Assembly: GCA_902768605.1 (NCBI GenBank)
Contig: CACXLY010000009.1
Span: forward strand, 10,305-74,304
DNA length: 64,000 bases
Reading direction: 5' to 3'
DNA from: an uncultured Bacteroidales bacterium
GTDB lineage: Bacteria > Bacteroidota > Bacteroidia > Bacteroidales > Bacteroidaceae
Position 1 is the first letter of the stretch, and each line of letters starts with the position of its first letter. This document shows positions 1-64,000 of the stretch, one piece after another. Below the pieces are notes generated by a model that was given only the letters and a program-made list of their open reading frames with translations, searched no databases and was not told where the DNA came from. Position numbers and translations under genes: made by a program.

Positions 1-178
1 CGACACCATTATCAGTAACGTATTGTATTGATCGTGTCTTATTACTGAAACGCATGTAGAAATATCCTTCTGGCACCGTTGAGGTCTGTGCCAATGATAA
101 AGATGAATATGCCATAAATGCCAGAAGCAGTACGGCAACGCGGCGGGAGCATTTATAAAGATTGTATATTATATTCAT
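1..178 (-). CDS. Partial secreted protein, N-terminus only
   Basis: The first 59 codons of a gene that runs off the left edge of the window. The start ATG is at 178. The protein begins with a basic stretch (KCSRR), a hydrophobic core and an Ala-Gln junction (LSLAQT), which reads as a signal peptidase I leader; no lipobox cysteine is visible. The start lies 16 bp beyond the stop of the preceding fimbrial accessory gene on the same strand, so it is probably the next gene of the fimbrial operon. In comparable loci this place is often taken by a tip or large accessory protein, but too little sequence is present to assign a function. Confidence 0.6.
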   Translation of the reverse strand, partial: MNIIYNLYKCSRRVAVLLLAFMAYSSLSLAQTSTVPEGYFYMRFSNKTRSIQYVTDNGV

Positions 179-193
179 CGTAGTGAAACATGC

Positions 194-1690
194 TTAGAGA
201 TTTTCCTCGTATATGTTATAGTTGAACTGATAGGCGAAGCCACCGAGCTGCAACTTAATAGTAACCGTTACCATACCAGCAATCTTGTTATTGGTCAGTT
301 GCCCGACGATGTCTCCCGATGCAATCTGCACGAAGCGCTGCTCAAGGATGGCAAGGTCACCGGTGATGACAATACCTGTGCCGGTAGTCGGGTCAATCGA
401 CTCTGCCACTCCAGTTGCCGGCGTTGTCCAACCATATACATTTTCCTCGGTAATTTCCAGTTCCTCAGCTGGTGAACCATTTACGGTATAGGGCTCACCG
501 CGAAGCACGAAGGTGACATCGCTGTCGTCAAAGCCACGCCAAACTCCTTCTGGGTCATTGTTGTTGCGGAACATAGGACGGAGGAAGATATAACCACCAG
601 AGTTGAAGGCGATGCTCAAGGCATCGGCAGAAAGCACACGAGTCTGGAAGCCAGCGATGGGCGGGAAAGGCAGTGCCTCGATGCGGAACGTCCAGTCGGT
701 GAGCATGATGGGAATCTTAATCCAGTCGTTGCGGCGAATATAGTCGAAGCCATTCGTCGTTCCTGTCTTCCATGCAGAACCAGATGTCTGGCTATTCACG
801 GTAAAGCCATATCGCATCTCTTCCACGCCTGCGTCACCGTCAGCACGGTGACGCTTGACCAGGATACGAATGGAGTATTGGTTCTTGGTGGCCGTAGCTG
901 TGGAATTAGTCTCGTTGACATAAAGGAAGAAGGTCTTGGAATCTGGCTCTACAGTTGGCTCATCAGGATTCCATGCATTCAAGGTAATCGGTGATTCTCT
1001 AAACTCTACCTTATAAGAAACAGTGTCTCTGTTGGGAATGTCTTCAGGAGTTGCAGGTTCCTGAATGCTGACATCGGTTTCAGTCAATGGGAAGACCTCG
1101 TAGCCAATGATGTCTATCTGTTGCTGCGAGTTGTTGATGAAAGTAATCTCGAGCTTTGCCATCGTGCGTATCAGCTCCACCTCGAACGACTGGTTCTCAG
1201 CCTCCACCACAGTAACGGCTTGTCCGCCCGTTTTACCGGTCATGGGAATGTTCTTATCCCATCCGTTGGTAGTGGGGAGCGTTACATCCGTCATGTCGGG
1301 CATAACCTCTCCTTTCACGATGTTCAAAGAAGAGAAGGGAGCCTCTTCTGGCAGGTTGGCAAAAGCAAATGCCCTGTATGCACCTGGAGGCAGGGTGAAG
1401 CGGAATGCATGTTCCTCAGCACCCAGAGCATCACCATGAGCTATTTCCTCAACGATATTGTCACTGTTAACAAATGCCACCCAGAATTCATGAATCTTTT
1501 CCTTGGAGTCGGTGGGAGAAAGCCAGTCGCCTGTGGCACGTGTGGCACCGAGATAGCGAGAGGAGAGTCGCACCTGCACCTGAACCATACCCTCCGGCAC
1601 CTGGTTTATGTTGTCCTCACTGCTACAAGCACTCAGTCCCAAGACAGTGGCGAGGGCAAGAAAACAGTATATGGTGATATTCTTCTTCAT
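194..1690 (-). CDS. Fimbrial accessory lipoprotein (fimbrillin superfamily)
   Basis: 498 residues with a lipoprotein signal peptide whose lipobox is LSAC (Cys near residue 22), so the precursor is probably lipidated and exported to the outer membrane. In Bacteroidales type V fimbriae such precursors are then trimmed and polymerised. The C-terminal half carries the pattern RRNDWIKIPIMLTDW, resembling the 'RNNxY' strand near the end of FimA/Mfa1-type subunits. It is the sixth gene of the operon, 6 bp after the neighbouring subunit gene, and is probably a minor or tip-associated subunit like FimC-E or Mfa3-5. Which of these it matches cannot be told from sequence reading alone. The upstream neighbours support the fimbrial role more strongly than this protein does by itself. 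Confidence 0.7.
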   Translation of the reverse strand: MKKNITIYCFLALATVLGLSACSSEDNINQVPEGMVQVQVRLSSRYLGATRATGDWLSPTDSKEKIHEFWVAFVNSDNIVEEIAHGDALGAEEHAFRFTLPPGAYRAFAFANLPEEAPFSSLNIVKGEVMPDMTDVTLPTTNGWDKNIPMTGKTGGQAVTVVEAENQSFEVELIRTMAKLEITFINNSQQQIDIIGYEVFPLTETDVSIQEPATPEDIPNRDTVSYKVEFRESPITLNAWNPDEPTVEPDSKTFFLYVNETNSTATATKNQYSIRILVKRHRADGDAGVEEMRYGFTVNSQTSGSAWKTGTTNGFDYIRRNDWIKIPIMLTDWTFRIEALPFPPIAGFQTRVLSADALSIAFNSGGYIFLRPMFRNNNDPEGVWRGFDDSDVTFVLRGEPYTVNGSPAEELEITEENVYGWTTPATGVAESIDPTTGTGIVITGDLAILEQRFVQIASGDIVGQLTNNKIAGMVTVTIKLQLGGFAYQFNYNIYEENL

Positions 1691-1696
1691 ACGGCT

Positions 1697-3286
1697 TTAG
1701 ATGTATATGATAGGATGCTCTACAGAGTACCATTTCCTCACATAGATGCGCGCCTTTAGTTCCTCAGGCTCGCGCGTTTCGATAGTAGGTGTGCCAGGTC
1801 CTGTCGTGGGCTTAAGCATCATACGGTAGATGTTGTTGCGCACAATGCCGAACTCCATAGTGTCGTGGATGACTTCAACATTGTTGGAGTGACGCAGATA
1901 GGTGACATAGTAGCAAATGCCATTGGTGTAAGTCACCACTTTGCAGAAATGTTTCTCTGCATAGGCCTCCGCATCTTCTTGATTCTCGAAGTATAGGCAC
2001 TGGGTCTCGTCGATGTCAGGGGTGTTGGGTTCTGCCATATAGAAAGTATTACCCAGTGTATAGGTGCCCGACGTCAATACGTCACTTTCGGAATCATAGG
2101 CGGTATAGTAGTGTGCCACAGGAGCATAACGGCACTGGAAGATGACGCCAGTAGCGTATTCCGAGAACGTTGACTCCTTGGCAAATGTGTTTTCGTTGAC
2201 GTAACCCAGAATGACGGTTGAGTTCGTATTGGTAATGGTGGGCATCAAGGAAGCATCGCTGCTCAGCATTGTTGCTATATTGCCAATGCGACTTTCGCCG
2301 TAGAGGTTCGTCAGGAATTCTGTATTCGTGCGGTTTGCCTCGTTCTTCTGTGTAGAATAGGGATCGATGACATAATTGGTAGCAATTCCACTGGGTGCCG
2401 GACTTTCATCGCCCAGATAGACAAGGTTTGTGCCATTGATATCGTTGGCCACTCGCTTTACGTAGAAAGATGGCTTTTGGCATCCATTCATGATAGCCAA
2501 GCGGTCAACATAAAGATAAGCCTGTGGAGCAGATGCCGTGCCGACAGTATAGCGCAATCCATCGCCAGTAATCTCTGAACCGGTGGGAAGGAAGTCGATG
2601 CGGGCAGCAAGTCGCTCCACGGTAACATGCATGCGAACAGGGTCCTCAGAATCACCTGTACCTGTGGCATAATATTCGTCGTTCTCGTTGCACATGACGA
2701 AGCGTGTGGGCAAGGAGTTCTCTTCAGTGGGTTCTGTCCATGTCTTTTCGGGGATACCTTCTCGCAAGGCTCCCACGGTCTGATAGGTGCCTGTCAGGTC
2801 ACCTGCATTTGCGACAACTATGAAACGGAAGATAAGGGGATTTATTTCATCTCGGCTGGCAATAATGGGAATAGAGAATGAATAAGTGAGTACATCTTTA
2901 TATATGGCAGGGTCATAGTCCTTCAGATTCAGATTCTCACGGAAAGAGTCGACCCTTGCCACCTCTTCGTCATTGAAGTAGCGACTTCCATAGAAGCGTG
3001 TATTTGCAACAGAATTGATATCTGCTCCGCCACCAATTACAAAGACAGTAAAGTTGTGCAACTTATTCTCGTTCTCACGAGCATATTCCCAGCCGTCGCC
3101 TTCTTCGCCTCCATTGGGCATCGCACGAGTGACAGCACCCACTCTCTCGAAGTCGAACGTTAGCTCAACGTAGAGGCTGTCGCGACCATAGCTCTGATAG
3201 TTCAGAACATCCTGATAGTCGTCGCTGCAAGCCGTCAAGACGCCAAGCACCGCCAAAGGGAGTATTATATAATGGAACAGTTTCAT
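1697..3286 (-). CDS. Minor fimbrial subunit lipoprotein (Mfa1/FimA C-terminal type)
   Basis: 529 residues. The signal peptide ends in lipobox LTAC, followed by an Asp/Ser-rich tether. Near the C-terminus the segment GIVRNNIYRMMLKPTTGPG matches the 'VRNNxYxxxxxxxxGxG' strand that is conserved in Bacteroidales major and minor fimbrillins, followed by a last beta-strand (ARIYVRKWYSVEHPIIYI) that would act as donor or acceptor strand in assembly. The gene lies 6 bp before the next accessory gene and 30 bp after the anchor-like gene, consistent with one transcript. Most likely an accessory subunit incorporated at the fimbrial tip. The lower GC look of this locus compared with the dcw region is by eye only. 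Confidence 0.75.
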   Translation of the reverse strand: MKLFHYIILPLAVLGVLTACSDDYQDVLNYQSYGRDSLYVELTFDFERVGAVTRAMPNGGEEGDGWEYARENENKLHNFTVFVIGGGADINSVANTRFYGSRYFNDEEVARVDSFRENLNLKDYDPAIYKDVLTYSFSIPIIASRDEINPLIFRFIVVANAGDLTGTYQTVGALREGIPEKTWTEPTEENSLPTRFVMCNENDEYYATGTGDSEDPVRMHVTVERLAARIDFLPTGSEITGDGLRYTVGTASAPQAYLYVDRLAIMNGCQKPSFYVKRVANDINGTNLVYLGDESPAPSGIATNYVIDPYSTQKNEANRTNTEFLTNLYGESRIGNIATMLSSDASLMPTITNTNSTVILGYVNENTFAKESTFSEYATGVIFQCRYAPVAHYYTAYDSESDVLTSGTYTLGNTFYMAEPNTPDIDETQCLYFENQEDAEAYAEKHFCKVVTYTNGICYYVTYLRHSNNVEVIHDTMEFGIVRNNIYRMMLKPTTGPGTPTIETREPEELKARIYVRKWYSVEHPIIYI

Positions 3287-3316
3287 CCTGTCGTTAAAGT
3301 CTGTTTAATAGACTGG

Positions 3317-4378
3317 TTATTCGAGCGTTACATTCTGGATGCGCTTAATCCAGGGCATGTCATGTATGCTCAAAGTGAGGTATTTCCATCTTCCGCCTAT
3401 GAGGACGAAGTCGAGGCGGTAATCGTAAGCGCGATCGAGGAATTCCTGCGGTGAGTAGGCAAAGCGCTCGAAAGCGCCACGTCCCTGCTGCAGGATTTCT
3501 GGCAAATTGATAGTAGCCACCTCCTTGCCAGAGAGGCGGTTGACAATGTAGAGCATAGCCGGTACGACGGGACTGCTGCCCTGTCGCAGCATAAGACGGT
3601 TGAAGTCGAGGTCGGCATGTGCTGCTTCTTCCACTTCATCATCGCCAGCAGGTCGCTCATCGTAACTCATTGCAGTGGTACGGCTATAGTAGGTGTTCCA
3701 TTCGTCGTGTGGCGTGTAGGTCAGTTGTGGTGTACCATCTGTGTCCACGCTGTTGTCCCAAAGTACTTTACCATTCTGGTCAACGATGCTGATAGCAAAG
3801 TCGGCAATGTCGCAATGAGCAGGGTCGTCGGCCTGACGAAGGGAGATGTGCAGGCGCTTGGTGTCACGCACCAGGCTGACTACGCAAGTGGTGAGTTGGT
3901 ATTCCTTTACGGTTACTGTCTGTGCCTCGACCATTGCTGGTGTGCTGCTGGCACGCGTCACAGGATTCTGGGTATATTGTGCAGAGCGTAGAATGCCGTG
4001 CCAAAGCGTGTCGAGTACCTGCGAAAGGTCGGTGGCGGCCTTCGAGTTAGACAAATCGGTCAAAGTGACACTGAGGTCGTTCATCGGTCCGTTCAGTCCG
4101 TCGCGTAGATAGCGCACACCTGGGAGCTGGCTGATTTCGGCATACGGACGCTGGTTGGCCAGTGCCAGTAAGCGATATTCACCAGGTTGCAGTCCATCGA
4201 CTCTCATGCGGTAGTTGGGGTTGCGCAAGGGTTGGGCAGAGGCGCTATTGTCCTCTGTCTGCGTACGCACCAGATTTCCGGCTAAGTCGTAGACATAGAG
4301 CGTGACGCTCCCGACATGGTCGTTGAACATATTGAGAGCCGTCAAGGCAATCAATGTCTTTATCTTGAACTGCATCAT
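3317..4378 (-). CDS. FimB/Mfa2-family fimbrial anchor, N-terminally abbreviated
   Basis: 353 residues related to the FimB/Mfa2 anchor family, which ends fimbrial growth and holds the fibre to the outer membrane. Visible family features are GSVTLYVYDLAGNLV near the N-terminus, the 'LQPGEYRLLALAN' strand, and a C-terminal DFVLIGGRWKYLTLSIHDM. Family members normally start with a lipobox leader followed by about 30 residues before 'VxxVTLYVYD'. Here only about 22 residues precede it and no cysteine is present (MMQFKIKTLIALTALNMFND). This looks like an internal deletion that removed the lipobox and first strand. ATG codons at 4378 and 4375 are both possible. Position directly after the major fimbrillin fits an anchor role, but membrane attachment is doubtful. 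Confidence 0.75.
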   Translation of the reverse strand: MMQFKIKTLIALTALNMFNDHVGSVTLYVYDLAGNLVRTQTEDNSASAQPLRNPNYRMRVDGLQPGEYRLLALANQRPYAEISQLPGVRYLRDGLNGPMNDLSVTLTDLSNSKAATDLSQVLDTLWHGILRSAQYTQNPVTRASSTPAMVEAQTVTVKEYQLTTCVVSLVRDTKRLHISLRQADDPAHCDIADFAISIVDQNGKVLWDNSVDTDGTPQLTYTPHDEWNTYYSRTTAMSYDERPAGDDEVEEAAHADLDFNRLMLRQGSSPVVPAMLYIVNRLSGKEVATINLPEILQQGRGAFERFAYSPQEFLDRAYDYRLDFVLIGGRWKYLTLSIHDMPWIKRIQNVTLE

Positions 4379-4433
4379 TATTGAGTTGAGTTAAAGTATC
4401 TATGCTTTTGTGTGTCGCGTAGTGAGTTTTTTT

Positions 4434-4468
4434 AAGATGGCCGACGCCCGCATTGCGCCGGCCATCTT
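4434..4468 (-). other. Intercistronic stem-loop after the major fimbrillin
   Basis: A 14-bp stem (4434-4447 with 4455-4468) and 7-nt loop lie between the major fimbrillin and anchor genes. On the minus-strand RNA every position pairs, one as G-U; on the plus strand the same position is an A-C mismatch, so the structure favours minus-strand RNA. It is followed by A residues, not U residues, so it is less likely a terminator than a stabilising or differential-expression hairpin downstream of the most abundant subunit. Confidence 0.6.
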
Positions 4469-4488
4469 TTTATGAGAGATTTGGAGGT

Positions 4489-6408
4489 TTAGAAATTCAC
4501 TTCCTGAGTGCGCTTCACCCAAGGCAGGATATGAACTTCTGCAGTGATGAAGTAGCTTGTGGGAGGATTGTCGTCGGGAGTCTCGTTACCGCTGAAGTCT
4601 TCGGGAACGGGAGAACCGATACCGGAAATCTTCTTCAGAGTCAGAGAGTACCAGTTGTTGCGGACAACACCCCAGCGGCCCAGCCATGCGTTAGCGCGAT
4701 CTGTGCCATACTGTGTAGCAGTACCATCAATAGTCTGTGTGGCATTTGCAGGATATACCAAATCGTAGTGATTATAAGCCTCAGCAGGTGCGTTCCAAGG
4801 AGTCTCGACGTCACCGAAGTGCTGGATGCGAGTAGCATAGTAAGAAATACCACCTACATACTTGTAAAGCTCAGAGTTTTCGGGGTTAGCAACTTCACCG
4901 ATGTTAGCGCCAGCGAGAGTCTCGAGAGCAGTTACCTGCGCAGTAGTAGCGTCTGCGCCACCGACCTTAACGTTAGCCAGACCGAGAGTAACGGTGTAAG
5001 GAAGTTTACCAGTTGTTGCGTCAAATGTACCTTCAGTAACAGTAACTGTAACATCATAAGTTACCTCAGAACCAGCAGGGATATCGGGATCTGTAGAAGT
5101 CTTGATAGCAGCATTGATAGCCAAAATCTTCTGGTTGATGACGTCGCGCAGACGAGTCTTAACGACGGCAACGATGTCGGCATTGGTCTTCAGCATTGTG
5201 TTGGGCTGACCCTGAATTGTGAAGAAGTCGCCATCGTTGATCTTAGCCTTCACACCAACATAAGTGGTGTTCTTGTAAACCTGTGACTCCGCATCGAAGG
5301 TGTTCTCGTAGGTGTAAACAACCTCTTTAGACGCGTGGGTGTACTGTGCGTCTGCCAACTCGGCATTAATCAGACCTGTATTGCCATCGAAGTTAATATC
5401 CGTGCCAAAGTAGGTACGATAAGCGGGGTTGGGAGTGTGGGTGTCAGGGAAGAATGGAGTGCGACCTACCATACGATACTTCAATGAGGGAATTGCCTGC
5501 ATGTTGTAGTAAGGCAGCCAGGTCTTGTCAATCTGACGGGTGTTGTAATAAGCTACGTTCAAATTACCAAGAGCCCATTTTACATCTTCAGCTGCAATAG
5601 TAGTAGGTGTGTCATCGCCATCGAGCTGAACGGCGAAATCATCAGCAACTGTAACCTCAACCTTCACAGCGGCACGCTCCACGTAGATGCAAACAGCAGA
5701 TGTTGTGGCAGCCGTAGCCTCTTCTTTGGTCTTATAGATAGCTTCCTTGTTGATTTCGGTGAAGGTGAGAATCTCTGCATCAGCAGGAGTAGTTTCGCCA
5801 CCGGCAACAGTTGCGATGGGCACACTGGTCATAACGAGGCCCTTTGCTCCCATAGCACCATAACCAGCTGCTTCCGAAGCAATACCAATGGCCTTCAGCT
5901 GCTGCTTCTTGAAGTCAGCACCAGTAGTTGTGCCCACTGTTGCAGTAATGCCAGTTGCATTGCCTTCGTCATTCAGAATAACATAAGCATAGAGCTTGTC
6001 CGTAATTCCCAGTTCGGGGTTCTTGATTTCCTGAACAATTTTCTGGCTGGTAGAAGTGATGTTACCAATGCCGCTTGAGCCAACAGGTACATCAGCTGTT
6101 TCACCTTCGAATGTGGTGTTGATGGGGAAGGCCTGGAAGAACGTTGCAGCGTCCTCGTTAGCACCCTTGAAGAGATACAGTGTACCACTCTTCACGGCGT
6201 ACTCAGTTTCAAGACCATCGTTGAGATCCTCGTTAGCGCGAGTGACGGGATCACCAGGCATAGCAATGCCTACTGCAAGCCATGAGCTTTCGCCAGCGAT
6301 AAGGCCATAACCGTTTTCGGGCTCAGCTACTTCCTTGACAGATTCAGTCGAGCATGCTCCAAACAGCAGACCTGCTACTGCGAGAGCGAACAGATAAAAC
6401 TTTTTCAT
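4489..6408 (-). CDS. Major fimbrial subunit (Mfa1/FimA-type fimbrillin)
   Basis: 639 residues. A lipoprotein leader (LFGACS) is followed by a two-domain fimbrillin fold. The C-terminus is typical for major subunits: GRWGVVRNNWYSLTLKKISG followed by GSP, a short loop and the last strand VHILPWVKRTQEVNF. In the family the lipidated precursor is exported, cleaved by an arginine-type protease and polymerised by strand exchange on the cell surface. The ATG at 6408 has a short A/T-rich leader. It lies 57 bp after the DUF3868 gene and is followed by a strong stem-loop, as expected for the most highly expressed cistron. It is longer than the usual 450-550 residue subunit, with low-complexity Thr/Ala/Glu-rich insertions. 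Confidence 0.85.
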   Translation of the reverse strand: MKKFYLFALAVAGLLFGACSTESVKEVAEPENGYGLIAGESSWLAVGIAMPGDPVTRANEDLNDGLETEYAVKSGTLYLFKGANEDAATFFQAFPINTTFEGETADVPVGSSGIGNITSTSQKIVQEIKNPELGITDKLYAYVILNDEGNATGITATVGTTTGADFKKQQLKAIGIASEAAGYGAMGAKGLVMTSVPIATVAGGETTPADAEILTFTEINKEAIYKTKEEATAATTSAVCIYVERAAVKVEVTVADDFAVQLDGDDTPTTIAAEDVKWALGNLNVAYYNTRQIDKTWLPYYNMQAIPSLKYRMVGRTPFFPDTHTPNPAYRTYFGTDINFDGNTGLINAELADAQYTHASKEVVYTYENTFDAESQVYKNTTYVGVKAKINDGDFFTIQGQPNTMLKTNADIVAVVKTRLRDVINQKILAINAAIKTSTDPDIPAGSEVTYDVTVTVTEGTFDATTGKLPYTVTLGLANVKVGGADATTAQVTALETLAGANIGEVANPENSELYKYVGGISYYATRIQHFGDVETPWNAPAEAYNHYDLVYPANATQTIDGTATQYGTDRANAWLGRWGVVRNNWYSLTLKKISGIGSPVPEDFSGNETPDDNPPTSYFITAEVHILPWVKRTQEVNF

Positions 6409-6465
6409 AATTGTTAATAAAACACATTAAAAAATTAATAAAAAGATTAATTAATACTGATTTTC

Positions 6466-7941
6466 TTATTGATTTTGTAATTTACGGATTGCTTCGCGGT
6501 TGCGACTTACGTCGATGCCCTTGCGCTCAGCCTGATCGAGCAGGCGACTGGCCTCGTCGTAGCGTTCTTTGAGGATGCAGAGGACGGCGCGTGCGTTGAT
6601 TGCCTCACCGCTGTCGCCTGCATTCTTCAGCAGGGTCTCAGCCTTGAGCTTGTCGCCTTCATGCAGGGCAATGTTGGCCAGGTTGATGACTGCGGCAGTG
6701 GAGTCAGGATAGATATTGACAGCCTTCTGCATAACTTCGTTGTATTCGTCGCTATAGGTCTTGTAGGTGTTAGCCACCTGCCAGAGCTCGTAGAGTGAGA
6801 GCTGATAGGGGCGTTTCTGGTACATCTGCTTTGCCTCTTCAAGCGTAAAGCGACGGATATTGAAGGTGATGTCGTAGTCGGAGCGGCGCAGGCTGGGATA
6901 TACGTTCTTCAGCAAGTAGTTGTACTCCTGTGGATATTTTGCCTTAAGGCTCTTTTCGTCGCGGTCGGCCTTGTTGGTTATACCTTCGTCGAGGTCGCTC
7001 AACACCTTGTCGATGATTCCGAGGATTTCTGCACGATGCGGGAGTTCGTTGGTGCTCATCTCGTCGACAGCCTGACGCAGTCCTATCCAGTTCTCGGGTG
7101 TGGCTTCAGCAGGAGCGAAGACGTCAGCAGGCAGGTCGTAGGCCTTGCGAACATAGTCGGTGAGTGACTTAGCGCGATTGGTGGCAAGCATGCTGTTGTG
7201 CTGATAGGGAGACTCGGGTGATGCCCAGCCGTGTATCTTGATTTCATGCACGGTGATATTGGGGTCATTCACCATGATGTCGAGTGTGTCGGTAATCTTG
7301 CGCACTTCACGATAGTTGTCCATATAGTCGGTCCTCATCTCCCACCTGTCCACAACGAAGTTGATGAATGCCGAGCCATGCAGGCTGAGCATGGGCTTTG
7401 AGGGATCTGGAGTGACATTGGCCAGGTCGATGAGTGACAGAGGATCGATAGGCAACCGGCGCGCCACGGAAGGAACTGCGGGCAGATCCGAGAGGTCGCC
7501 GCAAGCACACATGTCCTCCTCGAGGCGCAACTGGCTACGTTCCATCCAGGACTGGTATGGAACGATGTCGTAATAGTGTTCTGTCTGTGCTTTTCCTTTG
7601 TTGCGCTTCACGTGGGAAGCGTCGCGATAGGCCTTGTTCGAGACACCGCGCTTATAGAGCACATACTCTGTACGGCTGTCGATAACCAGTGGCTCGAAGG
7701 CAGCCTTCTGCGTGCCGTCGAGAGAATAGAGCACGGGATGCATCACCACCGACTGGTTGCGCTTGAGCTTAAGATTGTCGAGACAAACATCCATTGTAAG
7801 CATCATTTGCTCGTTCTGAGGTGTCAGCATAGCATTCTTCACCAGCGTCTGACCGTCGCTCAGCGTCTGTGCGCTCAGTAACTGCGAGGCCAAGATAACG
7901 AGGCCTGCAAGAATATGGCGTGGATTGATGGACATATACAT
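6466..7941 (-). CDS. DUF3868/OmpA-like fimbrial locus protein with TPR tail
   Basis: 491 residues. Signal peptide (LVILASQLLSAQ), then an N-terminal beta domain of the DUF3868 type found next to fimbrillin genes, then an OmpA-like segment around residues 185-270 (INFVVDRWEMRTDY, IHGWASPESPYQHN, LATNRAKSLTDYVRK), and a helical tetratricopeptide-like C-terminus (YDEASRLLDQAERKG). OmpA-like modules bind peptidoglycan, so this protein may link the fimbrial base or outer membrane to the wall. ATGs at 7941 (MYMSIN) and 7935 (MSIN) are both possible. It lies 20 bp after the DUF3575 gene and directly before the major subunit; DUF3575-DUF3868-fimbrillin is a recurrent Bacteroidales gene order. Confidence 0.8.
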   Translation of the reverse strand: MYMSINPRHILAGLVILASQLLSAQTLSDGQTLVKNAMLTPQNEQMMLTMDVCLDNLKLKRNQSVVMHPVLYSLDGTQKAAFEPLVIDSRTEYVLYKRGVSNKAYRDASHVKRNKGKAQTEHYYDIVPYQSWMERSQLRLEEDMCACGDLSDLPAVPSVARRLPIDPLSLIDLANVTPDPSKPMLSLHGSAFINFVVDRWEMRTDYMDNYREVRKITDTLDIMVNDPNITVHEIKIHGWASPESPYQHNSMLATNRAKSLTDYVRKAYDLPADVFAPAEATPENWIGLRQAVDEMSTNELPHRAEILGIIDKVLSDLDEGITNKADRDEKSLKAKYPQEYNYLLKNVYPSLRRSDYDITFNIRRFTLEEAKQMYQKRPYQLSLYELWQVANTYKTYSDEYNEVMQKAVNIYPDSTAAVINLANIALHEGDKLKAETLLKNAGDSGEAINARAVLCILKERYDEASRLLDQAERKGIDVSRNREAIRKLQNQ

Positions 7942-7961
7942 TATTATATTATAAGGGGGGG

Positions 7962-8543
7962 TTAGAGGTTGTAAATCAAGTTAAAGGCCAGCTTCGTCGG
8001 ACCGAAATAATGATAATGACCGCTGTCGGTCTGTGTGCCACACTTCTCGCATGGGAATTTCTTGTACTTCAGATAGTCGTAGCCTACGCCAATGACAGCC
8101 TCGACGCTGAAATGGCGGCTGACGGGCCACTGATAACCATAGACAAAGCCACCGCCGACGAACCATCCCTCGTAGCGATTATCACGGAGACAAGGGGCGA
8201 TGCCCATCGGAAACTTCACGCCGCCGGCATTGAACTGACCACCCATGGCGTGGAAACCGACGAAATGACCGTTGAACTTCTCGCAGAACCAATAGCGTGC
8301 TTCGGGCTGAAGGAGCCAGTGGCGAATCTTCTTGTTGTCGCTGAACGTCCAAGGGTTGAGGCCGAAAGTGGTGTCAAAGGTCCACTTGGGAGCCAATCCC
8401 ACCTCCATGCCGATGTTGGGAGTCAGGCTGGCATCATACAACAGGTTGTTCTTCAACGAGATCTGTGCCTCTGCCTGTTGGCCTACGGCTATAAAAGCCA
8501 ACAACAACAGCGCTCGGCCAAGGGTTCTTTGCATGTATTGCAT
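7962..8543 (-). CDS. DUF3575 outer-membrane beta-barrel protein, first gene of fimbrial operon
   Basis: 193 residues from the ATG at 8543 (or 190 from 8534). Signal peptide RALLLLAFIAVGQQAEAQ, then alternating aromatic strands (KNNLLYDASLTPNIGMEVG; WLLQPEARYWFCEKFNG) typical of DUF3575 small barrels that accompany fimbrial operons. The reading frame stays open upstream to 8696, but the promoter at 8668-8697 places the transcription start near 8660, so the longer form is excluded. Exact function is unknown; the constant association with DUF3868 suggests an outer-membrane platform for fimbria assembly. It ends 20 bp before the DUF3868 gene. Confidence 0.8.
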   Translation of the reverse strand: MQYMQRTLGRALLLLAFIAVGQQAEAQISLKNNLLYDASLTPNIGMEVGLAPKWTFDTTFGLNPWTFSDNKKIRHWLLQPEARYWFCEKFNGHFVGFHAMGGQFNAGGVKFPMGIAPCLRDNRYEGWFVGGGFVYGYQWPVSRHFSVEAVIGVGYDYLKYKKFPCEKCGTQTDSGHYHYFGPTKLAFNLIYNL

Positions 8544-8667
8544 ACTTAAAGTTATTATAAAAACGTTACTTTCTTTCTTATCTGCTCTTTGGATTTTGTT
8601 TTTTTGCCGCACCAAACATTTCCTTTTTCCTAAAAACGCGCACAGGCGCGATATGACAAAATCGCAG

Positions 8668-8697
8668 CAAAGGTACAACTTTTTACACTTATACAAA
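8668..8697 (-). promoter_or_regulatory. Fimbrial operon promoter
   Basis: Reading the minus strand: TTTG (8697-8694), 18 bp, TACCTTTG (8675-8668). This matches the Bacteroidetes primary sigma consensus (TTTG, 19-21 bp, TAnnTTTG). The predicted start near 8661 gives an untranslated leader of about 120 nt before the 8543 ATG. No invertible flanking repeats, as would mark a phase-variable promoter, were seen. Confidence 0.75.
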
Positions 8698-11480
<2,783 letters not shown>

Positions 11481-11539
11481 GCTAATAGGCCTCGTCCCCT
11501 ACATGGCTCGGCATGATGGGGCTAATAGCCTAATGGACA

Positions 11540-11712
11540 AGCAGGGTTTCCCATCTCCCCCTATCAGCCCCATTAGCCCTATCAGCCCCATTTGCCCCAT
11601 TAGCCTTATTAGCCTCATTAGCCCCATCAGCCCATTTGCCTCATCAGCCCCATTAGCCCCATTTGCCCCACAAGCCCCATTTGCCCCATTAGCCTTATTA
11701 GCCTCATCATCC
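11540..11712. repeat. C-rich CATTAGCCCC/CATCAGCCCC low-complexity repeat
   Basis: About 170 bp made of 9-12 bp blocks such as CCCCATTAGCCCTATCAG and CCCCATTTGCCC. The plus strand carries almost no G, so the minus strand is G-rich (GGGGCTAATGGGG) and could fold into G-quadruplexes. It lies between the convergent gyrB and rpsT genes. Related blocks lie at 28.5 kb and 42.36-42.73 kb. Confidence 0.85.
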
Positions 11713-11714
11713 CA

Positions 11715-11750
11715 CAAAAAAAGAAGAGACTGCCCGATGGACAGTCTCTT
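11715..11750 (-). terminator. Terminator of the tRNA-Glu/rpsT unit
   Basis: On the minus strand a perfect stem AAGAGACTGTCC / GGGCAGTCTCTT-type hairpin is followed by CTTTTTTTG. It lies about 30 bp beyond the rpsT stop, as expected for an intrinsic terminator. Confidence 0.8.
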
Positions 11751-11780
11751 ATACGTTATAGCGAAAAGATTGTGGCTTGG

Positions 11781-12035
11781 TTAGCCGAGCTTCTGGATGT
11801 ACTGAGCCAGCTTGGATTTCAAGTTAGAAGCCTTGTTCTTGTGAATGACATTGATCTTTGCGAGCTTGTCAAGTGCCTTCTGAACGCTGGGATACATCTC
11901 TATTGCTGCTGCCTTGTCGGTAGTCGAGCGAAGCTTGCGCACTGCGTTACGCATAGTCTTGGCGTAATAACGGTTGTGGAGTCTTCTCTTCTCCTCCTGA
12001 CGAATGCGCTTTAATGATGATTTGTGATTAGCCAT
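11781..12035 (-). CDS. rpsT: 30S ribosomal protein S20
   Basis: 84 residues starting [18 protein letters not shown], the conserved S20 N-terminus, followed by the helical-bundle pattern ([35 protein letters not shown]) and ending [13 protein letters not shown]20 binds 16S rRNA early in 30S assembly. The protein is very basic and of normal family length. It follows the tRNA-Glu gene on the same strand by 37 bp, probably shares its promoter at 12198-12228, and is closed by the hairpin at 11715-11750. Confidence 0.95.
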
Positions 12036-12072
12036 CTGTTTTTCTATCTAATTTTATTACTTTATTCCTTTG

Positions 12073-12144
12073 TAGTCCCTAGGAGAGTCGAACTCCTCTT
12101 TAGAGAATGAAAATCTCTCGTCCTAACCGATAGACGAAGGGACC
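12073..12144 (-). tRNA. tRNA-Glu (anticodon UUC)
   Basis: On the minus strand the 5' end GGTCCCT pairs with AGGGACT near the 3' end (seven pairs, one G-U). The D-arm is TCGTCTATCGGTTAGGAC. The anticodon arm AGAGA-TTTTCAT-TCTCT carries anticodon TTC. The T-arm is GAGGAGTTCGACTCTCC. The discriminator base is A and CCA is not encoded. It is 72 nt, normal for tRNA-Glu, and reads toward rpsT. Confidence 0.95.
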
Positions 12145-12197
12145 TTACCTTCGGCGTTTTAGCCAGTGTAATTGGGCATGGGGCTCAATTGCGGGTG

Positions 12198-12228
12198 CAA
12201 AGGTATAACATTTTCTGAGACTGACAAA
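12198..12228 (-). promoter_or_regulatory. Promoter of tRNA-Glu/rpsT
   Basis: Minus strand: TTTG (12228-12225), exactly 19 bp, TACCTTTG (12205-12198). A near-perfect Bacteroidetes promoter about 50 bp upstream of the mature tRNA 5' end. Confidence 0.8.
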
Positions 12229-12312
12229 ATAATTTCAAGGAAAAATATGCTTTTCTTCGCTTTTTTCCTGTTTCTTGCCCATAAAGTGCGGGTTTTTGCG
12301 TAACTTTACGCC

Positions 12313-13041
12313 ATGCTTGAGAAGACGAGCGGCATCGTGCTGCATTACAACCGATATGGTGACGACAGCGCCATCGTGGACATTTTCACGGAGTCGCGAG
12401 GCAGTTTGTCGTTCCTTGTGCGCGACCGCCGCGGCAGCAGGAAGGGCGGTCTGCACACCACGCTCCTGCGCCCGCTCAACATCGTGGAGATGGTCTTCGA
12501 CTATCGCGCGTCGGCTTCCCTGCAGAGGCTTCAGGAACTCCATATCGGGCACTGCTACACTTCCCTACCCTACAACCCCACGAAGGAAACGATAGGTCTG
12601 TTCCTCTCTGAGTTTCTGCACAACGTCCTGAGGAGTGAGGTGAGGAATCCCGACCTATACCATTATATATTATATAGTCTGCAATGGTTCGACGCGACGA
12701 CAGAGGGGATGGCGAACTTCCACATCGCCTTCCTCATCCGACTGGCGTACTACCTCGGCTTCTGGCCCAACATCGACAAAGGGAACATGTTGCCTTTCTT
12801 TGACCTAAAAGACAGCATTGCTACGGCGACAGCACCCGCGCACACTTTCTTCCTCGAGGGCGAGGAAGCTGAAAAGGTGCCGTTGCTGCTGCGAATGAAT
12901 GTAAGAAACATGCATAGCTTTCGCCTGAACCGGCAGCAGCGCAATCGCATCCTGGACATACTGACGGCGTACTACAAGCTGCACGTACCCGAGTTCCGCG
13001 ACTTGCGCTCGCTTGCGGTCCTGCGAGAGGTTCTGGCATAG
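12313..13041 (+). CDS. recO: DNA repair protein RecO
   Basis: 242 residues. The N-terminal OB fold starts MLEKTSGIVLHYNRYGDDSA and continues IVDIFTESRGSLSFLV; the rest is the RecO helical region with FLSEFLHNVLRSE and LIRLAYYLGFWPN, and Bacteroidetes RecO proteins lack the classical zinc knuckle. RecO with RecR loads RecA onto SSB-coated gaps. A TAACTTTA box at 12301-12308 lies only about 5 bp before the ATG, so the message may be leaderless. The gene is convergent with ftsZ; only about 60 bp separate the two stops. Confidence 0.85.
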   Translation: MLEKTSGIVLHYNRYGDDSAIVDIFTESRGSLSFLVRDRRGSRKGGLHTTLLRPLNIVEMVFDYRASASLQRLQELHIGHCYTSLPYNPTKETIGLFLSEFLHNVLRSEVRNPDLYHYILYSLQWFDATTEGMANFHIAFLIRLAYYLGFWPNIDKGNMLPFFDLKDSIATATAPAHTFFLEGEEAEKVPLLLRMNVRNMHSFRLNRQQRNRILDILTAYYKLHVPEFRDLRSLAVLREVLA

Positions 13042-13103
13042 CCTCCTTCCCCAGCCCTCCGCCAACGGGAAGGGAGGGGAAAATGGCTGCCACGCCGCGG
13101 GGC

Positions 13104-14432
13104 CTACAGCTCGAAGGCAACGCCCATGGCGGGCGTGTCGTTATCCTGCGTCGGACAACTCTTCTCCTTTATCTTGTTCACGTCTTCCTTCGTACGGTTG
13201 TACGTGGGGCGTGCATCGACCATCGAGATGATGTCGTCGTTGTCGAGGTCTTCGTCGGAGAAGACATACGTGTTGTGACGGCGACGGCGAACGGGCGAAC
13301 CGGTTGACGAGCCGTAATAGAAGCCGGCGCGCTCATCGTTGTATTCCTCGCGCTCACGGTCAGCGACCGACTGCTCCTGGTCTTTCTGTTCGACGATGCT
13401 ACGCACGCCGGGCACGTTCTGCAGGCCAAAGCCGGTGGCGAGCAACGTGATCTTCACCTTGTCGCCCAGCGAGCTGTCGGTGGCCAGTCCCCATTTCGTC
13501 TCCACATCCTTGCGGAAGCGGCTCATGAAGTCATTCACTTCGTTCATCTCCTCCATCATGAGGTTGCCCGTCTCGTTTTCGCTGCAGAAGTTGATGTTGA
13601 GCAGTACCTTCTTGGAGTTGAAGATGTCGTTGTTGTTGAGCAGAGGGCTGTTGAGTGCCTCGTGTATGGCTTTGGTGACGCGGTTCTCGCCTTCGCCGTA
13701 TCCGGTGCTCATGATGGCGACACCGCCGTCCTTGAGTACGGTGGTGACGTCCTGGAAGTCGAGGTTGATGGTGCCATGCATCGTGATGATTTCGGCGATG
13801 CTTTTGGCAGCGATGCTGAGGGTGTCGTCGGCCTTTGCGAAGGCGTTGATGACGGTCAGTTCGGGGTAAATCTCGCGCAGACGCTCGTTGTTGATGACGA
13901 GGAGGGCATCCACGTGCTTGGCTATTTCCTCCACACCGTCGAGGGCCTGGTTTATCTTCTTGTTGCCCTCGAATTTGAAGGGGATGGTGACGATGCCTAC
14001 AGTGAGGATGCCTGCATCCTTGGCGCACTGTGCGATGATAGGTGCGGCGCCAGTGCCTGTTCCGCCACCCATGCCGGCGGTTATGAAGACCATTCGGGTG
14101 CCGTCATTGAGCATCGCCTTGATGTCTTCTATACTCTCCTCGGCTCGCTGCCTGCCGACTACGGGGTTGTTACCGGCTCCGAGACCGTCTTTGCCCAGTT
14201 GCAGATGGTTTGGGACGGGCGAGTCGTTGAGTGCCTTCTTGTCGGTATTGCAGACGACATAGGTCACCTCGTGTATGCCTTCGCGATACATGTGGTTTAT
14301 GGCGTTACCGCCGCCACCGCCCACGCCCACTACCTTGATGATGCAAGGATTCTCGGTCTGACGCAAATTGAATTGGATGCCGCCCATTGGCGTTATGCTT
14401 TTTTCTTCTGCCATAGTTGTATCTTTTATCAT
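13104..14432 (-). CDS. ftsZ: Cell division GTPase FtsZ
   Basis: 442 residues (436 if the ATG at 14414 is used). GTP-binding and tubulin signature GGGTGTG at 122-128, VVGVGGGGGNAINHM near 34-48, and the T7 synergy-loop NLDFQD at 223-228 show an active tubulin-like GTPase. The linker after residue 340 is short and Glu/Arg-rich; the usual C-terminal binding peptide for FtsA appears as the variant DIISMVDARPTYNR, followed by an unusual 25-residue tail. FtsZ forms the ring that directs septal wall synthesis. Last gene of the dcw cluster, 16 bp after ftsA. Confidence 0.95.
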   Translation of the reverse strand: MIKDTTMAEEKSITPMGGIQFNLRQTENPCIIKVVGVGGGGGNAINHMYREGIHEVTYVVCNTDKKALNDSPVPNHLQLGKDGLGAGNNPVVGRQRAEESIEDIKAMLNDGTRMVFITAGMGGGTGTGAAPIIAQCAKDAGILTVGIVTIPFKFEGNKKINQALDGVEEIAKHVDALLVINNERLREIYPELTVINAFAKADDTLSIAAKSIAEIITMHGTINLDFQDVTTVLKDGGVAIMSTGYGEGENRVTKAIHEALNSPLLNNNDIFNSKKVLLNINFCSENETGNLMMEEMNEVNDFMSRFRKDVETKWGLATDSSLGDKVKITLLATGFGLQNVPGVRSIVEQKDQEQSVADREREEYNDERAGFYYGSSTGSPVRRRRHNTYVFSDEDLDNDDIISMVDARPTYNRTKEDVNKIKEKSCPTQDNDTPAMGVAFEL

Positions 14433-14448
14433 TCAAGGTTAGTTAATC

Positions 14449-15801
14449 TTAGTTCTCGTCTCCGTCGGGTTCGTCGGAGAGCATCCTCTCGAAGGTGCTC
14501 CATATACGCTTGAGGGCCGACGGGCCTTTGGGCTTCTCGGGCTTCTCGTCGGGGTCGGTCTTTACCTCTGTGGGCTGCTCGACTTTCTTCTCCGGCTCTT
14601 CCTGTTTCGGCTCGAAGTCCATCTCGGTCTGAGCGGGGACTTTGGCTGCTTCTCCCACGCAGTTTTCCTTTCCTGCGAGCAGGAGGGAGTAGAGGGTATT
14701 GAGGCGGTCGTGGTCCGTAATCTGTATGCCGAAGGAGACGGTGACGTTCTCGGGGTGTCCCTTTACTATTTTGACGCCGATGTTGCCGCCTGTCTGCCGG
14801 GCGAATGCCTGCAGCAGGTCGGGGATGCGTGCTGCGCCGCCGGTCACGATGATGCCTGAGAGCAGCTTGTCCTTATAGGCTTCGATGTGATGATAGACGT
14901 TGGCGAGGATTTCCTCGTAGCGTGCCTCGACGATTTCCTGCAGCCTTTCCACTTCCTCTGTACGGTCGAAGCTGAGGTTTACCTTCTCGCCCGTCTTGTC
15001 GTCGTTGTCGGAGCGGTAGGCCGTGCCGTACTTCTTCTTGAGTTCCTCAGCCTCTTCGGCCTCCACCTTCAGGCTGGTGATGTCGCTCGTGACATTGGAG
15101 CCTCCGAGGGGGATGACGCAGAGGTGGCGCAGGATGTTGTTGGAATAGACGCTCACGGTGGTGGTGTCGGCGCCCATGTCGACCAGTGCGCAGCCGGAGC
15201 GCTTCTCGTTGGGCGAGAGCAGGGCATTGGCTTCGCACAGGGGTGCGATGAGCAGCTCCTGCACCTCCAGGCCGGCGCCGTTGACGCACTTACGTATGTT
15301 CTCCTCCAGGGTGGGACGAGCCACGATGTTGACGAAGTTGGCTTCGAGCATCTCGGCCTGCATGCCGACGGGGTCGACGATGCTACGGCTGCCGATGGTG
15401 AACTCCTGGGGGACCACCTCCTTTATCTCGGCGTTGGGATAGACCACGCCGCTGTTCGTGTCGCGCATCTTGTCGATGGTCTTGTGCGAAAGCAATTCGA
15501 GGCCGTCGAACTGCAGAAGCACGCGGTTGTGGACCGAGCGGAGCGACTGTCCGCCCAGGCCGACGTAGATGCTGTTGACCTTGACGCCCAGCTTGTCGCT
15601 GAGCTTGGCGATGACGCGCGACAGGGCCTGCGTCGTCTTGTCGATGTTGTCGATGATGCCCTTGCGGATGGTGTTGGGCGAATCCTCCTGGGCAAAGGCA
15701 AGAACCTGCATACTGCCGTCGGGTTCCCTCTTGCCTGCGATAGCACGTATTGCCGTCGATGCCAGCTCTACTGCAATGATGATGTCTTTTTCTGCTCCCA
15801 T
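14449..15801 (-). CDS. ftsA: Cell division protein FtsA
   Basis: 450 residues of the actin/Hsp70-like ATPase fold: IIIAVELASTAIRAIAGKRE (phosphate 1), ALVDMGADTTTVSVY (phosphate 2, about 205-220) and GIIVTGGAARIPDL (adenosine motif, about 315). The 1C subdomain typical of FtsA lies between. A charged Glu/Lys/Pro-rich linker leads to a C-terminal amphipathic helix (SALKRIWSTFERMLSD), the membrane-targeting sequence. FtsA tethers FtsZ filaments to the membrane. It ends 16 bp before ftsZ. Upstream, towards ftsQ, is a 160-bp repeat-bearing spacer. Confidence 0.95.
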   Translation of the reverse strand: MGAEKDIIIAVELASTAIRAIAGKREPDGSMQVLAFAQEDSPNTIRKGIIDNIDKTTQALSRVIAKLSDKLGVKVNSIYVGLGGQSLRSVHNRVLLQFDGLELLSHKTIDKMRDTNSGVVYPNAEIKEVVPQEFTIGSRSIVDPVGMQAEMLEANFVNIVARPTLEENIRKCVNGAGLEVQELLIAPLCEANALLSPNEKRSGCALVDMGADTTTVSVYSNNILRHLCVIPLGGSNVTSDITSLKVEAEEAEELKKKYGTAYRSDNDDKTGEKVNLSFDRTEEVERLQEIVEARYEEILANVYHHIEAYKDKLLSGIIVTGGAARIPDLLQAFARQTGGNIGVKIVKGHPENVTVSFGIQITDHDRLNTLYSLLLAGKENCVGEAAKVPAQTEMDFEPKQEEPEKKVEQPTEVKTDPDEKPEKPKGPSALKRIWSTFERMLSDEPDGDEN

Positions 15802-15861
15802 ATTGATGATATTTAGGTTGATACTTTATGATGATTCACGCCTCACGTGGCGTTGGCTGTT

Positions 15862-15945
15862 CCTTGCTGTGGGAAGCGGCATCGCTTGCTGTGGGAAGCG
15901 GCGATGCTTGCTGTGGCGTCGGCCGCTCCCTCGCGAGGGGTCTTC
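15862..15945. repeat. 22-bp TTGCTGTGG-family array between ftsQ and ftsA
   Basis: TTGCTGTGG cores at 15864, 15886 and 15908, exactly 22 bp apart, then a CTCGCGAGG cap at 15930. It sits inside the dcw operon in the only sizeable gap at the ftsQ-ftsA junction. Confidence 0.85.
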
Positions 15946-15962
15946 CGGTGCCTCTTTTCAGC

Positions 15963-16706
15963 TCACTTTTTCTTCTCGCTTGCCCTGGTGCATACCACCT
16001 GTCCGTCGTACGCCAGGCTTATCTTCTTGTACTTGTTCCAACCCACGCGCTCCAGACCCTCGCGGTAGAAGGTGCGCAGGCGGCTGAGCTTGTCGTAGAA
16101 GTTGTCGGTGCTGCCCAGCTCGATGATGTGCTGTCCGACGCGCGGATACAACTCTATCTCCTCGGGGCTGACGACGTGTATCTGCTCGATCTGCTCGCTC
16201 CAGAAGAGGTCGTCGTGAATGTATCGGGCGAGCTCCAGAAGGTGTTCGGAGGCGAATTTCTTCGTGACGTTTCCCGTGGCCACGCACAGCTCGACGTTGA
16301 AGCCGGCGGTGGGCATCGTCAGGCCCGTGCTCGAGAGGTAGTAGTCCTCGCCCTTCGCGCTGATGACGTGCAGTATAGGCTGCTGCGGCACGACCTTTAT
16401 GCAGAGACGGCCCGCCGCGTCGTAGTAGCAGGAGGCACTTTCGATGTGCGACTCCTCGAACATCAGCTGCTCTATCTGCTCCAGGTTGATGTTGCTGATC
16501 TTCATGCCCTGAGGCGATATCTTGTTCTTTGTCAGAAGCGAGCGGATGTAGTCGGCCGTGATGAAGCCATCAGGGATGCTGTCGATGATCTCGACGCGCA
16601 CGCCCTCGCACGTCCTGTCCTCGGCCTCGCCGCCAAACTTCCAGATGGCCACCACGAGGTATCCCACAACTGCCAGAAGCAGAAAGATCTTGAATGCTGT
16701 CTTCAT
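15963..16706 (-). CDS. ftsQ: Cell division protein FtsQ
   Basis: 247 residues: short cytoplasmic start, one membrane segment at about 5-22 (IFLLLAVVGYLVVAIWKF), then a POTRA-like region (VRVEIIDSIPDGFITADYI) and the beta domain with the SRLRTFYREGLERVGWNKYKKISLAY end typical of Bacteroidetes FtsQ. FtsQ links early and late divisome proteins through FtsL and FtsB. Its ATG overlaps the murC stop by 4 bp, so translation is probably coupled. Position between murC and ftsA agrees with the assignment. Confidence 0.85.
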   Translation of the reverse strand: MKTAFKIFLLLAVVGYLVVAIWKFGGEAEDRTCEGVRVEIIDSIPDGFITADYIRSLLTKNKISPQGMKISNINLEQIEQLMFEESHIESASCYYDAAGRLCIKVVPQQPILHVISAKGEDYYLSSTGLTMPTAGFNVELCVATGNVTKKFASEHLLELARYIHDDLFWSEQIEQIHVVSPEEIELYPRVGQHIIELGSTDNFYDKLSRLRTFYREGLERVGWNKYKKISLAYDGQVVCTRASEKKK

Positions 16707-18073
16707 GATAGAGGTCGCAGTATGTCAGTTATCTGTTGAACATAGTCTTCGATGTCGCCGGCCCCGAGCGTCACGAGGACGTCGAAGCCGCCTTGGCGCA
16801 CCACGTCGAGGATGCCGTCCTTCGAGCACATCTGACGTCGGATGCCGGGGCGCAGGTTGTCGTAGATGAGCGCGCTTGTCACGCCCGGGATGGGCTCCTC
16901 GCGTGCCGGATAGATGTCCACGATGCAGACGTCGTCGAGCAGCGAGAGGGCATCGGCAAATTCGCGGTAGAAGTCGCGCGTCCGGGTGTAGAGGTGCGGC
17001 TGGAAGATAGCCTTGATGCGGCGCCCGCTGTAGAGTTCGCGCAGGCTCTCCAGGCTGCAGCGTATCTCGTTCGGATGGTGGGCGTAGTCGCTCAGATAGA
17101 CCATCCTGTCCGTCTTGATGTGGAAGTCGAAGCGGCGGTCAACGCCTCGGAAGGAGGCCATGCCGCGCCGTATCTCGTCGGCCGTGGCGCCGGCTATCTG
17201 AGCCAGTGCCATCGCCGCGATGCCATTCTCGATGTTGACGCTGACGGGCACACCCAATTCGATGTCCGCGATGTCGCCGAGGGGCGAGACGAGGTTGAAG
17301 ACGATGCGGCCGTCGCCTATGCGGACGTCCTCCGCGTGGAAGTCACCCGCCTCGCGGCTGTAGGTGAAGAGGGTCACGCCGTCCTGCACGGCAGGCTTCA
17401 TCTTCAAGCCCGTGTGGAGGACGAGGTAGCCGCCGGGCTGTATCAGGCTGCTGTATTTGCTGAAGCTCTCCAGGTAAGCCTCCTCCGTGCCGTAGATGTC
17501 GAGGTGGTCGGCGTCGGTGGCCGTGATGACGCTGGCGAAGGGTGTCAGCCAGTGGAACGAGCGGTCGAACTCGTCGGCCTCAATCACCACGTAGGGGCTC
17601 GTCTTGCTCAGGATGTAGTTCGTCCCGTAGTTCTTCGTGATGCCGCCAAGGAAGGCGTTGCAGTCGATATGGCTTTGGTGGAGCATGTGCGCCGTCATGC
17701 TCGAGGTCGTCGTCTTGCCGTGCGTGCCGGCCACGCAGAGTCCCTTGTAGGAACGCGTCAGCGAGCCAAGCACCTGGGCACGTTTCTGCACCTCGAAGCC
17801 CTGAGAGCGGAAGAAGGACAGCTCGCCGTGCTCCTCAGGAATGGCTGGCGTATAGACCACGAGCGTGTGCGCCTTGTCGCGGCACGGGTCTGGTATGAGA
17901 TCCGTATCGTCCTCATAATGAACCAGGGCACCCTCCTTCTCGAGTTGCCCGGTGAGTTCGCTCGGCGTCTTGTCGTAACCGGCAACCACCATGCCGCGGC
18001 TCAGGAAGTAGCGGGCAATGGCACTCATGCCGATGCCGCCGATGCCCACGAAGTAAACAGCCTTTATCTCCAT
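16703..18073 (-). CDS. murC: UDP-N-acetylmuramate--L-alanine ligase
   Basis: 456 residues. N-terminal Rossmann loop VGIGGIGMSAIARYF, ATP loop AGTHGKTTTSSMTAHML near residues 117-133, the central-domain NGIAAMALA segment, and the C-terminal FQPHLYTRTRDFYREFADAL that is characteristic of MurC. It adds L-alanine to UDP-MurNAc in the cytoplasm, the first peptide step of peptidoglycan synthesis. The 4-bp overlap with ftsQ downstream and 42-bp gap to murG upstream fit operon expression. Confidence 0.95.
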   Translation of the reverse strand: MEIKAVYFVGIGGIGMSAIARYFLSRGMVVAGYDKTPSELTGQLEKEGALVHYEDDTDLIPDPCRDKAHTLVVYTPAIPEEHGELSFFRSQGFEVQKRAQVLGSLTRSYKGLCVAGTHGKTTTSSMTAHMLHQSHIDCNAFLGGITKNYGTNYILSKTSPYVVIEADEFDRSFHWLTPFASVITATDADHLDIYGTEEAYLESFSKYSSLIQPGGYLVLHTGLKMKPAVQDGVTLFTYSREAGDFHAEDVRIGDGRIVFNLVSPLGDIADIELGVPVSVNIENGIAAMALAQIAGATADEIRRGMASFRGVDRRFDFHIKTDRMVYLSDYAHHPNEIRCSLESLRELYSGRRIKAIFQPHLYTRTRDFYREFADALSLLDDVCIVDIYPAREEPIPGVTSALIYDNLRPGIRRQMCSKDGILDVVRQGGFDVLVTLGAGDIEDYVQQITDILRPLS

Positions 18074-18115
18074 GCTTTCTTCTCCTCTTTATGACGTTAT
18101 ATCGTTCTTTCGTTA

Positions 18116-19234
18116 TTACCTCTGGCTTTCCTTTGCCAGCTTGATGACCTCCTCTGCAATGATGCGGGCCGAGTCGCGCAGCGCCATCGCGGAGGCATTC
18201 TCGCCGAGCGTCTTCAGCTTTTCCGTATCGACCACCGTCTCCAGCGCGAGGGGGATGAGCTGCTCGGGGGCGTCGGCATCGCGCACAAACAGGGCGGCGT
18301 GCTTGTTCACCAAAGCCATCGCGTTGTGCGTCTGGTGGTCTTCCGCCACGTTGGGGCTGGGCACCAGGATGCTCGGCTTGCCCAGGAGGCAGAGCTCGCT
18401 GATGCTGCCGGCACCGGCACGGCTGATGACCAGGTCGGCCAGGCAATAGGCCTGGTCCATGCGGCTGATGAAATCCGTCGCCACAAGGTTCGTCGGCTTC
18501 CCCTTCACGTCGAGCATCTGCTCTATCTCCTTCTTATAATAACTGCCCGTTTGCCATATGAACTGCACCGACGACGCAGCGATGCGGGAGAGGTTGCGGA
18601 TGACGCTCTCGTTCAGCGTACGTGCCCCGAGGCTGCCCCCGATGAGCAGAACGGTGGGCTTCGACGGATTGAGGCCGAATGCTGCTGCACACTCCTCGCG
18701 CGTCAAGCTGTCGTTCAGCAAGCTCTGACGCACAGGATTGCCCGTCAGCAGGATACGGTCCTTGGGAAAGAAACGCTCCATCCCCTCGTATGCCACACAT
18801 ATCTTCCGCGCCTTCTTCGCGAGTGTCTTGTTCGTCAGACCTGCAAAACTGTTTTGCTCCTGAATAAGGCAGGGGATGCCCAACTCGTAGGCGGCGTTGA
18901 GGGTCGCCGAGCTGGCATATCCGCCCACGCCGACCGCCACCTGCGGCTTGAAGTCGCGCAGCGTCTGCTTCACCATGCGCTTGCTCTTCAGAAAGTCCAT
19001 CAGGATGCTGATGTTGCCAGGCTTCCACAGAGGTCTGAGCAGGCCGCGCACCGGCAGTCCTATTATCTTGTAGCCCGCAGCAGGTACGCGCTGCATCTCC
19101 ATCCTGCCCTCTGCGCCCACGAAAAGTATCTCGGCATCGGGGTCTATCTCTCGCAACGCATTGGCAATGCTGATGGCGGGAAAGATGTGTCCGCCCGTGC
19201 CGCCGCCGCTTATTATAACTCTCAGTCCGTTCAT
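18116..19234 (-). CDS. murG: UDP-GlcNAc:lipid I N-acetylglucosaminyltransferase MurG
   Basis: 372 residues from the ATG at 19234 (MNGLRVIISGGG); an ATG at 19240 is also possible. GTGGH near residue 12 is the lipid I-binding G-loop, PVRGLLRP and VGVGGYAS follow, and GGSLGARTLNES plus SRAGAGSISELCLLGKPSILVP form the UDP-GlcNAc site of the GT28 family. It converts lipid I to lipid II at the inner face of the membrane. It lies between ftsW and murC in normal dcw order. Confidence 0.95.
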   Translation of the reverse strand: MNGLRVIISGGGTGGHIFPAISIANALREIDPDAEILFVGAEGRMEMQRVPAAGYKIIGLPVRGLLRPLWKPGNISILMDFLKSKRMVKQTLRDFKPQVAVGVGGYASSATLNAAYELGIPCLIQEQNSFAGLTNKTLAKKARKICVAYEGMERFFPKDRILLTGNPVRQSLLNDSLTREECAAAFGLNPSKPTVLLIGGSLGARTLNESVIRNLSRIAASSVQFIWQTGSYYKKEIEQMLDVKGKPTNLVATDFISRMDQAYCLADLVISRAGAGSISELCLLGKPSILVPSPNVAEDHQTHNAMALVNKHAALFVRDADAPEQLIPLALETVVDTEKLKTLGENASAMALRDSARIIAEEVIKLAKESQR

Positions 19235-19253
19235 GTACATCAATTAATATATG

Positions 19254-20474
19254 TTACGCTTCAGCCGTCTCCAGCTGTCTGCTTTCGTATTCAGGTTTAC
19301 GCTTTGCCGTGTGGCTCACACTCAGTATCATGCCGATGTAGGTACAGGTGATGAAGAGGCTCGTGCCGCCTCGGCTGACGAGCGGCAACGGCTGGCCCGT
19401 GACGGGGAATGCGCCGACAGCGACCGCCATATTCATCATGGCCTGCACCACTATCATCAGGGAGAGGCCCATCACAAGATAGGAGGGGAAGAGCGCCTTG
19501 CATTTCTGGGCGATGCGCATCGAGCGGTACATCAGGACGAGATACAGGACGAGCACCGTCACCGCGCCAAGGAGGCCAAGCTCCTCGATGATGATGGCAT
19601 AGATGAAATCAGAGAAAGCCTGCGGGATGAAGTCACGCTGGCGGCTGTTCCCCGGGCCGCGTCCGATGACGTTGCTCGTGGCGATGGCCACCTTCGCGTA
19701 AGCCTTCTGCGGATTGTCCTGCGGGCGGTAGTCGCGGGGATCGGCAGGACGCTCCTGCTTGTCCGTAATGCGGTGGATCCACGTCGGCACGCGATGCAGA
19801 GGCCCCGACGACATCTGCCATTCCGTCAGCGTTTTCTCCGGGATGGAGTACGCCACGGCGAAGATGCTGCCTATGCCCAGCATGCCCAATACGAGCGCAC
19901 CGATGAGTATCTTCTTGCGGATCTGCGCATAAAAGCATATGCCGTACATGACGATGGCTATGATAAAGGCGGTCGATGCATTCTCGGTGAAAATGAGCAG
20001 AATCGTGATGAATGCCATCATGGCTACTATTTTGAAGCCCATCGGACTTGCACCCTTCTCGTCGCGCAACGAGGAGAGGATGAAGCAGCTAAAGCCGACG
20101 AGGCTCAGCTTGGCGAGTTCGCTGGGCTGGAACCTGATGAAGCCAATGGATATCCATCGGCCCGCGTCGTTCGTCTTCTGCCCTATCGCCAGCACCGCTA
20201 TCAGCAGGAAAAGCGACAGGAACATACCAATGGTGCAGAAGAGCTTGAAGTAGTTGCAGGGGATGAGATGCACGAGCCAGGCGATGAATATACCCATGAG
20301 CATGAAAGATGCGTGCTGCATGATGGGGTCCCAATACGCTCCGGAGGCAAACGTCATGCGTGAGCTGGCGCTATAGACCTCGATGAGCGAGGTGGCGCAC
20401 AGCAGGATGAAGACCGCCCAGATGCCAAGGTCGCCGTGTATCCACGTCTTGTCTTTCAGTTTATTTAGTTTCAT
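19254..20474 (-). CDS. ftsW: Septal peptidoglycan glycosyltransferase FtsW (SEDS family)
   Basis: 406 residues with about ten hydrophobic segments and the SEDS signatures: FIRFQPSELAKLS, GPGNSRQRDFIPQAFSDFIYAI and FPVTGQPLPLVSRGGTSL near the C-terminus. The catalytic Asp expected in the large periplasmic loop lies in the RDFIPQAFSDF area. FtsW polymerises lipid II together with FtsI. The loop between the fourth and fifth segments is long and charged, as usual in Bacteroidetes. It lies 19 bp upstream of the murG start. Confidence 0.95.
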   Translation of the reverse strand: MKLNKLKDKTWIHGDLGIWAVFILLCATSLIEVYSASSRMTFASGAYWDPIMQHASFMLMGIFIAWLVHLIPCNYFKLFCTIGMFLSLFLLIAVLAIGQKTNDAGRWISIGFIRFQPSELAKLSLVGFSCFILSSLRDEKGASPMGFKIVAMMAFITILLIFTENASTAFIIAIVMYGICFYAQIRKKILIGALVLGMLGIGSIFAVAYSIPEKTLTEWQMSSGPLHRVPTWIHRITDKQERPADPRDYRPQDNPQKAYAKVAIATSNVIGRGPGNSRQRDFIPQAFSDFIYAIIIEELGLLGAVTVLVLYLVLMYRSMRIAQKCKALFPSYLVMGLSLMIVVQAMMNMAVAVGAFPVTGQPLPLVSRGGTSLFITCTYIGMILSVSHTAKRKPEYESRQLETAEA

Positions 20475-20512
20475 TGGTCATTATTTTATAGGTACTATAT
20501 ATATTATAGTTA

Positions 20513-21847
20513 CTATAGGTTCCTCACTTGTTCACAAAACTGTTCGCCTCGGTCCTCCATGTTTTTGAAGAGGTCAAAGCTTGCGCAGCAGGGGCTGAGC
20601 AGAACGGTGTAGCCTGGCTTTGCCATGCGGTGGCAAGCCTCAACGCAGTCCTTCATATTGTTGGTGTCGGCCACAGGAATGCCCATTCCATCGAAGAAAT
20701 TGTGCAATTTGGTGTTGTCGGCTCCGAGATAGACGAGGCCGGCGCACTTCTTCTGGACGAGGTCCTTGATGGCATTGTAGTCGTTGCCTTTGTCCTTACC
20801 GCCGATGATGAGGATCGTCGGCGTGGTCATGCTTTCGAGAGCGTACCAGCAGGCATCTACATTTGTAGCCTTCGAGTCGTTGATGTACTGGACTCCGCCC
20901 ACGCGTGCCACTTTCTGGAGCCGGTGCTCGACACCCTCGAAGTCGCTCAGGCTCTGGCGGAGCGAGTCGTCGTCTATGCCGCTGATGCGCGCCGCGATAC
21001 CCGCAGCCAGGCTGTTGTACATGTTGTGCTTTCCGCGAAGGCTCAGGCTCTCCTGCTCCATGTTGAAGGGCGTGGGGTACTCGATGACGTACTGCCCGTC
21101 GGCAATGTAGCCGATCATGCCTTCTTTCCTGATGATGCTGAACGGGCACTTCTTGGCTTTGATGCCGTATTTGCGGAGCTCGGCTGAGATGACGGGATCG
21201 TCGTTCCAATAGATGAAGGCATCTTCCTCGGTCTGATTCTGCACGATGCGCATCTTGGCGTCTGTGTACTTCTGCATCGAGCCTTCGTAGCGGTCGAGGT
21301 GATCGGGGGTGATGTTGAGCAGAATGGCAATGTTGGCCCGGAACTCGTACATGTTGTCGAGCTGGAAACTGCTGAGCTCGATGATGTAGTACTCATAGGT
21401 GCAGCCTTCGGCTATCTGGAGTGCGAGGCTGCGACCTATGTTGCCGGCCAGCCCGACGTTATAGCCTGCCTTTTGGAAGATGTGGTAAATGAGGCTCGTG
21501 GTGGTTGTCTTGCCGTTGGAACCTGTGATGCAGATCATCTTGGCGTCGGTGTATCGGCCGGCGAACTCTATTTCGCTGATGACGGGAATGCCGGCGTTCC
21601 TGACCTTCTGCACCATGGGTGCGTCCTCCGGTATGCCGGGGCTCTTCACCACCTCGCAGGCGCTGAGGATGAGTTCCTCTGAGTGCTGGCCTTCCTCCCA
21701 GGGCACGTCGTACTCGCGAAGCAACTGCTTGTAGTTCTCCTTGATTCGGCCCATGTCGCTGACGAAGACGTCGAAGCCTTTCACTTTCGCCAGCGCCGCT
21801 GCTCCCACACCGCTCTCGGCGGCTCCCAATATCACGATTCTTCTCAT
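20513..21847 (-). CDS. murD: UDP-MurNAc-L-alanine--D-glutamate ligase
   Basis: 444 residues. N-terminal domain RIVILGAAESGVGAAALAK, ATP loop GSNGKTTTTSLIYHIF (about 109-124), central LNITPDHLDRYEGSMQKY and GKHNMYNSLAA segments, FEGVEHRLQKVARVGGV with NDSKATN, and the C-terminal LLSPCCASFDLFKNMEDRGE typical of MurD. It adds D-Glu to UDP-MurNAc-L-Ala. It follows mraY by about 70 bp and precedes ftsW. Confidence 0.95.
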   Translation of the reverse strand: MRRIVILGAAESGVGAAALAKVKGFDVFVSDMGRIKENYKQLLREYDVPWEEGQHSEELILSACEVVKSPGIPEDAPMVQKVRNAGIPVISEIEFAGRYTDAKMICITGSNGKTTTTSLIYHIFQKAGYNVGLAGNIGRSLALQIAEGCTYEYYIIELSSFQLDNMYEFRANIAILLNITPDHLDRYEGSMQKYTDAKMRIVQNQTEEDAFIYWNDDPVISAELRKYGIKAKKCPFSIIRKEGMIGYIADGQYVIEYPTPFNMEQESLSLRGKHNMYNSLAAGIAARISGIDDDSLRQSLSDFEGVEHRLQKVARVGGVQYINDSKATNVDACWYALESMTTPTILIIGGKDKGNDYNAIKDLVQKKCAGLVYLGADNTKLHNFFDGMGIPVADTNNMKDCVEACHRMAKPGYTVLLSPCCASFDLFKNMEDRGEQFCEQVRNL

Positions 21848-21916
21848 CTATTCATTTACCATTTAATCATTTACCATTTACCATTTCCTCCCCTTGCGGT
21901 GGAGTTGGAGGTGGCT

Positions 21917-23182
21917 TTATCTTATCTTAAGTGTTACGATGGCAAGGGCTGCCATGATGATTGTGACAATCCAGAAGCGTACTGTTATTTTGGACTCGAG
22001 CCAGCAGCCTTTGGGCCAGTTGATGAGCACCTTGAAGTTGGCTGGCAGCTGACCTGGGGCGACGCGGAACGTGTCGTGGAGCGGGGCGCGCTTTATGACG
22101 CGCCACTTCAGTCCCCGGCGATTGCCCATCCGCGCATAGTTGGTCTGCAGGATGACACTCAGGCTCTCCATGAAGAAGACGAAGCAGAGCAGGGGCAGCA
22201 GCAGCTCTTTGTGGATGATGATGGCTGTGACGCCGATGATGCCGCCGATGGCGAGGCTGCCGGTGTCGCCCATGAAGACCTGCGCCGGATATGCGTTGTA
22301 CCAGAGGAAGCCGATGAGTGCGCCCACGAAGGCGCAGATGAAGATGACGAGTTCCTCCGAGCCGGGGATGTACATGATGTTGAGATAGGCGGCCATGTGG
22401 ATATGGCTGCTGACGTAGGCCAGTATGCCGAGGGCGATGCACATGATGGCAGCATTGCCCGCGCACAAACCGTCCATTCCATCGTTCAAATTAGAGCCGT
22501 TGCTCACTGCCATGACGATGAATGTGGTGACCAACACGAAGAATATCCACCCTGCTGCAGACTTGTGTTTGCCCAGCCACGAGAAGATGTCGGCATAGTT
22601 GAGGTTATTGTTCTTGACGAACGGGATGGTGGTGATGGTGCTCTTCACCATTTCGCTGCGATGCGTGACGACTTGCTCGGTGCCCTGCCTCTGGTCCTCG
22701 ATGTTCTCGCAAATGACGGCATCGGGGCTCATCCACAGCGTCAGTCCGACCACCAAGCCGAGGAGTGCCTGCCCCAGAAGTTTCCAGATGGGGCGCAATC
22801 CGTCTTTCGTCACCTTCATCTTGATGTAGTCGTCGGCAAAGCCGAGTGCACCGAGCCACACGGTCGTGAAGAGCATGAGGAGCATGTAAATGTTGCGAAG
22901 GCGTCCCAAAAGCAGACACGGGACGAGGGTTGCGACAATGATGATGATGCCGCCCATGGTTGGCACCCCCTTCTTCTCCACGCCGAAGGGGTCGATGCTG
23001 GCGTCGCGCTGGGCCTCGCTGACGTGGTGCTTGCGCATCCACTTCACGAAGTACTGGCCGAACCACATGGAGATGAGCAGGCTCAGGACGAGCGTGAGGA
23101 CTGCGCGGAAGGAGATGTAGTGCCAGACGTTGGCGCCGGAGACGCCAAATTCGCCTAAATATCTGAACAGGTAGTATAGCAT
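21917..23182 (-). CDS. mraY: Phospho-MurNAc-pentapeptide translocase MraY
   Basis: 421 residues with about ten membrane segments. Catalytic motifs: GFADDYIKM with the following KVTKDGLRPIWK, the NLNDGMDGLCAGNA loop, and the C-terminal MGNRRGLKWRVIKRAPLHDTF histidine motif. It makes lipid I from UDP-MurNAc-pentapeptide and undecaprenyl phosphate. It is longer than the approximately 360-residue proteobacterial enzyme because of a periplasmic insertion after the fifth segment (VICENIEDQRQGTEQVVTHRSE region, shown here in part), as is usual in Bacteroidales. Confidence 0.95.
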   Translation of the reverse strand: MLYYLFRYLGEFGVSGANVWHYISFRAVLTLVLSLLISMWFGQYFVKWMRKHHVSEAQRDASIDPFGVEKKGVPTMGGIIIIVATLVPCLLLGRLRNIYMLLMLFTTVWLGALGFADDYIKMKVTKDGLRPIWKLLGQALLGLVVGLTLWMSPDAVICENIEDQRQGTEQVVTHRSEMVKSTITTIPFVKNNNLNYADIFSWLGKHKSAAGWIFFVLVTTFIVMAVSNGSNLNDGMDGLCAGNAAIMCIALGILAYVSSHIHMAAYLNIMYIPGSEELVIFICAFVGALIGFLWYNAYPAQVFMGDTGSLAIGGIIGVTAIIIHKELLLPLLCFVFFMESLSVILQTNYARMGNRRGLKWRVIKRAPLHDTFRVAPGQLPANFKVLINWPKGCWLESKITVRFWIVTIIMAALAIVTLKIR

Positions 23183-23235
23183 TCGTTGACGTTTACTTTA
23201 TGTTGAGTTTTCTTGTTCTTTTTCATGTCTTCTGA

Positions 23236-23345
23236 AACCCCTCGTGAGGCATCGGCCGCTCCTTGCTATGGCGTCGGCCGCTCCTTGCTGTGGCATCGGC
23301 CGCTCCTTGCTGTGGCGTTGGGCTTTCCTTGCTGTAGCGTTTTCA
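23236..23345. repeat. 22-bp TTGCTGTGG-family array between murE and mraY
   Basis: Cap CCCTCGTGAGGC at about 23239, then TTGCTATGG/TTGCTGTGG/TTGCTGTAG cores at 23263, 23285, 23307 and 23329, exactly 22 bp apart. It fills the gap inside the dcw operon and touches the murE stop codon, so the last unit overlaps the end of murE. Confidence 0.85.
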
Positions 23346-24794
23346 AAGGCCAAATGCGTCGCGTATCACCTCGTGGTCGTCGAAGTGGTGCTTCACGCCC
23401 TTGACGATCTGGTAGTCTTCGTGTCCCTTGCCGGCCACGAGCACTACGTCGCCGGGCTGCGCCATGGTGCAGGCGGTGCGGATTGCTTCGCGGCGGTCCA
23501 CGATGCTGAGTACGCTGCGGCGCTGACTGGCATCGAGTCCGGCCAGCATATCGTCGATGATGGCCTGCGGGTCTTCATTGCGGGGGTTGTCGCTCGTGAT
23601 GATGACGCGGTCGCTGTGCCTGACGGCCTCCTGCGCCATCAGGGGGCGCTTGCCCTTGTCGCGGTTGCCGCCCGCGCCGCATACCGTCCAGCACTGTCCC
23701 TTGCCCTGCAGCACCTCGTTGATGGTCGTGAGGACGTTGACGAGGGCATCGGGCGTGTGGGCGTAATCGACGATGGCGGTGACGCCCTCCCGCGAGCGGA
23801 TGGCCTCGAAGCGACCGTTGACGGGCTTCTGCGCGCTGAGGAGCACGAGGGCCTGCTGCGGCTCGACGCCCAGCATGACGGCCGTGCCATAGACGGCCAG
23901 CAGGTTGCTCACGTTGAAGCGCCCCACGAACTGCACGCTGACGTCGCGGCCGTCAATCTCCAGGTCCATGCCTTCGAAGCTCTCCTCCATGATGCGCGCC
24001 TTGAAGTCGGCAGCCGAGTGGAGCGAGTAGGTCTTGACCGTCGCCTTGCAGTTCTGCACCATGACCATGCCGTTGCGGTCGTCGGCGTTGATGATGGCGA
24101 AGGCATCGGCGGGCAGGGCGTCGAAGAAGCCCTTTTTCGCGTCGCGGTAGGCCTCGAACGTGCCGTGGTAGTCCAGGTGGTCGCGCGTCAGGTTGGTGAA
24201 GATGCCGCCCGTGAAGGTGAGGCCTCCGATGCGCTTCTGGCTGACGCTGTGCGAGCTGACCTCCATGAAGGCGTATGCACAGCCCTCGTCGGCCATGCGG
24301 CCCAGCAGGCGGTTCAGCGTGATGGGGTCGGGCGTCGTCACCTCCGTGGGGATGGGCTCGCCGTCGATATAGTTGCAGACCGTGCTGCAGAGGCCGCACT
24401 TGTAGCCAAGCTGACGGAATATGTTGTAGAGCACGGTGGCGATGGTGGTCTTGCCATTCGTGCCGGTGACGCCGACGAGATGCATGCGCTCGCTCGGGTT
24501 GCCGAAGAAGTGCGTGGCAAGCGTGCCGACCACGTCCTCCGTGCTGGGATAGACCAGATAGGTGACGTCGTCCCTGGTCACCTCAGGCAACTGCTCGCAG
24601 ACCACGACGCCTGCGCCCAGCTCGATCGCCTTGTCGATGAAGGTATGTCCATCCACTTGCGTGCCGCGCATCGCCACGAAGGCCGCGCCCTGCTGTATGC
24701 GGCGGCTGTCGATTTCGATGCCGGTCACCTCCCTGTCCGTGCTGCCCACGATGCGCTGTGGTGCGCAGCCATGTATGAGTTGTTCAAGTTTCAT
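23343..24794 (-). CDS. murE: UDP-MurNAc-tripeptide synthetase MurE (meso-DAP type)
   Basis: 483 residues. ATP loop [17 protein letters not shown] (about 107-123), [12 protein letters not shown] substrate loop, [28 protein letters not shown] with the carbamylated Lys, DYAHTPDAL, and [10 protein letters not shown]. The DNPR motif marks enzymes that add meso-diaminopimelate, agreeing with Gram-negative A1-gamma peptidoglycan. The gene is separated from ftsI by 65 bp and from mraY by a repeat-filled gap. Confidence 0.95.
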
Positions 24795-24859
24795 TGCTAT
24801 CGTATTTCAGTATTATCCGAGTCTTCATAGTGTTCAGAGTGTCCGGGACAGCCCATTGC

Positions 24860-26974
24860 TCACAGTTTCCTGGGCGAGGCGGTCAGGTTGATCTGCTTTC
24901 CCTTGACGGCCACCGTGCCCGGGGCGATGTCCTGCTTTGTTATCTCGCCGACGCCGTTGATGCGGACGCGCAGACCGCGCTTCTGCAGGGTGAAGACCGC
25001 GTCCTTCACGCCCATGCCGACCACATCGGGTACCCTGTCGTCCGCTATCGTGTCGGCATCGGCCAGGCTAAGCTGTTTGCCCGAGATGCCCATGCCCTCG
25101 ACGATGGCCTCGGCTCTGCGCTTGTTGCCCTTCGTCACCTCAGGCACGAAGACGCTGTTCGTGTCGGCAGCCAACGCGGCACTCTGCATCGAGTCCCTCG
25201 ACATGATAAACTGCGATATCTCGCTGAAGACGGGTCCGCACTGCCCACCGCCGGAAGCCGGCAGGCCTTTCTTTCGGATGCAGACGATGCAGCTGTACTT
25301 CGGGTCGTCGCTTGGGAAGTAGCCGCAGAAGCTGACCATATACTTGCGTCCGGCATACGAGCCGTTCTCGCTGAACTGTGCCGTTCCGGTCTTGCCGCTC
25401 ACCTTGAAGAGCTTGCCGCCATTGCCGGCCTTCCTGCCCAGGCCGCCGCTCACGACGTGCTCCAGGCAGTATTGGATGTCGCGGAGCGTCGAGGGCTTGC
25501 ATATCCTCTCCTTGATGACCTCCGTCGGGAACTCACGTATCACCATGCCGTCCTTCAGCTCAGCCTTCACGAAGCGAGGCTTCACCATCTTGCCGCCGTT
25601 GGCAATGGCGTTGTAGAACGTCAGCGTGCTGATGGGCGGCAGCATCGTGACGTAGCCGATGCTCATCCATGGCAGGTCGGGCTTGCTCCAGTAGCGTTTC
25701 TTGTCCTTCGGGTGGGGCACGTAGGGCTCACCCTTGCCCACGAAGGGCAGATTGAGCGGGATGCCGACGCCCTCGCGGTGGAGACCATCGACGTAGGCCG
25801 ACGGATTGTCGCTGTAAGCACGGTCGATGATGGTGCTCACGCCGATGTTGCTGCTCTGCCCAAGTATGTCCTCCACCTTCAGCGTGCCATAGCCGCCGCG
25901 ATGCCAGTTGTGGTCCTTCATGTTCCTGCCATGCATCTGGACGATGCCCGGCGCACAGTTCACGCTGGTATTGAGGTCGATCTTGCCGTCCTCAAGCGCC
26001 ACCATGATGCTCGCCGTCTTAAACGTCGAGCCCGGCTCCCAGAGGTCGCTCACGGCGTTATTCTTCATCTCGTAGTACTCCCCGTCTTCGCCGCGCGTCA
26101 GGTTGACGATGGCCTTCACGTCGCCTGTCTTCACCTCCATCACGACAACGACACCCACCTCGCCGTTCACCAGCTCTTCTTTGAGCTTGCTACGCAATGT
26201 GCGGTCCGCGAAATCCTGTATGTTGATGTCGATCGTGGTGAGGAGATCGTGCCCGTTCTCTGCTTGCGTGTCGATGATTGGCACCAGGCGATTGCGCATC
26301 ACAATGAAATGCTTCGAGCCCGGCTTGCCTCGCAGGATGCTGTCGAAGCTCAATTCGAGGCCGCACTTAGGCTTGCTGCTCGTGTCGTTATACAGTTCGC
26401 CGATGGTGCGGCTCGCCAAGCCGCCGTACGGCTTAAGGCGGAGAAGCATCTCGTCGGCGTGGAAGCCGCTGCGATACATGCTCTCGCGAAGGAAGGGCAA
26501 TTCTTTGCAAGCACGATACTGTACGTAAGTGGCCAGCTTCGGATAGATGCGCCACGAGTACTTGCCACGCTGTTTGCCCTGCAGCAGACGCTGTCGGAAC
26601 CACTCGGCCTCGCGGTCGGGGAAGATGCGTGCAAGGCCTCGGGAGATGCTGTCCAGGTCGACGCGGAAGGCGGAGTCGCGGAAAGCGCGGGTCTTTGCCT
26701 CGATATTCGAGTCCGGATCGTGCACGGCGAAATCCATGTAGAGTGCGTATTTGGGCACCGTTCCCGAGAGTACCTGGCGGTCGCACGACAGGATGTTGCC
26801 GCGGTTGGCCGGTATTTGGGCCGTCCGGCTGTTGAGTCCCACCGCCTTCCAGTACTCGTTCTCGGGCGGCAGCATTGTATAGAGAGCCTTGCCCAGGATG
26901 TATAGTCCTGCGAGACACATCAAGACGAAGATGACGAAGTAGCGTCTGGGAGCTTTATCTTTGCCAGTTTGCAT
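24860..26974 (-). CDS. ftsI: Septal penicillin-binding protein FtsI (PBP3) with PASTA domain
   Basis: 704 residues: membrane segment at about 12-32, dimerisation domain (RTAQIPANRGNILSCD), transpeptidase with nucleophile motif GSTFKTAS (SxxK), QSSNIGVS (SxN) and SGKTGTAQF (KTG), then a C-terminal PASTA domain of about 65 residues (VPDVVGMGVKDAVFTLQKRG). It cross-links septal peptidoglycan next to FtsW. A PASTA domain on FtsI is normal in Bacteroidetes. The gene lies 54 bp after ftsL. Confidence 0.95.
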   Translation of the reverse strand: MQTGKDKAPRRYFVIFVLMCLAGLYILGKALYTMLPPENEYWKAVGLNSRTAQIPANRGNILSCDRQVLSGTVPKYALYMDFAVHDPDSNIEAKTRAFRDSAFRVDLDSISRGLARIFPDREAEWFRQRLLQGKQRGKYSWRIYPKLATYVQYRACKELPFLRESMYRSGFHADEMLLRLKPYGGLASRTIGELYNDTSSKPKCGLELSFDSILRGKPGSKHFIVMRNRLVPIIDTQAENGHDLLTTIDINIQDFADRTLRSKLKEELVNGEVGVVVVMEVKTGDVKAIVNLTRGEDGEYYEMKNNAVSDLWEPGSTFKTASIMVALEDGKIDLNTSVNCAPGIVQMHGRNMKDHNWHRGGYGTLKVEDILGQSSNIGVSTIIDRAYSDNPSAYVDGLHREGVGIPLNLPFVGKGEPYVPHPKDKKRYWSKPDLPWMSIGYVTMLPPISTLTFYNAIANGGKMVKPRFVKAELKDGMVIREFPTEVIKERICKPSTLRDIQYCLEHVVSGGLGRKAGNGGKLFKVSGKTGTAQFSENGSYAGRKYMVSFCGYFPSDDPKYSCIVCIRKKGLPASGGGQCGPVFSEISQFIMSRDSMQSAALAADTNSVFVPEVTKGNKRRAEAIVEGMGISGKQLSLADADTIADDRVPDVVGMGVKDAVFTLQKRGLRVRINGVGEITKQDIAPGTVAVKGKQINLTASPRKL

Positions 26975-27028
26975 AATCTCTTTTCTCTAATCCCTAATCT
27001 CTTTTCCTTGTTTCTGAATCCTCAATCC

Positions 27029-27556
27029 TTACTCTTGGGAATTGATGACATACGGCGCAACTTTGCTTGGTGTAAGCGTGCTGTCGCCCTGTTCGCGCAG
27101 TTTCTGTTCGAGCTGGCTCTGCCGGCAGAGTTGTGTGAGTTCGCTGACGCGGGTGATGCTGCGGTAACGCCAGTCCTTGAGCTCCGTCTCGAGTTCCGTC
27201 TCCTTCATTATCTCGACTTGTGCCTGATAACCATTCGTGATGTAGAGGAAGATGCCGGCGAGGACGAGGATTAACATTTTCCATTGGCTCAGAAACCAAC
27301 GGGGGGCTGCATCGAGCACCTGGCGGACGCTGTCGAGCGTCAACTCATCGACCTCGTCGTCGTCGCTGACGAGCGAACGCATCAGCTTCTCCTTGTCGCT
27401 GACTTGCTCGGGAGCGTCCTGCGCCTCTGCTGCCTCTGGGTTTTCCGATGGCTCGGAGGGTTCCGGGCTTTCAGCAGGCTCAGGGGATTCGGAGGGGTCG
27501 GAGGGGTCGTGCAACTCCTGCAACTCGTCGATGCTATCTAATTCAATCTCTGCCAT
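27029..27556 (-). CDS. FtsL-like cell division protein with long acidic N-terminus
   Basis: 175 residues. Residues 1-75 are very acidic with Ser/Pro/Glu repeats (SESPEPAESPEPSEPSENPE). A membrane segment lies at about 92-109 (KMLILVLAGIFLYITNG), followed by a charged coiled-coil-like helix to the end. This topology and its place between rsmH and ftsI identify the Bacteroidetes FtsL-like protein, which would form a complex with FtsQ and activate FtsWI. The acidic cytoplasmic tail is longer than in classical FtsL (about 120 residues). Eight bp separate it from rsmH. Confidence 0.8.
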   Translation of the reverse strand: MAEIELDSIDELQELHDPSDPSESPEPAESPEPSEPSENPEAAEAQDAPEQVSDKEKLMRSLVSDDDEVDELTLDSVRQVLDAAPRWFLSQWKMLILVLAGIFLYITNGYQAQVEIMKETELETELKDWRYRSITRVSELTQLCRQSQLEQKLREQGDSTLTPSKVAPYVINSQE

Positions 27557-27564
27557 ATCGTGTC

Positions 27565-28494
27565 TTATAATTCTCTCTTTCTTGCGATGCGGAGCTTTGC
27601 CGAACGACTGCGCGGGTTGCTCTTCTGCTCGTCGTCGCTGGGGATTATGATGCTCCTGTTGACGGCCTCGAGTGGCGCTCCCGTCCGCCCGTAGATGTCT
27701 GTCTCGACTTTTCCTTCGACGTTGCCTGCCTTGACGATATTCTTCACCATGCGGTCCTCGAGGGAATGGTAGGTGAGAATGCTGAGGCGGCCTCCCGGCC
27801 TGAGCAGCTCCGTCGCTGCGCTCAGCATCTGTCTGAGGGCGCCCATCTCGGCGTTGACCTCTATGCGCAGTGCCTGGAACACTCGCGCCAGGTCTTTCTT
27901 CTCGCGGTCATAGCCCATGAGTGGCCTGAGCACCTCGACAAGCTGTGTGGTCGTCTCGATGGGCTGTTGCTGGCGGGCCTTGACGATGGCTGACGCGATG
28001 CGGCGGCTGTTCTTCAGTTCGCCGTAGAGGTAGAGGATGTCTGCCAATTGCTGCTCGCTGTAATCTGCTACGATGCGCCCGGCCGTGAGGTTGGCCTGCC
28101 GGTTCATACGCATGTCGAGAGGTGCGTCGAAGCGGAAGCTGAAGCCTCGCCTCTCCTCGTCGAGGTGATGGCTACTGACACCGAGGTCGGCCAGGATGCC
28201 GTCCACCTGCTCATGCCCGTAGTAGAGCATCCAGTTCTTGAGGAATCGGAAGTTGCTGCGGATGAAGGTGAAGCCAGCCTCGCCCTCCATGGCGCTGGCG
28301 TTGCTGGCGGCATCCTCGTCCTGGTCGAAGCTGTAGAGGTGGCCAGTGCCTGCCAGGCGCCGCAGTATCTCCCTGCTATGGCCGCCGCCGCCGAACGTGA
28401 GGTCCACATAGATGCCTCCCGGCTTGATGTCGAGCCCATCGACTGCCTCCTTGAGCAGCACCGGCACATGATATTCCTCCTCACGCGTGTACAT
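27565..28494 (-). CDS. rsmH: 16S rRNA (cytosine1402-N4)-methyltransferase RsmH
   Basis: 309 residues. SAM-binding loop DLTFGGGGHSREIL (about 33-46), the N-terminal YHVPVLLKEAVDGL start, ILADLGVSSHHLDEERRGFSFRFDAPLDMRM and LTYHSLEDRMVKN are all diagnostic for RsmH/MraW. It methylates C1402 of 16S rRNA in the decoding centre. Second gene of the dcw cluster, after mraZ. Confidence 0.95.
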   Translation of the reverse strand: MYTREEEYHVPVLLKEAVDGLDIKPGGIYVDLTFGGGGHSREILRRLAGTGHLYSFDQDEDAASNASAMEGEAGFTFIRSNFRFLKNWMLYYGHEQVDGILADLGVSSHHLDEERRGFSFRFDAPLDMRMNRQANLTAGRIVADYSEQQLADILYLYGELKNSRRIASAIVKARQQQPIETTTQLVEVLRPLMGYDREKKDLARVFQALRIEVNAEMGALRQMLSAATELLRPGGRLSILTYHSLEDRMVKNIVKAGNVEGKVETDIYGRTGAPLEAVNRSIIIPSDDEQKSNPRSRSAKLRIARKREL

Positions 28495-28504
28495 TATATT
28501 ATAT

Positions 28505-28568
28505 TGTTTAGGCCTTATGGGGCTTATGGGGCTTATAGGACTTATAGGGCTTATGGGCCTTATGGGTT
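28505..28568. repeat. Short GGGCTTAT repeat between mraZ and rsmH
   Basis: Eight 9-bp blocks of the type GGCTTATGG / GACTTATAG in the 90-bp mraZ-rsmH gap. It resembles the G-rich strand of the CCCATTA/CCCATAA arrays at 11.5 and 42.5 kb. Confidence 0.7.
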
Positions 28569-28584
28569 CGGCTCATTGGGCTCT

Positions 28585-29040
28585 TTACTGCCCTGCTGGG
28601 TCGTTCATCATCTCCTCTAAGATGTCGGCCACCTCGTCGGGATTGCTGAGCAGATCCTCGGCGGCCTGTTTGCTCCAGATTTCTATGGTATCGTCCACGC
28701 CGATGAATCGCACGTCGCTCTTTATGCCGGCGTGTTCGAGGTAGCGACGCGGGATGAGCATGCGTCCCCCGCTGTCGAGCGTGATGTTCTCGGCGTCGGC
28801 AGTGAAGAGCCTGAGCCCTTGCCGCTGGTGACGGTTGAAGAGGTTGGTGCGGGCGCGTACGGCATTGACCTGCGCATCCCACACGCTCTTCGGATAGAGC
28901 ACAAGGCAGTGCTCGAAGATGTCGCGGCGAAGCACCAGTCCTTCCTCCGCCTCCTTCTGGAGGATTTTACGGAAGACGCTGGGCACGAAAACGCGTCCCT
29001 TCTCGTCTGTTTTGGCATCTATACTTCCTGTAAATCTCAT
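28585..29040 (-). CDS. mraZ: Transcriptional regulator MraZ
   Basis: 151 residues from the ATG at 29040 (MRFTGSIDAKTDEKGRVFVP). The frame is open to 29094, but the promoter box at 29072-29079 lies inside that extension, so the shorter start is chosen. Two AbrB-like halves are visible: DEKGRVFVPSVFR near 12-24 and TLDSGGRMLIPRRYLEHAG near 85. MraZ forms rings that bind repeats upstream of its own gene and represses the dcw operon. First gene of the cluster. Confidence 0.9.
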   Translation of the reverse strand: MRFTGSIDAKTDEKGRVFVPSVFRKILQKEAEEGLVLRRDIFEHCLVLYPKSVWDAQVNAVRARTNLFNRHQRQGLRLFTADAENITLDSGGRMLIPRRYLEHAGIKSDVRFIGVDDTIEIWSKQAAEDLLSNPDEVADILEEMMNDPAGQ

Positions 29041-29071
29041 CGATTCGGGGCTTTCTTTGCAAATTCTGCTG

Positions 29072-29105
29072 CAAAGATACACAATTCCCCACAATTCCCC
29101 ACACT
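29072..29105 (-). promoter_or_regulatory. dcw operon promoter with direct repeats
   Basis: Minus strand -7 box TATCTTTG (29079-29072); no good TTTG lies at the right distance. Just upstream is a 10-bp direct repeat, GTGGGGAATT twice (plus strand 29081-29105). MraZ binds spaced GTG-containing repeats in other bacteria, so these are possible MraZ operators; that assignment is inference. Confidence 0.55.
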
Positions 29106-29314
29106 TTCTGCAATTTTTTTTTCAGAAGATTTTCGCTTATGTTGTTAATAACCTCGCGGCGCGCTATTCCTCAACTCGCGCGGAATGCCCATAAACAAAG
29201 AGGTTTCAGTGCATTATGAGTTGTCAAAACAGGTGGTTGAAAACTTTTTTCCCCACTTAGCAAAAATGGTGGGGAACTTTTGGAAAGAATCGATTTTTTA
29301 GGTCAGAAATGCAA

Positions 29315-29351
29315 ACGCCACACGTGGGATGACGTTTTCCACGTGTGGCGT
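29315..29351 (-). terminator. Terminator-like hairpin after the M16 peptidase gene
   Basis: A perfect 13-bp stem ACGCCACACGTGG (29315-29327) with its complement (29339-29351) and an 11-nt loop, about 32 bp after the M16 stop. On the minus strand it is followed by TTTGC, a weak U tract. It may also serve minus-strand transcript stability. The core CCACACGTGG recurs at 43.4 kb. Confidence 0.6.
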
Positions 29352-29382
29352 ATCTGTTGTGAAGCGGTCGGGGCGGGTTTCC

Positions 29383-30618
29383 TCAGACGTACTCGAGGGT
29401 CAGCAGGCGGTCGGGGGCGAAGACGTGCTGTGCGGTGGAAAGCAGGTCTTCGGGAGTGATGGCGTCGAGCCGCTCGAAGAACTGCTCCTTCGTGAGCGTC
29501 TTGCCGTAATGGAGATAGCGTTTCGCCATGCCGAGCGCGACGTTCTCGAAGCTGTCGTACGAGATGCCGATCTGCCCTTTCAGCTGACGGCGTGCGGCAT
29601 CGATAGTGCGCTGGGAGAGAGGATGTTGCGTGAGGCGGTCGAGTTCGTGCGCCACGAGCCGCCGGCAGCGGGCGCGGTCCTTGGCGTCGCATCCGTAATA
29701 GACCGACCAGAGGCCCGTGTCGGTATAGGCCGTGCAAACGCTCTCGACGGTGTAGACCAGGCCATTGCGCTCGCGCAGGGCGAGGTTGAGACGGCTGCTC
29801 ATGGCCGGACCGCCCAGCATGTTGCTGAGGAAATAGAGGTGGAGCTGGCGCGGGTCGGAGGCTCCGAAAGCCTGTGCGCCGACCACGACGTGCGCCTGGT
29901 GCGTGTCCTTCTCGCGGACGACGTGGGCACCCCCACATGAGGCGTCGGCCGACGCTTGCTGTGGGAAAGGCTCCTCCTTGCTGTGGGAAAGGCCGACGCT
30001 TGCTGTAGCATTTTTCGCGGCCAGCCGGACCACCTTTTCGGGGTCCACGTTGCCGAGCACGTAGAGTACCATGCGGTCGGGGTGATAGAGGCGATGGGCG
30101 AAGCGCTGCATGTCGGCGGAGCGGAACGTCCGGAGCGTCGCGGCGTCGCCCAGTATGTTGCGGCCGAGCGGGTGCCCGGGGAAGAGCAGGCTTTCGAACT
30201 CGTCGAAGATGAGCTCGGAGGGCTGGTCATTGTAGCTCTCTATCTCATCGATGACCACCTCCGCCTCGCGCCCCATCTCGTCCTGAGGATAGGTGCTACG
30301 GAGGGCGATGTCGAGCAGGAGGTCGATGGCCTTGTGGACGTGCTGCTGCAGGCAGGTGCAGTAGTAGATGGTCTCCTCCTTGCCGGTGAAGGCGTTCAGG
30401 TCGCCGCCCACGCGCTCCATGGCGGAGATGACCTGCCTGGCGGAGCGGTGCTCGGTCCCCTTGAACGACATGTGCTCCGTGAAGTGTGCCATTCCGCTCT
30501 CCGAAGGCAGTTCGTGGCGCGTCCCGGCATCGACCGCGATGCCGAGGTACACGACGTCCGTCCGGCCCGGAGCGCAGATGACGCGGAGCCCCCCTGGAAG
30601 GGTGAAAGTATGGAACAT
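29383..30618 (-). CDS. M16-family zinc peptidase (inverzincin) with repeat-encoded insert
   Basis: 411 residues. The inverted zinc motif HFTEH (residues 45-49) and the downstream glutamate in EVVIDEIESY (about 115-125) are intact, so the N-terminal domain should be catalytic. The second half has the typical GLVYTVESVCTAYTDTGLWSVYYG strand and R/Y motif. Single-size M16B enzymes work as dimers on peptides or small proteins. Residues about 204-229 (VGLSHSKEEPFPQQASADAS) are encoded by the 22-bp TTGCTGTGG repeat family; three units equal 66 bp, which keeps the frame. The start codon lies 7 bp downstream of the ribosomal operon terminator. No signal peptide is visible, so it is probably cytoplasmic. 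Confidence 0.85.
   Translation of the reverse strand: MFHTFTLPGGLRVICAPGRTDVVYLGIAVDAGTRHELPSESGMAHFTEHMSFKGTEHRSARQVISAMERVGGDLNAFTGKEETIYYCTCLQQHVHKAIDLLLDIALRSTYPQDEMGREAEVVIDEIESYNDQPSELIFDEFESLLFPGHPLGRNILGDAATLRTFRSADMQRFAHRLYHPDRMVLYVLGNVDPEKVVRLAAKNATASVGLSHSKEEPFPQQASADASCGGAHVVREKDTHQAHVVVGAQAFGASDPRQLHLYFLSNMLGGPAMSSRLNLALRERNGLVYTVESVCTAYTDTGLWSVYYGCDAKDRARCRRLVAHELDRLTQHPLSQRTIDAARRQLKGQIGISYDSFENVALGMAKRYLHYGKTLTKEQFFERLDAITPEDLLSTAQHVFAPDRLLTLEYV
29934..30012. repeat. 22-bp TTGCTGTGG-family array inside the M16 gene
   Basis: Cores TTGCTGTGG/TTGCTGTAG at 29956, 29978 and 30000, exactly 22 bp apart, with a degenerate cap (CACATGAGG) at about 29934. It lies entirely within the M16 coding sequence and is read through in frame. 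Confidence 0.85.
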
Positions 30619-30624
30619 ATCAAC

Positions 30625-30655
30625 TAAAAAAGCGGGAAGCGTCTCCGCTCCCCGC
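30625..30655 (-). terminator. Terminator of the rpmB-rpmG-DUF4295 operon
   Basis: Minus strand: GGCGGGGAGCG, GAGA loop region, CGCTTCCCGC, then TTTTTTAG. A ten-bp G/C-rich stem and U tract 26 bp after the DUF4295 stop. It ends only 7 bp before the M16 start codon. Confidence 0.85.
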
Positions 30656-30680
30656 CTTCCAACTCATATAACTATACAAC

Positions 30681-30839
30681 TTAGTTCTTGAAGAAATCCT
30701 TAACGGCCTCGTTGGGCACCATCTGCTCGTCGAAAGAGTAGGAGCCTGTCTGAGGGTTCTTCACCATCTTGATAACCTTGGTGTACGAACGGCCATCGGT
30801 TTTACCCGTCTGAAGGGTAGCGACTGTTTTCTTTGCCAT
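30681..30839 (-). CDS. DUF4295 small basic protein
   Basis: 52 residues, MAKKTVATLQTGKTDGRSYT to VPNEAVKDFFKN. The DUF4295 family is a small basic protein found in Bacteroidetes directly after rpmB and rpmG. Its constant place in the ribosomal operon suggests a ribosome-associated function; no activity is known to me. Last gene before the terminator at 30625-30655. Confidence 0.9.
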   Translation of the reverse strand: MAKKTVATLQTGKTDGRSYTKVIKMVKNPQTGSYSFDEQMVPNEAVKDFFKN

Positions 30840-30844
30840 AATTC

Positions 30845-30921
30845 TGAATATTTTTGACTACTGACAGCTGGCCGCGGATTGCGGAATGTCGGTCGTCCGC
30901 GGTCGATTGTCCGTTGTCCGA
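30845..30921. repeat. 7-bp GGACAAC-family repeat between DUF4295 and rpmG
   Basis: Heptamer-spaced blocks such as GACTACTGACAGCTG and TCGATTGTCCGTTGTCCG on either strand. A similar stretch lies between rpmG and rpmB (31125-31215) and at 35.1 kb. Confidence 0.65.
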
Positions 30922-31110
30922 TTACTTAATTTCCTTGTGAACAGTCATCTTCTTCAAGATGGGGTTATACTTCTTGAGCTCGAGTCGCTCCGGAGTATTC
31001 TTCCTGTTCTTCGTGGTGATGTAGCGAGATGTACCTGGCAGACCGCTCTGCTTCATCTCTGTGCATTCCAGAATCACCTGTATTCTGTTGCCTTTAACTT
31101 TCTTTGCCAT
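30922..31110 (-). CDS. rpmG: 50S ribosomal protein L33
   Basis: 62 residues, [18 protein letters not shown] with [21 protein letters not shown] in the middle, the L33 pattern. Of the zinc-type cysteines only one is present (ECTE), so this is a C-minus form that does not bind zinc. Gene order rpmB-rpmG-DUF4295 is typical for Bacteroidetes. Confidence 0.95.
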
Positions 31111-31217
31111 AGTTTTTTCCTTTTTTGACTACAGACTCCAGACGCTGTGACCCAGGCCACGGGTTAACGTTCCCTGAAGGCCGGCTGCCTGTCGCCCGTC
31201 GTCAGTTGTCCAATCAC

Positions 31218-31478
31218 TTAGCCGATTACACGAATTTCCTTCCAATCACAATACCCTTGAGCCACTGCGTTCTTCAGAGCGGCATCGAGTCCTACCTTGT
31301 TAATATAGCGCAGACCGGAAGCGCTGATGTTCAGACTAATCCAGCAGTCCTCTTCCACGTAATAGAATTTCTTCGTGAACAGGTTCACGTTGAAAGTCCT
31401 CTTCGTGCGGCGCTTGGAGTGTGACACGTTATTGCCAATCATGGCCTTCTTACCGGTAATTTGACAAATCTTAGACAT
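31218..31478 (-). CDS. rpmB: 50S ribosomal protein L28
   Basis: 86 residues beginning [20 protein letters not shown], followed by [19 protein letters not shown] and the [20 protein letters not shown] end typical of L28. First gene of the operon; promoter at 31536-31566. L28 is a large-subunit protein located near the E site. Confidence 0.95.
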
Positions 31479-31535
31479 TTCTAAATCTTCTCCTTTTTAG
31501 TCTATTCCAATAGACGACTTTTTCCAAACCGGCTG

Positions 31536-31566
31536 CAAAGGTACGACAATTTTTCATTCCACCAAG
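31536..31566 (-). promoter_or_regulatory. rpmB operon promoter
   Basis: Minus strand: CTTG (31566-31563), 19 bp, TACCTTTG (31543-31536). Start expected near 31530, about 50 nt before the rpmB ATG. Confidence 0.75.
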
Positions 31567-31622
31567 CATTTTCGCCCTTTTTTCTTATTAAATATGTGTT
31601 TTTTTGCATTTTCCGACAGAAA

Positions 31623-31658
31623 GAGAGCACGTCGGGATGCGAAACGCGACGTGCTCTC
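31623..31658 (-). terminator. Terminator of the BspA-like gene
   Basis: A 12-bp perfect stem GAGAGCACGTCG (31623-31634) with its complement (31647-31658), followed on the minus strand by TTTCTG. It lies about 34 bp after the BspA-like stop. Confidence 0.65.
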
Positions 31659-31691
31659 CCTGCAAATGCGACGTCTGCCGCAGCCGCTCGC

Positions 31692-33941
31692 CTACAGACT
31701 CAGTTTCAGAGTCTTCGTGCCGGCCTTGACGACATAAACGCCGTGGCCGTCCATCTTGATGCGTGTCGGACCGGCAGCCGACGTCTCCTGCCTTACCAGC
31801 TTCCCGCCGGCATCATAGACGCTGACCGTTTCGCCGGCCTCGAGATTGCCGACGCAGATGGTGCCGTCTGCCTCGCCATACACCTTCACATTGCTGTACG
31901 CCGGCGACTGGATTGCGGTTTCCTTGTCCTCGACCACGACCACGAGCGTAGAATTCGTCGTGATGGCAGGCGTCGTGTATGCACCATCCACCAGCTGACC
32001 CGTCACGTCTGCACCATTGAACGTGACACTATGGATGATCCATCCCTCCTCGGGGAGAATGTCGAAGCGATAGGTGGCGCCCACGTTGACAGCCATACGC
32101 AAAGCACAAGGCTCCGTCTGGCGAATGGTCAGATAAAGCTGTTCGCCAATGGACTCAATCTTGTTGAACTCCCTCCACCCTTCTGCCTCAGCATAAAGGC
32201 CTACTGATTGGGAGGGGACGTAGAGCGTAGCATCATAATTGGAGAATGCATACGACCCAATCGACGGCGGCTCAGGAGCCATGACGGTCAACGACTTCAA
32301 TGTGCCGCTTCCACTGAAAGCTCTGTAGCCTATCGCCTTAATGCCGCTGCCCAGCGTCACCGTCTGCAGCCTCGGGCAATCGCTCAGCATATACTGCGGA
32401 ACCTCTTCCACGCCATCGCCCACCTTGACAGTCGTCAGGCTGCTACACCCAGAAAAAGCACCGGGTTCGATAACCTTCACAGAATTTGGCACGTTGACCG
32501 TCTCCAGCTCTTTGCAACCATTGAAGGCGTTTGCACCAACGACGGCGGCTCCTTCATGTATCTCCACGCTTTTTATGTTGACACAATCGCTGAACACATT
32601 GCTATCCATCGTCTGCACGTCACGACCGATGACGGCGCTCGTCAGGCTGGTGCACTTTTCAAAAGCATAGGCTCCGAAGGACTTGATGGCATCGTTCAGG
32701 TTGATTTCCGAGAGAGCGGTACACTCGGCAAATGCACGATAGCCTATCTCCACCACTCGCGCACCAAGCACGACCTGTTGCAAGCTCGAGCAATTGCTGA
32801 AAGCATACTGTGGCACAACCTTCAGGCCGACGCCCATAATGACTGTGGTCAGGCTGCTGCATTCGGAAAAGGCATGGCTTCCAAGCGTCAGGACAGACTG
32901 GGGAATACGTACACTTTGCAGCTTCCTGCACCTTTCGAAAGCGTTCGGACCTATGACGACAGCACCTTCGTGCATTTCCACGCTCTCGAGGTTGATGCAG
33001 TCGGAGAAGACGTTTGACTCCATCGCCTCCAGATTCTTACTGATGACGACGCTTGTCAGACTGGTGCATTCGGCAAATGCATAGGCTTTCATACTCTTGA
33101 TGTTGTCGTGGAGATTGATGTCCTTAAGGTTCGTGCAAGACGAGAAAGCACGATAGCCAATCTCTTCCACGCTGTTGCCAAGCACCACCTGTTGCAAGCT
33201 CGTGCATTCGCTGAAAGCATACTGCTGGACTTCCTTCACGCCATCGCCGATAACGGCAGCAGTCAGGCTGGCACATCCTGCGAAGGCATGACTCCCGAGG
33301 CTTCTCACAGAGTTGGGGAGGGTGACTGCTTGCAGCTTCTTGCAGTTCTCGAAGGCATTGTTGCCTATAACGCAAGCACCATCGTGCACCTCCACAGTCT
33401 CGATGTTCGCACAACCGCTGAAGACATTCGAGTCCATCGATATGACTCTCGCTCCTATGACAACACTCGTCAGGCTTGTGCAGCCGGCAAAGGCGAAGGC
33501 TCCGAAAGAGGTGATGTTGTCATTCAGATTGATGTCCTTAAGGTTGATGTTGTCGGAAAATGCCCGATAGCCTATCTCCTCCACGTTGCTGCCAAGCACC
33601 ACCTTTTCCAAGTTCTCGCATTCGGCAAAGGCATACTGAGGAATCACGCGGATGACGTCGTTCAGCGTAACGGATATCAGCCCGCCGCACTTGTTGAAAG
33701 CGCTTTTGTCCATGCCTGCAACGGTATAGGTCACGTTGCCATTTGTGACGGTGGCGGGAATCACTATGTTGCCGGCATACTTTGTGTCGCCAGCCACCAC
33801 GTTGACAAACCCTGCAGCTTCATCGCTGATAGAGTAGAAGATGCCGTCCGCCTCGAAATCGTAGGAAGCGGCCGACGCGTTCAGAAACATGCCCAGCACT
33901 AACAGGCCGAGCGTCAGACTACGTTGTAAGAGAGTTCTCAT
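31692..33941 (-). CDS. BspA-type leucine-rich-repeat surface protein
   Basis: 749 residues. Signal peptide 1-24 (LGLLVLGMFLNASA), a beta leader to about 101, then LRR_5 repeats of 23 residues with the pattern AFxxCxxLxxVxIgxxVxxIg. The repeats form a higher-order module of six LRRs (138 residues, 414 bp) repeated at about 102-239, 240-377 and 378-515, with a fourth partial copy. Within each module the six units differ in a fixed order. The end (NVKVYGEADGTICVGNLEAG to GVYVVKAGTKTLKLSL) resembles type IX secretion sorting domains. BspA proteins bind fibronectin, fibrinogen or other bacteria; the ligand here is unknown. It follows the GH43 gene by 36 bp and is probably cotranscribed. Confidence 0.85.
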   Translation of the reverse strand: MRTLLQRSLTLGLLVLGMFLNASAASYDFEADGIFYSISDEAAGFVNVVAGDTKYAGNIVIPATVTNGNVTYTVAGMDKSAFNKCGGLISVTLNDVIRVIPQYAFAECENLEKVVLGSNVEEIGYRAFSDNINLKDINLNDNITSFGAFAFAGCTSLTSVVIGARVISMDSNVFSGCANIETVEVHDGACVIGNNAFENCKKLQAVTLPNSVRSLGSHAFAGCASLTAAVIGDGVKEVQQYAFSECTSLQQVVLGNSVEEIGYRAFSSCTNLKDINLHDNIKSMKAYAFAECTSLTSVVISKNLEAMESNVFSDCINLESVEMHEGAVVIGPNAFERCRKLQSVRIPQSVLTLGSHAFSECSSLTTVIMGVGLKVVPQYAFSNCSSLQQVVLGARVVEIGYRAFAECTALSEINLNDAIKSFGAYAFEKCTSLTSAVIGRDVQTMDSNVFSDCVNIKSVEIHEGAAVVGANAFNGCKELETVNVPNSVKVIEPGAFSGCSSLTTVKVGDGVEEVPQYMLSDCPRLQTVTLGSGIKAIGYRAFSGSGTLKSLTVMAPEPPSIGSYAFSNYDATLYVPSQSVGLYAEAEGWREFNKIESIGEQLYLTIRQTEPCALRMAVNVGATYRFDILPEEGWIIHSVTFNGADVTGQLVDGAYTTPAITTNSTLVVVVEDKETAIQSPAYSNVKVYGEADGTICVGNLEAGETVSVYDAGGKLVRQETSAAGPTRIKMDGHGVYVVKAGTKTLKLSL

Positions 33942-33977
33942 AACTTTTGGATTATTTGTTAAACATAATGAAAGATG

Positions 33978-35114
33978 CTATTTGACGATGGCCGATGGCG
34001 GCTCCCATTCGTCGCGCCAGCGGACGACGGGCTTGCCGTCCTCGAACTCGATGGGGAGCCAGATGTAGCGCGCGTCGCTGGGATGGCGGGGGCGCCATAT
34101 ATCGGCCATGAAGATATACTGACACGTATCGTTTGCGACGACAGGGAGGATGAAGGTGCTCTGGCCGCCGAAGGTGAGCTCGGCTTTCGGACCGCGGCAT
34201 GGATTGGGATGCTGCTGCCAGGGCCCCCAGATGCTTGGGGCGGAGAACATGCGGGCCTCGTTTGGCGCCCAGCCCGTGCAGCCGGACGTTATCATCCAGT
34301 AGGTGCCGTCGCGTTTGAAGATGGCGGGCGCCTCGTTGTGTCCCGCCGGCGCCAGGCGGGTGTAGCGTCCTGTGTGGTGAAGGTAGTCGCAGGTCAGTTC
34401 GGCGATATGGAGCGTGAGGTTCTCCTCGGAGCTGAAGATGTGGTAAGCCTTGCCGTCGTCGTCCACATAGAGTGTCATGTCGCGCGACATCTGCCCGGAG
34501 CCGAAGTCGCGTTTCACGAAGAGTCCCTCGCCCACGGCCTTGAGCCAGGCGGGCGTCCACTGCTCCTTGAAGTTGGCTGCGTTGAGCGTATCGACCGTCT
34601 GCAGTTCCTTCTCCCCGAACTCCACGGGCCAGGTGCCGGCGTTTGCTCTTTGGGAATAGAGGAAACGGTAAGGGCCTTCGGGACGGCTGCTGACGGCCAC
34701 GCCGTAGCGGGCGGCATTGTAGCCCTGCCCTTTCAGTTCGAGGTGGAACCACATGCAGAATTGCTTCGTGACGGGATTGTAAATGACCTTCGGCCGCTCC
34801 AGCACGCAGCCCCGCTCGATATCAGAGCCCTGTTCGTCGCTCACGCTAAGTGCCACGCCGCGGTTGCGCCAGTTGAGGAGGTCGGTTGAGGAATAGCAGG
34901 TGACGCCCACCAGCGCGTTCGACGTATGGTCCGACTTGTGTTCGCCGAACCAATACCAGGTGTCGCCGTACTTGAGCACACCGCCGCCGTGGGCATTGAT
35001 GTGGACGCCGGCTTCGTCGGGCCAAAGCTCACCGCTTCGGATGGTTCGCCGCACGCCCTGCCCCATCGTGGGCAAAGCCATCATCACAGCTAACGCGATA
35101 AGAATCTTCTTCAT
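33978..35114 (-). CDS. Glycoside hydrolase family 43-like protein
   Basis: 378 residues with a signal peptide (MKKILIALAVMMALPTMGQG). The segment INAHGGGVLKYGDTWYWFGE is typical of GH43 enzymes of the galactan beta-1,3-galactosidase/subfamily 34 kind; VLERPKVIYN, SRDMTLYVDDDGKAYHIFSSE and the NEAPAIFKRDGTYWMITSGC segment with its Glu fit the five-bladed propeller and catalytic acid. It probably trims galactose or arabinose side chains in the periplasm or outside the cell. No carbohydrate-binding domain is attached. Probably first gene of an operon with the BspA-like gene. The exact substrate cannot be read from sequence. Confidence 0.8.
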   Translation of the reverse strand: MKKILIALAVMMALPTMGQGVRRTIRSGELWPDEAGVHINAHGGGVLKYGDTWYWFGEHKSDHTSNALVGVTCYSSTDLLNWRNRGVALSVSDEQGSDIERGCVLERPKVIYNPVTKQFCMWFHLELKGQGYNAARYGVAVSSRPEGPYRFLYSQRANAGTWPVEFGEKELQTVDTLNAANFKEQWTPAWLKAVGEGLFVKRDFGSGQMSRDMTLYVDDDGKAYHIFSSEENLTLHIAELTCDYLHHTGRYTRLAPAGHNEAPAIFKRDGTYWMITSGCTGWAPNEARMFSAPSIWGPWQQHPNPCRGPKAELTFGGQSTFILPVVANDTCQYIFMADIWRPRHPSDARYIWLPIEFEDGKPVVRWRDEWEPPSAIVK

Positions 35115-35130
35115 AGTATTTGTTTTTCTT

Positions 35131-35245
35131 TATAGACAACGGACTACGGACAACAGACAACGGAACTTTTGCGACTACTGACAACTGACTACGGACTATG
35201 GGCAACGGACAACTGACTACGGACAACTGACAACTGACGACAGAT
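35131..35245. repeat. 7-bp GGACAAC/TGACTAC tandem repeat
   Basis: Heptamers GGACTAC, GGACAAC, AGACAAC, TGACAAC and TGACGAC follow one another with small breaks between the divergent GH43 and EEP genes. The same family is found between rpm genes and, in frame, in the EEP and anti-sigma genes. Confidence 0.8.
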
Positions 35246-35325
35246 AGCGGAGCTTCCAAACTGGTCAAACGTGATGCAAATTTACACATTTCCGCGCTAT
35301 TTTGCAAGGAAAAGAGGCGTTTCCC

Positions 35326-35356
35326 TTTGCACAAAAGATAAAAAACGCTACCTTTA
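35326..35356 (+). promoter_or_regulatory. Promoter of EEP/C69 operon
   Basis: TTTG (35326-35329), 19 bp, TACCTTTA (35349-35356). Start expected near 35362, giving a 30-nt leader before the ATG at 35392. Confidence 0.75.
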
Positions 35357-35391
35357 CGCCCAAATTACGCTAAAACTAAAACAAAACGACC

Positions 35392-36390
35392 ATGCACAAA
35401 GGCTATTTTCTCTCCTCGAGTCTCTTTCTCCTGCTCCTGCTCATCTGTCAGACTATTTCTTCGCAGGAGGACTACATCTCGGTGCGTATGCTGACCTACA
35501 ACATCCAGCACGGAGCGGGGACGGACGGCGTGGTGGACCTGGACCGCCAGGCAGCCGTCATCGAAAGCGCCGACGTGGAAGTGGTCGGGCTGCAGGAGGT
35601 GGACAGCTGCGTGAAGCGTTCGGGCTACATCCCCGAGGCGGCAGTCCTGGCCCAGAAACTCGGCATGTACAGCACGTTCGGCGGAGCCATCCCCCTGACC
35701 GGCGGCAAGTACGGCGTCGCCATCCTCAGCAAGGAGCCGCCCCTGACGGTTCACCACTACCCCCTGCCCGGCACGGAGAAGCGCACCCTGCTGGTCTGCG
35801 AGTTCCAGGAATACGTATTCGCCACCACCCACCTCGACCTCGACGAGGAACAGCGACTCGCCTCGCTGCCCGTCATATTGGAAGAGGCTGCCAGTTGGGG
35901 CGACAAGCCTTTCATCATCTGTGGAGACTGGAACGACGAGCCCACCTCGACCCTCATCAAGACGATGAAGAAGGACGGCTTTGTCATGCTCAACTACCCC
36001 GCGAATCCTGGCAGTACCTACTATACCTTCCCTGCCGGCAAGCCCAACCGCATCATTGATTACATCGCCAGCTACGGCAGGGTGGTGCGGTCCGTGCGAC
36101 GCCGACAAGTGCTCAACGAGCCTGCAGCCTCCGACCATCGCCCCGTCCTGGTCGAGGTGCGGCTTAACCAATACACCACTGGCATCACGGCTCCCGAGGC
36201 CTCGGCCCTCGGCATGACGGACGCCCCCGAAGAGCTGTACGACCTCAGCGGACGACGTGTGGGAGGACTACGGACGACGGAAGACGGACAATGGACTGCG
36301 GACGGCGGACAGTCCTCAATGCTCAGCGACAAGCTGCCCAAGGGCATCTACATCCTGAAGAATAAGAAGCGGAAAATCTTCGTCAAATAA
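35392..36390 (+). CDS. Secreted endonuclease/exonuclease/phosphatase-family hydrolase
   Basis: 332 residues. Signal peptide (FLLLLLICQTISSQ), then the EEP fold: LTYNIQHG (about 35), VGLQEVD (about 66), GGKYGVAILSK, ATTHLDL, ICGDWNDEP (about 180), IDYI and ASDHRPVLVEV (about 245). All catalytic His/Asp/Asn/Glu positions are present, so it should be an active metal-dependent phosphoesterase acting on phospholipid head groups, sugar phosphates or DNA outside the cytoplasm. The C-terminal 75 residues (LYDLSGRRVGG to LPKGIYILKNKKRKIFVK) look like a sorting domain, interrupted by a 7-bp-repeat-encoded stretch (LRTTEDGQWTADGGQSS). It lies 11 bp before the C69 gene. Confidence 0.85.
   Translation: MHKGYFLSSSLFLLLLLICQTISSQEDYISVRMLTYNIQHGAGTDGVVDLDRQAAVIESADVEVVGLQEVDSCVKRSGYIPEAAVLAQKLGMYSTFGGAIPLTGGKYGVAILSKEPPLTVHHYPLPGTEKRTLLVCEFQEYVFATTHLDLDEEQRLASLPVILEEAASWGDKPFIICGDWNDEPTSTLIKTMKKDGFVMLNYPANPGSTYYTFPAGKPNRIIDYIASYGRVVRSVRRRQVLNEPAASDHRPVLVEVRLNQYTTGITAPEASALGMTDAPEELYDLSGRRVGGLRTTEDGQWTADGGQSSMLSDKLPKGIYILKNKKRKIFVK
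36265..36318. repeat. 7-bp GGACNACGGA repeat inside the EEP gene
   Basis: Heptameric blocks (GGACTAC, GGACGAC, GGACAAT, GGACTGC, GGACGGC, GGACAGT) read in frame as Arg/Thr/Asp/Gly-rich residues within the C-terminal sorting-like domain. Confidence 0.75.
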
Positions 36391-36401
36391 GCGATTACAT
36401 C

Positions 36402-37979
36402 ATGCATATGAAATACTTAGCACTTCTGACCCTTGTGGGCTGGACCTGCCTCGGCATGGCCCAGACGCCCCAAGACGCCTGCACCAGCATCATGGTGGGC
36501 AAGCAGGCCTCCACCGACGGTTCGGTGATGACGAGCCACACGTGCGACTCCTGGTACCGCACCTGGATGAGCATCGAGCCGGCCCGCGACTACCCGCGCG
36601 ACACCATCACCGCCATCCGCGAAGGCCTGATGCACACGGAGCACGCCCAAGACATGACGGGCGTGAAGGAACGCGGCACCATCCCGCAGGCCCACCACAC
36701 GTACCGCTACCTCAATACCGCATACCCCTGCCTCAACGAGAAGCAGCTGGCGATGGGCGAAACCACGATAAGCGGTCGCGACACGCTACAGAACAAGGCC
36801 GGCCTCTTCATGATCGAGGAGCTGCAGCGCATCGCCTTGCAACGCTGCACGACGGCCCGCGGCGCCATCCGCCTCATGGGCAGCCTGATCAAGCAGTACG
36901 GCTACGGCGACAGCGGCGAATGCCTCACCATTGCCGACCAGAACGAGGTCTGGATTTTCGAGGTCTTCGGCGAGGGACCGAAGCGCATCGGCGGCGTGTG
37001 GGCCGCGCAGCGCATTCCCGACGATGAGGTGGCCGTCAGCGCCAACATCTGTCGCATCGGCAGGCTCGACCTCAGCGATACGGACCACTTTATGGCGTCG
37101 GACAACGTCTTCACCGTAGCCCGCGAGCTGGGCCTCTGGGACGGCACGGGCGAGTTTTCGTTCTGGAAAGCCTACTCCGGCGGTAACTATTTCGACGAGC
37201 CCAAGAACTACAGCGTGCGCGAACTTTTCATCATGCAGCAGCTCGCGCCCGACGCCAATTTTTCCGATGAAATGGGCGAATTACCGCTTTCTGTGAAGCC
37301 AAAGGAGAAGCTGTCGGTCGAGAAGGTTTCGAAGCTTTTGGGCTCTTATTATGAAGGTACGGAGCTGAGTCTTTCCTGCAAGATCGACTCCCTGGCCAAG
37401 GGCAACGGCGAGGTGAAGATCAAGGGAGGCAAGCCGCTCGTCAGCAATCCCTGGATGCGTCCCGACGAGATACGCCGCTATGCCGGACTGCTCAACGACT
37501 CCACGATGACGAATATCCGCACCGTCAGCGTCTCGTGGTGTGCCTACAGCACTGTGATACAATTGCGTTCCTGGATGCCCGACGACATCGGCGGCGTGGC
37601 GTGGATAGCGCTCGACAATCCGGGTCAGTCGCCCCGCTTCCCCGTCTTCTCCGGCAACACCGAACTGCCCATGATGCTCGGCGTCTGCGGTCAGCATCGG
37701 AAAAGGGACGACGCAGCACTCTGGCATTACCGCGAAGCGAACCGTATTTCTTCGATGAAATGGGGCCAAACGCGCGCATCGCTGCAGTCGGCGCAGCAGT
37801 ATTTCCTCGACAAGGGAGAGCGCGAACAGGCGTTCGTAGAGCAGACGTGGTGGAACACGCCCGAGAAGCAGCGGACGGCCTTCCTGAATGGCTACACCGC
37901 CGACTTCTTCAACGCCACCGTGGGCCGTTGGGACGAGCTCGCCCGCAAATACTGGCGGCAGTTCTGGTCCGGCTTCTGA
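36402..37979 (+). CDS. C69-family dipeptidase
   Basis: 525 residues (523 from the ATG at 36408). Signal peptide LVGWTCLGMAQ, then CTSIMVGKQASTDGSVMTSH; in the C69 family the Cys of this segment becomes the N-terminal nucleophile after processing. GYGDSGECLTIADQNEVWIFEVFG and VSANICRIGRLDL are further conserved parts of the Ntn-hydrolase fold. Bacteroidales C69 enzymes cleave dipeptides in the periplasm for amino-acid uptake. The gene is 11 bp after the EEP gene and shares its promoter. A short gap of repeats follows. Confidence 0.85.
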   Translation: MHMKYLALLTLVGWTCLGMAQTPQDACTSIMVGKQASTDGSVMTSHTCDSWYRTWMSIEPARDYPRDTITAIREGLMHTEHAQDMTGVKERGTIPQAHHTYRYLNTAYPCLNEKQLAMGETTISGRDTLQNKAGLFMIEELQRIALQRCTTARGAIRLMGSLIKQYGYGDSGECLTIADQNEVWIFEVFGEGPKRIGGVWAAQRIPDDEVAVSANICRIGRLDLSDTDHFMASDNVFTVARELGLWDGTGEFSFWKAYSGGNYFDEPKNYSVRELFIMQQLAPDANFSDEMGELPLSVKPKEKLSVEKVSKLLGSYYEGTELSLSCKIDSLAKGNGEVKIKGGKPLVSNPWMRPDEIRRYAGLLNDSTMTNIRTVSVSWCAYSTVIQLRSWMPDDIGGVAWIALDNPGQSPRFPVFSGNTELPMMLGVCGQHRKRDDAALWHYREANRISSMKWGQTRASLQSAQQYFLDKGEREQAFVEQTWWNTPEKQRTAFLNGYTADFFNATVGRWDELARKYWRQFWSGF

Positions 37980-38014
37980 CGGCACCCCCTACCCCACCCG
38001 GGCATCAGAAACGC

Positions 38015-38330
38015 TTGCTGTCAGGTAAAAGTTATTCGCTCTGACCCCTACATGCTTGTTCATCGGTGTTTCGGGCGAAAGGCAGCAGACAGGGCTTACT
38101 TAAGTCTCGAAGAGACGACAGACCACAGACGGGGGTGCTAACCCCCGGTAATAGTGCGAGGGGAAAGGAAGTCCTAAAGGGACGACAGAACCCTCAAGCA
38201 GGTTGAAATAAAGCAAATTACATATTCTGTCGCCCTTCCAGGGCTTTGATATAGTGAATGGCACGAGCCCGGGGGTTGACACCCCCGTCTGTGGTCTGTC
38301 GCACCTTTGGTGCTTTCTGCCGGACAGTCA
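38015..38330. mobile_element. Palindromic dispersed element, copy A
   Basis: About 315 bp with ends TTGCTGTCAGGTAAAAG and GCCGGACAG and an inner core bounded by the inverted repeat GACCACAGACGGGGGTG / CACCCCCGTCTGTGG. Inside are the palindrome GGGGGTGCTAACCCCC and a second pair of repeats around GGGCGACAGA-type sequence. It carries no transposase gene, so it is a MITE-like or structured-RNA element. Orientation is as copy D and opposite to copies B and C. Confidence 0.65.
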
Positions 38331-38341
38331 TAATCAGAAAC

Positions 38342-38450
38342 GCTTGCTGTGGGAAAGGCTCTTCCTTGCTGTGGGAAAGGCTCTTCCTTGCTGTGGGAAA
38401 GGCCGATGCTTGCTGTGGGAAAATCCGACCCCTCGCGTGGCGCTTTTCCA
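38342..38450. repeat. 22-bp TTGCTGTGG-family array upstream of acid phosphatase
   Basis: TTGCTGTGGGAAA cores at 38344, 38366, 38388 and 38410, exactly 22 bp apart, then a CTCGCGTGG cap at 38432. It directly follows the palindromic element copy A. A single further core is at 38015 in the element's left end. Confidence 0.85.
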
Positions 38451-38501
38451 CCGCCATGGTTTCATGTCTTGGCGTCTGATATAAAAACGCCGGACGTCAA
38501 C

Positions 38502-38567
38502 AATTTTGAATTCACTCTCTACTAATTTTGAATCGACTCTCATCTAATTTTGAATTCACTTATTTTG
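38502..38567. repeat. 22-bp AATTTTGAAT repeats overlapping a promoter
   Basis: AATTTTGAATTCACT-type units start at 38502, 38524 and 38546 (exactly 22 bp apart), with a partial fourth (TATTTTGAAT) at 38561 that supplies the -33 TTTG of the promoter. Spacing by two helical turns upstream of a promoter suggests binding sites for a regulator; that is inference. Confidence 0.7.
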
Positions 38568-38594
38568 AATTATGAATTATTCTCCGTACCTTTG
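38564..38594 (+). promoter_or_regulatory. Acid phosphatase promoter
   Basis: TTTG (38564-38567), exactly 19 bp, TACCTTTG (38587-38594); start near 38600 and ATG at 38627. Confidence 0.8.
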
Positions 38595-38626
38595 CGGCGC
38601 AAAAACCATTTAAACTAACAATCATT

Positions 38627-39349
38627 ATGAAAAAGACAAGTTGCATCATCGCATTAATGTTCGTGGCAATCGTCTGCTACGGACAGTCCAATCACTACCT
38701 GACTAAAGAGGAAGCTCCGCACGACACGACTTTCATGGGGCCGCCACCGGCATTCGGCACACTGCTGTTCGAACAGGACTTCCACATGTACCAGTACGGC
38801 AAGACGCTGCGTCCGACCGAGCGCGGCAAACAGGCCGTCAAGGACGCCAACACCTCCACCGACAACATCCTGGAGGTCTTCTCCGAGGCTTTCGGCATGA
38901 CGCTCTCGAAGGACAACACACCCGAAATCTACAAGCTTATCAACAGGATGAAGGAGGACGCAGGCAGCTACGCCACGCGCTGCACCAAGAACACCTACAT
39001 GCGCACACGTCCCTATGCCCTCTACAACGAGCCGACTCCCGTGCCCGAGGCTGAGGAGCACCTTCGCAACAACGGCAGCTACGTCTCCGGCCACAGCGCA
39101 ACGGGCGTCGCCGTCTCGATGGTGCTGGCCTGCATCAACCCCGAGAGGCAGGACCAGCTCTACAAGCGCGGACTGGAGTTTGGCGAGAGCCGATGGATCG
39201 TGGGCTTCCACCACTACAGCGACGTCAAGGCAGGTCAGATGGTCGGCGCACTCGTCCTCCCCGCCCTCATCAATAACGACGAGTTCATGGAGCAGCTAGC
39301 CAAGGCGAAGAAAGAGTTCGCCAAGCTCGCCAAGAAGAAAAAGAAGTAA
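38627..39349 (+). CDS. Secreted class A acid phosphatase (PAP2 family)
   Basis: 240 residues with signal peptide (MKKTSCIIALMFVAIVCYGQ). The three-part PAP2 motif is present: KNTYMRTRP (KX6RP), GSYVSGHSATG (SGH, with Val in place of the usual Pro) and SRWIVGFHHYSD (SRX5HX3D). These supply the catalytic histidines for hydrolysis of phosphomonoesters. It is of normal length for class A non-specific acid phosphatases in the periplasm. The last 20 residues are a Lys/Ala-rich helix (AKAKKEFAKLAKKKKK), which is unusual. It is a single gene with its own promoter and terminator. Confidence 0.9.
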   Translation: MKKTSCIIALMFVAIVCYGQSNHYLTKEEAPHDTTFMGPPPAFGTLLFEQDFHMYQYGKTLRPTERGKQAVKDANTSTDNILEVFSEAFGMTLSKDNTPEIYKLINRMKEDAGSYATRCTKNTYMRTRPYALYNEPTPVPEAEEHLRNNGSYVSGHSATGVAVSMVLACINPERQDQLYKRGLEFGESRWIVGFHHYSDVKAGQMVGALVLPALINNDEFMEQLAKAKKEFAKLAKKKKK

Positions 39350-39459
39350 ACGAACAAGCGCATGTACAATTTGACAATGTACAATGTACAACGTATCTTC
39401 AATTGATTAATTTACAAGGTACAGCGCATGTACCATTGAGCAATATACAAGCCCTCTGC

Positions 39460-39493
39460 AAGCCTCTCCCGCGATGGGAGGGGCTTTCTTGTT
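39460..39493 (+). terminator. Terminator of acid phosphatase gene
   Basis: An 11-bp stem (39460-39470 with 39476-39486, one G-U pair), 5-nt loop, and tail TCTTGTT. It lies about 110 bp after the phosphatase stop. Confidence 0.65.
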
Positions 39494-39534
39494 ATCCCCC
39501 CAAAGACGTGACCAGCGCCAAGGCACAAACCAAC

Positions 39535-39565
39535 AAGCCCAGCACCGACATGCAGTGCTGGGCTT
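39535..39565 (-). terminator. Hairpin after the DUF4332 gene
   Basis: An 11-bp perfect stem AAGCCCAGCAC (39535-39545) with its complement (39555-39565) and a 9-nt loop. On the minus strand it is followed by GTTGGTTTG; on the plus strand by TGCG. Probably the terminator for the minus-strand gene, possibly bidirectional. Confidence 0.6.
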
Positions 39566-39589
39566 TGCGAAGGGATGCGATATGTCTCA

Positions 39590-39997
39590 TCAATACTTCA
39601 TTACGGGCGGCAGTTCCTTGGCCTGGGCTATCATCTTCTCAACCTGCTTCACGGAAGGCACGCGGCGGACGAGGTTCTTCGCGTCGTTCGTCTCCTGCAT
39701 CTTCTGCACGAGGTTCTCAGCCACGCGATGGCGGAACTCCTTGACGGTGTCCACGCCGGCAGCCTCGAGCAGCTCGGCAAACTGCGGGCCGACGCCCTTG
39801 ATGCGGAACAGATCGGCATGGTTCGTCCACTTCAGGATGAGCTTTTCGCTGATGCCCGTCTCCTCTGCAAGAGCAGCACGGCCCTTCGGAGCAGCACACT
39901 TTGCCAGCAGATCAGCAACCTTCACGATGCCAGCCTTGTTGAGTTTCGGAGCATAAGCCTCGCCCACGCCCTCGATGTCGATAATCTTGTACGTCAT
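39590..39997 (-). CDS. DUF4332 helix-hairpin-helix protein
   Basis: 135 residues: MTYKIIDIEGVGEAYAPKLN (HhH 1) and LFRIKGVGPQFAELLEAAGV (HhH 2) flank a helical segment. Paired HhH motifs of this kind in DUF4332 bind DNA without sequence specificity or act in protein contacts. The function is unknown. A single-gene unit with a promoter at 40044-40074, transcribed away from the nucleoside hydrolase region. Confidence 0.8.
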   Translation of the reverse strand: MTYKIIDIEGVGEAYAPKLNKAGIVKVADLLAKCAAPKGRAALAEETGISEKLILKWTNHADLFRIKGVGPQFAELLEAAGVDTVKEFRHRVAENLVQKMQETNDAKNLVRRVPSVKQVEKMIAQAKELPPVMKY

Positions 39998-40043
39998 AAT
40001 AAATAATGTTTAGGTGGTTAATAAATAATCGTTACTTCGCCTA

Positions 40044-40074
40044 CAAAGTTACGCTTTTTTTCTTTACGCTCAAC
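40044..40074 (-). promoter_or_regulatory. Promoter of DUF4332 gene
   Basis: Minus strand: GTTG (40074-40071), 19 bp, TAACTTTG (40051-40044); start near 40038, about 40 nt before the ATG. Confidence 0.7.
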
Positions 40075-40143
40075 CTTTTTCGCCTGTTTTTTTTGCTTTT
40101 GCACGAAAAACACAGCCGCCAGCCAGCCGCAGGCCGCGATATT

Positions 40144-40184
40144 TCATTGCTGTCCGGTAAAAAGTTCTTCCCAAAGTCCGCACC
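40144..40184. repeat. Solo element end joined to a 19-bp iteron-like repeat
   Basis: CATTGCTGTCCGGTAAAAAG (about 40144-40164) matches the outer end of the palindromic element, without the rest. It runs straight into the first copy of the 19-bp repeat (40166-40184, minus orientation), whose last base is also the last base of the nucleoside hydrolase stop codon. Confidence 0.7.
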
Positions 40185-41239
40185 TAAGGCTTTGCCGTCA
40201 CCATCGTCACGAAATAGCTGAGGATGGCGCGGGCCTGCTCCGGCGTGATGAAGAGGTAGAAGTGGCGGCCGGCCGGGTCCTGCGTGAAGTGGGTGTAGCC
40301 CTCGTCGGTCACCGCGATGCGCCCGGCAGGCGAGATGTTGAAGAACTGCCGCGGGTCGACGGCATAGAGCACAGCCGTGAGGTCCCACGTCGGCCGGTCC
40401 TCTATCTTCTCGAGGTAAGCCTTGTAGGAATCGACGATGGGATGATGCCTCGTCCACGTGAAGTCGTGCTCGATGCTCTGCGCCGGATAGCGCACCTGCA
40501 GGCCCAGCTCGAAGGGCGATATGACGATGGGCGTGGGCCACTCGGCGAAGACGCGCTGGCATGCGGCGACATCGTTCACCACATTGTACTCGGCGTACTT
40601 CGGGTTCTCAATGTGCCCGGCCATCGCGACCAGCTTTTTCACCTTGCGCGCTATCAGCTCTCTGCCTAAGAGGGGCGAGAACTCGTCGGCCTTCGTGTCG
40701 AGGAGCAGCGCCAGGTTCGTGCTGAAGCCGACCGAGACGACGGTGACCGAGGCATCCTCCGCCTTGGCAAGCAGCTTGCGGTAGAGCTTGACGGCAGGCA
40801 GCAGGCGACCGTAGTCCTTGATGCTGCGCTTGTAGAGCGGCCGGCCCCGCTCGTCCTGCTTCTCGCAGACCACCTGCGTGTAGTTCGCCCCCGCCACGAT
40901 GCTCTTGCCAGAACGCGGGCTCAGGCCGATGGGGATGCGACGCAACCCGTACCACGTGTTCAGCAGATCGATGTACCGAGGCGGGAAGTCGCCCTCCTTG
41001 TTCAGCATGACGGCCATCAGGTTGATGCGCTCCTGCCGGTGGTACTTGTAGAGCATGTCGATGGCCAGCGCATCGTCCACATCGTTGCCCATGTCGGTTT
41101 CGAAGATGAGATTCATGCGCGTGTTGGTGCTGACGGGCGCATTGTCATCGCGGAGCTCCGCCCGCATGCCGGCCGAACCCTTTGCCCGCATGCCACTCGC
41201 CGTGCACAGCACAGCCAAAAGTAAAAGAAGTCGCTTCAT
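40184..41239 (-). CDS. Secreted nucleoside hydrolase family protein
   Basis: 351 residues. Signal peptide (LLLLLAVLCTASGMRA), then IFETDMGNDVDDALAIDML, which is the calcium-binding DxD-type loop of inosine-uridine preferring nucleoside hydrolases with Glu replacing the first Asp. VSVGFSTNLALLLD, KKLVAMAGH and EYNVVNDVAACQRVF agree with the fold, including the Asn-Asp pair near the active site. It would cleave the N-glycosidic bond of nucleosides in the periplasm. The Asp-to-Glu change is shared by a subgroup of Bacteroidetes proteins, so activity on classic nucleosides is not certain. Single gene with a strong promoter at 41268-41298. Confidence 0.8.
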   Translation of the reverse strand: MKRLLLLLAVLCTASGMRAKGSAGMRAELRDDNAPVSTNTRMNLIFETDMGNDVDDALAIDMLYKYHRQERINLMAVMLNKEGDFPPRYIDLLNTWYGLRRIPIGLSPRSGKSIVAGANYTQVVCEKQDERGRPLYKRSIKDYGRLLPAVKLYRKLLAKAEDASVTVVSVGFSTNLALLLDTKADEFSPLLGRELIARKVKKLVAMAGHIENPKYAEYNVVNDVAACQRVFAEWPTPIVISPFELGLQVRYPAQSIEHDFTWTRHHPIVDSYKAYLEKIEDRPTWDLTAVLYAVDPRQFFNISPAGRIAVTDEGYTHFTQDPAGRHFYLFITPEQARAILSYFVTMVTAKP

Positions 41240-41267
41240 GGTTTCGCTTTTTATTCAATTCGTCCTG

Positions 41268-41298
41268 CAAAGTTACGAAAAAGCAAGCAAAAGACAAA
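41268..41298 (-). promoter_or_regulatory. Promoter of nucleoside hydrolase gene
   Basis: Minus strand: TTTG (41298-41295), exactly 19 bp, TAACTTTG (41275-41268). Leader of about 25 nt. Confidence 0.8.
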
Positions 41299-41334
41299 AT
41301 AATTTGGGACGTTTCGTGCTCTCTCACAAAACAA

Positions 41335-41488
41335 CACGTTAGTAAATTGCAAACGATGCGTTAGTAATTCGTCATCGACACGTTAGTAATTCGTCAACGA
41401 CACGTTAGTAAATTGCCAACGACGCGTTAGTAAATTGCCAACGACACGTTAGTAAATTGTCAACAACACGTTAGTAAATTGCAAACGA
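41335..41488. repeat. Tandem array of seven 22-bp units (CACGTTAGTAAATTG)
   Basis: Seven head-to-tail units start at 41335, 41357, 41379, 41401, 41423, 41445 and 41467, each exactly 22 bp. The common part is YRCGTTAGTAAWTYG followed by YMAMSA-type positions; units 2 and 3 differ most. The exact length, order and A/T-rich core are those of replication iterons. It lies between the nucleoside hydrolase promoter and the exonuclease stop. Confidence 0.9.
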
Positions 41489-41531
41489 CGATAATTGCAC
41501 CGAGTGAATCAATTCAAACCTGCACGGCACG

Positions 41532-42023
41532 TCACAGTATCTCCCTCGCTATCCAGGCGCAGGCTTCGGCGTCGGCGAGCGCGTGGTGATGGTTCTGCAA
41601 GCAGAAGCCGCAGGCCTCGGCCACCGTCTGCAGCTGGTGATTCGGCAGCCAGGGAAACCTCCGCCGCGCTGCCCAAAGCGTGTCGAAAAACCTGTAGTCG
41701 GGGTAGTCCATCTGATAGACGCGGAAGACTGACTTCAGGCACCTCTCGTCGAATGCCTTGTTGTGAGCCACCAGCGGCAGGCCCTCAATCAGAGGCTCCA
41801 CCTGCGCCCACACCTCGGGAAACAGCGGAGCGTCGTCCGTGTCGGCATGACCCAGTCCGTGAACCCGCTGGCACCAGTAGTTGTAATAGTTTGGCTCGGG
41901 CTGGATGAGCGAGTAGAACGAATCCACCATCTCGCCATCCCTGACAATGACAACACCAACGGAGCAGACCGAACTGCACTCGCTGTTGGCCGTCTCGAAA
42001 TCTATCGCTGCAAAGTCCTTCAT
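41532..42023 (-). CDS. DnaQ-like 3'-5' exonuclease
   Basis: 163 residues. ExoI AIDFETANSE (Asp8, Glu10), ExoII LVAHNKAFDERCL, and ExoIII NHHHALADAEACA with the catalytic His and Asp are all present, so it is an active DEDDh exonuclease of the DNA polymerase III epsilon type, with no other domain. It is shorter than chromosomal DnaQ proteins and is like stand-alone epsilon homologues in Bacteroidetes. A -7 box TAACTTTG lies at 42100-42093 on the minus strand; the -33 element is weak. It is flanked by 22-bp arrays and 19-bp repeats, which suggests a link to the replication region, but the role is not shown. Confidence 0.85.
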   Translation of the reverse strand: MKDFAAIDFETANSECSSVCSVGVVIVRDGEMVDSFYSLIQPEPNYYNYWCQRVHGLGHADTDDAPLFPEVWAQVEPLIEGLPLVAHNKAFDERCLKSVFRVYQMDYPDYRFFDTLWAARRRFPWLPNHQLQTVAEACGFCLQNHHHALADAEACAWIAREIL

Positions 42024-42239
42024 CTTCTGCCCTCTCCTATTTATATTTTAGCGGCGTCTCCTTACTTCCTTGTTTCGAACCTGAATTTTCTGCAAAGTTA
42101 CGAAAAAGGAGCACAACTTCGAAGCAAAAGGCGGAGAAAATTGCATCGCCCCCATGTTTTTGGAGGTAAAGACCGCATTCGGATGACCGCTCCGAGTAGC
42201 GAGGCCCTGCAGTTGCTATTTGTTTCTTCCTCTCACAAT

Positions 42240-42344
42240 TCTTCCCAAAGTCCGCACCTTGACGTGAAAAGTCCAGCCTTCGCACACTGAAAAGAGATAT
42301 TGCAAAGCTGTGTCCGCCTCCACCATGTGCGGACTTTGGGAAGA
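42240..42344. repeat. Two 19-bp iteron-like repeats
   Basis: Copies of GGTGCGGACTTTGGGAAGA: 42240-42258 (minus orientation) and 42326-42344 (plus orientation, first base T). They form an inverted pair with about 67 bp between them. Confidence 0.85.
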
Positions 42345-42354
42345 TTTTGCGCAG

Positions 42355-42735
42355 AACCCATAAGCCCCCAAAACGCCCATTACCCCCATTACCCCATAAT
42401 GCCCATTAGCCCCCAAAAGCCCATTAGCCCCATTAACCCACAATGCCCATTAGCCCCCAAAAGCCCATTAACCCCATTACCCCATAATGCCCATTAGCCT
42501 CACATCGCCCATTACCCCCATTACCCCATAATGCCCATTAGCCCCCAAAAGCCCATTAACCCCATTACCCCATAATGCCCATTAGCCCCAAAACTCCCAT
42601 TAGCCCCATTAACCCACAATGCCCATTAGCCCCCAAAAGCCCATTAACCCCCAAAAGCCCATTAACTCCATTACCCCATAATGCCCATTTACCCCATTAA
42701 CCCCATTTAGCCCATTTACCCCATTAGCCCCATAA
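42355..42735. repeat. C-rich CCCATTA telomere-like low-complexity repeat
   Basis: About 380 bp of blocks CCCATTAGCCCC, CCCATTAACCCC, CCCCATAATG and CCCCCAAAAG. The plus strand has very few G residues. The minus strand reads GGGGTTAATGGGGCTTTTGG-like and could form G-quadruplexes. Longest of the three related arrays in the window and it lies inside the candidate origin region. Confidence 0.9.
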
Positions 42736-42756
42736 ATCTCCCGACCATTGGGGAAT

Positions 42757-42946
42757 AGTTCCCAAAGTCCGCACCTTCTCTTTTTTGCTTTCGTGGTTTT
42801 ATATACTTCTTGGTGCGAACTTTGAGAACACTCTTTGGGTCGAGGTGCGGACTTTGGGAAGAAATCGGCTGCGAAGTGCGGACTTTGGGAAGATTTTTCG
42901 TAGGATTTATTGTTTCCTCTGCATCCTGGTGCGGACTTTAGGAACA
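42757..42946. repeat. Cluster of five 19-bp iteron-like repeats
   Basis: 42757-42775 (minus), then four in plus orientation: 42812-42830 (GGTGCGAACTTTGAGAACA), 42844-42862 and 42875-42893 (GGTGCGGACTTTGGGAAGA type) and 42928-42946 (GGTGCGGACTTTAGGAACA). Densest group of this repeat outside the Rep gene. Confidence 0.9.
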
Positions 42947-43012
42947 AACGGTGGTAGTTTTTCGGCTTGAAGTGGGCAGTCTGCTCTGCTGCCTGATGCT
43001 TTGCTCCCTATT

Positions 43013-43122
43013 AAAGTCAGGCTTTCTCGAAAAAGAAGTCAAGCTTTCACGAAGTTAAAGTCAGGCTTTCTCGAAAAAGAAGTCAAGCTTTCCCAAAGTT
43101 GAAGTCAGGTTTTCCCAAAGTT
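43013..43122. repeat. Tandem array of five 22-bp units ending in a 19-bp repeat
   Basis: Units start at 43013, 43035, 43057, 43079 and 43101, each exactly 22 bp, with common sequence RAAGTCARGCTTTC and a variable end. The final unit ends CCCAAAGTT and runs into CGCACC, so that 43110-43128 is also a minus-orientation copy of the 19-bp repeat. The two repeat types therefore seem to be related or to have been built from each other. Confidence 0.9.
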
Positions 43123-43171
43123 CGCACCTTCGTGGGTTGCTTTGGGCTATTTGGTGCGAATATCAGGAACA
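43110..43171. repeat. Two 19-bp iteron-like repeats
   Basis: 43110-43128 (minus orientation, GGTGCGAACTTTGGGAAAA) and 43153-43171 (plus, GGTGCGAATATCAGGAACA), face to face with 24 bp between. Confidence 0.85.
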
Positions 43172-43679
43172 AATTTATGGAAAAAGATGCGAAAAAGGTG
43201 CACCCTTGTGATGAAAAAAACTGAAAAATTAGAAAAAGCGTTACAAATCTGAAGAATATTTTCGGCGCTTCCTGTTGAATTTTGAAGTCATTGGTTTTCA
43301 AGCAGTCAACTTGTGCTGTCAAATTGGCAAACGCAACGTGTTGAATCCGCCTTTCCTACACGTAGCATTTGCCTTTCCCACGTGTGGGAATTGACTTCGC
43401 CACACGTGGAATCAAATAACTATCGATTTTAAGGAAATATGGTGATGCTAAAGCAGAGCAAAACCTTAGGAAAAAACTTTACAACTTTTTTATGACCTTC
43501 CTGAAACGACCTCATTTTGAGGCCAAAAACTCCTCAATTTGAGCGTTTTTACACTCAATATTGGAAAAAACCATCTGCCCGCTCCGATTGGGCGAAACGA
43601 GCAACGGCAAGGCAGCGCCCGAAGAGCCGAACGCTCCCCTACCCTACTCGCGATGTGAAGCTGGAAGCGGTTCCCTCGC
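43172..43679. other. Gene-free stretch with ACGTG repeats
   Basis: About 500 bp before the small ParA-linked gene (which reads from the other side). ACGTG/ACGTA cores at 43336, 43360, 43380 and 43404 have spacings of 24, 20 and 24 bp and include the palindrome CCCACGTGTGGG. No gene or RNA was recognised. Confidence 0.55.
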
Positions 43680-44051
43680 TCAAACCCACTGATAGACGCT
43701 GTCCTCGTACTGCTCGATGATGCGCATCGACTCTGCATCGAGGCCCTGGCCCTCCTTGTAGTGCTGCTTCAGGAATTGATGGAGAGCGGCGCGCACGACG
43801 TTCTGCTTCTCCAGTTTCTGACGGAAAGCGATGTAGTCCAGTGCGTTGCGGTCGTCTTCCGCAGTGAAAAACGTGAAGCCGCCCACCTTCTGGATGGTGC
43901 AAACGCGACGCAAAGGCTTCGGTGCCGGCGTCTCCTGCACGATCTTGTTGCGCACGGCATCGTTGCTGGCCAAAGGCTTCGGAGCCACGTAGTTCTGCGT
44001 AGCTTCGGCCGCTACCCTGCTGATATTCAGCGCCTTCTTCTTGATTGCCAT
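43680..44051 (-). CDS. Small ParA-linked protein, candidate centromere-binding partner
   Basis: 123 residues, not recognised as a named family. The N-terminus is basic and Ala/Pro-rich (MAIKKKALNISRVAAEATQN). The C-terminal half has a strand RRVCTIQKVGGFTFFTAEDD followed by two helices with KQNVVRAALHQFLKQHYKEG, which is compatible with a ribbon-helix-helix or similar small DNA-binding fold. It lies 76 bp downstream of parA on the same strand, the usual place for a ParB-type or RHH partner. By position it would bind a centromere and stimulate the ParA ATPase. DUF3408-like proteins next to ParA in conjugative elements are an alternative. Function is inferred from context only. Confidence 0.55.
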   Translation of the reverse strand: MAIKKKALNISRVAAEATQNYVAPKPLASNDAVRNKIVQETPAPKPLRRVCTIQKVGGFTFFTAEDDRNALDYIAFRQKLEKQNVVRAALHQFLKQHYKEGQGLDAESMRIIEQYEDSVYQWV

Positions 44052-44121
44052 AATCTTGTCCTCCTCTGTTCTATGGTATTTCGATGTGTTTTCTGGTGAA
44101 TTCTCTCATATTCAAACACCC

Positions 44122-44161
44122 AAGTACTCAGGTTTCTGAATACTCAGATATTTGAGTACTC
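44122..44161. repeat. AGTACTCAG repeats at the end of parA
   Basis: AAGTACTCAGG (44122-44132), GAATACTCAGA (44138-44148) and inverted TTTGAGTACTC (44151-44161) straddle the parA stop codon. Small inverted and direct repeats beside a par gene pair are candidates for a centromere (parS), though they are few. A similar 9-bp block is repeated in the linker of the GH43 gene at 50.8 kb. Confidence 0.55.
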
Positions 44162-45039
44162 CGCTCTTTGATGAAGTTGTCGTAGGCTGCGTTTGCTATC
44201 TGGCCCCACTTGGCAGGCGTCCAGGTCTTCGGACGCGCCTTGCGGCCTATCATGAACTCTGCTACGCGCATATAGTCGTCGGCCACTGGGCTGTTGCTGG
44301 CATACTCGAAGAGCGACATCTCGTAAGCAACTGATTCCGTGCAACGTACGCTCTCGCGAACACTCACGGGAAACAACGGAGCCTTAACCTCGTCCTCATT
44401 GCTGTAGTACTCCTTTACCTCACGACTGATGCTGCGATTCTTGTTCCAGCGGACCAAAAGGTAACCCATGATACGGACCGGGCAGCGGAGTTGGGTGTGC
44501 ACCTTATTTATATAGTCGAGCAGACGCGGAAGGCCCTGCAGACTATAGATGCCGGCTTCGGTCGGGACTATCACGAAATCGCTGGCTACCAAAGCATTAG
44601 TATTCATCAGCGTCTCGCCGCCCGGGGCGCAGTCAATGAAGATGTAGTCGTACATGTCGCGAATCCTGAGTCCACTGTCGGGGTCAATCAGGTCGAGGAA
44701 ATCAGCCAGACGACGTTCTCGATTGTACATCAACTGCAGTTCCGCGTTGATATTGCTCATGCTGTGACTGCCGGGAACGTAGTCCAGACCGTCATAGCGC
44801 GTGTAGATCGGCAGCGGGAGCGACTCGCCCGGAACGCTGTCGTGCAGCCACTCGTAGATAGTGCTATCCGCCTCTAAATGAACGGTTTTGTCGACGGTAT
44901 CAGTCAGGTTGCACTGCGGGTCAGTATCGACGAGCAGTACCTTCTTGCCGAGCAGCCACAGGGCAAAGCCCAGGTTGACGCACGTCGTTGTTTTCGCGCA
45001 GCCACCCTTATCGTGTAAAAGAGAAATAACTTGTGACAT
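44128..45039 (-). CDS. parA: ParA-type partition ATPase
   Basis: 303 residues. Deviant Walker A KGGCAKTTT at 11-19 (signature Lys11 and Lys16; Cys-Ala instead of the usual Val-Gly), Walker A' VLLVDTDPQCNLT near 34-46, and Walker B YDYIFIDCAPGGETLMN near 130. There is no N-terminal helix-turn-helix domain, so it is of the small type Ib or soj-like architecture. It would move plasmid- or chromosome-bound partner complexes over the nucleoid. It is followed by the small partner gene and preceded by a promoter at 45139-45170 and an A/T-rich repeat region. Divergent to the rep gene, separated by 2.1 kb of repeats. Confidence 0.9.
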   Translation of the reverse strand: MSQVISLLHDKGGCAKTTTCVNLGFALWLLGKKVLLVDTDPQCNLTDTVDKTVHLEADSTIYEWLHDSVPGESLPLPIYTRYDGLDYVPGSHSMSNINAELQLMYNRERRLADFLDLIDPDSGLRIRDMYDYIFIDCAPGGETLMNTNALVASDFVIVPTEAGIYSLQGLPRLLDYINKVHTQLRCPVRIMGYLLVRWNKNRSISREVKEYYSNEDEVKAPLFPVSVRESVRCTESVAYEMSLFEYASNSPVADDYMRVAEFMIGRKARPKTWTPAKWGQIANAAYDNFIKERSTQISEYSET

Positions 45040-45138
45040 AATCTATACGTAATTACTTTGTCGTTACCTTTTCTTCCTAAATATTTGAATATCCCAGGCA
45101 GAGGGAATAACCATCTTGCTACGCTGGAAATTCAGTTG

Positions 45139-45170
45139 CAAAGGTAAAGCTTTTCATCGACAACTGCAAG
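45139..45170 (-). promoter_or_regulatory. parA promoter
   Basis: Minus strand: CTTG (45170-45167), 20 bp, TACCTTTG (45146-45139). Start near 45133, giving a leader of about 93 nt. Confidence 0.7.
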
Positions 45171-45470
45171 AAAATACCTAAATATTTTCAAATATCTGCA
45201 TACTTTTATACTTGGATAGGTCGAGATATCTGAATATAAACGCGGATTATACAGGAAAAATAGCGAGTTATATAGTATTGTATTTGGATATTTAAGGATA
45301 TGCAAATAGTTAGGTATTGTGAAGTATTCGAAGACTTGAATAGTGAAGAATGCGGATACGTGAGTATGGGAGTGTGCAGATATCTGAATATAAATGAACA
45401 CAGATACAAAGAAATTTGAGTATGCAAATATTTGGATATACGAATATAACGGGTAGGAAGAAATGGGGTA
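45171..45470. repeat. A/T-rich region with repeated ATATCTGAATATAAA motifs
   Basis: Very A/T-rich for this genome. GATATCTGAATATAAA occurs near 45226 and 45380, and variants AAATATTTGGATAT, AAATATCTGCATAC and AAATATTTGAATAT occur in between and near 45080. Such DNA could be an unwinding element or a centromere. Repeat boundaries are loose. Confidence 0.6.
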
Positions 45471-45585
45471 GGGAGAGAGGATGAAAGAATAAAACGATGA
45501 GAGGGGAGAGGGAAAACGATGAGAGGGGAGTTAAAAGAAGATGAAAAGGGAGAGAAAAGAAGATGAAAGGGGAGAGAAAAGCAAA
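45471..45585. repeat. Purine-rich GAGAGGGGAG low-complexity stretch
   Basis: About 110 bp of purine-only blocks such as AGATGAAAGGGGAGAGAAAA on the plus strand. It continues the strand asymmetry seen at 42.4 kb, with the opposite base bias. Confidence 0.6.
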
Positions 45586-45670
45586 TGTTCTGCAAATTCG
45601 CACCAATAGTACATGAAGACTGCACCAGATGTTCTGCAGATTCGCACCTTATGTTCACGGAGTTCGCACC
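45586..45670. repeat. Three phased 19-bp iteron-like repeats
   Basis: Minus-orientation copies at 45586-45604 (GGTGCGAATTTGCAGAACA), 45630-45648 (GGTGCGAATCTGCAGAACA) and 45652-45670 (GGTGCGAACTCCGTGAACA). Spacings are 44 and 22 bp, that is multiples of 22. Confidence 0.85.
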
Positions 45671-45844
45671 AGTTGGGGATTAAAGCAATAAGTGACAGAG
45701 AGTTAGATCAAAGGATAACTATTATAAGATATACAATATTATATAATAGGAGAATTCTTTTAGAATATCGTTTATCACAGTATCGAATTATATAGTTTAT
45801 CGAAATGCGTAACTGCTTGTGTGTTATTGGAGTAGGGGATAGCT

Positions 45845-45929
45845 GGTGCGGAGTTTAGGAAGAGTAGGTGAGGGGTTCGTGAAGTATTCGTGAAGAGGAA
45901 GGGGGCATTTGGTGCGGAGTTTGGGAAGA
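45845..45929. repeat. Two phased 19-bp iteron-like repeats
   Basis: Plus-orientation copies GGTGCGGAGTTTAGGAAGA (45845-45863) and GGTGCGGAGTTTGGGAAGA (45911-45929), 66 bp apart (three times 22). Confidence 0.85.
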
Positions 45930-46041
45930 ATTGGCGTGAGGTGGCACATTATGTTTAGATGAAATGTGACTACGGATATATTATCTCAAAAAAAAATTGC
46001 TTTAGGGGTTTACAAAACGAGGGGTGGCGAGTATATATATA

Positions 46042-46280
46042 ATTATTGCTGTCCGGGGAAAAGCACCGAAGGTGCGAAAGACCACAGACGGGGGTGTTAA
46101 CCCCCGGGACAGGATAACCTAACAATAGTAAGCCCTGGAAGGGCGACAGAATATGTAACTTGTTTAATAATAACTTGCTTATGGCTCTGTCGTCCTTTCA
46201 GGACTTTCTCTGTCGTCGCAACATTACCGGGGGTTGTCACCCCCGTCTGTGGTCTTTCGTCTCTTCGAGACACCAATAAT
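46042..46280. mobile_element. Palindromic dispersed element, copy B (short form)
   Basis: About 240 bp with terminal inverted repeats ATTATTGCTGTCC and GACACCAATAAT, flanked by TATATA-rich DNA that could be a target duplication. It contains GACCACAGACGGGGGTG with its distant complement and palindrome GGGGGTGTTAACCCCCG. It lacks the roughly 90-bp arm seen in copies A, C and D. Confidence 0.65.
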
Positions 46281-46326
46281 ATATAATAGAAGCAGGGTAG
46301 GGGAGGGAGCCAGGGCGATACAGTTT

Positions 46327-46590
46327 CCTTGCTGAGGGAAGGGCAGAACCTTGCAGAAGGAAGTGGAGTTGTCTGCTGTAGCAGGGACGTGAAGTTGCTT
46401 TGATAGAGACGTTTACTTGCTATGGCGGGGTTGTTTCCTTGCAGAGGGAAGTGGAGTTGCTTGCAGAGGGAAGTGGAGTTGCTTGCTGTGGCAGGGGCGT
46501 TTCCTTGCTGTGGCGTGGATGATTTCTTGCGATGGGAGGGTTTTCAAGTTGCTGTGGCGGGGACATTCTGTCGCGGAGAAGTGAGACTTT
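46327..46590. repeat. Twelve-unit 22-bp TTGC array upstream of rep
   Basis: Degenerate units of exactly 22 bp start at 46327, 46349, 46371 and so on to 46569. Most begin with CCTTGC, GCTTGC or TCTTGC followed by TGTGGC, AGAGGGAAG or similar. It is the longest and most diverged member of the TTGCTGTGG family in this window and passes into the next array without a clear break. Confidence 0.8.
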
Positions 46591-46616
46591 TCGAGACAAA
46601 GGGGCGAAACATCCTT

Positions 46617-47089
46617 GTGCTGGCTGCATGAAGAGCGAGGTGTAAGACTTTGGGCAGACTAACGTGCAAGAATCAGGGTCATGCTGGTGAAGAATCCTGT
46701 CCAAATGCTGGTGACGATGGACGAGAACAGAGATGTGACGGCCTGCATGAAGACTTATGTACGAGCGGAATGTAACATCGATGTAGGAGAGAACGGTCAC
46801 ATCTGCGTACGAAACACGCTCACATCTACGTACGAAACAGCAGCCGTTTCCTCTTGCGAGAGGTGATGAATACCTTCGTGACAGGTATCGATAACAAGTC
46901 TGTGCGGAGGACATGATTCTTCATGTGCGAGGGACGAAGCATATCGACGTGACGGAATCGGAGATGAGTCTTGTGCGGAGACGGAATGCATTGCCGTGCG
47001 ACGACGAGATGCATCACGATGCGATGGCTGGTGACAGCTAAGTGCGAAACTCATCTAACAGCTAAGTGCGAATGTTTGGAACACTTTAA
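46617..47089. repeat. Twenty-unit phased GTGCG/GTGAC/GTACG array before rep
   Basis: The pentamer starts at 46617, 46640, 46664, 46687, 46711, 46735, 46759, 46783, 46807, 46830, 46854, 46878, 46902, 46925, 46949, 46973, 46996, 47019, 47042 and 47066. All spacings are 23 or 24 bp. Sequences are mainly GTGCG, GTGAC or GTACG, with the rest of each unit variable. The last unit contains the 19-bp repeat (47065-47083, AGTGCGAATGTTTGGAACA). The last two units share CAGCTAAGTGCGAA. It ends 43 bp before the rep start and may also be the operator of rep. Confidence 0.85.
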
Positions 47090-47132
47090 AACATAATTCT
47101 AATATTTTTTACTGAAAAATTTGCATAATACG

Positions 47133-48629
47133 ATGGAAAACTTTAATTTTGCAGCTGAAAACTTATTTGAAGACGAAGAAATGGCCAAAAAGAAAGGACC
47201 TGCTATAGTCAGCACGACGAACGAGCTGGTGCAGACGATAGCGAACAATCGCGACCTGGATTTCATTCTCAATCCGGTGAGCTACACACAGATACGCGGC
47301 AACTTCTCGTTGGTGCAGACCAACCTGATGATAGCCATCATCTCGCAGTTGCAGAACCGCATCCGCGAGCAGCTGAGCATCGGCGAGAAGTCGTTCCTCT
47401 TCAAGCCAGAGGACTTGACGGGCAACCTGCTCAACTTCGAGATACCGCTGAAGGAGCTTGGCATCAGCCCGAAGAAGTACGGCGAGCTGGAGGCGGCTTG
47501 CGAGGCGTTGCTCCACGTCGATATGTCCTACAAGCGTTGGGACGAGTACGAGCGTCAGGAGTATAATGTGAAGCAGAACATCTTCCACAAAATCGAGTTC
47601 CCGACGGCCGAATTGAATGCAGCCGGCGAGAAGGTGGCCTACAAGGGCGGGCAGCGACGGAAGGGCGTCATCAAAATCTCGATGGTGGACGAGAGTGCCC
47701 GCGAGATTCTGAACCTTCGCAAGGGCTACACGCGCCACCTGAAAGGCATCACGCAGCTCTGCCGCAGCCCTCGCACGCCGCGACTCTACATCTACCTGAG
47801 CGCCTGGCGGAAGTACGGCTCCTGCAAGGTGAACTACATCGACCTGAAGGAGTTCTTCGGCGTGCTCACTTTCAGCAAGGACCACAAGCGCATCGTCGAG
47901 AACCGTTACGTCAAATACGGCGCCTTCCATCGCGACGTGCTCGACCCCGTGCTCAAGGAGATGAAGAAGCTGTCGGACGAAGGCAAGGTGGAGTTCTGCT
48001 TCGAGTACGAGCCCATCTACCCCCACGGCGTCAGTCGTGGCGACCCGGACAGCATCCGCTTCACCATCATCGAGGGCAAGATGGGTCAGGCGCAGCTGCA
48101 CGAGAGTTTCCTGGGCAAGATGCGCGCCAAGCTCATCACGAAGTACGCCCTGCAGCCCAGCGAGTGGGCCAGGCTCGAGGACCTCATCTACGACGGGCTC
48201 GACCTTAAGCCCGAGCTGGACCGCATCGACAAGCTCGTCGAGGACAAGCAGCCCGACAACGTCCACGCCTACGTCACCGAGGTGCTCTACCGCTGGCTCC
48301 TGGAGCAGCAAAAGCCCAAGCAGCCGGAGTTCACGGAAGCCGTCGAGGTGAAGGACGAGGCGCTGGAGCGTCCGTTCGTGCAGCCCGTCTATCTCGAGAA
48401 ATGGAACCTCTGGATGGAGAAGGCCAGGGAGCGCCTGGGCGAGCAGTTCTACAACCAGTACATGACCTGCTGCAGCCTCTGGGCGGTGCGCGACAAGAAC
48501 GTCCTGGTGTCCGTCCCCAACAAGTTCGTCTCCGAACAATGGGAAGAACATCTCAGCGAAATCGTCAGCTACTTCTACAGCGCATTCGGTGCCGACAAGA
48601 CGCTGACGTACGTCTTCCAGGACGTTTAA
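47133..48629 (+). CDS. Rep_3-type replication initiator with DnaA domain I-like C-terminus
   Basis: 498 residues from the ATG at 47133. Residues about 35-300 have the tandem winged-helix pattern of Rep_3/RepB initiators (LVQTNLMIAIISQLQNRI, EIPLKELGISPKKYGELEAA, RKGYTRHLKGITQLCRSPRT, TPRLYIYLSAWRKYG). A helical linker follows. Residues about 420-498 (WNLWMEKARERLGEQFYNQY, then KNVLVSVPNKFVSEQWEEHL and IVSYFYSAFG) match the N-terminal domain of DnaA, which in DnaA contacts DnaB and other partners. So the protein may bind iterons through the Rep part and recruit helicase through the DnaA-like part. It is longer than typical 300-350 residue plasmid Rep proteins. It is preceded by phased repeats and lies divergent from parA. 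Start region is A/T-rich with no clear TAnnTTTG box. Confidence 0.8.
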   Translation: MENFNFAAENLFEDEEMAKKKGPAIVSTTNELVQTIANNRDLDFILNPVSYTQIRGNFSLVQTNLMIAIISQLQNRIREQLSIGEKSFLFKPEDLTGNLLNFEIPLKELGISPKKYGELEAACEALLHVDMSYKRWDEYERQEYNVKQNIFHKIEFPTAELNAAGEKVAYKGGQRRKGVIKISMVDESAREILNLRKGYTRHLKGITQLCRSPRTPRLYIYLSAWRKYGSCKVNYIDLKEFFGVLTFSKDHKRIVENRYVKYGAFHRDVLDPVLKEMKKLSDEGKVEFCFEYEPIYPHGVSRGDPDSIRFTIIEGKMGQAQLHESFLGKMRAKLITKYALQPSEWARLEDLIYDGLDLKPELDRIDKLVEDKQPDNVHAYVTEVLYRWLLEQQKPKQPEFTEAVEVKDEALERPFVQPVYLEKWNLWMEKARERLGEQFYNQYMTCCSLWAVRDKNVLVSVPNKFVSEQWEEHLSEIVSYFYSAFGADKTLTYVFQDV

Positions 48630-48644
48630 TCAATTCATAATTCT

Positions 48645-48735
48645 TAATTTACGATTTGACGATTTACTATTTACGATTTATTTACGATTTAGTAATTTAG
48701 CTATTTATAGCGCGGTAGCAAATTTTTGCACGCTT
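48645..48735. repeat. TTTACGATTTA-type A/T-rich repeat, copy 1
   Basis: Blocks of TTTACGATTT, GACGATTTAC and TAGTAATTTAGCTATTTA end in AGCGCGGTAGCAAA. The same ordered stretch occurs at 60.68-60.83 and 62.17-62.26 kb. The 48.74-48.85 kb rest of this gap is similar TTCATAATTCTTAATTCA-type sequence. Confidence 0.7.
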
Positions 48736-48855
48736 TAGCGGCAAGGCGCAATGTTAGCCAGCGGAGGTAGTCGCGGAGCTTCACTTTTCACCCTTCACTT
48801 GCGAAGCAATTCTTCTCTTTTAATTCTTCTTTCATAATTCTTAATTCATAGTTGT

Positions 48856-49344
48856 ATGTCAGAGCAGTTAATCATTCAGGGCGAGACGAAGCAGGAGCGT
48901 TACGAAGCGCTTTTGCCGCAGATACAATCAGTAGTGGAGGACGAGCCCGACCTCATTGCCAACATGGCGAACGTGGCGGCGATGCTCCACGAGACGTTCG
49001 GCTTCTGGTGGACCGGCTTCTATCGCGTGGAGGGCGAAGAGCTCGTGCTCGGTCCGTTCCAGGGTCCGATGGCCTGCACACGCATCCGCAAGGGTAGGGG
49101 CGTATGCGGGACAGCTTGGGCGACGGCTGAGACGCAGGTAGTGCCCGACGTCGACAAGTTCCCCGGGCATATCGCCTGCTCGTCGGCCTCACGGAGCGAA
49201 ATCGTCGTCCCCGTCTTCCATGAAGGACGCGTCGTTGCCGTTCTCGACATCGACAGCGCCCAGCTGGGCACCTTCGACCAGACCGACCGCCAATACCTCG
49301 AACAAGTTGCTTTTTTCGTCTCGCCTGCACGGAAATTGAAATAA
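48856..49344 (+). CDS. msrC: Free methionine-(R)-sulfoxide reductase (GAF domain)
   Basis: 162 residues forming one GAF domain. The sequence GPFQGPMACTRIRKGRGVCG and the GHIACSSASRSEIVVPV segment carry the three conserved cysteines (Cys74, Cys84, Cys108) of fRMsr enzymes. Cys108 is the resolving-site region and Cys84 region supplies catalysis in the E. coli family. It reduces free Met-R-SO with thioredoxin in the cytoplasm. Length and all motifs are normal. No clear promoter; A/T-rich repeats lie upstream. Confidence 0.9.
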   Translation: MSEQLIIQGETKQERYEALLPQIQSVVEDEPDLIANMANVAAMLHETFGFWWTGFYRVEGEELVLGPFQGPMACTRIRKGRGVCGTAWATAETQVVPDVDKFPGHIACSSASRSEIVVPVFHEGRVVAVLDIDSAQLGTFDQTDRQYLEQVAFFVSPARKLK

Positions 49345-49348
49345 ATGG

Positions 49349-49401
49349 CGTAACTCTGACCTCCGGTCGAAGTTACTCTCGCTCGGAAATAAAAGAGAAA
49401 A
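49349..49401. repeat. 53-bp direct repeat, left copy
   Basis: The segment beginning CGTAACTCTGACCTCCGG is repeated at 49765-49817 with one change (CTCTC to CTTTC). The two copies flank the palindromic element copy C. Confidence 0.85.
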
Positions 49402-49403
49402 TA

Positions 49404-49725
49404 ATTATTGCTGTCCAGTAAAAAGCACCGGAGGTGCGAAAGACCACAGACGGGGGTGCTAACCCCCGGGGCTATGTCATTTAGTATATCTAAGCCCTGG
49501 AAGGGCGACAGAATATGTAATTGGTTTAACTACAACTTGCTTTAGGGCTCTGCCGTCCTTTCAGGACTTTCCCTTTCATCGCACAATTACCGGGGGTTGC
49601 ACCCCCGTCTGTTGTCTGTCGTCTCTTCGAGACTATGGCAAGCCCTGTCTGTTGCCTTTCGTCCGAAACACCGATGAAGAAGTTCGTGAAAGGGAAAGGA
49701 ACTAACTTTTACCGGACACCAATAG
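49404..49725. mobile_element. Palindromic dispersed element, copy C (long form)
   Basis: About 320 bp from ATTATTGCTGTCCAGTAAAA to TTTTACCGGACACCAATA; the ends are imperfect inverted repeats. It contains the internal GACCACAGACGGGGGTG palindromic arms and the extra arm with CATCGGTGTTTCGGACGAAA (here in reverse). It lies between two 53-bp direct repeats upstream of the GH43 gene. Confidence 0.65.
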
Positions 49726-49733
49726 AAAAAATT

Positions 49734-49860
49734 GTCTTTTCTCTTTGTATTTCTCTCACTTATTCGTAACTCTGACCTCCGGTCGAAGTTACTTTCGCTC
49801 GGAAATAAAAGAGAAAAAAGTCTTTTCTCTTTGTATTTCTCTCACTTATTCGTAACTTTG
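49734..49860 (+). promoter_or_regulatory. GH43 promoter with an upstream tandem duplicate
   Basis: TTTG (49830-49833), 19 bp, TAACTTTG (49853-49860); start near 49866, a leader of about 17 nt. An 86-bp tandem duplication (49734 onward and 49820 onward) gives an upstream twin promoter with TTTG and TAACTCTG, a weakened -7 box. The 53-bp direct repeat at 49765-49817 lies within the first copy. Confidence 0.75.
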
Positions 49861-49882
49861 CCCTCGAAAGAAGCTTAGTCTT

Positions 49883-51604
49883 ATGAAAAGAACAACTATT
49901 TTGCTGCTTGCCCTGCTGAATGTGATGATGCAGGCACAGGCCCAGAAGCCGCAGCCGACGAACCCGAGCGACGCCGGCTCACACTACATCAACCCCATCG
50001 TCCGCGCCGACTTCCCCGACCCCGACGTGATACGCGTCGGCAACACGTACTACATGGTCAGCACCACGATGCAGCTCTTCCCCGGAGCCACCATCATCAA
50101 GAGCGAAGACCTCGTCAACTGGGAATACTGCGCCCAGCCGCTGAAGTCGCTGCTCGACGACGACCGCTACAACCTCCGAAACGGCAAGAACGCCTACGCC
50201 AAGGGCATGTGGGCTTCATCGATGAAGTACCACAACGGGCGGTTCTGGCTCCTCGTCAACGGTAATGACGACAGGGCCTGGCTGCTCTCGGCCACCGACC
50301 CCGAGGGCGAATGGGAAGTGCGTCGCCTCTCGCGCAACTACTACGACCCGGGCATGCTCTTCGACGGCGACAAGGTCTATATCGCGTGCGGCTACTGCAA
50401 CATCTCGATGTGCGAGCTCGATGCCGACTTCAACTTCATTCAGGAGAAAGAAATCATCGTCCGTGAGCGCTCCGGCCTCGAGGGCTGCCACGTCTATAAG
50501 ATTGGCGACTACTATTATATATATGCCACTTACGGCGGCTTCCCGAGCGGACAGGCGGCGTTCCGCTCGAAGAGTCCGTTCGGGCCGTTCGAGGAGAAGA
50601 TGCTCGTCGAGAAGCATTACGACGGGAAGATCAATACCATCCACCAGGGCGCGCTCTTCGAGGACACGGAGGGCAAGTGGTGGACCGTGATGCAAGAGGA
50701 CTTGGGAGCCTTCGGGCGCTTCCCCAACCTGCTGCCCGTCGAGTGGCAGGACGGCTGGCCCATCGTGGCAGAAGGCAAGCGGCCGCCAGTCAGCTTCGTC
50801 GACAAGATACCTGCTCCGAGCAAGCAGAATGCTCAGAATAGTCAGAGTACTCAGAATGCTCCGAGTACTCAGAGCACTCAGAACACTCCAAGTATTCAGA
50901 AAGTCCTGCCGACCAGCGACGACTTCAGCGGGAAGGAGCTCGGCATGCAGTGGCAGTGGAACCACAATCCTGTGGCTGGCGGTTGGAGCCTCACCGAGCG
51001 GCCGGGCTGGCTGCGACTGAAGGCCGTCAGCGCCGCAACGGAACTCCATCAGGCTCAGGGCATGCTGACGCAGCGCATCTTTGCCGACCCGGATAAAGCA
51101 TCGACAGGCACCATCCGCCTCGACGTCAGCAAACTGAAACCAGGCGACCGCGCTGGCATCTGCATCTTCCAGGACCCCTACGCCCAGATTTGCGTGGAGA
51201 GGACCCCCTCTAATAAGGGGGAGAATAAAGACTCCCTCCCTTTAAGGGAGGGCAGGGGTGGGTCTGCCTACCAGCTCGTTTGGCGTCAGGACAAGGTCCG
51301 CAATGCCGGCCGGGACTTCCAGGCAGCCGAGAAGGTGCAGCCCATCAAGCCCAAGAAAGGCATCGTCTGGCTTCGTGCAGCCATCAAGTACGGCGACAAT
51401 AAGGCTTACTTCTTCTATTCGCTCGACGGCAAGACGTGGGAACGCCTCGGCGGCGAGACACAGCAGTCGTTCAACCTCACCGTCTTCGTCGGCTCCCGCT
51501 TCGGTCTCTTCTGCTATCATCATGCAGAGGGCGCAGAGAGCACGGAGCACGGCTATGCCGACTTCGATCTTTTCTCGGATGCTCTTGCACCGAGGCGCGA
51601 TTGA
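49883..51604 (+). CDS. GH43 family xylosidase/arabinofuranosidase-like enzyme with C-terminal lectin-like domain
   Basis: 573 residues. Signal peptide 1-20, catalytic propeller about 35-300 with base Asp in ADFPDPDVI (Asp46), the pKa-modulating Asp in YYDPGMLFDGD and acid Glu in SGLEGCHVYKIG; C-terminal jelly-roll domain about 340-570 (FSGKELGMQWQWNHNP, WLRLKAVSA). Such enzymes remove xylose or arabinose from plant polysaccharides. Two repeat-derived inserts are visible: a linker at about 313-337 made of 9-bp AGAxxxCTC units (QNSQSTQNAPSTQSTQNTPS) and a stretch at about 440-462 (RTPSNKGENKDSLPLREG) encoded by a G/C-palindromic AAGGGGGAG / CTCCCTCCC element within the lectin-like domain. Whether the second insert disturbs folding is unknown. 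Confidence 0.85.
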   Translation: MKRTTILLLALLNVMMQAQAQKPQPTNPSDAGSHYINPIVRADFPDPDVIRVGNTYYMVSTTMQLFPGATIIKSEDLVNWEYCAQPLKSLLDDDRYNLRNGKNAYAKGMWASSMKYHNGRFWLLVNGNDDRAWLLSATDPEGEWEVRRLSRNYYDPGMLFDGDKVYIACGYCNISMCELDADFNFIQEKEIIVRERSGLEGCHVYKIGDYYYIYATYGGFPSGQAAFRSKSPFGPFEEKMLVEKHYDGKINTIHQGALFEDTEGKWWTVMQEDLGAFGRFPNLLPVEWQDGWPIVAEGKRPPVSFVDKIPAPSKQNAQNSQSTQNAPSTQSTQNTPSIQKVLPTSDDFSGKELGMQWQWNHNPVAGGWSLTERPGWLRLKAVSAATELHQAQGMLTQRIFADPDKASTGTIRLDVSKLKPGDRAGICIFQDPYAQICVERTPSNKGENKDSLPLREGRGGSAYQLVWRQDKVRNAGRDFQAAEKVQPIKPKKGIVWLRAAIKYGDNKAYFFYSLDGKTWERLGGETQQSFNLTVFVGSRFGLFCYHHAEGAESTEHGYADFDLFSDALAPRRD

Positions 51605-51659
51605 AGTCGCGGATCACGACAGAGCCATAGAGGGGGGCGAAATAACACCACTCTTATAG

Positions 51660-51696
51660 AGCCATCGCTCAACCTCGAGCCGATGGCTTTTTGTTT
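51660..51696 (+). terminator. Terminator of GH43 gene
   Basis: AGCCATCG (51660-51667) pairs with CGATGGCT (51681-51688), followed by TTTTGTTTG; 56 bp after the GH43 stop. Confidence 0.8.
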
Positions 51697-51726
51697 GTTA
51701 AAAAGTGATGCTTGGGGTTAGCTTTT
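51694..51726 (+). promoter_or_regulatory. Candidate promoter of sigma/anti-sigma/receptor operon
   Basis: TTTG (51694-51697), 21 bp, TAGCTTTT (51719-51726). The -7 box is imperfect and may instead be read by the ECF sigma factor itself. Start near 51732. Confidence 0.45.
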
Positions 51727-51754
51727 TATATCCCCTTCCTGTCTATAATAGTGT

Positions 51755-52231
51755 ATGACTCAAAAAGAAATCGAACAATTGTTCCGACTGCACTACGCCC
51801 CGATGACGCGGCTGGCAAGGACGCTGCTCTACGACGTCGAGGAGGCACGTGACGTCGTGAGCGAGGTGTTTGCCACATTGCTGGGGGCTGATATCGCTCC
51901 TAAGAATATCGAAGGCTATCTGTCGGCGAGCGTACGCAACAGATGCCTGAATCTGCTGGAGCACAAGAGCGTCAGAGCGAAGTTCGAACGGGCATATACG
52001 TTAGAAATGAAGACTGAATCCCTGCCTGCCACCGATGATGACAGACTGAAGCGACTGATGGCATACGCTGAGCAGAATCTGACGGAACAAACGTTGAAGG
52101 TGTTCCGGATGCGACACCTGCAAGGTATGAAGTATCAGGAGATAGCGGGCGAGCTGGGCATCAGTCGTGTGATGGTCTATAAACACCTGAAGCAGGCGAT
52201 GGAGACAATCAGAGAATATATAATAAGGTAA
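51755..52231 (+). CDS. ECF RNA polymerase sigma factor
   Basis: 158 residues. Region 2: IEQLFRLHYAPMTRLARTLL and DVEEARDVVSEVFATLL; region 4: LTEQTLKVFRMRHLQGMKYQ and EIAGELGISRVMVYKHLKQA with a helix-turn-helix. This is the Bacteroidetes ECF group that works with FecR-like anti-sigma factors. Its stop codon overlaps the anti-sigma ATG by 1 bp (TAATG), so the two are translationally coupled. Confidence 0.9.
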   Translation: MTQKEIEQLFRLHYAPMTRLARTLLYDVEEARDVVSEVFATLLGADIAPKNIEGYLSASVRNRCLNLLEHKSVRAKFERAYTLEMKTESLPATDDDRLKRLMAYAEQNLTEQTLKVFRMRHLQGMKYQEIAGELGISRVMVYKHLKQAMETIREYIIR

Positions 52232-52866
52232 TGACTATGGACAGAGACGAAAGGATTAAGATGCTACTTGATATGCAGGAGCATCCCGAACATTATTCAG
52301 AGCAGGAACTGGAGCAGATGCTGCATGATACCGAGGCACAGGAGCTGATGGAAGCTACGGCTTTGTTGAAGCGTGCCATGAAGCACGACGAGTTCACGAT
52401 GTCAGGACAGGAGATAGCGGGCGAGTGGCAGCGTTTTGCCGCTACGCACTTTGCTCATCAAGTGCCAAGACGCGGTTGGCTCAAAGTCGCAGCTTCTTTC
52501 ATAGGCATTCTTCTCATCGCAGGCTTATCCTTTGCTTTTTATTGGACAACGGACAGCAGACAACGGACAACAGACGATGGACAACGGACGTCAATGGTCA
52601 ATGGTCAATGTCCAATGGCCGCCGACTCCCTCATCCGCTTTGTCGATGTCCGCTTGGACAGCATGCTCAGTATCGTAGGCAATCATTACGGACGCGAAGT
52701 CTGTTTCCGCGACGAGGCACCATGCGAGTTGAGGTTCACCATCACTTGGAACCGTCGGCAGCCAATGGCAACATTCGTCGGCTCGTTGGGTGAGTTCGAC
52801 GGCTTGAAGCTGAAGGAGGAGCATGATACATTGTTTGTGGAATCCGTGGAAACAGAGAAAGAATAA
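52231..52866 (+). CDS. FecR/DUF4974-like anti-sigma factor
   Basis: 211 residues. Cytoplasmic part about 1-82, one membrane segment 84-105 (LKVAASFIGILLIAGLSFAF), and a small periplasmic part with the DUF4974/STN-like fold (FVDVRLDSMLSIVGNHYGRE, GSLGEFDGLKLKEEHDTLFV). The classical FecR beta domain between the two is missing, so it is shorter than most. Residues about 106-128 (WTTDSRQRTTDDGQRTSMVN) are encoded by the 7-bp GGACAAC repeat family, exactly after the membrane segment. Overlaps neighbours by 1 bp on both sides. It would hold the sigma factor until signalled by the receptor. Confidence 0.8.
   Translation: MTMDRDERIKMLLDMQEHPEHYSEQELEQMLHDTEAQELMEATALLKRAMKHDEFTMSGQEIAGEWQRFAATHFAHQVPRRGWLKVAASFIGILLIAGLSFAFYWTTDSRQRTTDDGQRTSMVNGQCPMAADSLIRFVDVRLDSMLSIVGNHYGREVCFRDEAPCELRFTITWNRRQPMATFVGSLGEFDGLKLKEEHDTLFVESVETEKE
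52547..52613. repeat. 7-bp GGACAAC repeat inside the anti-sigma gene
   Basis: GGACAAC, GGACAGC, AGACAAC, GGACAAC, AGACGAT, GGACAAC, GGACGTC, then ATGGTCA repeats, read in frame as a Thr/Asp/Gln/Arg-rich periplasmic linker. Confidence 0.75.
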
Positions 52867-55800
52867 TGAAGCGCCTGTGTTATCTCATCGTGCTGTTCCT
52901 CCTTTGCGGCAGGCTGACAGCCCAGCATCTTTATTCTTTCAGTTTTCGTGACGCTTCCCTCGCCGTCGTGCTCGACACATTGGCAGCTGTGCAGGACGAC
53001 TATTCCATTTCCTTTATCCACAACGACCTCGAACATCTGCACGTCTCGACCCGCATCAAGAACCTCACGCTAAAGGACGCTGTGGAGAAGGTCTGCAAAG
53101 GTCAGCCGGTGAAAGTGAAGACGAAAGGCAAGAACATCTTTATTCAGTACAAGCCGGAGAAGGACTTCACAGGTAAAACTGTACACATCTCGGGTGCTGT
53201 GGAGGATGGCTTTTTAGAGATGCCGCTGCCCCATGCTAAGGTCTCGGTGCTGCGGACAGACAGCAGCGTCGTTGTAGATTCTTCACAAATTTTTGTCTTC
53301 TACGGAAGCGGCATGAGGATGGTTAGAGCGCAGTTCGGAGCCGATGTCAACGCCACAGAGCGGGAATACCTCGTCCGAGCCAGTTTGGATGGTTACGACG
53401 ACGCGTGGCAACATGTGACGATTCCCCTTCCTTTGCCGGAGACAGGAGTGGAAGTGCCAAAGTTGAAGATGCGCAAGTCGCCAGCCAAGACTCTGCGCGA
53501 AGTAACCATAAACGCCACCAAGATAAAGATGTTCTACCGAGGAGATACCATCGTCTATGATGCAACAGCCTTTAAGATGCCTGAAGGCTCCATGCTCGAT
53601 GACCTTATTCGTCAGTTGCCTGGCGTGACGATGAATGCCGATGGCGAAATCTTTGTCAACGGTCGTAAGGTGGATGAATTGCTCCTCGGCTCCCGCTCGT
53701 TTTTTGGCGGCAACAAGAAAGTGCTGATGGAAAACCTCCCCTACTACACCGTCAAGCACCTGAAGGTCTATGAGAAACAGACGGACATGAGCGAGGCACT
53801 GGGCTATGACGTCGAACCGCGCAAGTACGTCATGGACGTCAACCTGAAGGAGGAGTACAAGCGCGGTTACATTGGCAACGTGGAAGCGGCAGGAGGAACG
53901 GAGCAGCGGTGGTTGGGACGCGCCTTCCTTCTTGGCTTCACGGATCGTTTGCGCTTCACGCTCTTAGGCAACGTAAACAACGTGAACGAGAGCCGCCACA
54001 TCGGACAGTCCGACCAATGGAGTCCTGCTCGCCAGCCGCGTTCGCTAACCACGACGCGCAGTGCAGCTGCGGAAATCGACTACTCCTCCAAGGGTGACAA
54101 GCTAAAGGAAACATTCCGTGCAGAATACACTTCCACAACGGACGAACAGACCATGACGCAGCGCCGTGAGCAGTTTTTCGCTGGCAGCACACCCACGTCG
54201 CTCACCGAGTCGTTCAGCCGACAGGGCAACGGGCGGCTGAGAATCTTCAATGGCTTTATGCTAAAGAAGCCGACATGGATATACTCTACGGCAAGCATCG
54301 TCTCTACCCATCGCGATGGCACGGCAAGTTCATCCTTCGAGCAGTGGGACGACACGCTGACGGCCGCCCTCCGCTCCTTCGGTATGAGCCGCGGCTCGTC
54401 CTGGAACGGACACGCTGACGTGCAGGGTGCCGTCAATGTCGGCAAGAAAGGGCGCCTGACATTCTACGTCATGGGTGACCACAGCAAGGACGATGTCGAA
54501 CAGGCCACGCGGTATGAACAGGGCATTACCCCCTCCACGTCGCGAAGGGAGGACATCAGTTATAACACAAACAACATATCGAATCGGTCCACCTCTGTCA
54601 TGGCAAACGTCAACTACGACCTCGAACTAACTGGAGACCTACACCTGATGGTCGGCGACGGCGTGACCTATATGTCGGTGCAACGCCACGACTACCTCTA
54701 CCACCCCGACACACTCCTGCTCGCCTCACAACTCGACGCCCTCGCTGCCCTCACCGACCCGCACAACTCCTACGACAGCCATTTCCGCTCCATCGACCAC
54801 GAGCCTGGCATCACCTTATATAAAGAGGCCCGTGTCCTTGACCGTGAATACGGATACAGGTTACTCTACCAGAAGTTCAGCTTCGGCCTCGGTTTGCCCA
54901 TCCGCCACGAGAGGCTCCACTACCGCCGCGGCATGCTTGACACGTTGGCTGTGCAGCGCACCCTCTTCCTCAATCCTACTTTAAGTTTCCGCCATGTGAG
55001 CTCCGACGGCCGTCACGACATCCGCCTGAACGCCGAACACCGCCGCTCAGCTCCCGAGCTGACCGACCGCATCACCTTCCGCGATGACAGCCAACCGCTC
55101 GTTGTGAAGCTTGGCAATCCTGACTTGAAGCCCATGATGAAGACGAGAGTCGGCTTGGATTATTACGACAAGGCAGGACGCAATAATGGAATGTACAACC
55201 TTTCCGCCTCCTTCGACTACCACCACCGCGACGTGGCGCAGTCCCTTACTTACGACCCATCGACAGGCGTCCGTACCTACAAGCCTATGAACGTCAGCGG
55301 TGCATACAACGCTCGCGTTGACTTCAGCACCGACCGCAATATCGGCGAGAAACGCTATTGGTCGTGGCACGTCAATGCAGGAGCCGACTGGAATCATGCG
55401 AAGGATCATGCTATGCTGACGGGCGAGACCGAGAGCCATGAGAACACTGTCAACACGCTTACAATCAATAACGGAGGCCACATCCGTTACAATTACAAGA
55501 CGCTTAATGTCCGTGCTCTCGGCTCCTTCAATTGGCGGCACAGTGACGGCAAGATGTACGACTTCTCTACCCTTGATGCCTTCGACTACAACTACGGCCT
55601 TGAAGCCCGCTACACCACGCCAGCACTTTGGGGCAAGAAGGCGGGAGGCATGACCCTTTCCGCCGATGCCACCATGTACAGCCGTCGCGGCTATGGCAGC
55701 ACTTCCTTGAACACTGACGACTTCGTGCTCAACGCCTCACTCAGCCAGCCCTTCATGAGCGGCAAGCTCATCCTCCGCCTCGAAGGATTCGACCTCCTGC

Positions 55801-55946
55801 ACCAGCTTTCCGCCACACAGTACATCGTCAATGCCCAGGGCAGAACCGAGACCTGGTACCGCTCCCTGCCGCACTACCTCATGCTCCACGCCGTCTGGCG
55901 TATGAACCACCAGCCCATGCGCAAAGGTGAGCAAAAGAAGGAATAG
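52866..55946 (+). CDS. Outer-membrane beta-barrel receptor with N-terminal STN domain
   Basis: 1026 residues. Signal peptide (LIVLFLLCGRLTAQ), STN/secretin-like domain about 22-95 (FSFRDASLAVVLDTLAAVQD, TLKDAVEKVCKGQPVKVKTK), carboxypeptidase-regulatory-like domain about 105-205, plug-like domain with LDDLIRQLPGVTMNADGEIF and VNGRKVDEL, then a barrel to the end. It belongs to the outer-membrane beta-barrel (OMP_b-brl_3) relatives of TonB-dependent receptors. The STN domain, absent from ordinary ones, would contact the anti-sigma factor. No SusD-like gene follows. One-base overlap with the anti-sigma gene indicates a three-gene signalling unit. Substrate unknown; possibly peptides or a metal. 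Confidence 0.8.
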   Translation: MKRLCYLIVLFLLCGRLTAQHLYSFSFRDASLAVVLDTLAAVQDDYSISFIHNDLEHLHVSTRIKNLTLKDAVEKVCKGQPVKVKTKGKNIFIQYKPEKDFTGKTVHISGAVEDGFLEMPLPHAKVSVLRTDSSVVVDSSQIFVFYGSGMRMVRAQFGADVNATEREYLVRASLDGYDDAWQHVTIPLPLPETGVEVPKLKMRKSPAKTLREVTINATKIKMFYRGDTIVYDATAFKMPEGSMLDDLIRQLPGVTMNADGEIFVNGRKVDELLLGSRSFFGGNKKVLMENLPYYTVKHLKVYEKQTDMSEALGYDVEPRKYVMDVNLKEEYKRGYIGNVEAAGGTEQRWLGRAFLLGFTDRLRFTLLGNVNNVNESRHIGQSDQWSPARQPRSLTTTRSAAAEIDYSSKGDKLKETFRAEYTSTTDEQTMTQRREQFFAGSTPTSLTESFSRQGNGRLRIFNGFMLKKPTWIYSTASIVSTHRDGTASSSFEQWDDTLTAALRSFGMSRGSSWNGHADVQGAVNVGKKGRLTFYVMGDHSKDDVEQATRYEQGITPSTSRREDISYNTNNISNRSTSVMANVNYDLELTGDLHLMVGDGVTYMSVQRHDYLYHPDTLLLASQLDALAALTDPHNSYDSHFRSIDHEPGITLYKEARVLDREYGYRLLYQKFSFGLGLPIRHERLHYRRGMLDTLAVQRTLFLNPTLSFRHVSSDGRHDIRLNAEHRRSAPELTDRITFRDDSQPLVVKLGNPDLKPMMKTRVGLDYYDKAGRNNGMYNLSASFDYHHRDVAQSLTYDPSTGVRTYKPMNVSGAYNARVDFSTDRNIGEKRYWSWHVNAGADWNHAKDHAMLTGETESHENTVNTLTINNGGHIRYNYKTLNVRALGSFNWRHSDGKMYDFSTLDAFDYNYGLEARYTTPALWGKKAGGMTLSADATMYSRRGYGSTSLNTDDFVLNASLSQPFMSGKLILRLEGFDLLHQLSATQYIVNAQGRTETWYRSLPHYLMLHAVWRMNHQPMRKGEQKKE

Positions 55947-56005
55947 CATGCCGGCTTCATGCAATCCTTAATATATTAGCAGAGTTTGCCGACGCAGAGT
56001 TCGCC

Positions 56006-58885
56006 TTACGGCACGCGTTGCAGCTTGAGGTAGTTTGCGCCGATGAGTTTGCCGGTGCCGCCGACGAGCTGCATCTTGACGCGCAGACGGCCCTCTTCCG
56101 TGAGGGCGTGGGTGCCGGCGTTCAGCGTCACCATCTTCTCGGACGATGAGGTCGATTGGTTCACCCTCGCGAAGGAGGTCTCGGTGCCGTCGGCATTCAG
56201 GAAGAAGAATTCCGCTTCGCCGCGGCTCGACTTCGATGTCTTGTAGTTCAGCGTGACCTGATAGCGTCCGGTCATGGGCAGCGGGAAGGTGTAGATGACG
56301 TAGTCGCCGACGGCCGTCATTTGCATTACGGAGCTGTAGCCCCCCTCGGAGTCGGGGTTGCCGTTGAAGAACGCGTTCTCCTTGATGGCGGGATTCGACT
56401 TCACCAGCCCTTCGTGGTAGTTCTCGAATTCGTATCGCAGCACGACGTTCGCGGCTCCGGGAGCGGCGATGTCGTTGTTGACGACTTCCGCCACCTCAGC
56501 CTCGGCGTGCCCCGTCTCGTCGAAAGAGAGCACGAGATGCATCGCGTCGTTTTCCTCCGTGCCATAGACCATGACGAGTCCCTCCGTGCCTGGCTCTCCG
56601 TCGGCCTCTATGTGGAGCTTGCCGTCCTGAAGCTGCTCGCTCCACTGCTTCACCTTGTCGTCGGCAAAGACGACTTGAAGCGGCGCCTCGCTGACCTCTT
56701 GAATCCAGAAAGCCTTGGCCGAGGAGGAATTCTCCAGGAGATTGATGCTGAGGCCCTGCGTATTGAGAGCACTGCCCTCGGCACAGGTCTTGAAGGCGTA
56801 GGTGAAGGTTTTGTTGTCGTCGAGCGTCACGTCGCAGACGACATACCGCTTGTCGGGGCTGAGCCATCGCAGCGGATAGGAGCGCTGGCCGGCAGTCGAT
56901 GTCTTGTCGCCGTTGGACGCTATCAGCCAGGCCGACGTCCTGTCATCATCGACGTACATCCACATGAAGGGACCCTCCGCGCTTTTCCATTTCGAGGCGT
57001 CCGCGCCGTCCCATCCCTCGCCGAGAAAGACGGGCCGCATCATGCCGTCGGTAAGCCGCTGGACGCGCGGGTTGTGGCGCCAGTCGTTCAGGCGGCGCAT
57101 CTGCCCGAGGTCCTCTGCTTTCCATTTGTCGGGCCGCGTCTTCGACTTCACGTTTCTGCCGCACAGCATGGCGTAGAGCACGGCGGTGGTGGAGGTCGGC
57201 TCGCCGCCGAAGTAGATGGACGAAAGCGGCAGGTGTCCGAAGTTCATGCCGATGGCTTCGAGGTTCGAGCCGGCGCCCGTCGTCGTGAGCCATCCGTTGT
57301 AGGGCAGGTGCAGCAGTTCCGTGTTGCGGTCGCCCTGCGTGGGATAGATGTCCACTTCGCTCGTCACTTTTATTTCGTACTCAGGGTGCTGGGAAACGAT
57401 GTCGTTCATCATGTTCCGGGCAAGCACGGCCTTCCGATAGACGTTGTCGCAGGGCGAGGAATACGTCGTCTCGTCGAGGTTCTGCCAATACTCGGTGAGG
57501 TCCACGGCCTGGTGCGACAGGCCGTACTCCTCTATCATGGTCTCGATGAGCTGTCGTTTCGCCTCGATGACGGCAGGGTCTGCCAGGTCGTTGCCCCGGT
57601 TGTGCCCGCCGCCGCTGTTGCTGTACCACAGTCCCAGTCTGAGCCCTTCGGCTCGCACGTGCTCGGAGAAGGCCTTCATGTCGGGGATGCCGGGCGTGTT
57701 CGACGTGATGGGGTCGCGCGATGTGCCGTCCTGCAGCAGCTTCGTGCCGTTTCCGGCGGCATTGTTCCAGCCGTCGTCGATGAGCAGCATGTCGTAGCCG
57801 CCTTGCTTGGCCAGGGGAAGCACGGTATTGTAAAAGAAGTTCTCTGTGCGCAGGCCGCTCGTGAACCAGTCCCAGTCGTTTATCATCAACGAGGTGGTGG
57901 TGTGGTGGTAGCGGAAGCGGCGTCGGAGGTGCTCCTCGACGGCCATCTTGCCGTCCACGATGTCGCCCTTGAAGGTAGTGATGTTGACGGCGATGAACTC
58001 GAACGCCTCGCCCGGACGCAGCATCAGCTGGAAGCTCTCGGGGCAGGTCAGCACCTTCGCGCCGTCGGAGCCAGCGTTCGCCCACGCCGTACTTACGGCA
58101 AAGGGGCGAAGCATGTAGGTGTAGCTTGGGCTCGACTGGTCGTCTTTCACCTCCGGGCCGTACTGCGTCTTCCAGTTCGTTTCGGGCGCCATGTACCAGC
58201 CGTATCCGCTGTCGTAGAGGCACAGGAGGAGTTTGGCGACGTCGTTCCCCTTATTGTTCACAGCGGGCTCGGTCAGCGTGCCGCGCGTGCTCTCCCATTG
58301 GCTCTTCATGACGTAGTGCAGGTTGTGCGACTTGTTTGCCACGTCGAGCTTCAGCACCGTGGCGCGCTCGATGAGGAGCGAGCAGTCCTCATTCAGATTG
58401 CGGATGATGGTCTGGTATCGCAGGCCGCCGCCGTCGTTGTAGAGCTCGAAGCAGAGAGCGATGGCGACGTCCTCCCCAGCCAGAGAGACGGTCAGCCGCT
58501 TGCCAATCACGCTATCGGGCAGCGCGGCAGAGAGAGGGATGTCCTGCACGTCGCTCGACTGCAGTTCCCATGCCGCATCTCCCGACCTCAAGGTCAGCGT
58601 CTTCGTGTTCATCTGCTGATGCAGGGGGAGCTGGCGCATGAAGTACTCAAACAGCCTGCTGTTCGTGCCGGCTATCTTCGTGTCGGCCTCCTTGCAGAAG
58701 AGCTCGGTCAGTGCGATGCCTTTGCCCGTGCTGTAGCTGAGGTCGAGCCGCATGCGGTCGTTCTCCAGGCGCCAGGTCATGGCTTCGGGCGAGCCGTCGG
58801 ACGTCACCTCTGCCGGCATCGCTTTTGTCAGGGTGGGGAGGAGGGAGAGCAGTCCCGCCAGGAGGATAAAGCTGTATCGTTTCAT
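56006..58885 (-). CDS. Secreted glycosidase, alpha-galactosidase (clan D)-like, with C-terminal CBM
   Basis: 959 residues from the ATG at 58885; the open frame upstream to 59263 is inside the preceding gene and is not used. Signal peptide LLAGLLSLLPTLTKA; N-terminal beta-sandwich; a TIM-barrel with MLLIDDGWNNAAGNG, VRAEGLRLGLWYSNSGGGHN and QAVDLTEYWQNLD, the pattern of GH27/GH36-like alpha-galactosidases with candidate nucleophile Asp in VDLTEYW; beta domain; then a CBM6/35-like domain about 820-959 (YEFENYHEGL, GDYVIYTFPLPMTGRYQVTL). Exact family and acid residue are unsure. It is 8 bp after the beta-helix gene and would be cotranscribed. Confidence 0.7.
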   Translation of the reverse strand: MKRYSFILLAGLLSLLPTLTKAMPAEVTSDGSPEAMTWRLENDRMRLDLSYSTGKGIALTELFCKEADTKIAGTNSRLFEYFMRQLPLHQQMNTKTLTLRSGDAAWELQSSDVQDIPLSAALPDSVIGKRLTVSLAGEDVAIALCFELYNDGGGLRYQTIIRNLNEDCSLLIERATVLKLDVANKSHNLHYVMKSQWESTRGTLTEPAVNNKGNDVAKLLLCLYDSGYGWYMAPETNWKTQYGPEVKDDQSSPSYTYMLRPFAVSTAWANAGSDGAKVLTCPESFQLMLRPGEAFEFIAVNITTFKGDIVDGKMAVEEHLRRRFRYHHTTTSLMINDWDWFTSGLRTENFFYNTVLPLAKQGGYDMLLIDDGWNNAAGNGTKLLQDGTSRDPITSNTPGIPDMKAFSEHVRAEGLRLGLWYSNSGGGHNRGNDLADPAVIEAKRQLIETMIEEYGLSHQAVDLTEYWQNLDETTYSSPCDNVYRKAVLARNMMNDIVSQHPEYEIKVTSEVDIYPTQGDRNTELLHLPYNGWLTTTGAGSNLEAIGMNFGHLPLSSIYFGGEPTSTTAVLYAMLCGRNVKSKTRPDKWKAEDLGQMRRLNDWRHNPRVQRLTDGMMRPVFLGEGWDGADASKWKSAEGPFMWMYVDDDRTSAWLIASNGDKTSTAGQRSYPLRWLSPDKRYVVCDVTLDDNKTFTYAFKTCAEGSALNTQGLSINLLENSSSAKAFWIQEVSEAPLQVVFADDKVKQWSEQLQDGKLHIEADGEPGTEGLVMVYGTEENDAMHLVLSFDETGHAEAEVAEVVNNDIAAPGAANVVLRYEFENYHEGLVKSNPAIKENAFFNGNPDSEGGYSSVMQMTAVGDYVIYTFPLPMTGRYQVTLNYKTSKSSRGEAEFFFLNADGTETSFARVNQSTSSSEKMVTLNAGTHALTEEGRLRVKMQLVGGTGKLIGANYLKLQRVP

Positions 58886-58893
58886 AGGTCGTT

Positions 58894-60159
58894 TCAGGGG
58901 ATGACGGAGATTTTCATGGATGATGTGTTCTCGCCCGCTTGCCAACGCAGGATGTACAGCCCGGGCACCGAGGGCAGTTGCAGGCGGTAGGTTCCCTTGC
59001 TGACTGTTTTGCCAAAGACGTCGTAGAGCGCGGAGAGGCTGGCTCCCTTCAGTTCGACCACCTCGCCGGCCCTCCATACGCGGCGCATCGGGCCTGCTTC
59101 TGCGGGCAGACGGATGGCGTCTTCGTCGGAATCGACAATCAGCAGCGTGCCGGTGCTCTCGATGTCCGTGCCGCCCCGGTTGTTCTGCACGAGGCAGTTC
59201 GCCAGGCATCCGCCCTCGGCATAGACGCCAGCCCCCGCACCCTCCACCTCCGGGCGTGGGCATTCGCGTACGGGACGTACCTTATTATATTGGTAGATGT
59301 TCAGCGGGAAGTACTGCATGCAGAGGAAGTCGCAGCAGCCGGCGCCAGCCATTCCGCCGGATGAGGCGCTATTGGATGTCCAGCACCTTTTGCCCTTGAG
59401 CGGCGAGGCGCCCGATGCGTCGAGGGCGAGGGACGTCAGGCGGAACGTGGCATAGCCTGCGTCCGACGTGGGCAGCAAGGCTCTCAGCTCCTGTGCCGTG
59501 GGCAGTCGCCAGTCGGCATGTCCTGCACCCTCGTACGAACCGACGACCTCCTTGGCGCGCTCGTGCTGGTAATTGCGACCTATTTCCTCCATCGACAGGA
59601 TGCAAGCCTTGCTGGCAGCTATCGCGATGACGATGCCGCCTTCTGCCTCGGCCATCTCGCCGATGGAGAGCTTGCCCGCCGTGTTGTCTTCTATCAGGGA
59701 GTTTCGCATCACGCCTCCCTCGCGCAGCCAGATGCCGGCGCCTTTGCTCGCCACACCGCCGGTCAGCATAAAGCCGTCCCAAACGGTGGGGATGGCGAAG
59801 GCTTTCTCTTGCAGGAGGACACGGTATTTGCCGCCTCCGGAGAGCACGGAGAGCGAGTCGGCATCGAGTGCCACGCGTCGTTCTTCAAGGTGCGTCTCGC
59901 TTCCTTCAAAGCCGCCGACGACGGTGACGCCTTCGCGCATGACGAAGCCTCCCGTGTATGTTCCCTTTGCCACCCACACCGTATCTCCGGCGTGGCAAGC
60001 GTCGATGACCTGTTGCAGATGCGGCGAGGCGTTTTCCCACGACGACGCATCGCCGAGGCCGCCCAGCGTCGGGCTGACATAGCGCCGCTGGCCCTCCGCG
60101 TTCGCCAGAAGCGCAGAACAAAGAAATAGAATGGTGAGAGCGGTCCGAATGATTGGCAT
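58894..60159 (-). CDS. Secreted beta-helix protein with DUF1566-like insert
   Basis: 421 residues. Signal peptide (ALTILFLCSALLANA). Residues about 25-160 show the start of a right-handed beta-helix (RYVSPTLGGLGDASSWENAS, GTYTGGFVMREGVTVVGGFE, GAGIWLREGGVMRNSLIEDN), as in the polymorphic outer-membrane protein-like/right-handed helix families. The helix is interrupted at about 165-300 by a block resembling DUF1566 (HADWRLPTAQELRALLPT, WTSNSASSG, YNKVRPVREC), after which the helix continues (GAGVYAEGGCLANCLVQNNR). The end (LYDVFGKTVSKGTYRLQLPS) resembles a type IX sorting domain. Function unknown; adhesin or glycan-binding role is possible. Precedes the glycosidase gene by 8 bp. Confidence 0.7.
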   Translation of the reverse strand: MPIIRTALTILFLCSALLANAEGQRRYVSPTLGGLGDASSWENASPHLQQVIDACHAGDTVWVAKGTYTGGFVMREGVTVVGGFEGSETHLEERRVALDADSLSVLSGGGKYRVLLQEKAFAIPTVWDGFMLTGGVASKGAGIWLREGGVMRNSLIEDNTAGKLSIGEMAEAEGGIVIAIAASKACILSMEEIGRNYQHERAKEVVGSYEGAGHADWRLPTAQELRALLPTSDAGYATFRLTSLALDASGASPLKGKRCWTSNSASSGGMAGAGCCDFLCMQYFPLNIYQYNKVRPVRECPRPEVEGAGAGVYAEGGCLANCLVQNNRGGTDIESTGTLLIVDSDEDAIRLPAEAGPMRRVWRAGEVVELKGASLSALYDVFGKTVSKGTYRLQLPSVPGLYILRWQAGENTSSMKISVIP

Positions 60160-60360
60160 GGATTATAAATGAAGAATTAAGAATGAAGAATGAAGAATGA
60201 AGAATTTGCTGCCGCGATGAATTATGAATTGTGAATTATGAATTAAGAATTAAGAGTTTGCTGCCGCGATGATTTGTGAATTATGAATTATGAATGAAGA
60301 GTTTGCTGCCGCGATAAATTATTAATTATGAATTGTGAATTATGAATTAATAATTGTGAA
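60160..60360. repeat. AATTATGAATTAAGAATG low-complexity repeat
   Basis: About 200 bp of AAGAATGAAG, GAATTATGAA and TTGTGAATTA blocks with GAGTTTGCTGCCGCGAT repeated three times. No gene. It separates the beta-helix operon from the next gene. Confidence 0.75.
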
Positions 60361-60678
60361 TTAAGAAAGGTAGTGATAGTGTTTCCTCTTTTTCAGATAC
60401 GTGAGGTCGTGCTGATGGCGGTAGGCTTCCTGCTCGAAGCGTATGTGTTGGTAGGCCGTCATGCCGTTGCGGTACTTCAGAAAGAGGACGAGCCACTCCA
60501 GTCCGTACCAGATGAAGAAGGGCAGGTAGAGGAGCTCGCGCTGCTGTGCCGCGTGGATGAGCTCGTGGTTGAGCTCCACCTTGTCGAGCGGGCGAACGGC
60601 GAAGATGAAGCCACACAGACAGATGGCGAGGAAATCGTCGCTGAAGAGCACCCGCTTGACGAAATAGACCTTATTCAT
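60361..60678 (-). CDS. Small membrane protein with HExxH motif
   Basis: 105 residues. A first hydrophobic segment (FLAICLCGFIFAV), then VELNHELIHAAQQRELLYLP containing HELIH, a second hydrophobic segment (FFIWYGLEWLVLFL), and a conserved FEQEAYRHQHDLTYLKKRK tail with a further Glu. The HExxH plus downstream Glu resembles a minimal zinc metallopeptidase site between two membrane helices. A family of similar small proteins exists in Bacteroidetes, but its activity is not known to me. No partner gene is clear. Confidence 0.75.
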   Translation of the reverse strand: MNKVYFVKRVLFSDDFLAICLCGFIFAVRPLDKVELNHELIHAAQQRELLYLPFFIWYGLEWLVLFLKYRNGMTAYQHIRFEQEAYRHQHDLTYLKKRKHYHYLS

Positions 60679-60825
60679 AATTTTACGATTTAAGTAATTT
60701 ACGATTTAAGTAATTTACGATTTGACGATTTACGATTTCTTGCGCTCCGTAGGTGCTCAGGCGAGCAAGCTCGGAGTCCGATTTATTTACGATTTAGTAA
60801 TTTAGTTATTTACAGTGCGGCAGGT
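60679..60825. repeat. TTTACGATTTA-type A/T-rich repeat, copy 2
   Basis: Same ordered blocks as at 48.65 and 62.17 kb, with an added GCGCTCCGTAGGTGCTCAGG segment in the middle, ending TAGTTATTTACAGTGCGGCA. Confidence 0.7.
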
Positions 60826-60856
60826 TACTTTGATTTTTCACTTTTCACTTGCGAAT

Positions 60857-61741
60857 TCATCTCCTCCAGATGATGTAGGTCTCCTGCACGCCCGGCTCGT
60901 TGCCCGTTTCGCCGGTGAAGCGGTTGCCTGCCTCGTCCTCGTAGAGGGTGAGTTCGGTGTTACCGACGAGGGCGATGGCTTCCTGCACGCCGAGGTCGAT
61001 GAGGGCGGTGGAGAAGTCGTGCATCGACTCGCGCTCCACGCTTTCGATGATGACGATACTCCCCTGGTAATAGCAGAGTGCCCGGCGCACGCTTTTCCCT
61101 TTTGGGACACTCTCTCCGTGCCCAGCGTCGTGGACGAGCGAGAACTGCCGGAAGAAGTAGCCCTCCTGCTCCACTGCCCGCTCGAAGAGGGCTGTCTCGC
61201 TGCTCATCCCCATCGTGAGTTTGTCGCCGATGATGGCGCAGAAGCCGTATTTGGGATGTCCTCTGGAGAGCAGTTCGCCGCGATAGACGAATGCTCCGGC
61301 TATCTGCCCGTTGTCGGCGCGATAGTCGGCGGCCTGGGCGGCGAGGATGATGCTGCGGTCGTCGTTCGGCAGCGGTCCGACGAGGAGCTCTGCGTGTCCG
61401 CCGACGGGAGCGTATATCCTGAGTGCGATGTCGTTGATGGAGTCGCGCGACATTTCGACGTACGCGCTGGCTTCGACGGTGGCTTCGTAGGTGACGTTCT
61501 GTGTCGAGTCGACGAATGGCTCGGCCGACCACGTGCTTGGCGGCAACGTGGGGCGGGACATCATCATAATCCAGTAGGCGAGGCAGGCGAGGTTCAGGAG
61601 TAGGGCAATGGACAGCCATATCCACCAGCGCTTTTTCCCCTTTGGTGAGGGGTTTCCGGCTGGGGTGCTTTCCTCGGAGGTGCTGCCCACGACGCGGATC
61701 TCGTCTTCGCCGATATCAAAGAGTTCCTTGTTCATTGTCAT
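60857..61741 (-). CDS. Membrane protein, phosphodiester glycosidase (NAGPA)-like
   Basis: 294 residues (292 from the ATG at 61735). Cytoplasmic N-terminus of about 38 residues, membrane segment about 39-60 (WWIWLSIALLLNLACLAYWI), then an extracytoplasmic domain with IAGAFVYRGELLSRGHPKYG and ALIDLGVQEAIALVGNTELT, ending YIIWRR, which resembles phosphodiester-glycosidase (NAGPA) domains of exopolysaccharide metabolism. The assignment is moderate. It overlaps the LytTR regulator gene by 26 bp and so is likely coregulated with it; it could be the target or the membrane partner of that regulator. Confidence 0.55.
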   Translation of the reverse strand: MTMNKELFDIGEDEIRVVGSTSEESTPAGNPSPKGKKRWWIWLSIALLLNLACLAYWIMMMSRPTLPPSTWSAEPFVDSTQNVTYEATVEASAYVEMSRDSINDIALRIYAPVGGHAELLVGPLPNDDRSIILAAQAADYRADNGQIAGAFVYRGELLSRGHPKYGFCAIIGDKLTMGMSSETALFERAVEQEGYFFRQFSLVHDAGHGESVPKGKSVRRALCYYQGSIVIIESVERESMHDFSTALIDLGVQEAIALVGNTELTLYEDEAGNRFTGETGNEPGVQETYIIWRR

Positions 61742-62114
61742 CGTTTGTTTGTTCGTCGTCCTTTTCGAGGAGTTCCTTCAGCTTTTTCAGCGACTCGTGC
61801 GACACCTTCAGCGTCTCGTGGCAGTGGCAGGTGGTGTCGCGCATGAAGAGCTGCTGCCGGCTGAGGTTGATGTAGTAGATGTAGTTGCGGTTGATGATGA
61901 GGCTTCGTCCGATGCGGAAGAAGATTTTCGCCTCCCCTCCCAGCTGCTCGCCCATCATGCTCTCCAGCTGTCCCAGCTGAAGGAGCACGAGCCGCTTCTC
62001 TCCGCCCACGAGGTAGAAGGTGGAGTAGTTGCCGTCCGCCTCTATGCAGACGATGTCTTCGGGATAGAGGCGAACGTGCTCGATGGAGTTGCAGACGACG
62101 AGTTGACGTTTCAT
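61716..62114 (-). CDS. LytTR-family DNA-binding regulator (single domain)
   Basis: 132 residues, nearly all a LytTR domain: LYPEDIVCIEADGNYSTFYL, LGQLESMMGEQLG, FFRIGRSLIINRNYIYYINL and LKVSHESLKKLKELLE. No receiver domain, so it is not a standard response regulator. Stand-alone LytTR regulators are often paired with a membrane inhibitor. Here the gene overlaps a membrane-protein gene by 26 bp. The -7 box lies 8 bp before the ATG, so the mRNA may begin at or close to the start codon. Confidence 0.85.
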   Translation of the reverse strand: MKRQLVVCNSIEHVRLYPEDIVCIEADGNYSTFYLVGGEKRLVLLQLGQLESMMGEQLGGEAKIFFRIGRSLIINRNYIYYINLSRQQLFMRDTTCHCHETLKVSHESLKKLKELLEKDDEQTNDDNEQGTL

Positions 62115-62121
62115 TCTTGTG

Positions 62122-62129
62122 CAAAGGTA
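62122..62129 (-). promoter_or_regulatory. -7 box of LytTR operon
   Basis: Minus strand TACCTTTG (62129-62122). No TTTG at the usual distance, so an activator may be needed. Predicted start about 62116, giving a leader of 0-3 nt before the ATG at 62114. Confidence 0.6.
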
Positions 62130-62171
62130 CGAAAAAAGTTAAAAAGGAGAAAGGGTGAAGGAGTAAAATCT

Positions 62172-62262
62172 TCACGATTTAAGTAATTTACGATTTGACG
62201 ATTTACTATTTACGATTTATTTACGATTTAGTAATTTAGCTATTTACAGCGCGGTAGCAAAT
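62172..62262. repeat. TTTACGATTTA-type A/T-rich repeat, copy 3
   Basis: Almost the same as copy 1: TTTACGATTTGACGATTTAC, then TAGTAATTTAGCTATTTACA and GCGCGGTAGCAAA, followed by TTCATTCTTCACTC-type blocks. Confidence 0.75.
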
Positions 62263-62286
62263 TCTTCATTCTTCATTCTTCACTCT

Positions 62287-63522
62287 TCACTCTTCACTTA
62301 ACCTTCCCTCCTGCCTGACCACTTCTCCCTTGCCGTTCACGATGACGTAGTCCCAGTTTGTGGTTTCGCAGAGATAGAGGTCGGGTCCGATGGCGGAGAT
62401 GTCCTTGTAGAGCGGCATCGTGACGATGTGGCCGTCGGCGGTTATCAGGCCTTCGTAACCGGCCGAGTTGTAGGAGCGGAGCCGTGCCGTGGCCTTCGGG
62501 TGGTAGTAGTCCTCGCTGTCGCTCTCGTCGCAGTACTCCTCGTCGCTCTCCCCTCGTCCTTTTCGTTCCTCATCCTTTACATAGACGATTTCTTCTTTTT
62601 CGTATTCCAGCATGCTGACGCTGTTGATATAGAAGTGGTCCATGAGCTGTCCCTGCATGTCGTATTTGCGGATGGTGTGGTCGGGCATGGTGACGTCGAT
62701 GGAGCCTCCGCCGATGTAGATTTCGCATTCGGTGAGCGGGATGATGGGTTGCATCTTGCTGTCCAGCACCGCCATCTTCTTTCCCTGCTGTATGCGCCAG
62801 AGGTTGTATTCGTCGTTCCCCTCGATGTCGTCGTATTCTGCGGGCAGGAGCGTCCGCCCGTCGCGGTCTATGAGGCCTTGCTTCTCGCCGTCGTCGGAGT
62901 GCGTGATGCAGTAGCCGCCGTGGAACACGTAGCACGACCATTCGGGGCTGTATGCCATCTTTGTGTTGATGACCTCTTGTCCCGTCGTGTCGATGAACTT
63001 GATGGTTCCGCCGTCGTCCACGCAGGCCAGCCCTTCGGAGAAGACCCACGCGTGGTCGTACTTGGGTTTCACGATGACCCGGCCCGAGTTCTTGCCGAAG
63101 TAGCCGCGCTTTCCTCCCTGGCTGAAGCAGACCAGCGTATCGCTGCCCGCAGCCTCGTGAATCCATTCCACGCGCTTGATGAGCTTCTTGCCCGTGCGTT
63201 TGTTGTAGATGTAGCCCTTGCCGTCGTAGTGGTCGTGGTAGTAGATGTCGCCGGCCACGTACTCCCAGAAGCCGCAATCCTTGTCGCGGCAGCCCATCAC
63301 GCTTTTGCTGGCCCACTGGCACACATTGCCGCCCACCTCGCGGAGCAGTCCTATCGCTATGATGGCCATGACGATGGCGGCGCTCGTGGCGAACAGACCC
63401 CATACGCAGCGGGCGAACTTGCCGTCTCTCTTGTAACCGAACTGCCCCAGGAGCCATCCCAAAGCCTGACATACGCCCTTCCACAGTACGGCGAAGAACG
63501 TCTTTGCTGAAACCTTTTCCAT
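62287..63522 (-). CDS. WG-repeat membrane protein
   Basis: 411 residues. Cytoplasmic start, membrane segment about 40-62 (CVWGLFATSAAIVMAIIAIG), then WG-type repeats with strands such as GYIYNKRTGKKLIKRVEWI, KRGYFGKNSGRVIVKPKYDH and KQGLIDRDGRTLLPAEYDDI, that is 'xGyIdxxGkxvipxxyd' units. WG repeats form beta structures of unknown ligand. Cysteine pairs (CRDKDC) lie just outside the membrane. An acidic loop (EERKGRGESDEEYCDESDSE) interrupts the repeats near residue 325. Single gene with promoter at 63575-63606. Confidence 0.8.
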   Translation of the reverse strand: MEKVSAKTFFAVLWKGVCQALGWLLGQFGYKRDGKFARCVWGLFATSAAIVMAIIAIGLLREVGGNVCQWASKSVMGCRDKDCGFWEYVAGDIYYHDHYDGKGYIYNKRTGKKLIKRVEWIHEAAGSDTLVCFSQGGKRGYFGKNSGRVIVKPKYDHAWVFSEGLACVDDGGTIKFIDTTGQEVINTKMAYSPEWSCYVFHGGYCITHSDDGEKQGLIDRDGRTLLPAEYDDIEGNDEYNLWRIQQGKKMAVLDSKMQPIIPLTECEIYIGGGSIDVTMPDHTIRKYDMQGQLMDHFYINSVSMLEYEKEEIVYVKDEERKGRGESDEEYCDESDSEDYYHPKATARLRSYNSAGYEGLITADGHIVTMPLYKDISAIGPDLYLCETTNWDYVIVNGKGEVVRQEGRLSEE

Positions 63523-63574
63523 TTTCTTTTCCTTTTTAGATGTTAAACAATAGGTTGACCGATGATTTCAGCTG

Positions 63575-63606
63575 CAAAAGTACGGAAAGAAAATGAGGCG
63601 CACAAA
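63575..63606 (-). promoter_or_regulatory. Promoter of WG-repeat gene
   Basis: Minus strand: TTTG (63606-63603), 20 bp, TACTTTTG (63582-63575); start near 63569, leader about 47 nt. Confidence 0.75.
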
Positions 63607-63693
63607 GATTCTGAGGGCGACTGTACGAACCGCCCTTCTCGCTGTATGAACCGCGACTTCAATCGCGCCGTGGTGTCGCAGGGTGCGAAAAAA

Positions 63694-64000
63694 ATTATTG
63701 CTGTCCGGGGAAAGTTTCTCTCTCTTCCTTTTAAGTCCTCTCTCATCGGTGTTTCTGACGAATAGCAGCTAATGGGGGCTTGCCAAAAGTCTCGAAGAGA
63801 CGACAGAGCACAGACGGGGGTGTTAACCCCCGGTAATGTTGCAACGAAAGAGAAAGCCCCGAAGGGGCGACAGAGCCATAAGCAAGTTGTAATTAAACCA
63901 ATTACATATTCTGTCGCCCCTTCGGGGCTTATTATTGTCAGGCTAACCCGTCCCGGGGGTTAACACCCCCGTCTGTGGTCTTTCGCACCTTCGGTGCTTT
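63694..64000. mobile_element. Palindromic dispersed element, copy D (cut by window end)
   Basis: Starts ATTATTGCTGTCCGGGG, contains the long arm (CATCGGTGTTTCTGACGAAT), AAGTCTCGAAGAGACGACAG, GCACAGACGGGGGTGTTAAC and the complementary CACCCCCGTCTGTGGTC, and reaches GCACCTTCGGTGC at the window end. Same orientation as copy A. The right end is outside the window. Confidence 0.65.

Follow-up and report, generated by a model that had tools for sequence, protein, structure and literature searches.

The 19-bp repeats gathered between 40 and 47 kb of the window (the whole stretch of 64,000 nucleotides analysed here) most likely serve as binding sites for a plasmid-type replication protein, Rep, which carries a piece resembling part of the bacterium's chromosomal initiator. 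We consider it probable that they are iterons for this Rep, and that two mirror-image sets framing an AT-rich spacer are the core of the origin from which a large replicon starts, where Rep would bind, DNA would melt and helicase would be recruited (Table 1). This replicon, from a relative of ruminant gut bacteria, also bears core cell-division genes. This reading draws on computed properties of the DNA: the sites, their specificity to the locus in relatives, their geometry, their covariation with Rep, the domain fusion in Rep and the position of the skew minimum.

Table 1. Features of the candidate origin locus and its surroundings (positions in the window)
Feature	Position	Strand	Details
tRNA-Glu(TTC)	12072..12144	-	
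Division/cell wall genes	13104..28494	-	FtsZ, FtsA, two Mur ligases, probably MurG, FtsW, PBP, MraW
Cluster A outlying iteron	40166..40184	-	30.9 bits
Accessory iteron cluster A	42240..43171	.	9 copies, both orientations; ends with inverted pair 43110(-)/43153(+)
Small ParA partner	43680..44051	-	123 aa, perhaps ribbon-helix-helix; next to parA
parA	44128..45039	-	Pfam AAA_31, E 1.2e-38
Second site family AATATYTGNATAY, candidate partition sites	44140..45439	.	11 sites around parA, starts 44140, 45080, 45173, 45191, 45225, 45280, 45298, 45372, 45379, 45420, 45427
Left iteron array of putative origin core	45586..45670	-	45586, (45608 degenerate), 45630, 45652; 22-bp phase
AT-rich spacer, candidate unwinding element	45671..45844	.	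70% AT; 193 bp start to start
Right iteron array of putative origin core	45845..45929	+	45845, 45867, (45889 degenerate), 45911; 22-bp phase
Promoter-proximal iteron, probable autoregulatory site	47065..47083	+	20.5 bits
Bacteroidota-type promoter-like element	47121..47151	+	TTG-N20-TAATTTTG, before rep start
rep, initiator	47181..48629	+	Rep_3 winged helix and C-terminal DnaA domain I; Pfam, TIGR00362, fold matches
C-terminal DnaA-domain-I-like module of Rep	48381..48623	+	residues about 417-497 of the reading from 47133

The repeats and the protein they follow

A preliminary description of this DNA had listed 16 copies of the repeat. Fifteen were recovered, position and strand included, as matches to GGTGCGRAYTTTGGGAASA with ≤3 mismatches; the chance expectation for such matches in the window is 0.10, and 15 were reached in 0 of 100 shuffles. 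The sixteenth, at 45630 (-), differs at 4 positions and reaches 17.3 bits in a weight matrix that was refined with 261 sites of 17 close loci, the window included. The matrix also finds a seventeenth copy at 45867 (+; 13.7 bits), 22 bp from 45845, and only one of the 18 window sites above 10 bits lies outside the locus (5904, 12.8 bits). Spacings of 22, 44 or 66 bp, likewise described before, hold for 45586-45652 and 45845-45911 and fail at 42.2-43.2 kb, where spacing is irregular. By eye, very degenerate copies can be followed through 46880-47070, with GTGCG roughly every 22 bp. In the contigs tested, 22-bp arrays whose sequence is unrelated are common, and we found no paper on such arrays in the open-licence PMC literature.

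Both Rep and the partner of ParA had been put forward as the binding protein. The motif is kept in 7 relatives whose Rep is 66-91% identical and lost where Rep diverges, and this covariation suggests that Rep binds the iterons. The repeats do not follow the Par proteins: the motif is absent in all 4 loci with ParA at 81-83%, partner at 60-68% and Rep at 35-36% identity, which retain 7-15 sites of a different motif, AATATYTGNATAY. Because the motif is lost with Rep while ParA is kept, the sites are best read as Rep iterons and not as Par sites. It is thus very unlikely that they are centromere (parS-like) sites bound by the small partner, although the parA operon has repeats on either side and the partner gene is followed directly downstream by cluster A. 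Least probable of all is a dispersed, general intergenic repeat with no function; the window does hold other tandem repeats scattered throughout, but 61 of 63 genome-wide matches at ≤2 mismatches in 8 relatives' genomes fall at this one locus (one genome has none), and an even spread was seen in none of the 8.

Where Rep diverges, the window motif is often replaced by other repeats, and at some loci with distant Reps these show the same layout of minus set, gap and plus set with a few copies out of place, most clearly in L139, L084 and L018 (the last with Rep at 75%). De novo repeat finding, with 6 shuffles per locus, took AT-rich repeats first in L080, L132, L133, L134, L081, L135 and L027, and the CTTGCTGTGG array in the window; there was no clear excess in L136 and L137, and L140 gave few copies. 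The GGTAAA...GAACAC sites of L080 come from repeat families D2 and D9 of a separate search together with reading by eye, and in L081 the 22-bp repeats lie downstream of rep, not upstream.

Analysis of the small partner showed that it adjoins ParA in 25 of 25 loci, and the order small partner-parA-rep is kept in all 25 of the 28 loci that reach far enough upstream. The protein has no Pfam or NCBIfam match; its predicted model is strand-helix-helix, and fold searching returned 22 weak matches (best E 2.8), ParD (ribbon-helix-helix) and Arc among them. Sites resembling AATATCTGNATAY at ≤2 mismatches number 11 in 1.4 kb versus 5 in the other 62.6 kb, counted without composition control. As the AATATYTGNATAY family stays with ParA across loci, its members are candidate partition sites.

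Layout of the putative origin core

The core is symmetric: minus iterons, an AT-rich spacer and plus iterons, mostly in 22-bp phase. When the nearest minus/plus pair 120-300 bp apart was taken per locus, the spacer measured 192-195 bp with 68-79% AT in 17 of 17 close loci; in the window it contains the partly conserved blocks ATAAGATATtCAAT and AATATCGTTTATCA. The cumulative GC skew minimum falls inside the locus in 3 of the 4 contigs tested. Upstream of rep, 25 of 27 loci have a best site above 10 bits (a raw count, without shuffle control), 24 of these sites lying 93-125 bp before the rep start and that of L014 at 170; the best upstream sites of L017 (4.8 bits) and L021 (7.2 bits) fall below 10 bits. 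The pattern TTG-N(17-22)-TAnnTTTG precedes the rep start in 27 of 27 loci, again a raw count without shuffle control, and matches what we take to be the Bacteroidota-type promoter consensus.

A Rep_3 initiator with a DnaA domain I

With a Rep_3 winged-helix Rep and tandem iterons near rep, the locus has the make-up of a Rep_3 iteron replicon. Rep was searched in the reading that begins at ATG 47133, and its conserved start is ATG 47181 (M17 of that reading). The window's Rep matches Pfam Rep3_N above cut-off (E 1.5e-7) and gives middling fold matches to RepE, pPS10 RepA and 6h24. Rep3_C passed the cut-off in 6 of 10 relatives that are more distant and was not reported by the Pfam search for the window's Rep. 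DnaA domain I was recognized in Rep by HMM and fold, the Pfam DnaA_N score of the window's own Rep (E 1e-3) being below cut-off: TIGR00362 matches 23 of 23 members at E ≤0.1 (best 1e-4). These Rep_3 and DnaA domain I searches returned one further weak match (E 0.09). Neither the AAA+ domain III nor the DNA-binding domain IV of DnaA was found in Rep: TIGR00362 matches over profile positions 1-71 of 437 only, and there is no AAA+ match at E ≤0.001. DnaA domain I is the helicase-recruiting part of the chromosomal initiator.

Plasmid searches with the 88-aa module gave no match at E ≤1, the query being short and diverged and the search insensitive, and those with three whole fused Reps gave no record covering 80% of the query. 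Neither a Rep_3/DnaA-domain-I fusion nor such an origin was found in titles and abstract starts of the open-licence PMC literature.

From these features we infer the following course of initiation. Rep would bind both arrays via its Rep_3 winged helices and melt the AT-rich spacer between them; its DnaA-domain-I module would bring the replicative helicase, one per side, so that two forks could leave the core in opposite directions. Rep may regulate its own gene through the iteron that precedes the rep promoter. Cluster A (40166, 42240-43171) probably acts in copy control, by titrating Rep or by pairing with the core, in the manner of the inc loci of iteron plasmids.

Replicon type and DnaA boxes

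The plasmid-type rep and par genes share the window with core genes (ftsZ/mur, tRNA-Glu), a combination expected of chromids and second chromosomes. The division and cell wall gene stretch is syntenic with the contigs of two relatives, and tRNA-Glu(TTC) is present in one copy in 18 of 20 relatives' genomes. The longest contig of the lineage with the locus is 248 kb. dnaA and rep lie on different contigs in 12 of 12 genomes, a separation that proves nothing as the assemblies are fragmented.

DnaA boxes are no more frequent than expected by chance: the 17 loci have 8 within one mismatch, against shuffle means totalling ~7.8, and the window's locus has none. A reading of the spacer block AATATCGTTTATCA as a DnaA box was considered and is not supported. 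Contigs G3 and G2 and the window hold at most 3 boxes in 500 bp; the same type of count gives 11 in 500 bp in G064:C1, an 844-kb contig of another family member analysed as 20 sampled 20-kb pieces, the rep locus and the contig ends. In a search for the main-chromosome oriC of the lineage, no DnaA-box cluster turned up near ychF in 8 genomes (best 3 in 500 bp); in G001 and G002 the gene sits at the end of a contig. Of 12 lineage genomes, one matched a strict tandem-box pattern, the match itself being a 22-bp array; two other family members gave 3 matches each. The pattern is a weak test because its backward control matched 4 of the 12 lineage genomes (5 matches). A looser pattern missed the clusters of these two family members, which served as positive controls, and is uninformative; its hits were 22-bp arrays in G008, G210 and G244 and other repeats elsewhere.

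We also weighed whether the locus, in whole or in part, serves something other than initiation. It is unlikely to be the non-firing relic of an integrated plasmid in a replicon that starts elsewhere. In G064:C1 a Rep_3 gene does lie far from the contig's skew minimum and DnaA-box cluster, and on that ground we rejected the view that Rep_3 genes in this family always mark origins; that Rep, however, has no detectable DnaA_N, and no window-type sites were found around it. Moreover, the core geometry is conserved in 17 of 17 loci and the promoter in 27 of 27, and the skew minimum fits in 3 of 4 contigs. Somewhat unlikely, though weightier, is the possibility that only part of the set is an origin, with cluster A having another role (e.g. 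regulation of the exonuclease gene) or being a remnant of repeated duplication of a 22-bp unit. Its spacing is irregular, it was not seen in 9 loci with Rep at 66-80% identity, and the unrelated 22-bp arrays noted above would fit such duplication. Yet the copies in cluster A reach 25-31 bits, more than those of the left core array (17-22) and comparable to the main right copies (28-29), and all 17 close loci have a minus/plus pair whose starts are 41-43 bp apart.

Comparison with known systems and significance

The locus shares with Rep_3 iteron plasmids (F oriS/RepE, R6K, pPS10) a winged-helix Rep, ~22-bp tandem iterons, an adjoining AT-rich stretch, a site before rep and extra iterons elsewhere, as in the origin layouts of F and R6K. 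Unlike them, it has mirror-image arrays on both sides of the spacer, a Rep with DnaA domain I, DnaA boxes that are not enriched, and core division/cell-wall genes on the same stretch; host DnaA boxes are usual, not universal, in Rep_3 iteron origins. With DnaA/oriC it shares the domain I module, an AT-rich stretch and a skew minimum, and it differs in that no AAA+ was found in Rep, there is no DnaA-box cluster and the sites are iterons. In Vibrio, RctB is a plasmid-like initiator that fires a chromosome from the iteron origin oriCII; it is a different initiator, not known to carry DnaA domain I. In the related Prevotella intermedia, the second chromosome has a Rep_3 gene alongside housekeeping genes; the 2015 report detected neither iteron-like repeats nor plasmid-maintenance genes near that gene, observed no clear skew transition at it and gave the origin as unknown (PMC4755523). 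The window's locus differs in having repeats and parA, and a Rep with an extra module.

The locus is a concrete, testable candidate origin in gut bacteria related to P. intermedia, and in it two site families, one for Rep and one for Par, could be separated by comparison alone. A Rep with DnaA domain I at an origin without DnaA-box excess also offers a natural experiment on helicase loading. More tentatively, replication that starts without DnaA is possible, if short of an even chance: in ruminant-gut Bacteroidaceae, a plasmid-type initiator with a captured DnaA domain I would fire two forks from mirror-image iterons on a chromosome-like replicon, possibly the main chromosome, which bears ftsZ and would have had its DnaA origin replaced. 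If true, this would show how a replicon of plasmid type acquires a single domain from the host initiator while becoming chromosome-like.

A 19-bp repeat is clustered at the rep locus

The preliminary description had placed 16 copies of a 19-bp repeat exclusively in the 40-47 kb region of the window. These copies withstood re-analysis: 15 were recovered at ≤3 mismatches against 0.10 expected, a number attained in 0 of 100 shuffles, and the 16th (45630, four mismatches) was recovered by a weight matrix, as was a copy at 45867 that was absent from the first list and lies in 22-bp phase with 45845. Exclusiveness did not fully hold, as one of the 18 matrix sites >10 bits (5904) lay outside the locus. 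The repeat (hereafter iteron) is genuine, and nearly all of its sites fall within 40-47 kb. The clustering predicted at genome scale was found when eight relatives were scanned at ≤2 mismatches: the motif was present in seven of them, and 61 of 63 matches fell at the rep locus, the other two lying in G001:C18 and in G004:C29, the latter ~16 kb from rep. A reversed-pattern control gave 0 matches. By matrix, the locus held 17 of 19 sites >10 bits on a relative's contig, G3 (off-locus site 114037 scored 20.6 bits), and 17 of 22 on another, G2.

Architecture of the probable origin core is conserved

Relatives of Rep (identity 66-92%) are encoded at 28 loci in public genomes, all titled as uncultured or MAG Bacteroidaceae, Prevotellaceae or Bacteroidales, with a ruminant named in 13 titles. 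The order small gene-parA-rep was kept in 25 of 25 loci extending far enough upstream (L009, L012 and L028 were too short and were left out of this count). In the window and 25 relatives (26 loci), the parA-rep interval contained minus iterons, an AT-rich spacer and plus iterons, the core iterons being mostly in 22-bp phase. Defined by the nearest minus/plus pair of sites >8 bits lying 120-300 bp apart, the spacer measured 192-195 bp start to start (68-79% AT) in 17 close loci and 164-208 bp (71-83% AT) in nine more distant ones, with blocks ATAAGATAttCAAT and AATATCGTTTATCA conserved at ≥70%. DnaA boxes were not enriched in the 17 loci, where eight within one mismatch (seven loci) compared with ~7.8 for the summed shuffle means; TTATNCACA occurred exactly in one locus, and the window had zero boxes within one mismatch. 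All 27 loci examined, the window plus 26 relatives, had a promoter-like element of Bacteroidota type before the conserved rep start codon, which in the window is 47181 and not 47133 (raw count). The best iteron upstream of this start exceeded 10 bits in 25 of 27 loci (raw count), and 24 of these 25 sites were located 93-125 bp before it.

A further group of iterons, cluster A, was present in 17 of 17 close loci and in each case included a minus and a plus copy whose starts are 41-43 bp from each other. No such cluster was found at ≤3 mismatches in nine loci with Rep identity of 66-80%, which instead had a single match ~1.4-1.7 kb before rep, inside the parA region. Since cluster A was not seen in these loci, the core is unlikely to need it. 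Iteron plasmids have inc loci that act by titration or pairing with the origin, and by analogy cluster A likely has one of these roles towards the core.

Tandem arrays of period 22 or 44 made up 10 of 18 arrays of period 13-59 in the window, 11 of 11 in G3 and 6 of 12 in G2. Arrays of 22 bp also occurred in G006:C45, G210, G244 and G008, with genome-specific units; GTGG forms the core of several arrays (CTTGCTGTGGC for the window, CACGTGGATAGTTGACAAAGTT for G006, CGTGTGGATTT...AAATCCT for others).

Repeats and other features of the window
Feature	Position	Remarks
Cluster A	42240-43171; outlier 40166	nine copies plus outlier; beyond small gene
22-bp tandem arrays	8982-9136; 15860-15933; 23222-23340; 38316-38557; 46393-46521	mostly between predicted genes; two within ftsZ-mur stretch
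22/44-bp arrays of other sequence, origin region	41319-41484; 42987-43110; 45475-45586	by eye, second has AACTTTGGGAA in common with iteron, third continues in register into left iterons
C-rich CCCATTAGCCCC-type array, 44-bp period	42343-42740	strong strand asymmetry, skew opposite to G-rich 45-47 kb stretch
C-rich CCCATTAGCCCC-type array, 9-bp period	11523-11728	
41-bp inverted repeat	46067-46107 / 46227-46267	arms 119 bp apart and 88% complementary; similar stretches close to 38.3 kb and 40.15 kb
BspA-type leucine-rich repeat protein	31692-33941	

Iterons and the second motif appear to follow different proteins

The repeats had been proposed to bind either Rep or the ParA partner. We compared 26 loci (the window, seven of the 28 relatives and 18 more distant loci; stretches of 4-21 kb), counting iterons >14 bits and the second motif AATATYTGNATAY, a candidate partition site, at ≤1 mismatch. 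Eight loci with Rep at least 66% and ParA at least 82% identical contained 7-16 iterons and 5-12 second-motif sites. Four loci with ParA at 81-83%, partner at 60-68% and Rep at 35-36% contained 0 iterons and 7-15 second-motif sites. The remaining 14 (Rep and ParA both diverged or, in L084, ParA outside the stretch) had 0 iterons, except for one in L137, and 0-3 second-motif sites. These site counts suggest that the GGTGCG sites track Rep and that the second motif tracks ParA, and thus favor Rep over the partner as the protein bound by the iterons, although the four key loci that kept ParA with a diverged Rep may trace to few events.

Several distant Reps (L138, L139, L084, L085, L141, L142, L143) had upstream repeats of their own, in 14-19 copies vs 4-13 in shuffles (six each), some in a minus-gap-plus layout. 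A second, shorter Rep (frames of 395-445 aa) with the same C-terminal DnaA-like module was observed in six genomes of the lineage; the three loci read (L141, L142, L143) had their own repeats, AAGGTTACYTTCTCCTCAA, upstream. This shorter Rep probably marks a second replicon.

GC skew and cargo of the replicon

Cumulative GC skew was computed on four contigs. Its global minimum fell at 109,835 in G003:C1 (248 kb; locus 107.3-113.2 kb), 57,403 in G005:C47 (189 kb; locus 55.0-59.5 kb) and 37,340 in G002:C20 (224 kb; locus 32.6-37.4 kb), and at the contig end in G159:C66 (119 kb). With the locus masked, the first three minima moved 0.5, 1.0 and 9.5 kb outside it, respectively. Among 2000 block shuffles of each, 21, 138 and 177 placed the minimum ≤6 kb from the locus, and 0, 0 and 1 attained an equally deep one. 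In the window the locus was a local minimum, the left end being lower.

The window encodes FtsZ, FtsA, two Mur ligases, probably MurG, FtsW, a PBP and MraW at 13-28 kb, genes 20513 and 21917 being perhaps MurD and MraY, and this division and cell wall stretch is syntenic with G2 and G3. It also carries tRNA-Glu(TTC), which among 20 genomes was single-copy in 18, present twice in one and absent from one, and which shared a contig with rep in 6 of 19 genomes. ftsZ shared a contig with rep in three of six lineage genomes searched; in the others, which are fragmented assemblies, the two may still be linked.

We conclude that the locus is most likely an iteron origin of Rep_3 type, a kind already known, in which three unusual features coincide: the arrays are mirror images, the initiator carries a DnaA domain I, and the cargo includes core genes. 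A variant combining these three did not turn up among the titles and abstract openings seen in searches of open-licence PMC papers. In two other family members the ftsZ-bearing contig has DnaA boxes beside ychF, and no DnaA-box cluster was found around ychF in eight genomes of this lineage. The replicon may be a second chromosome or a main chromosome with a replaced origin.
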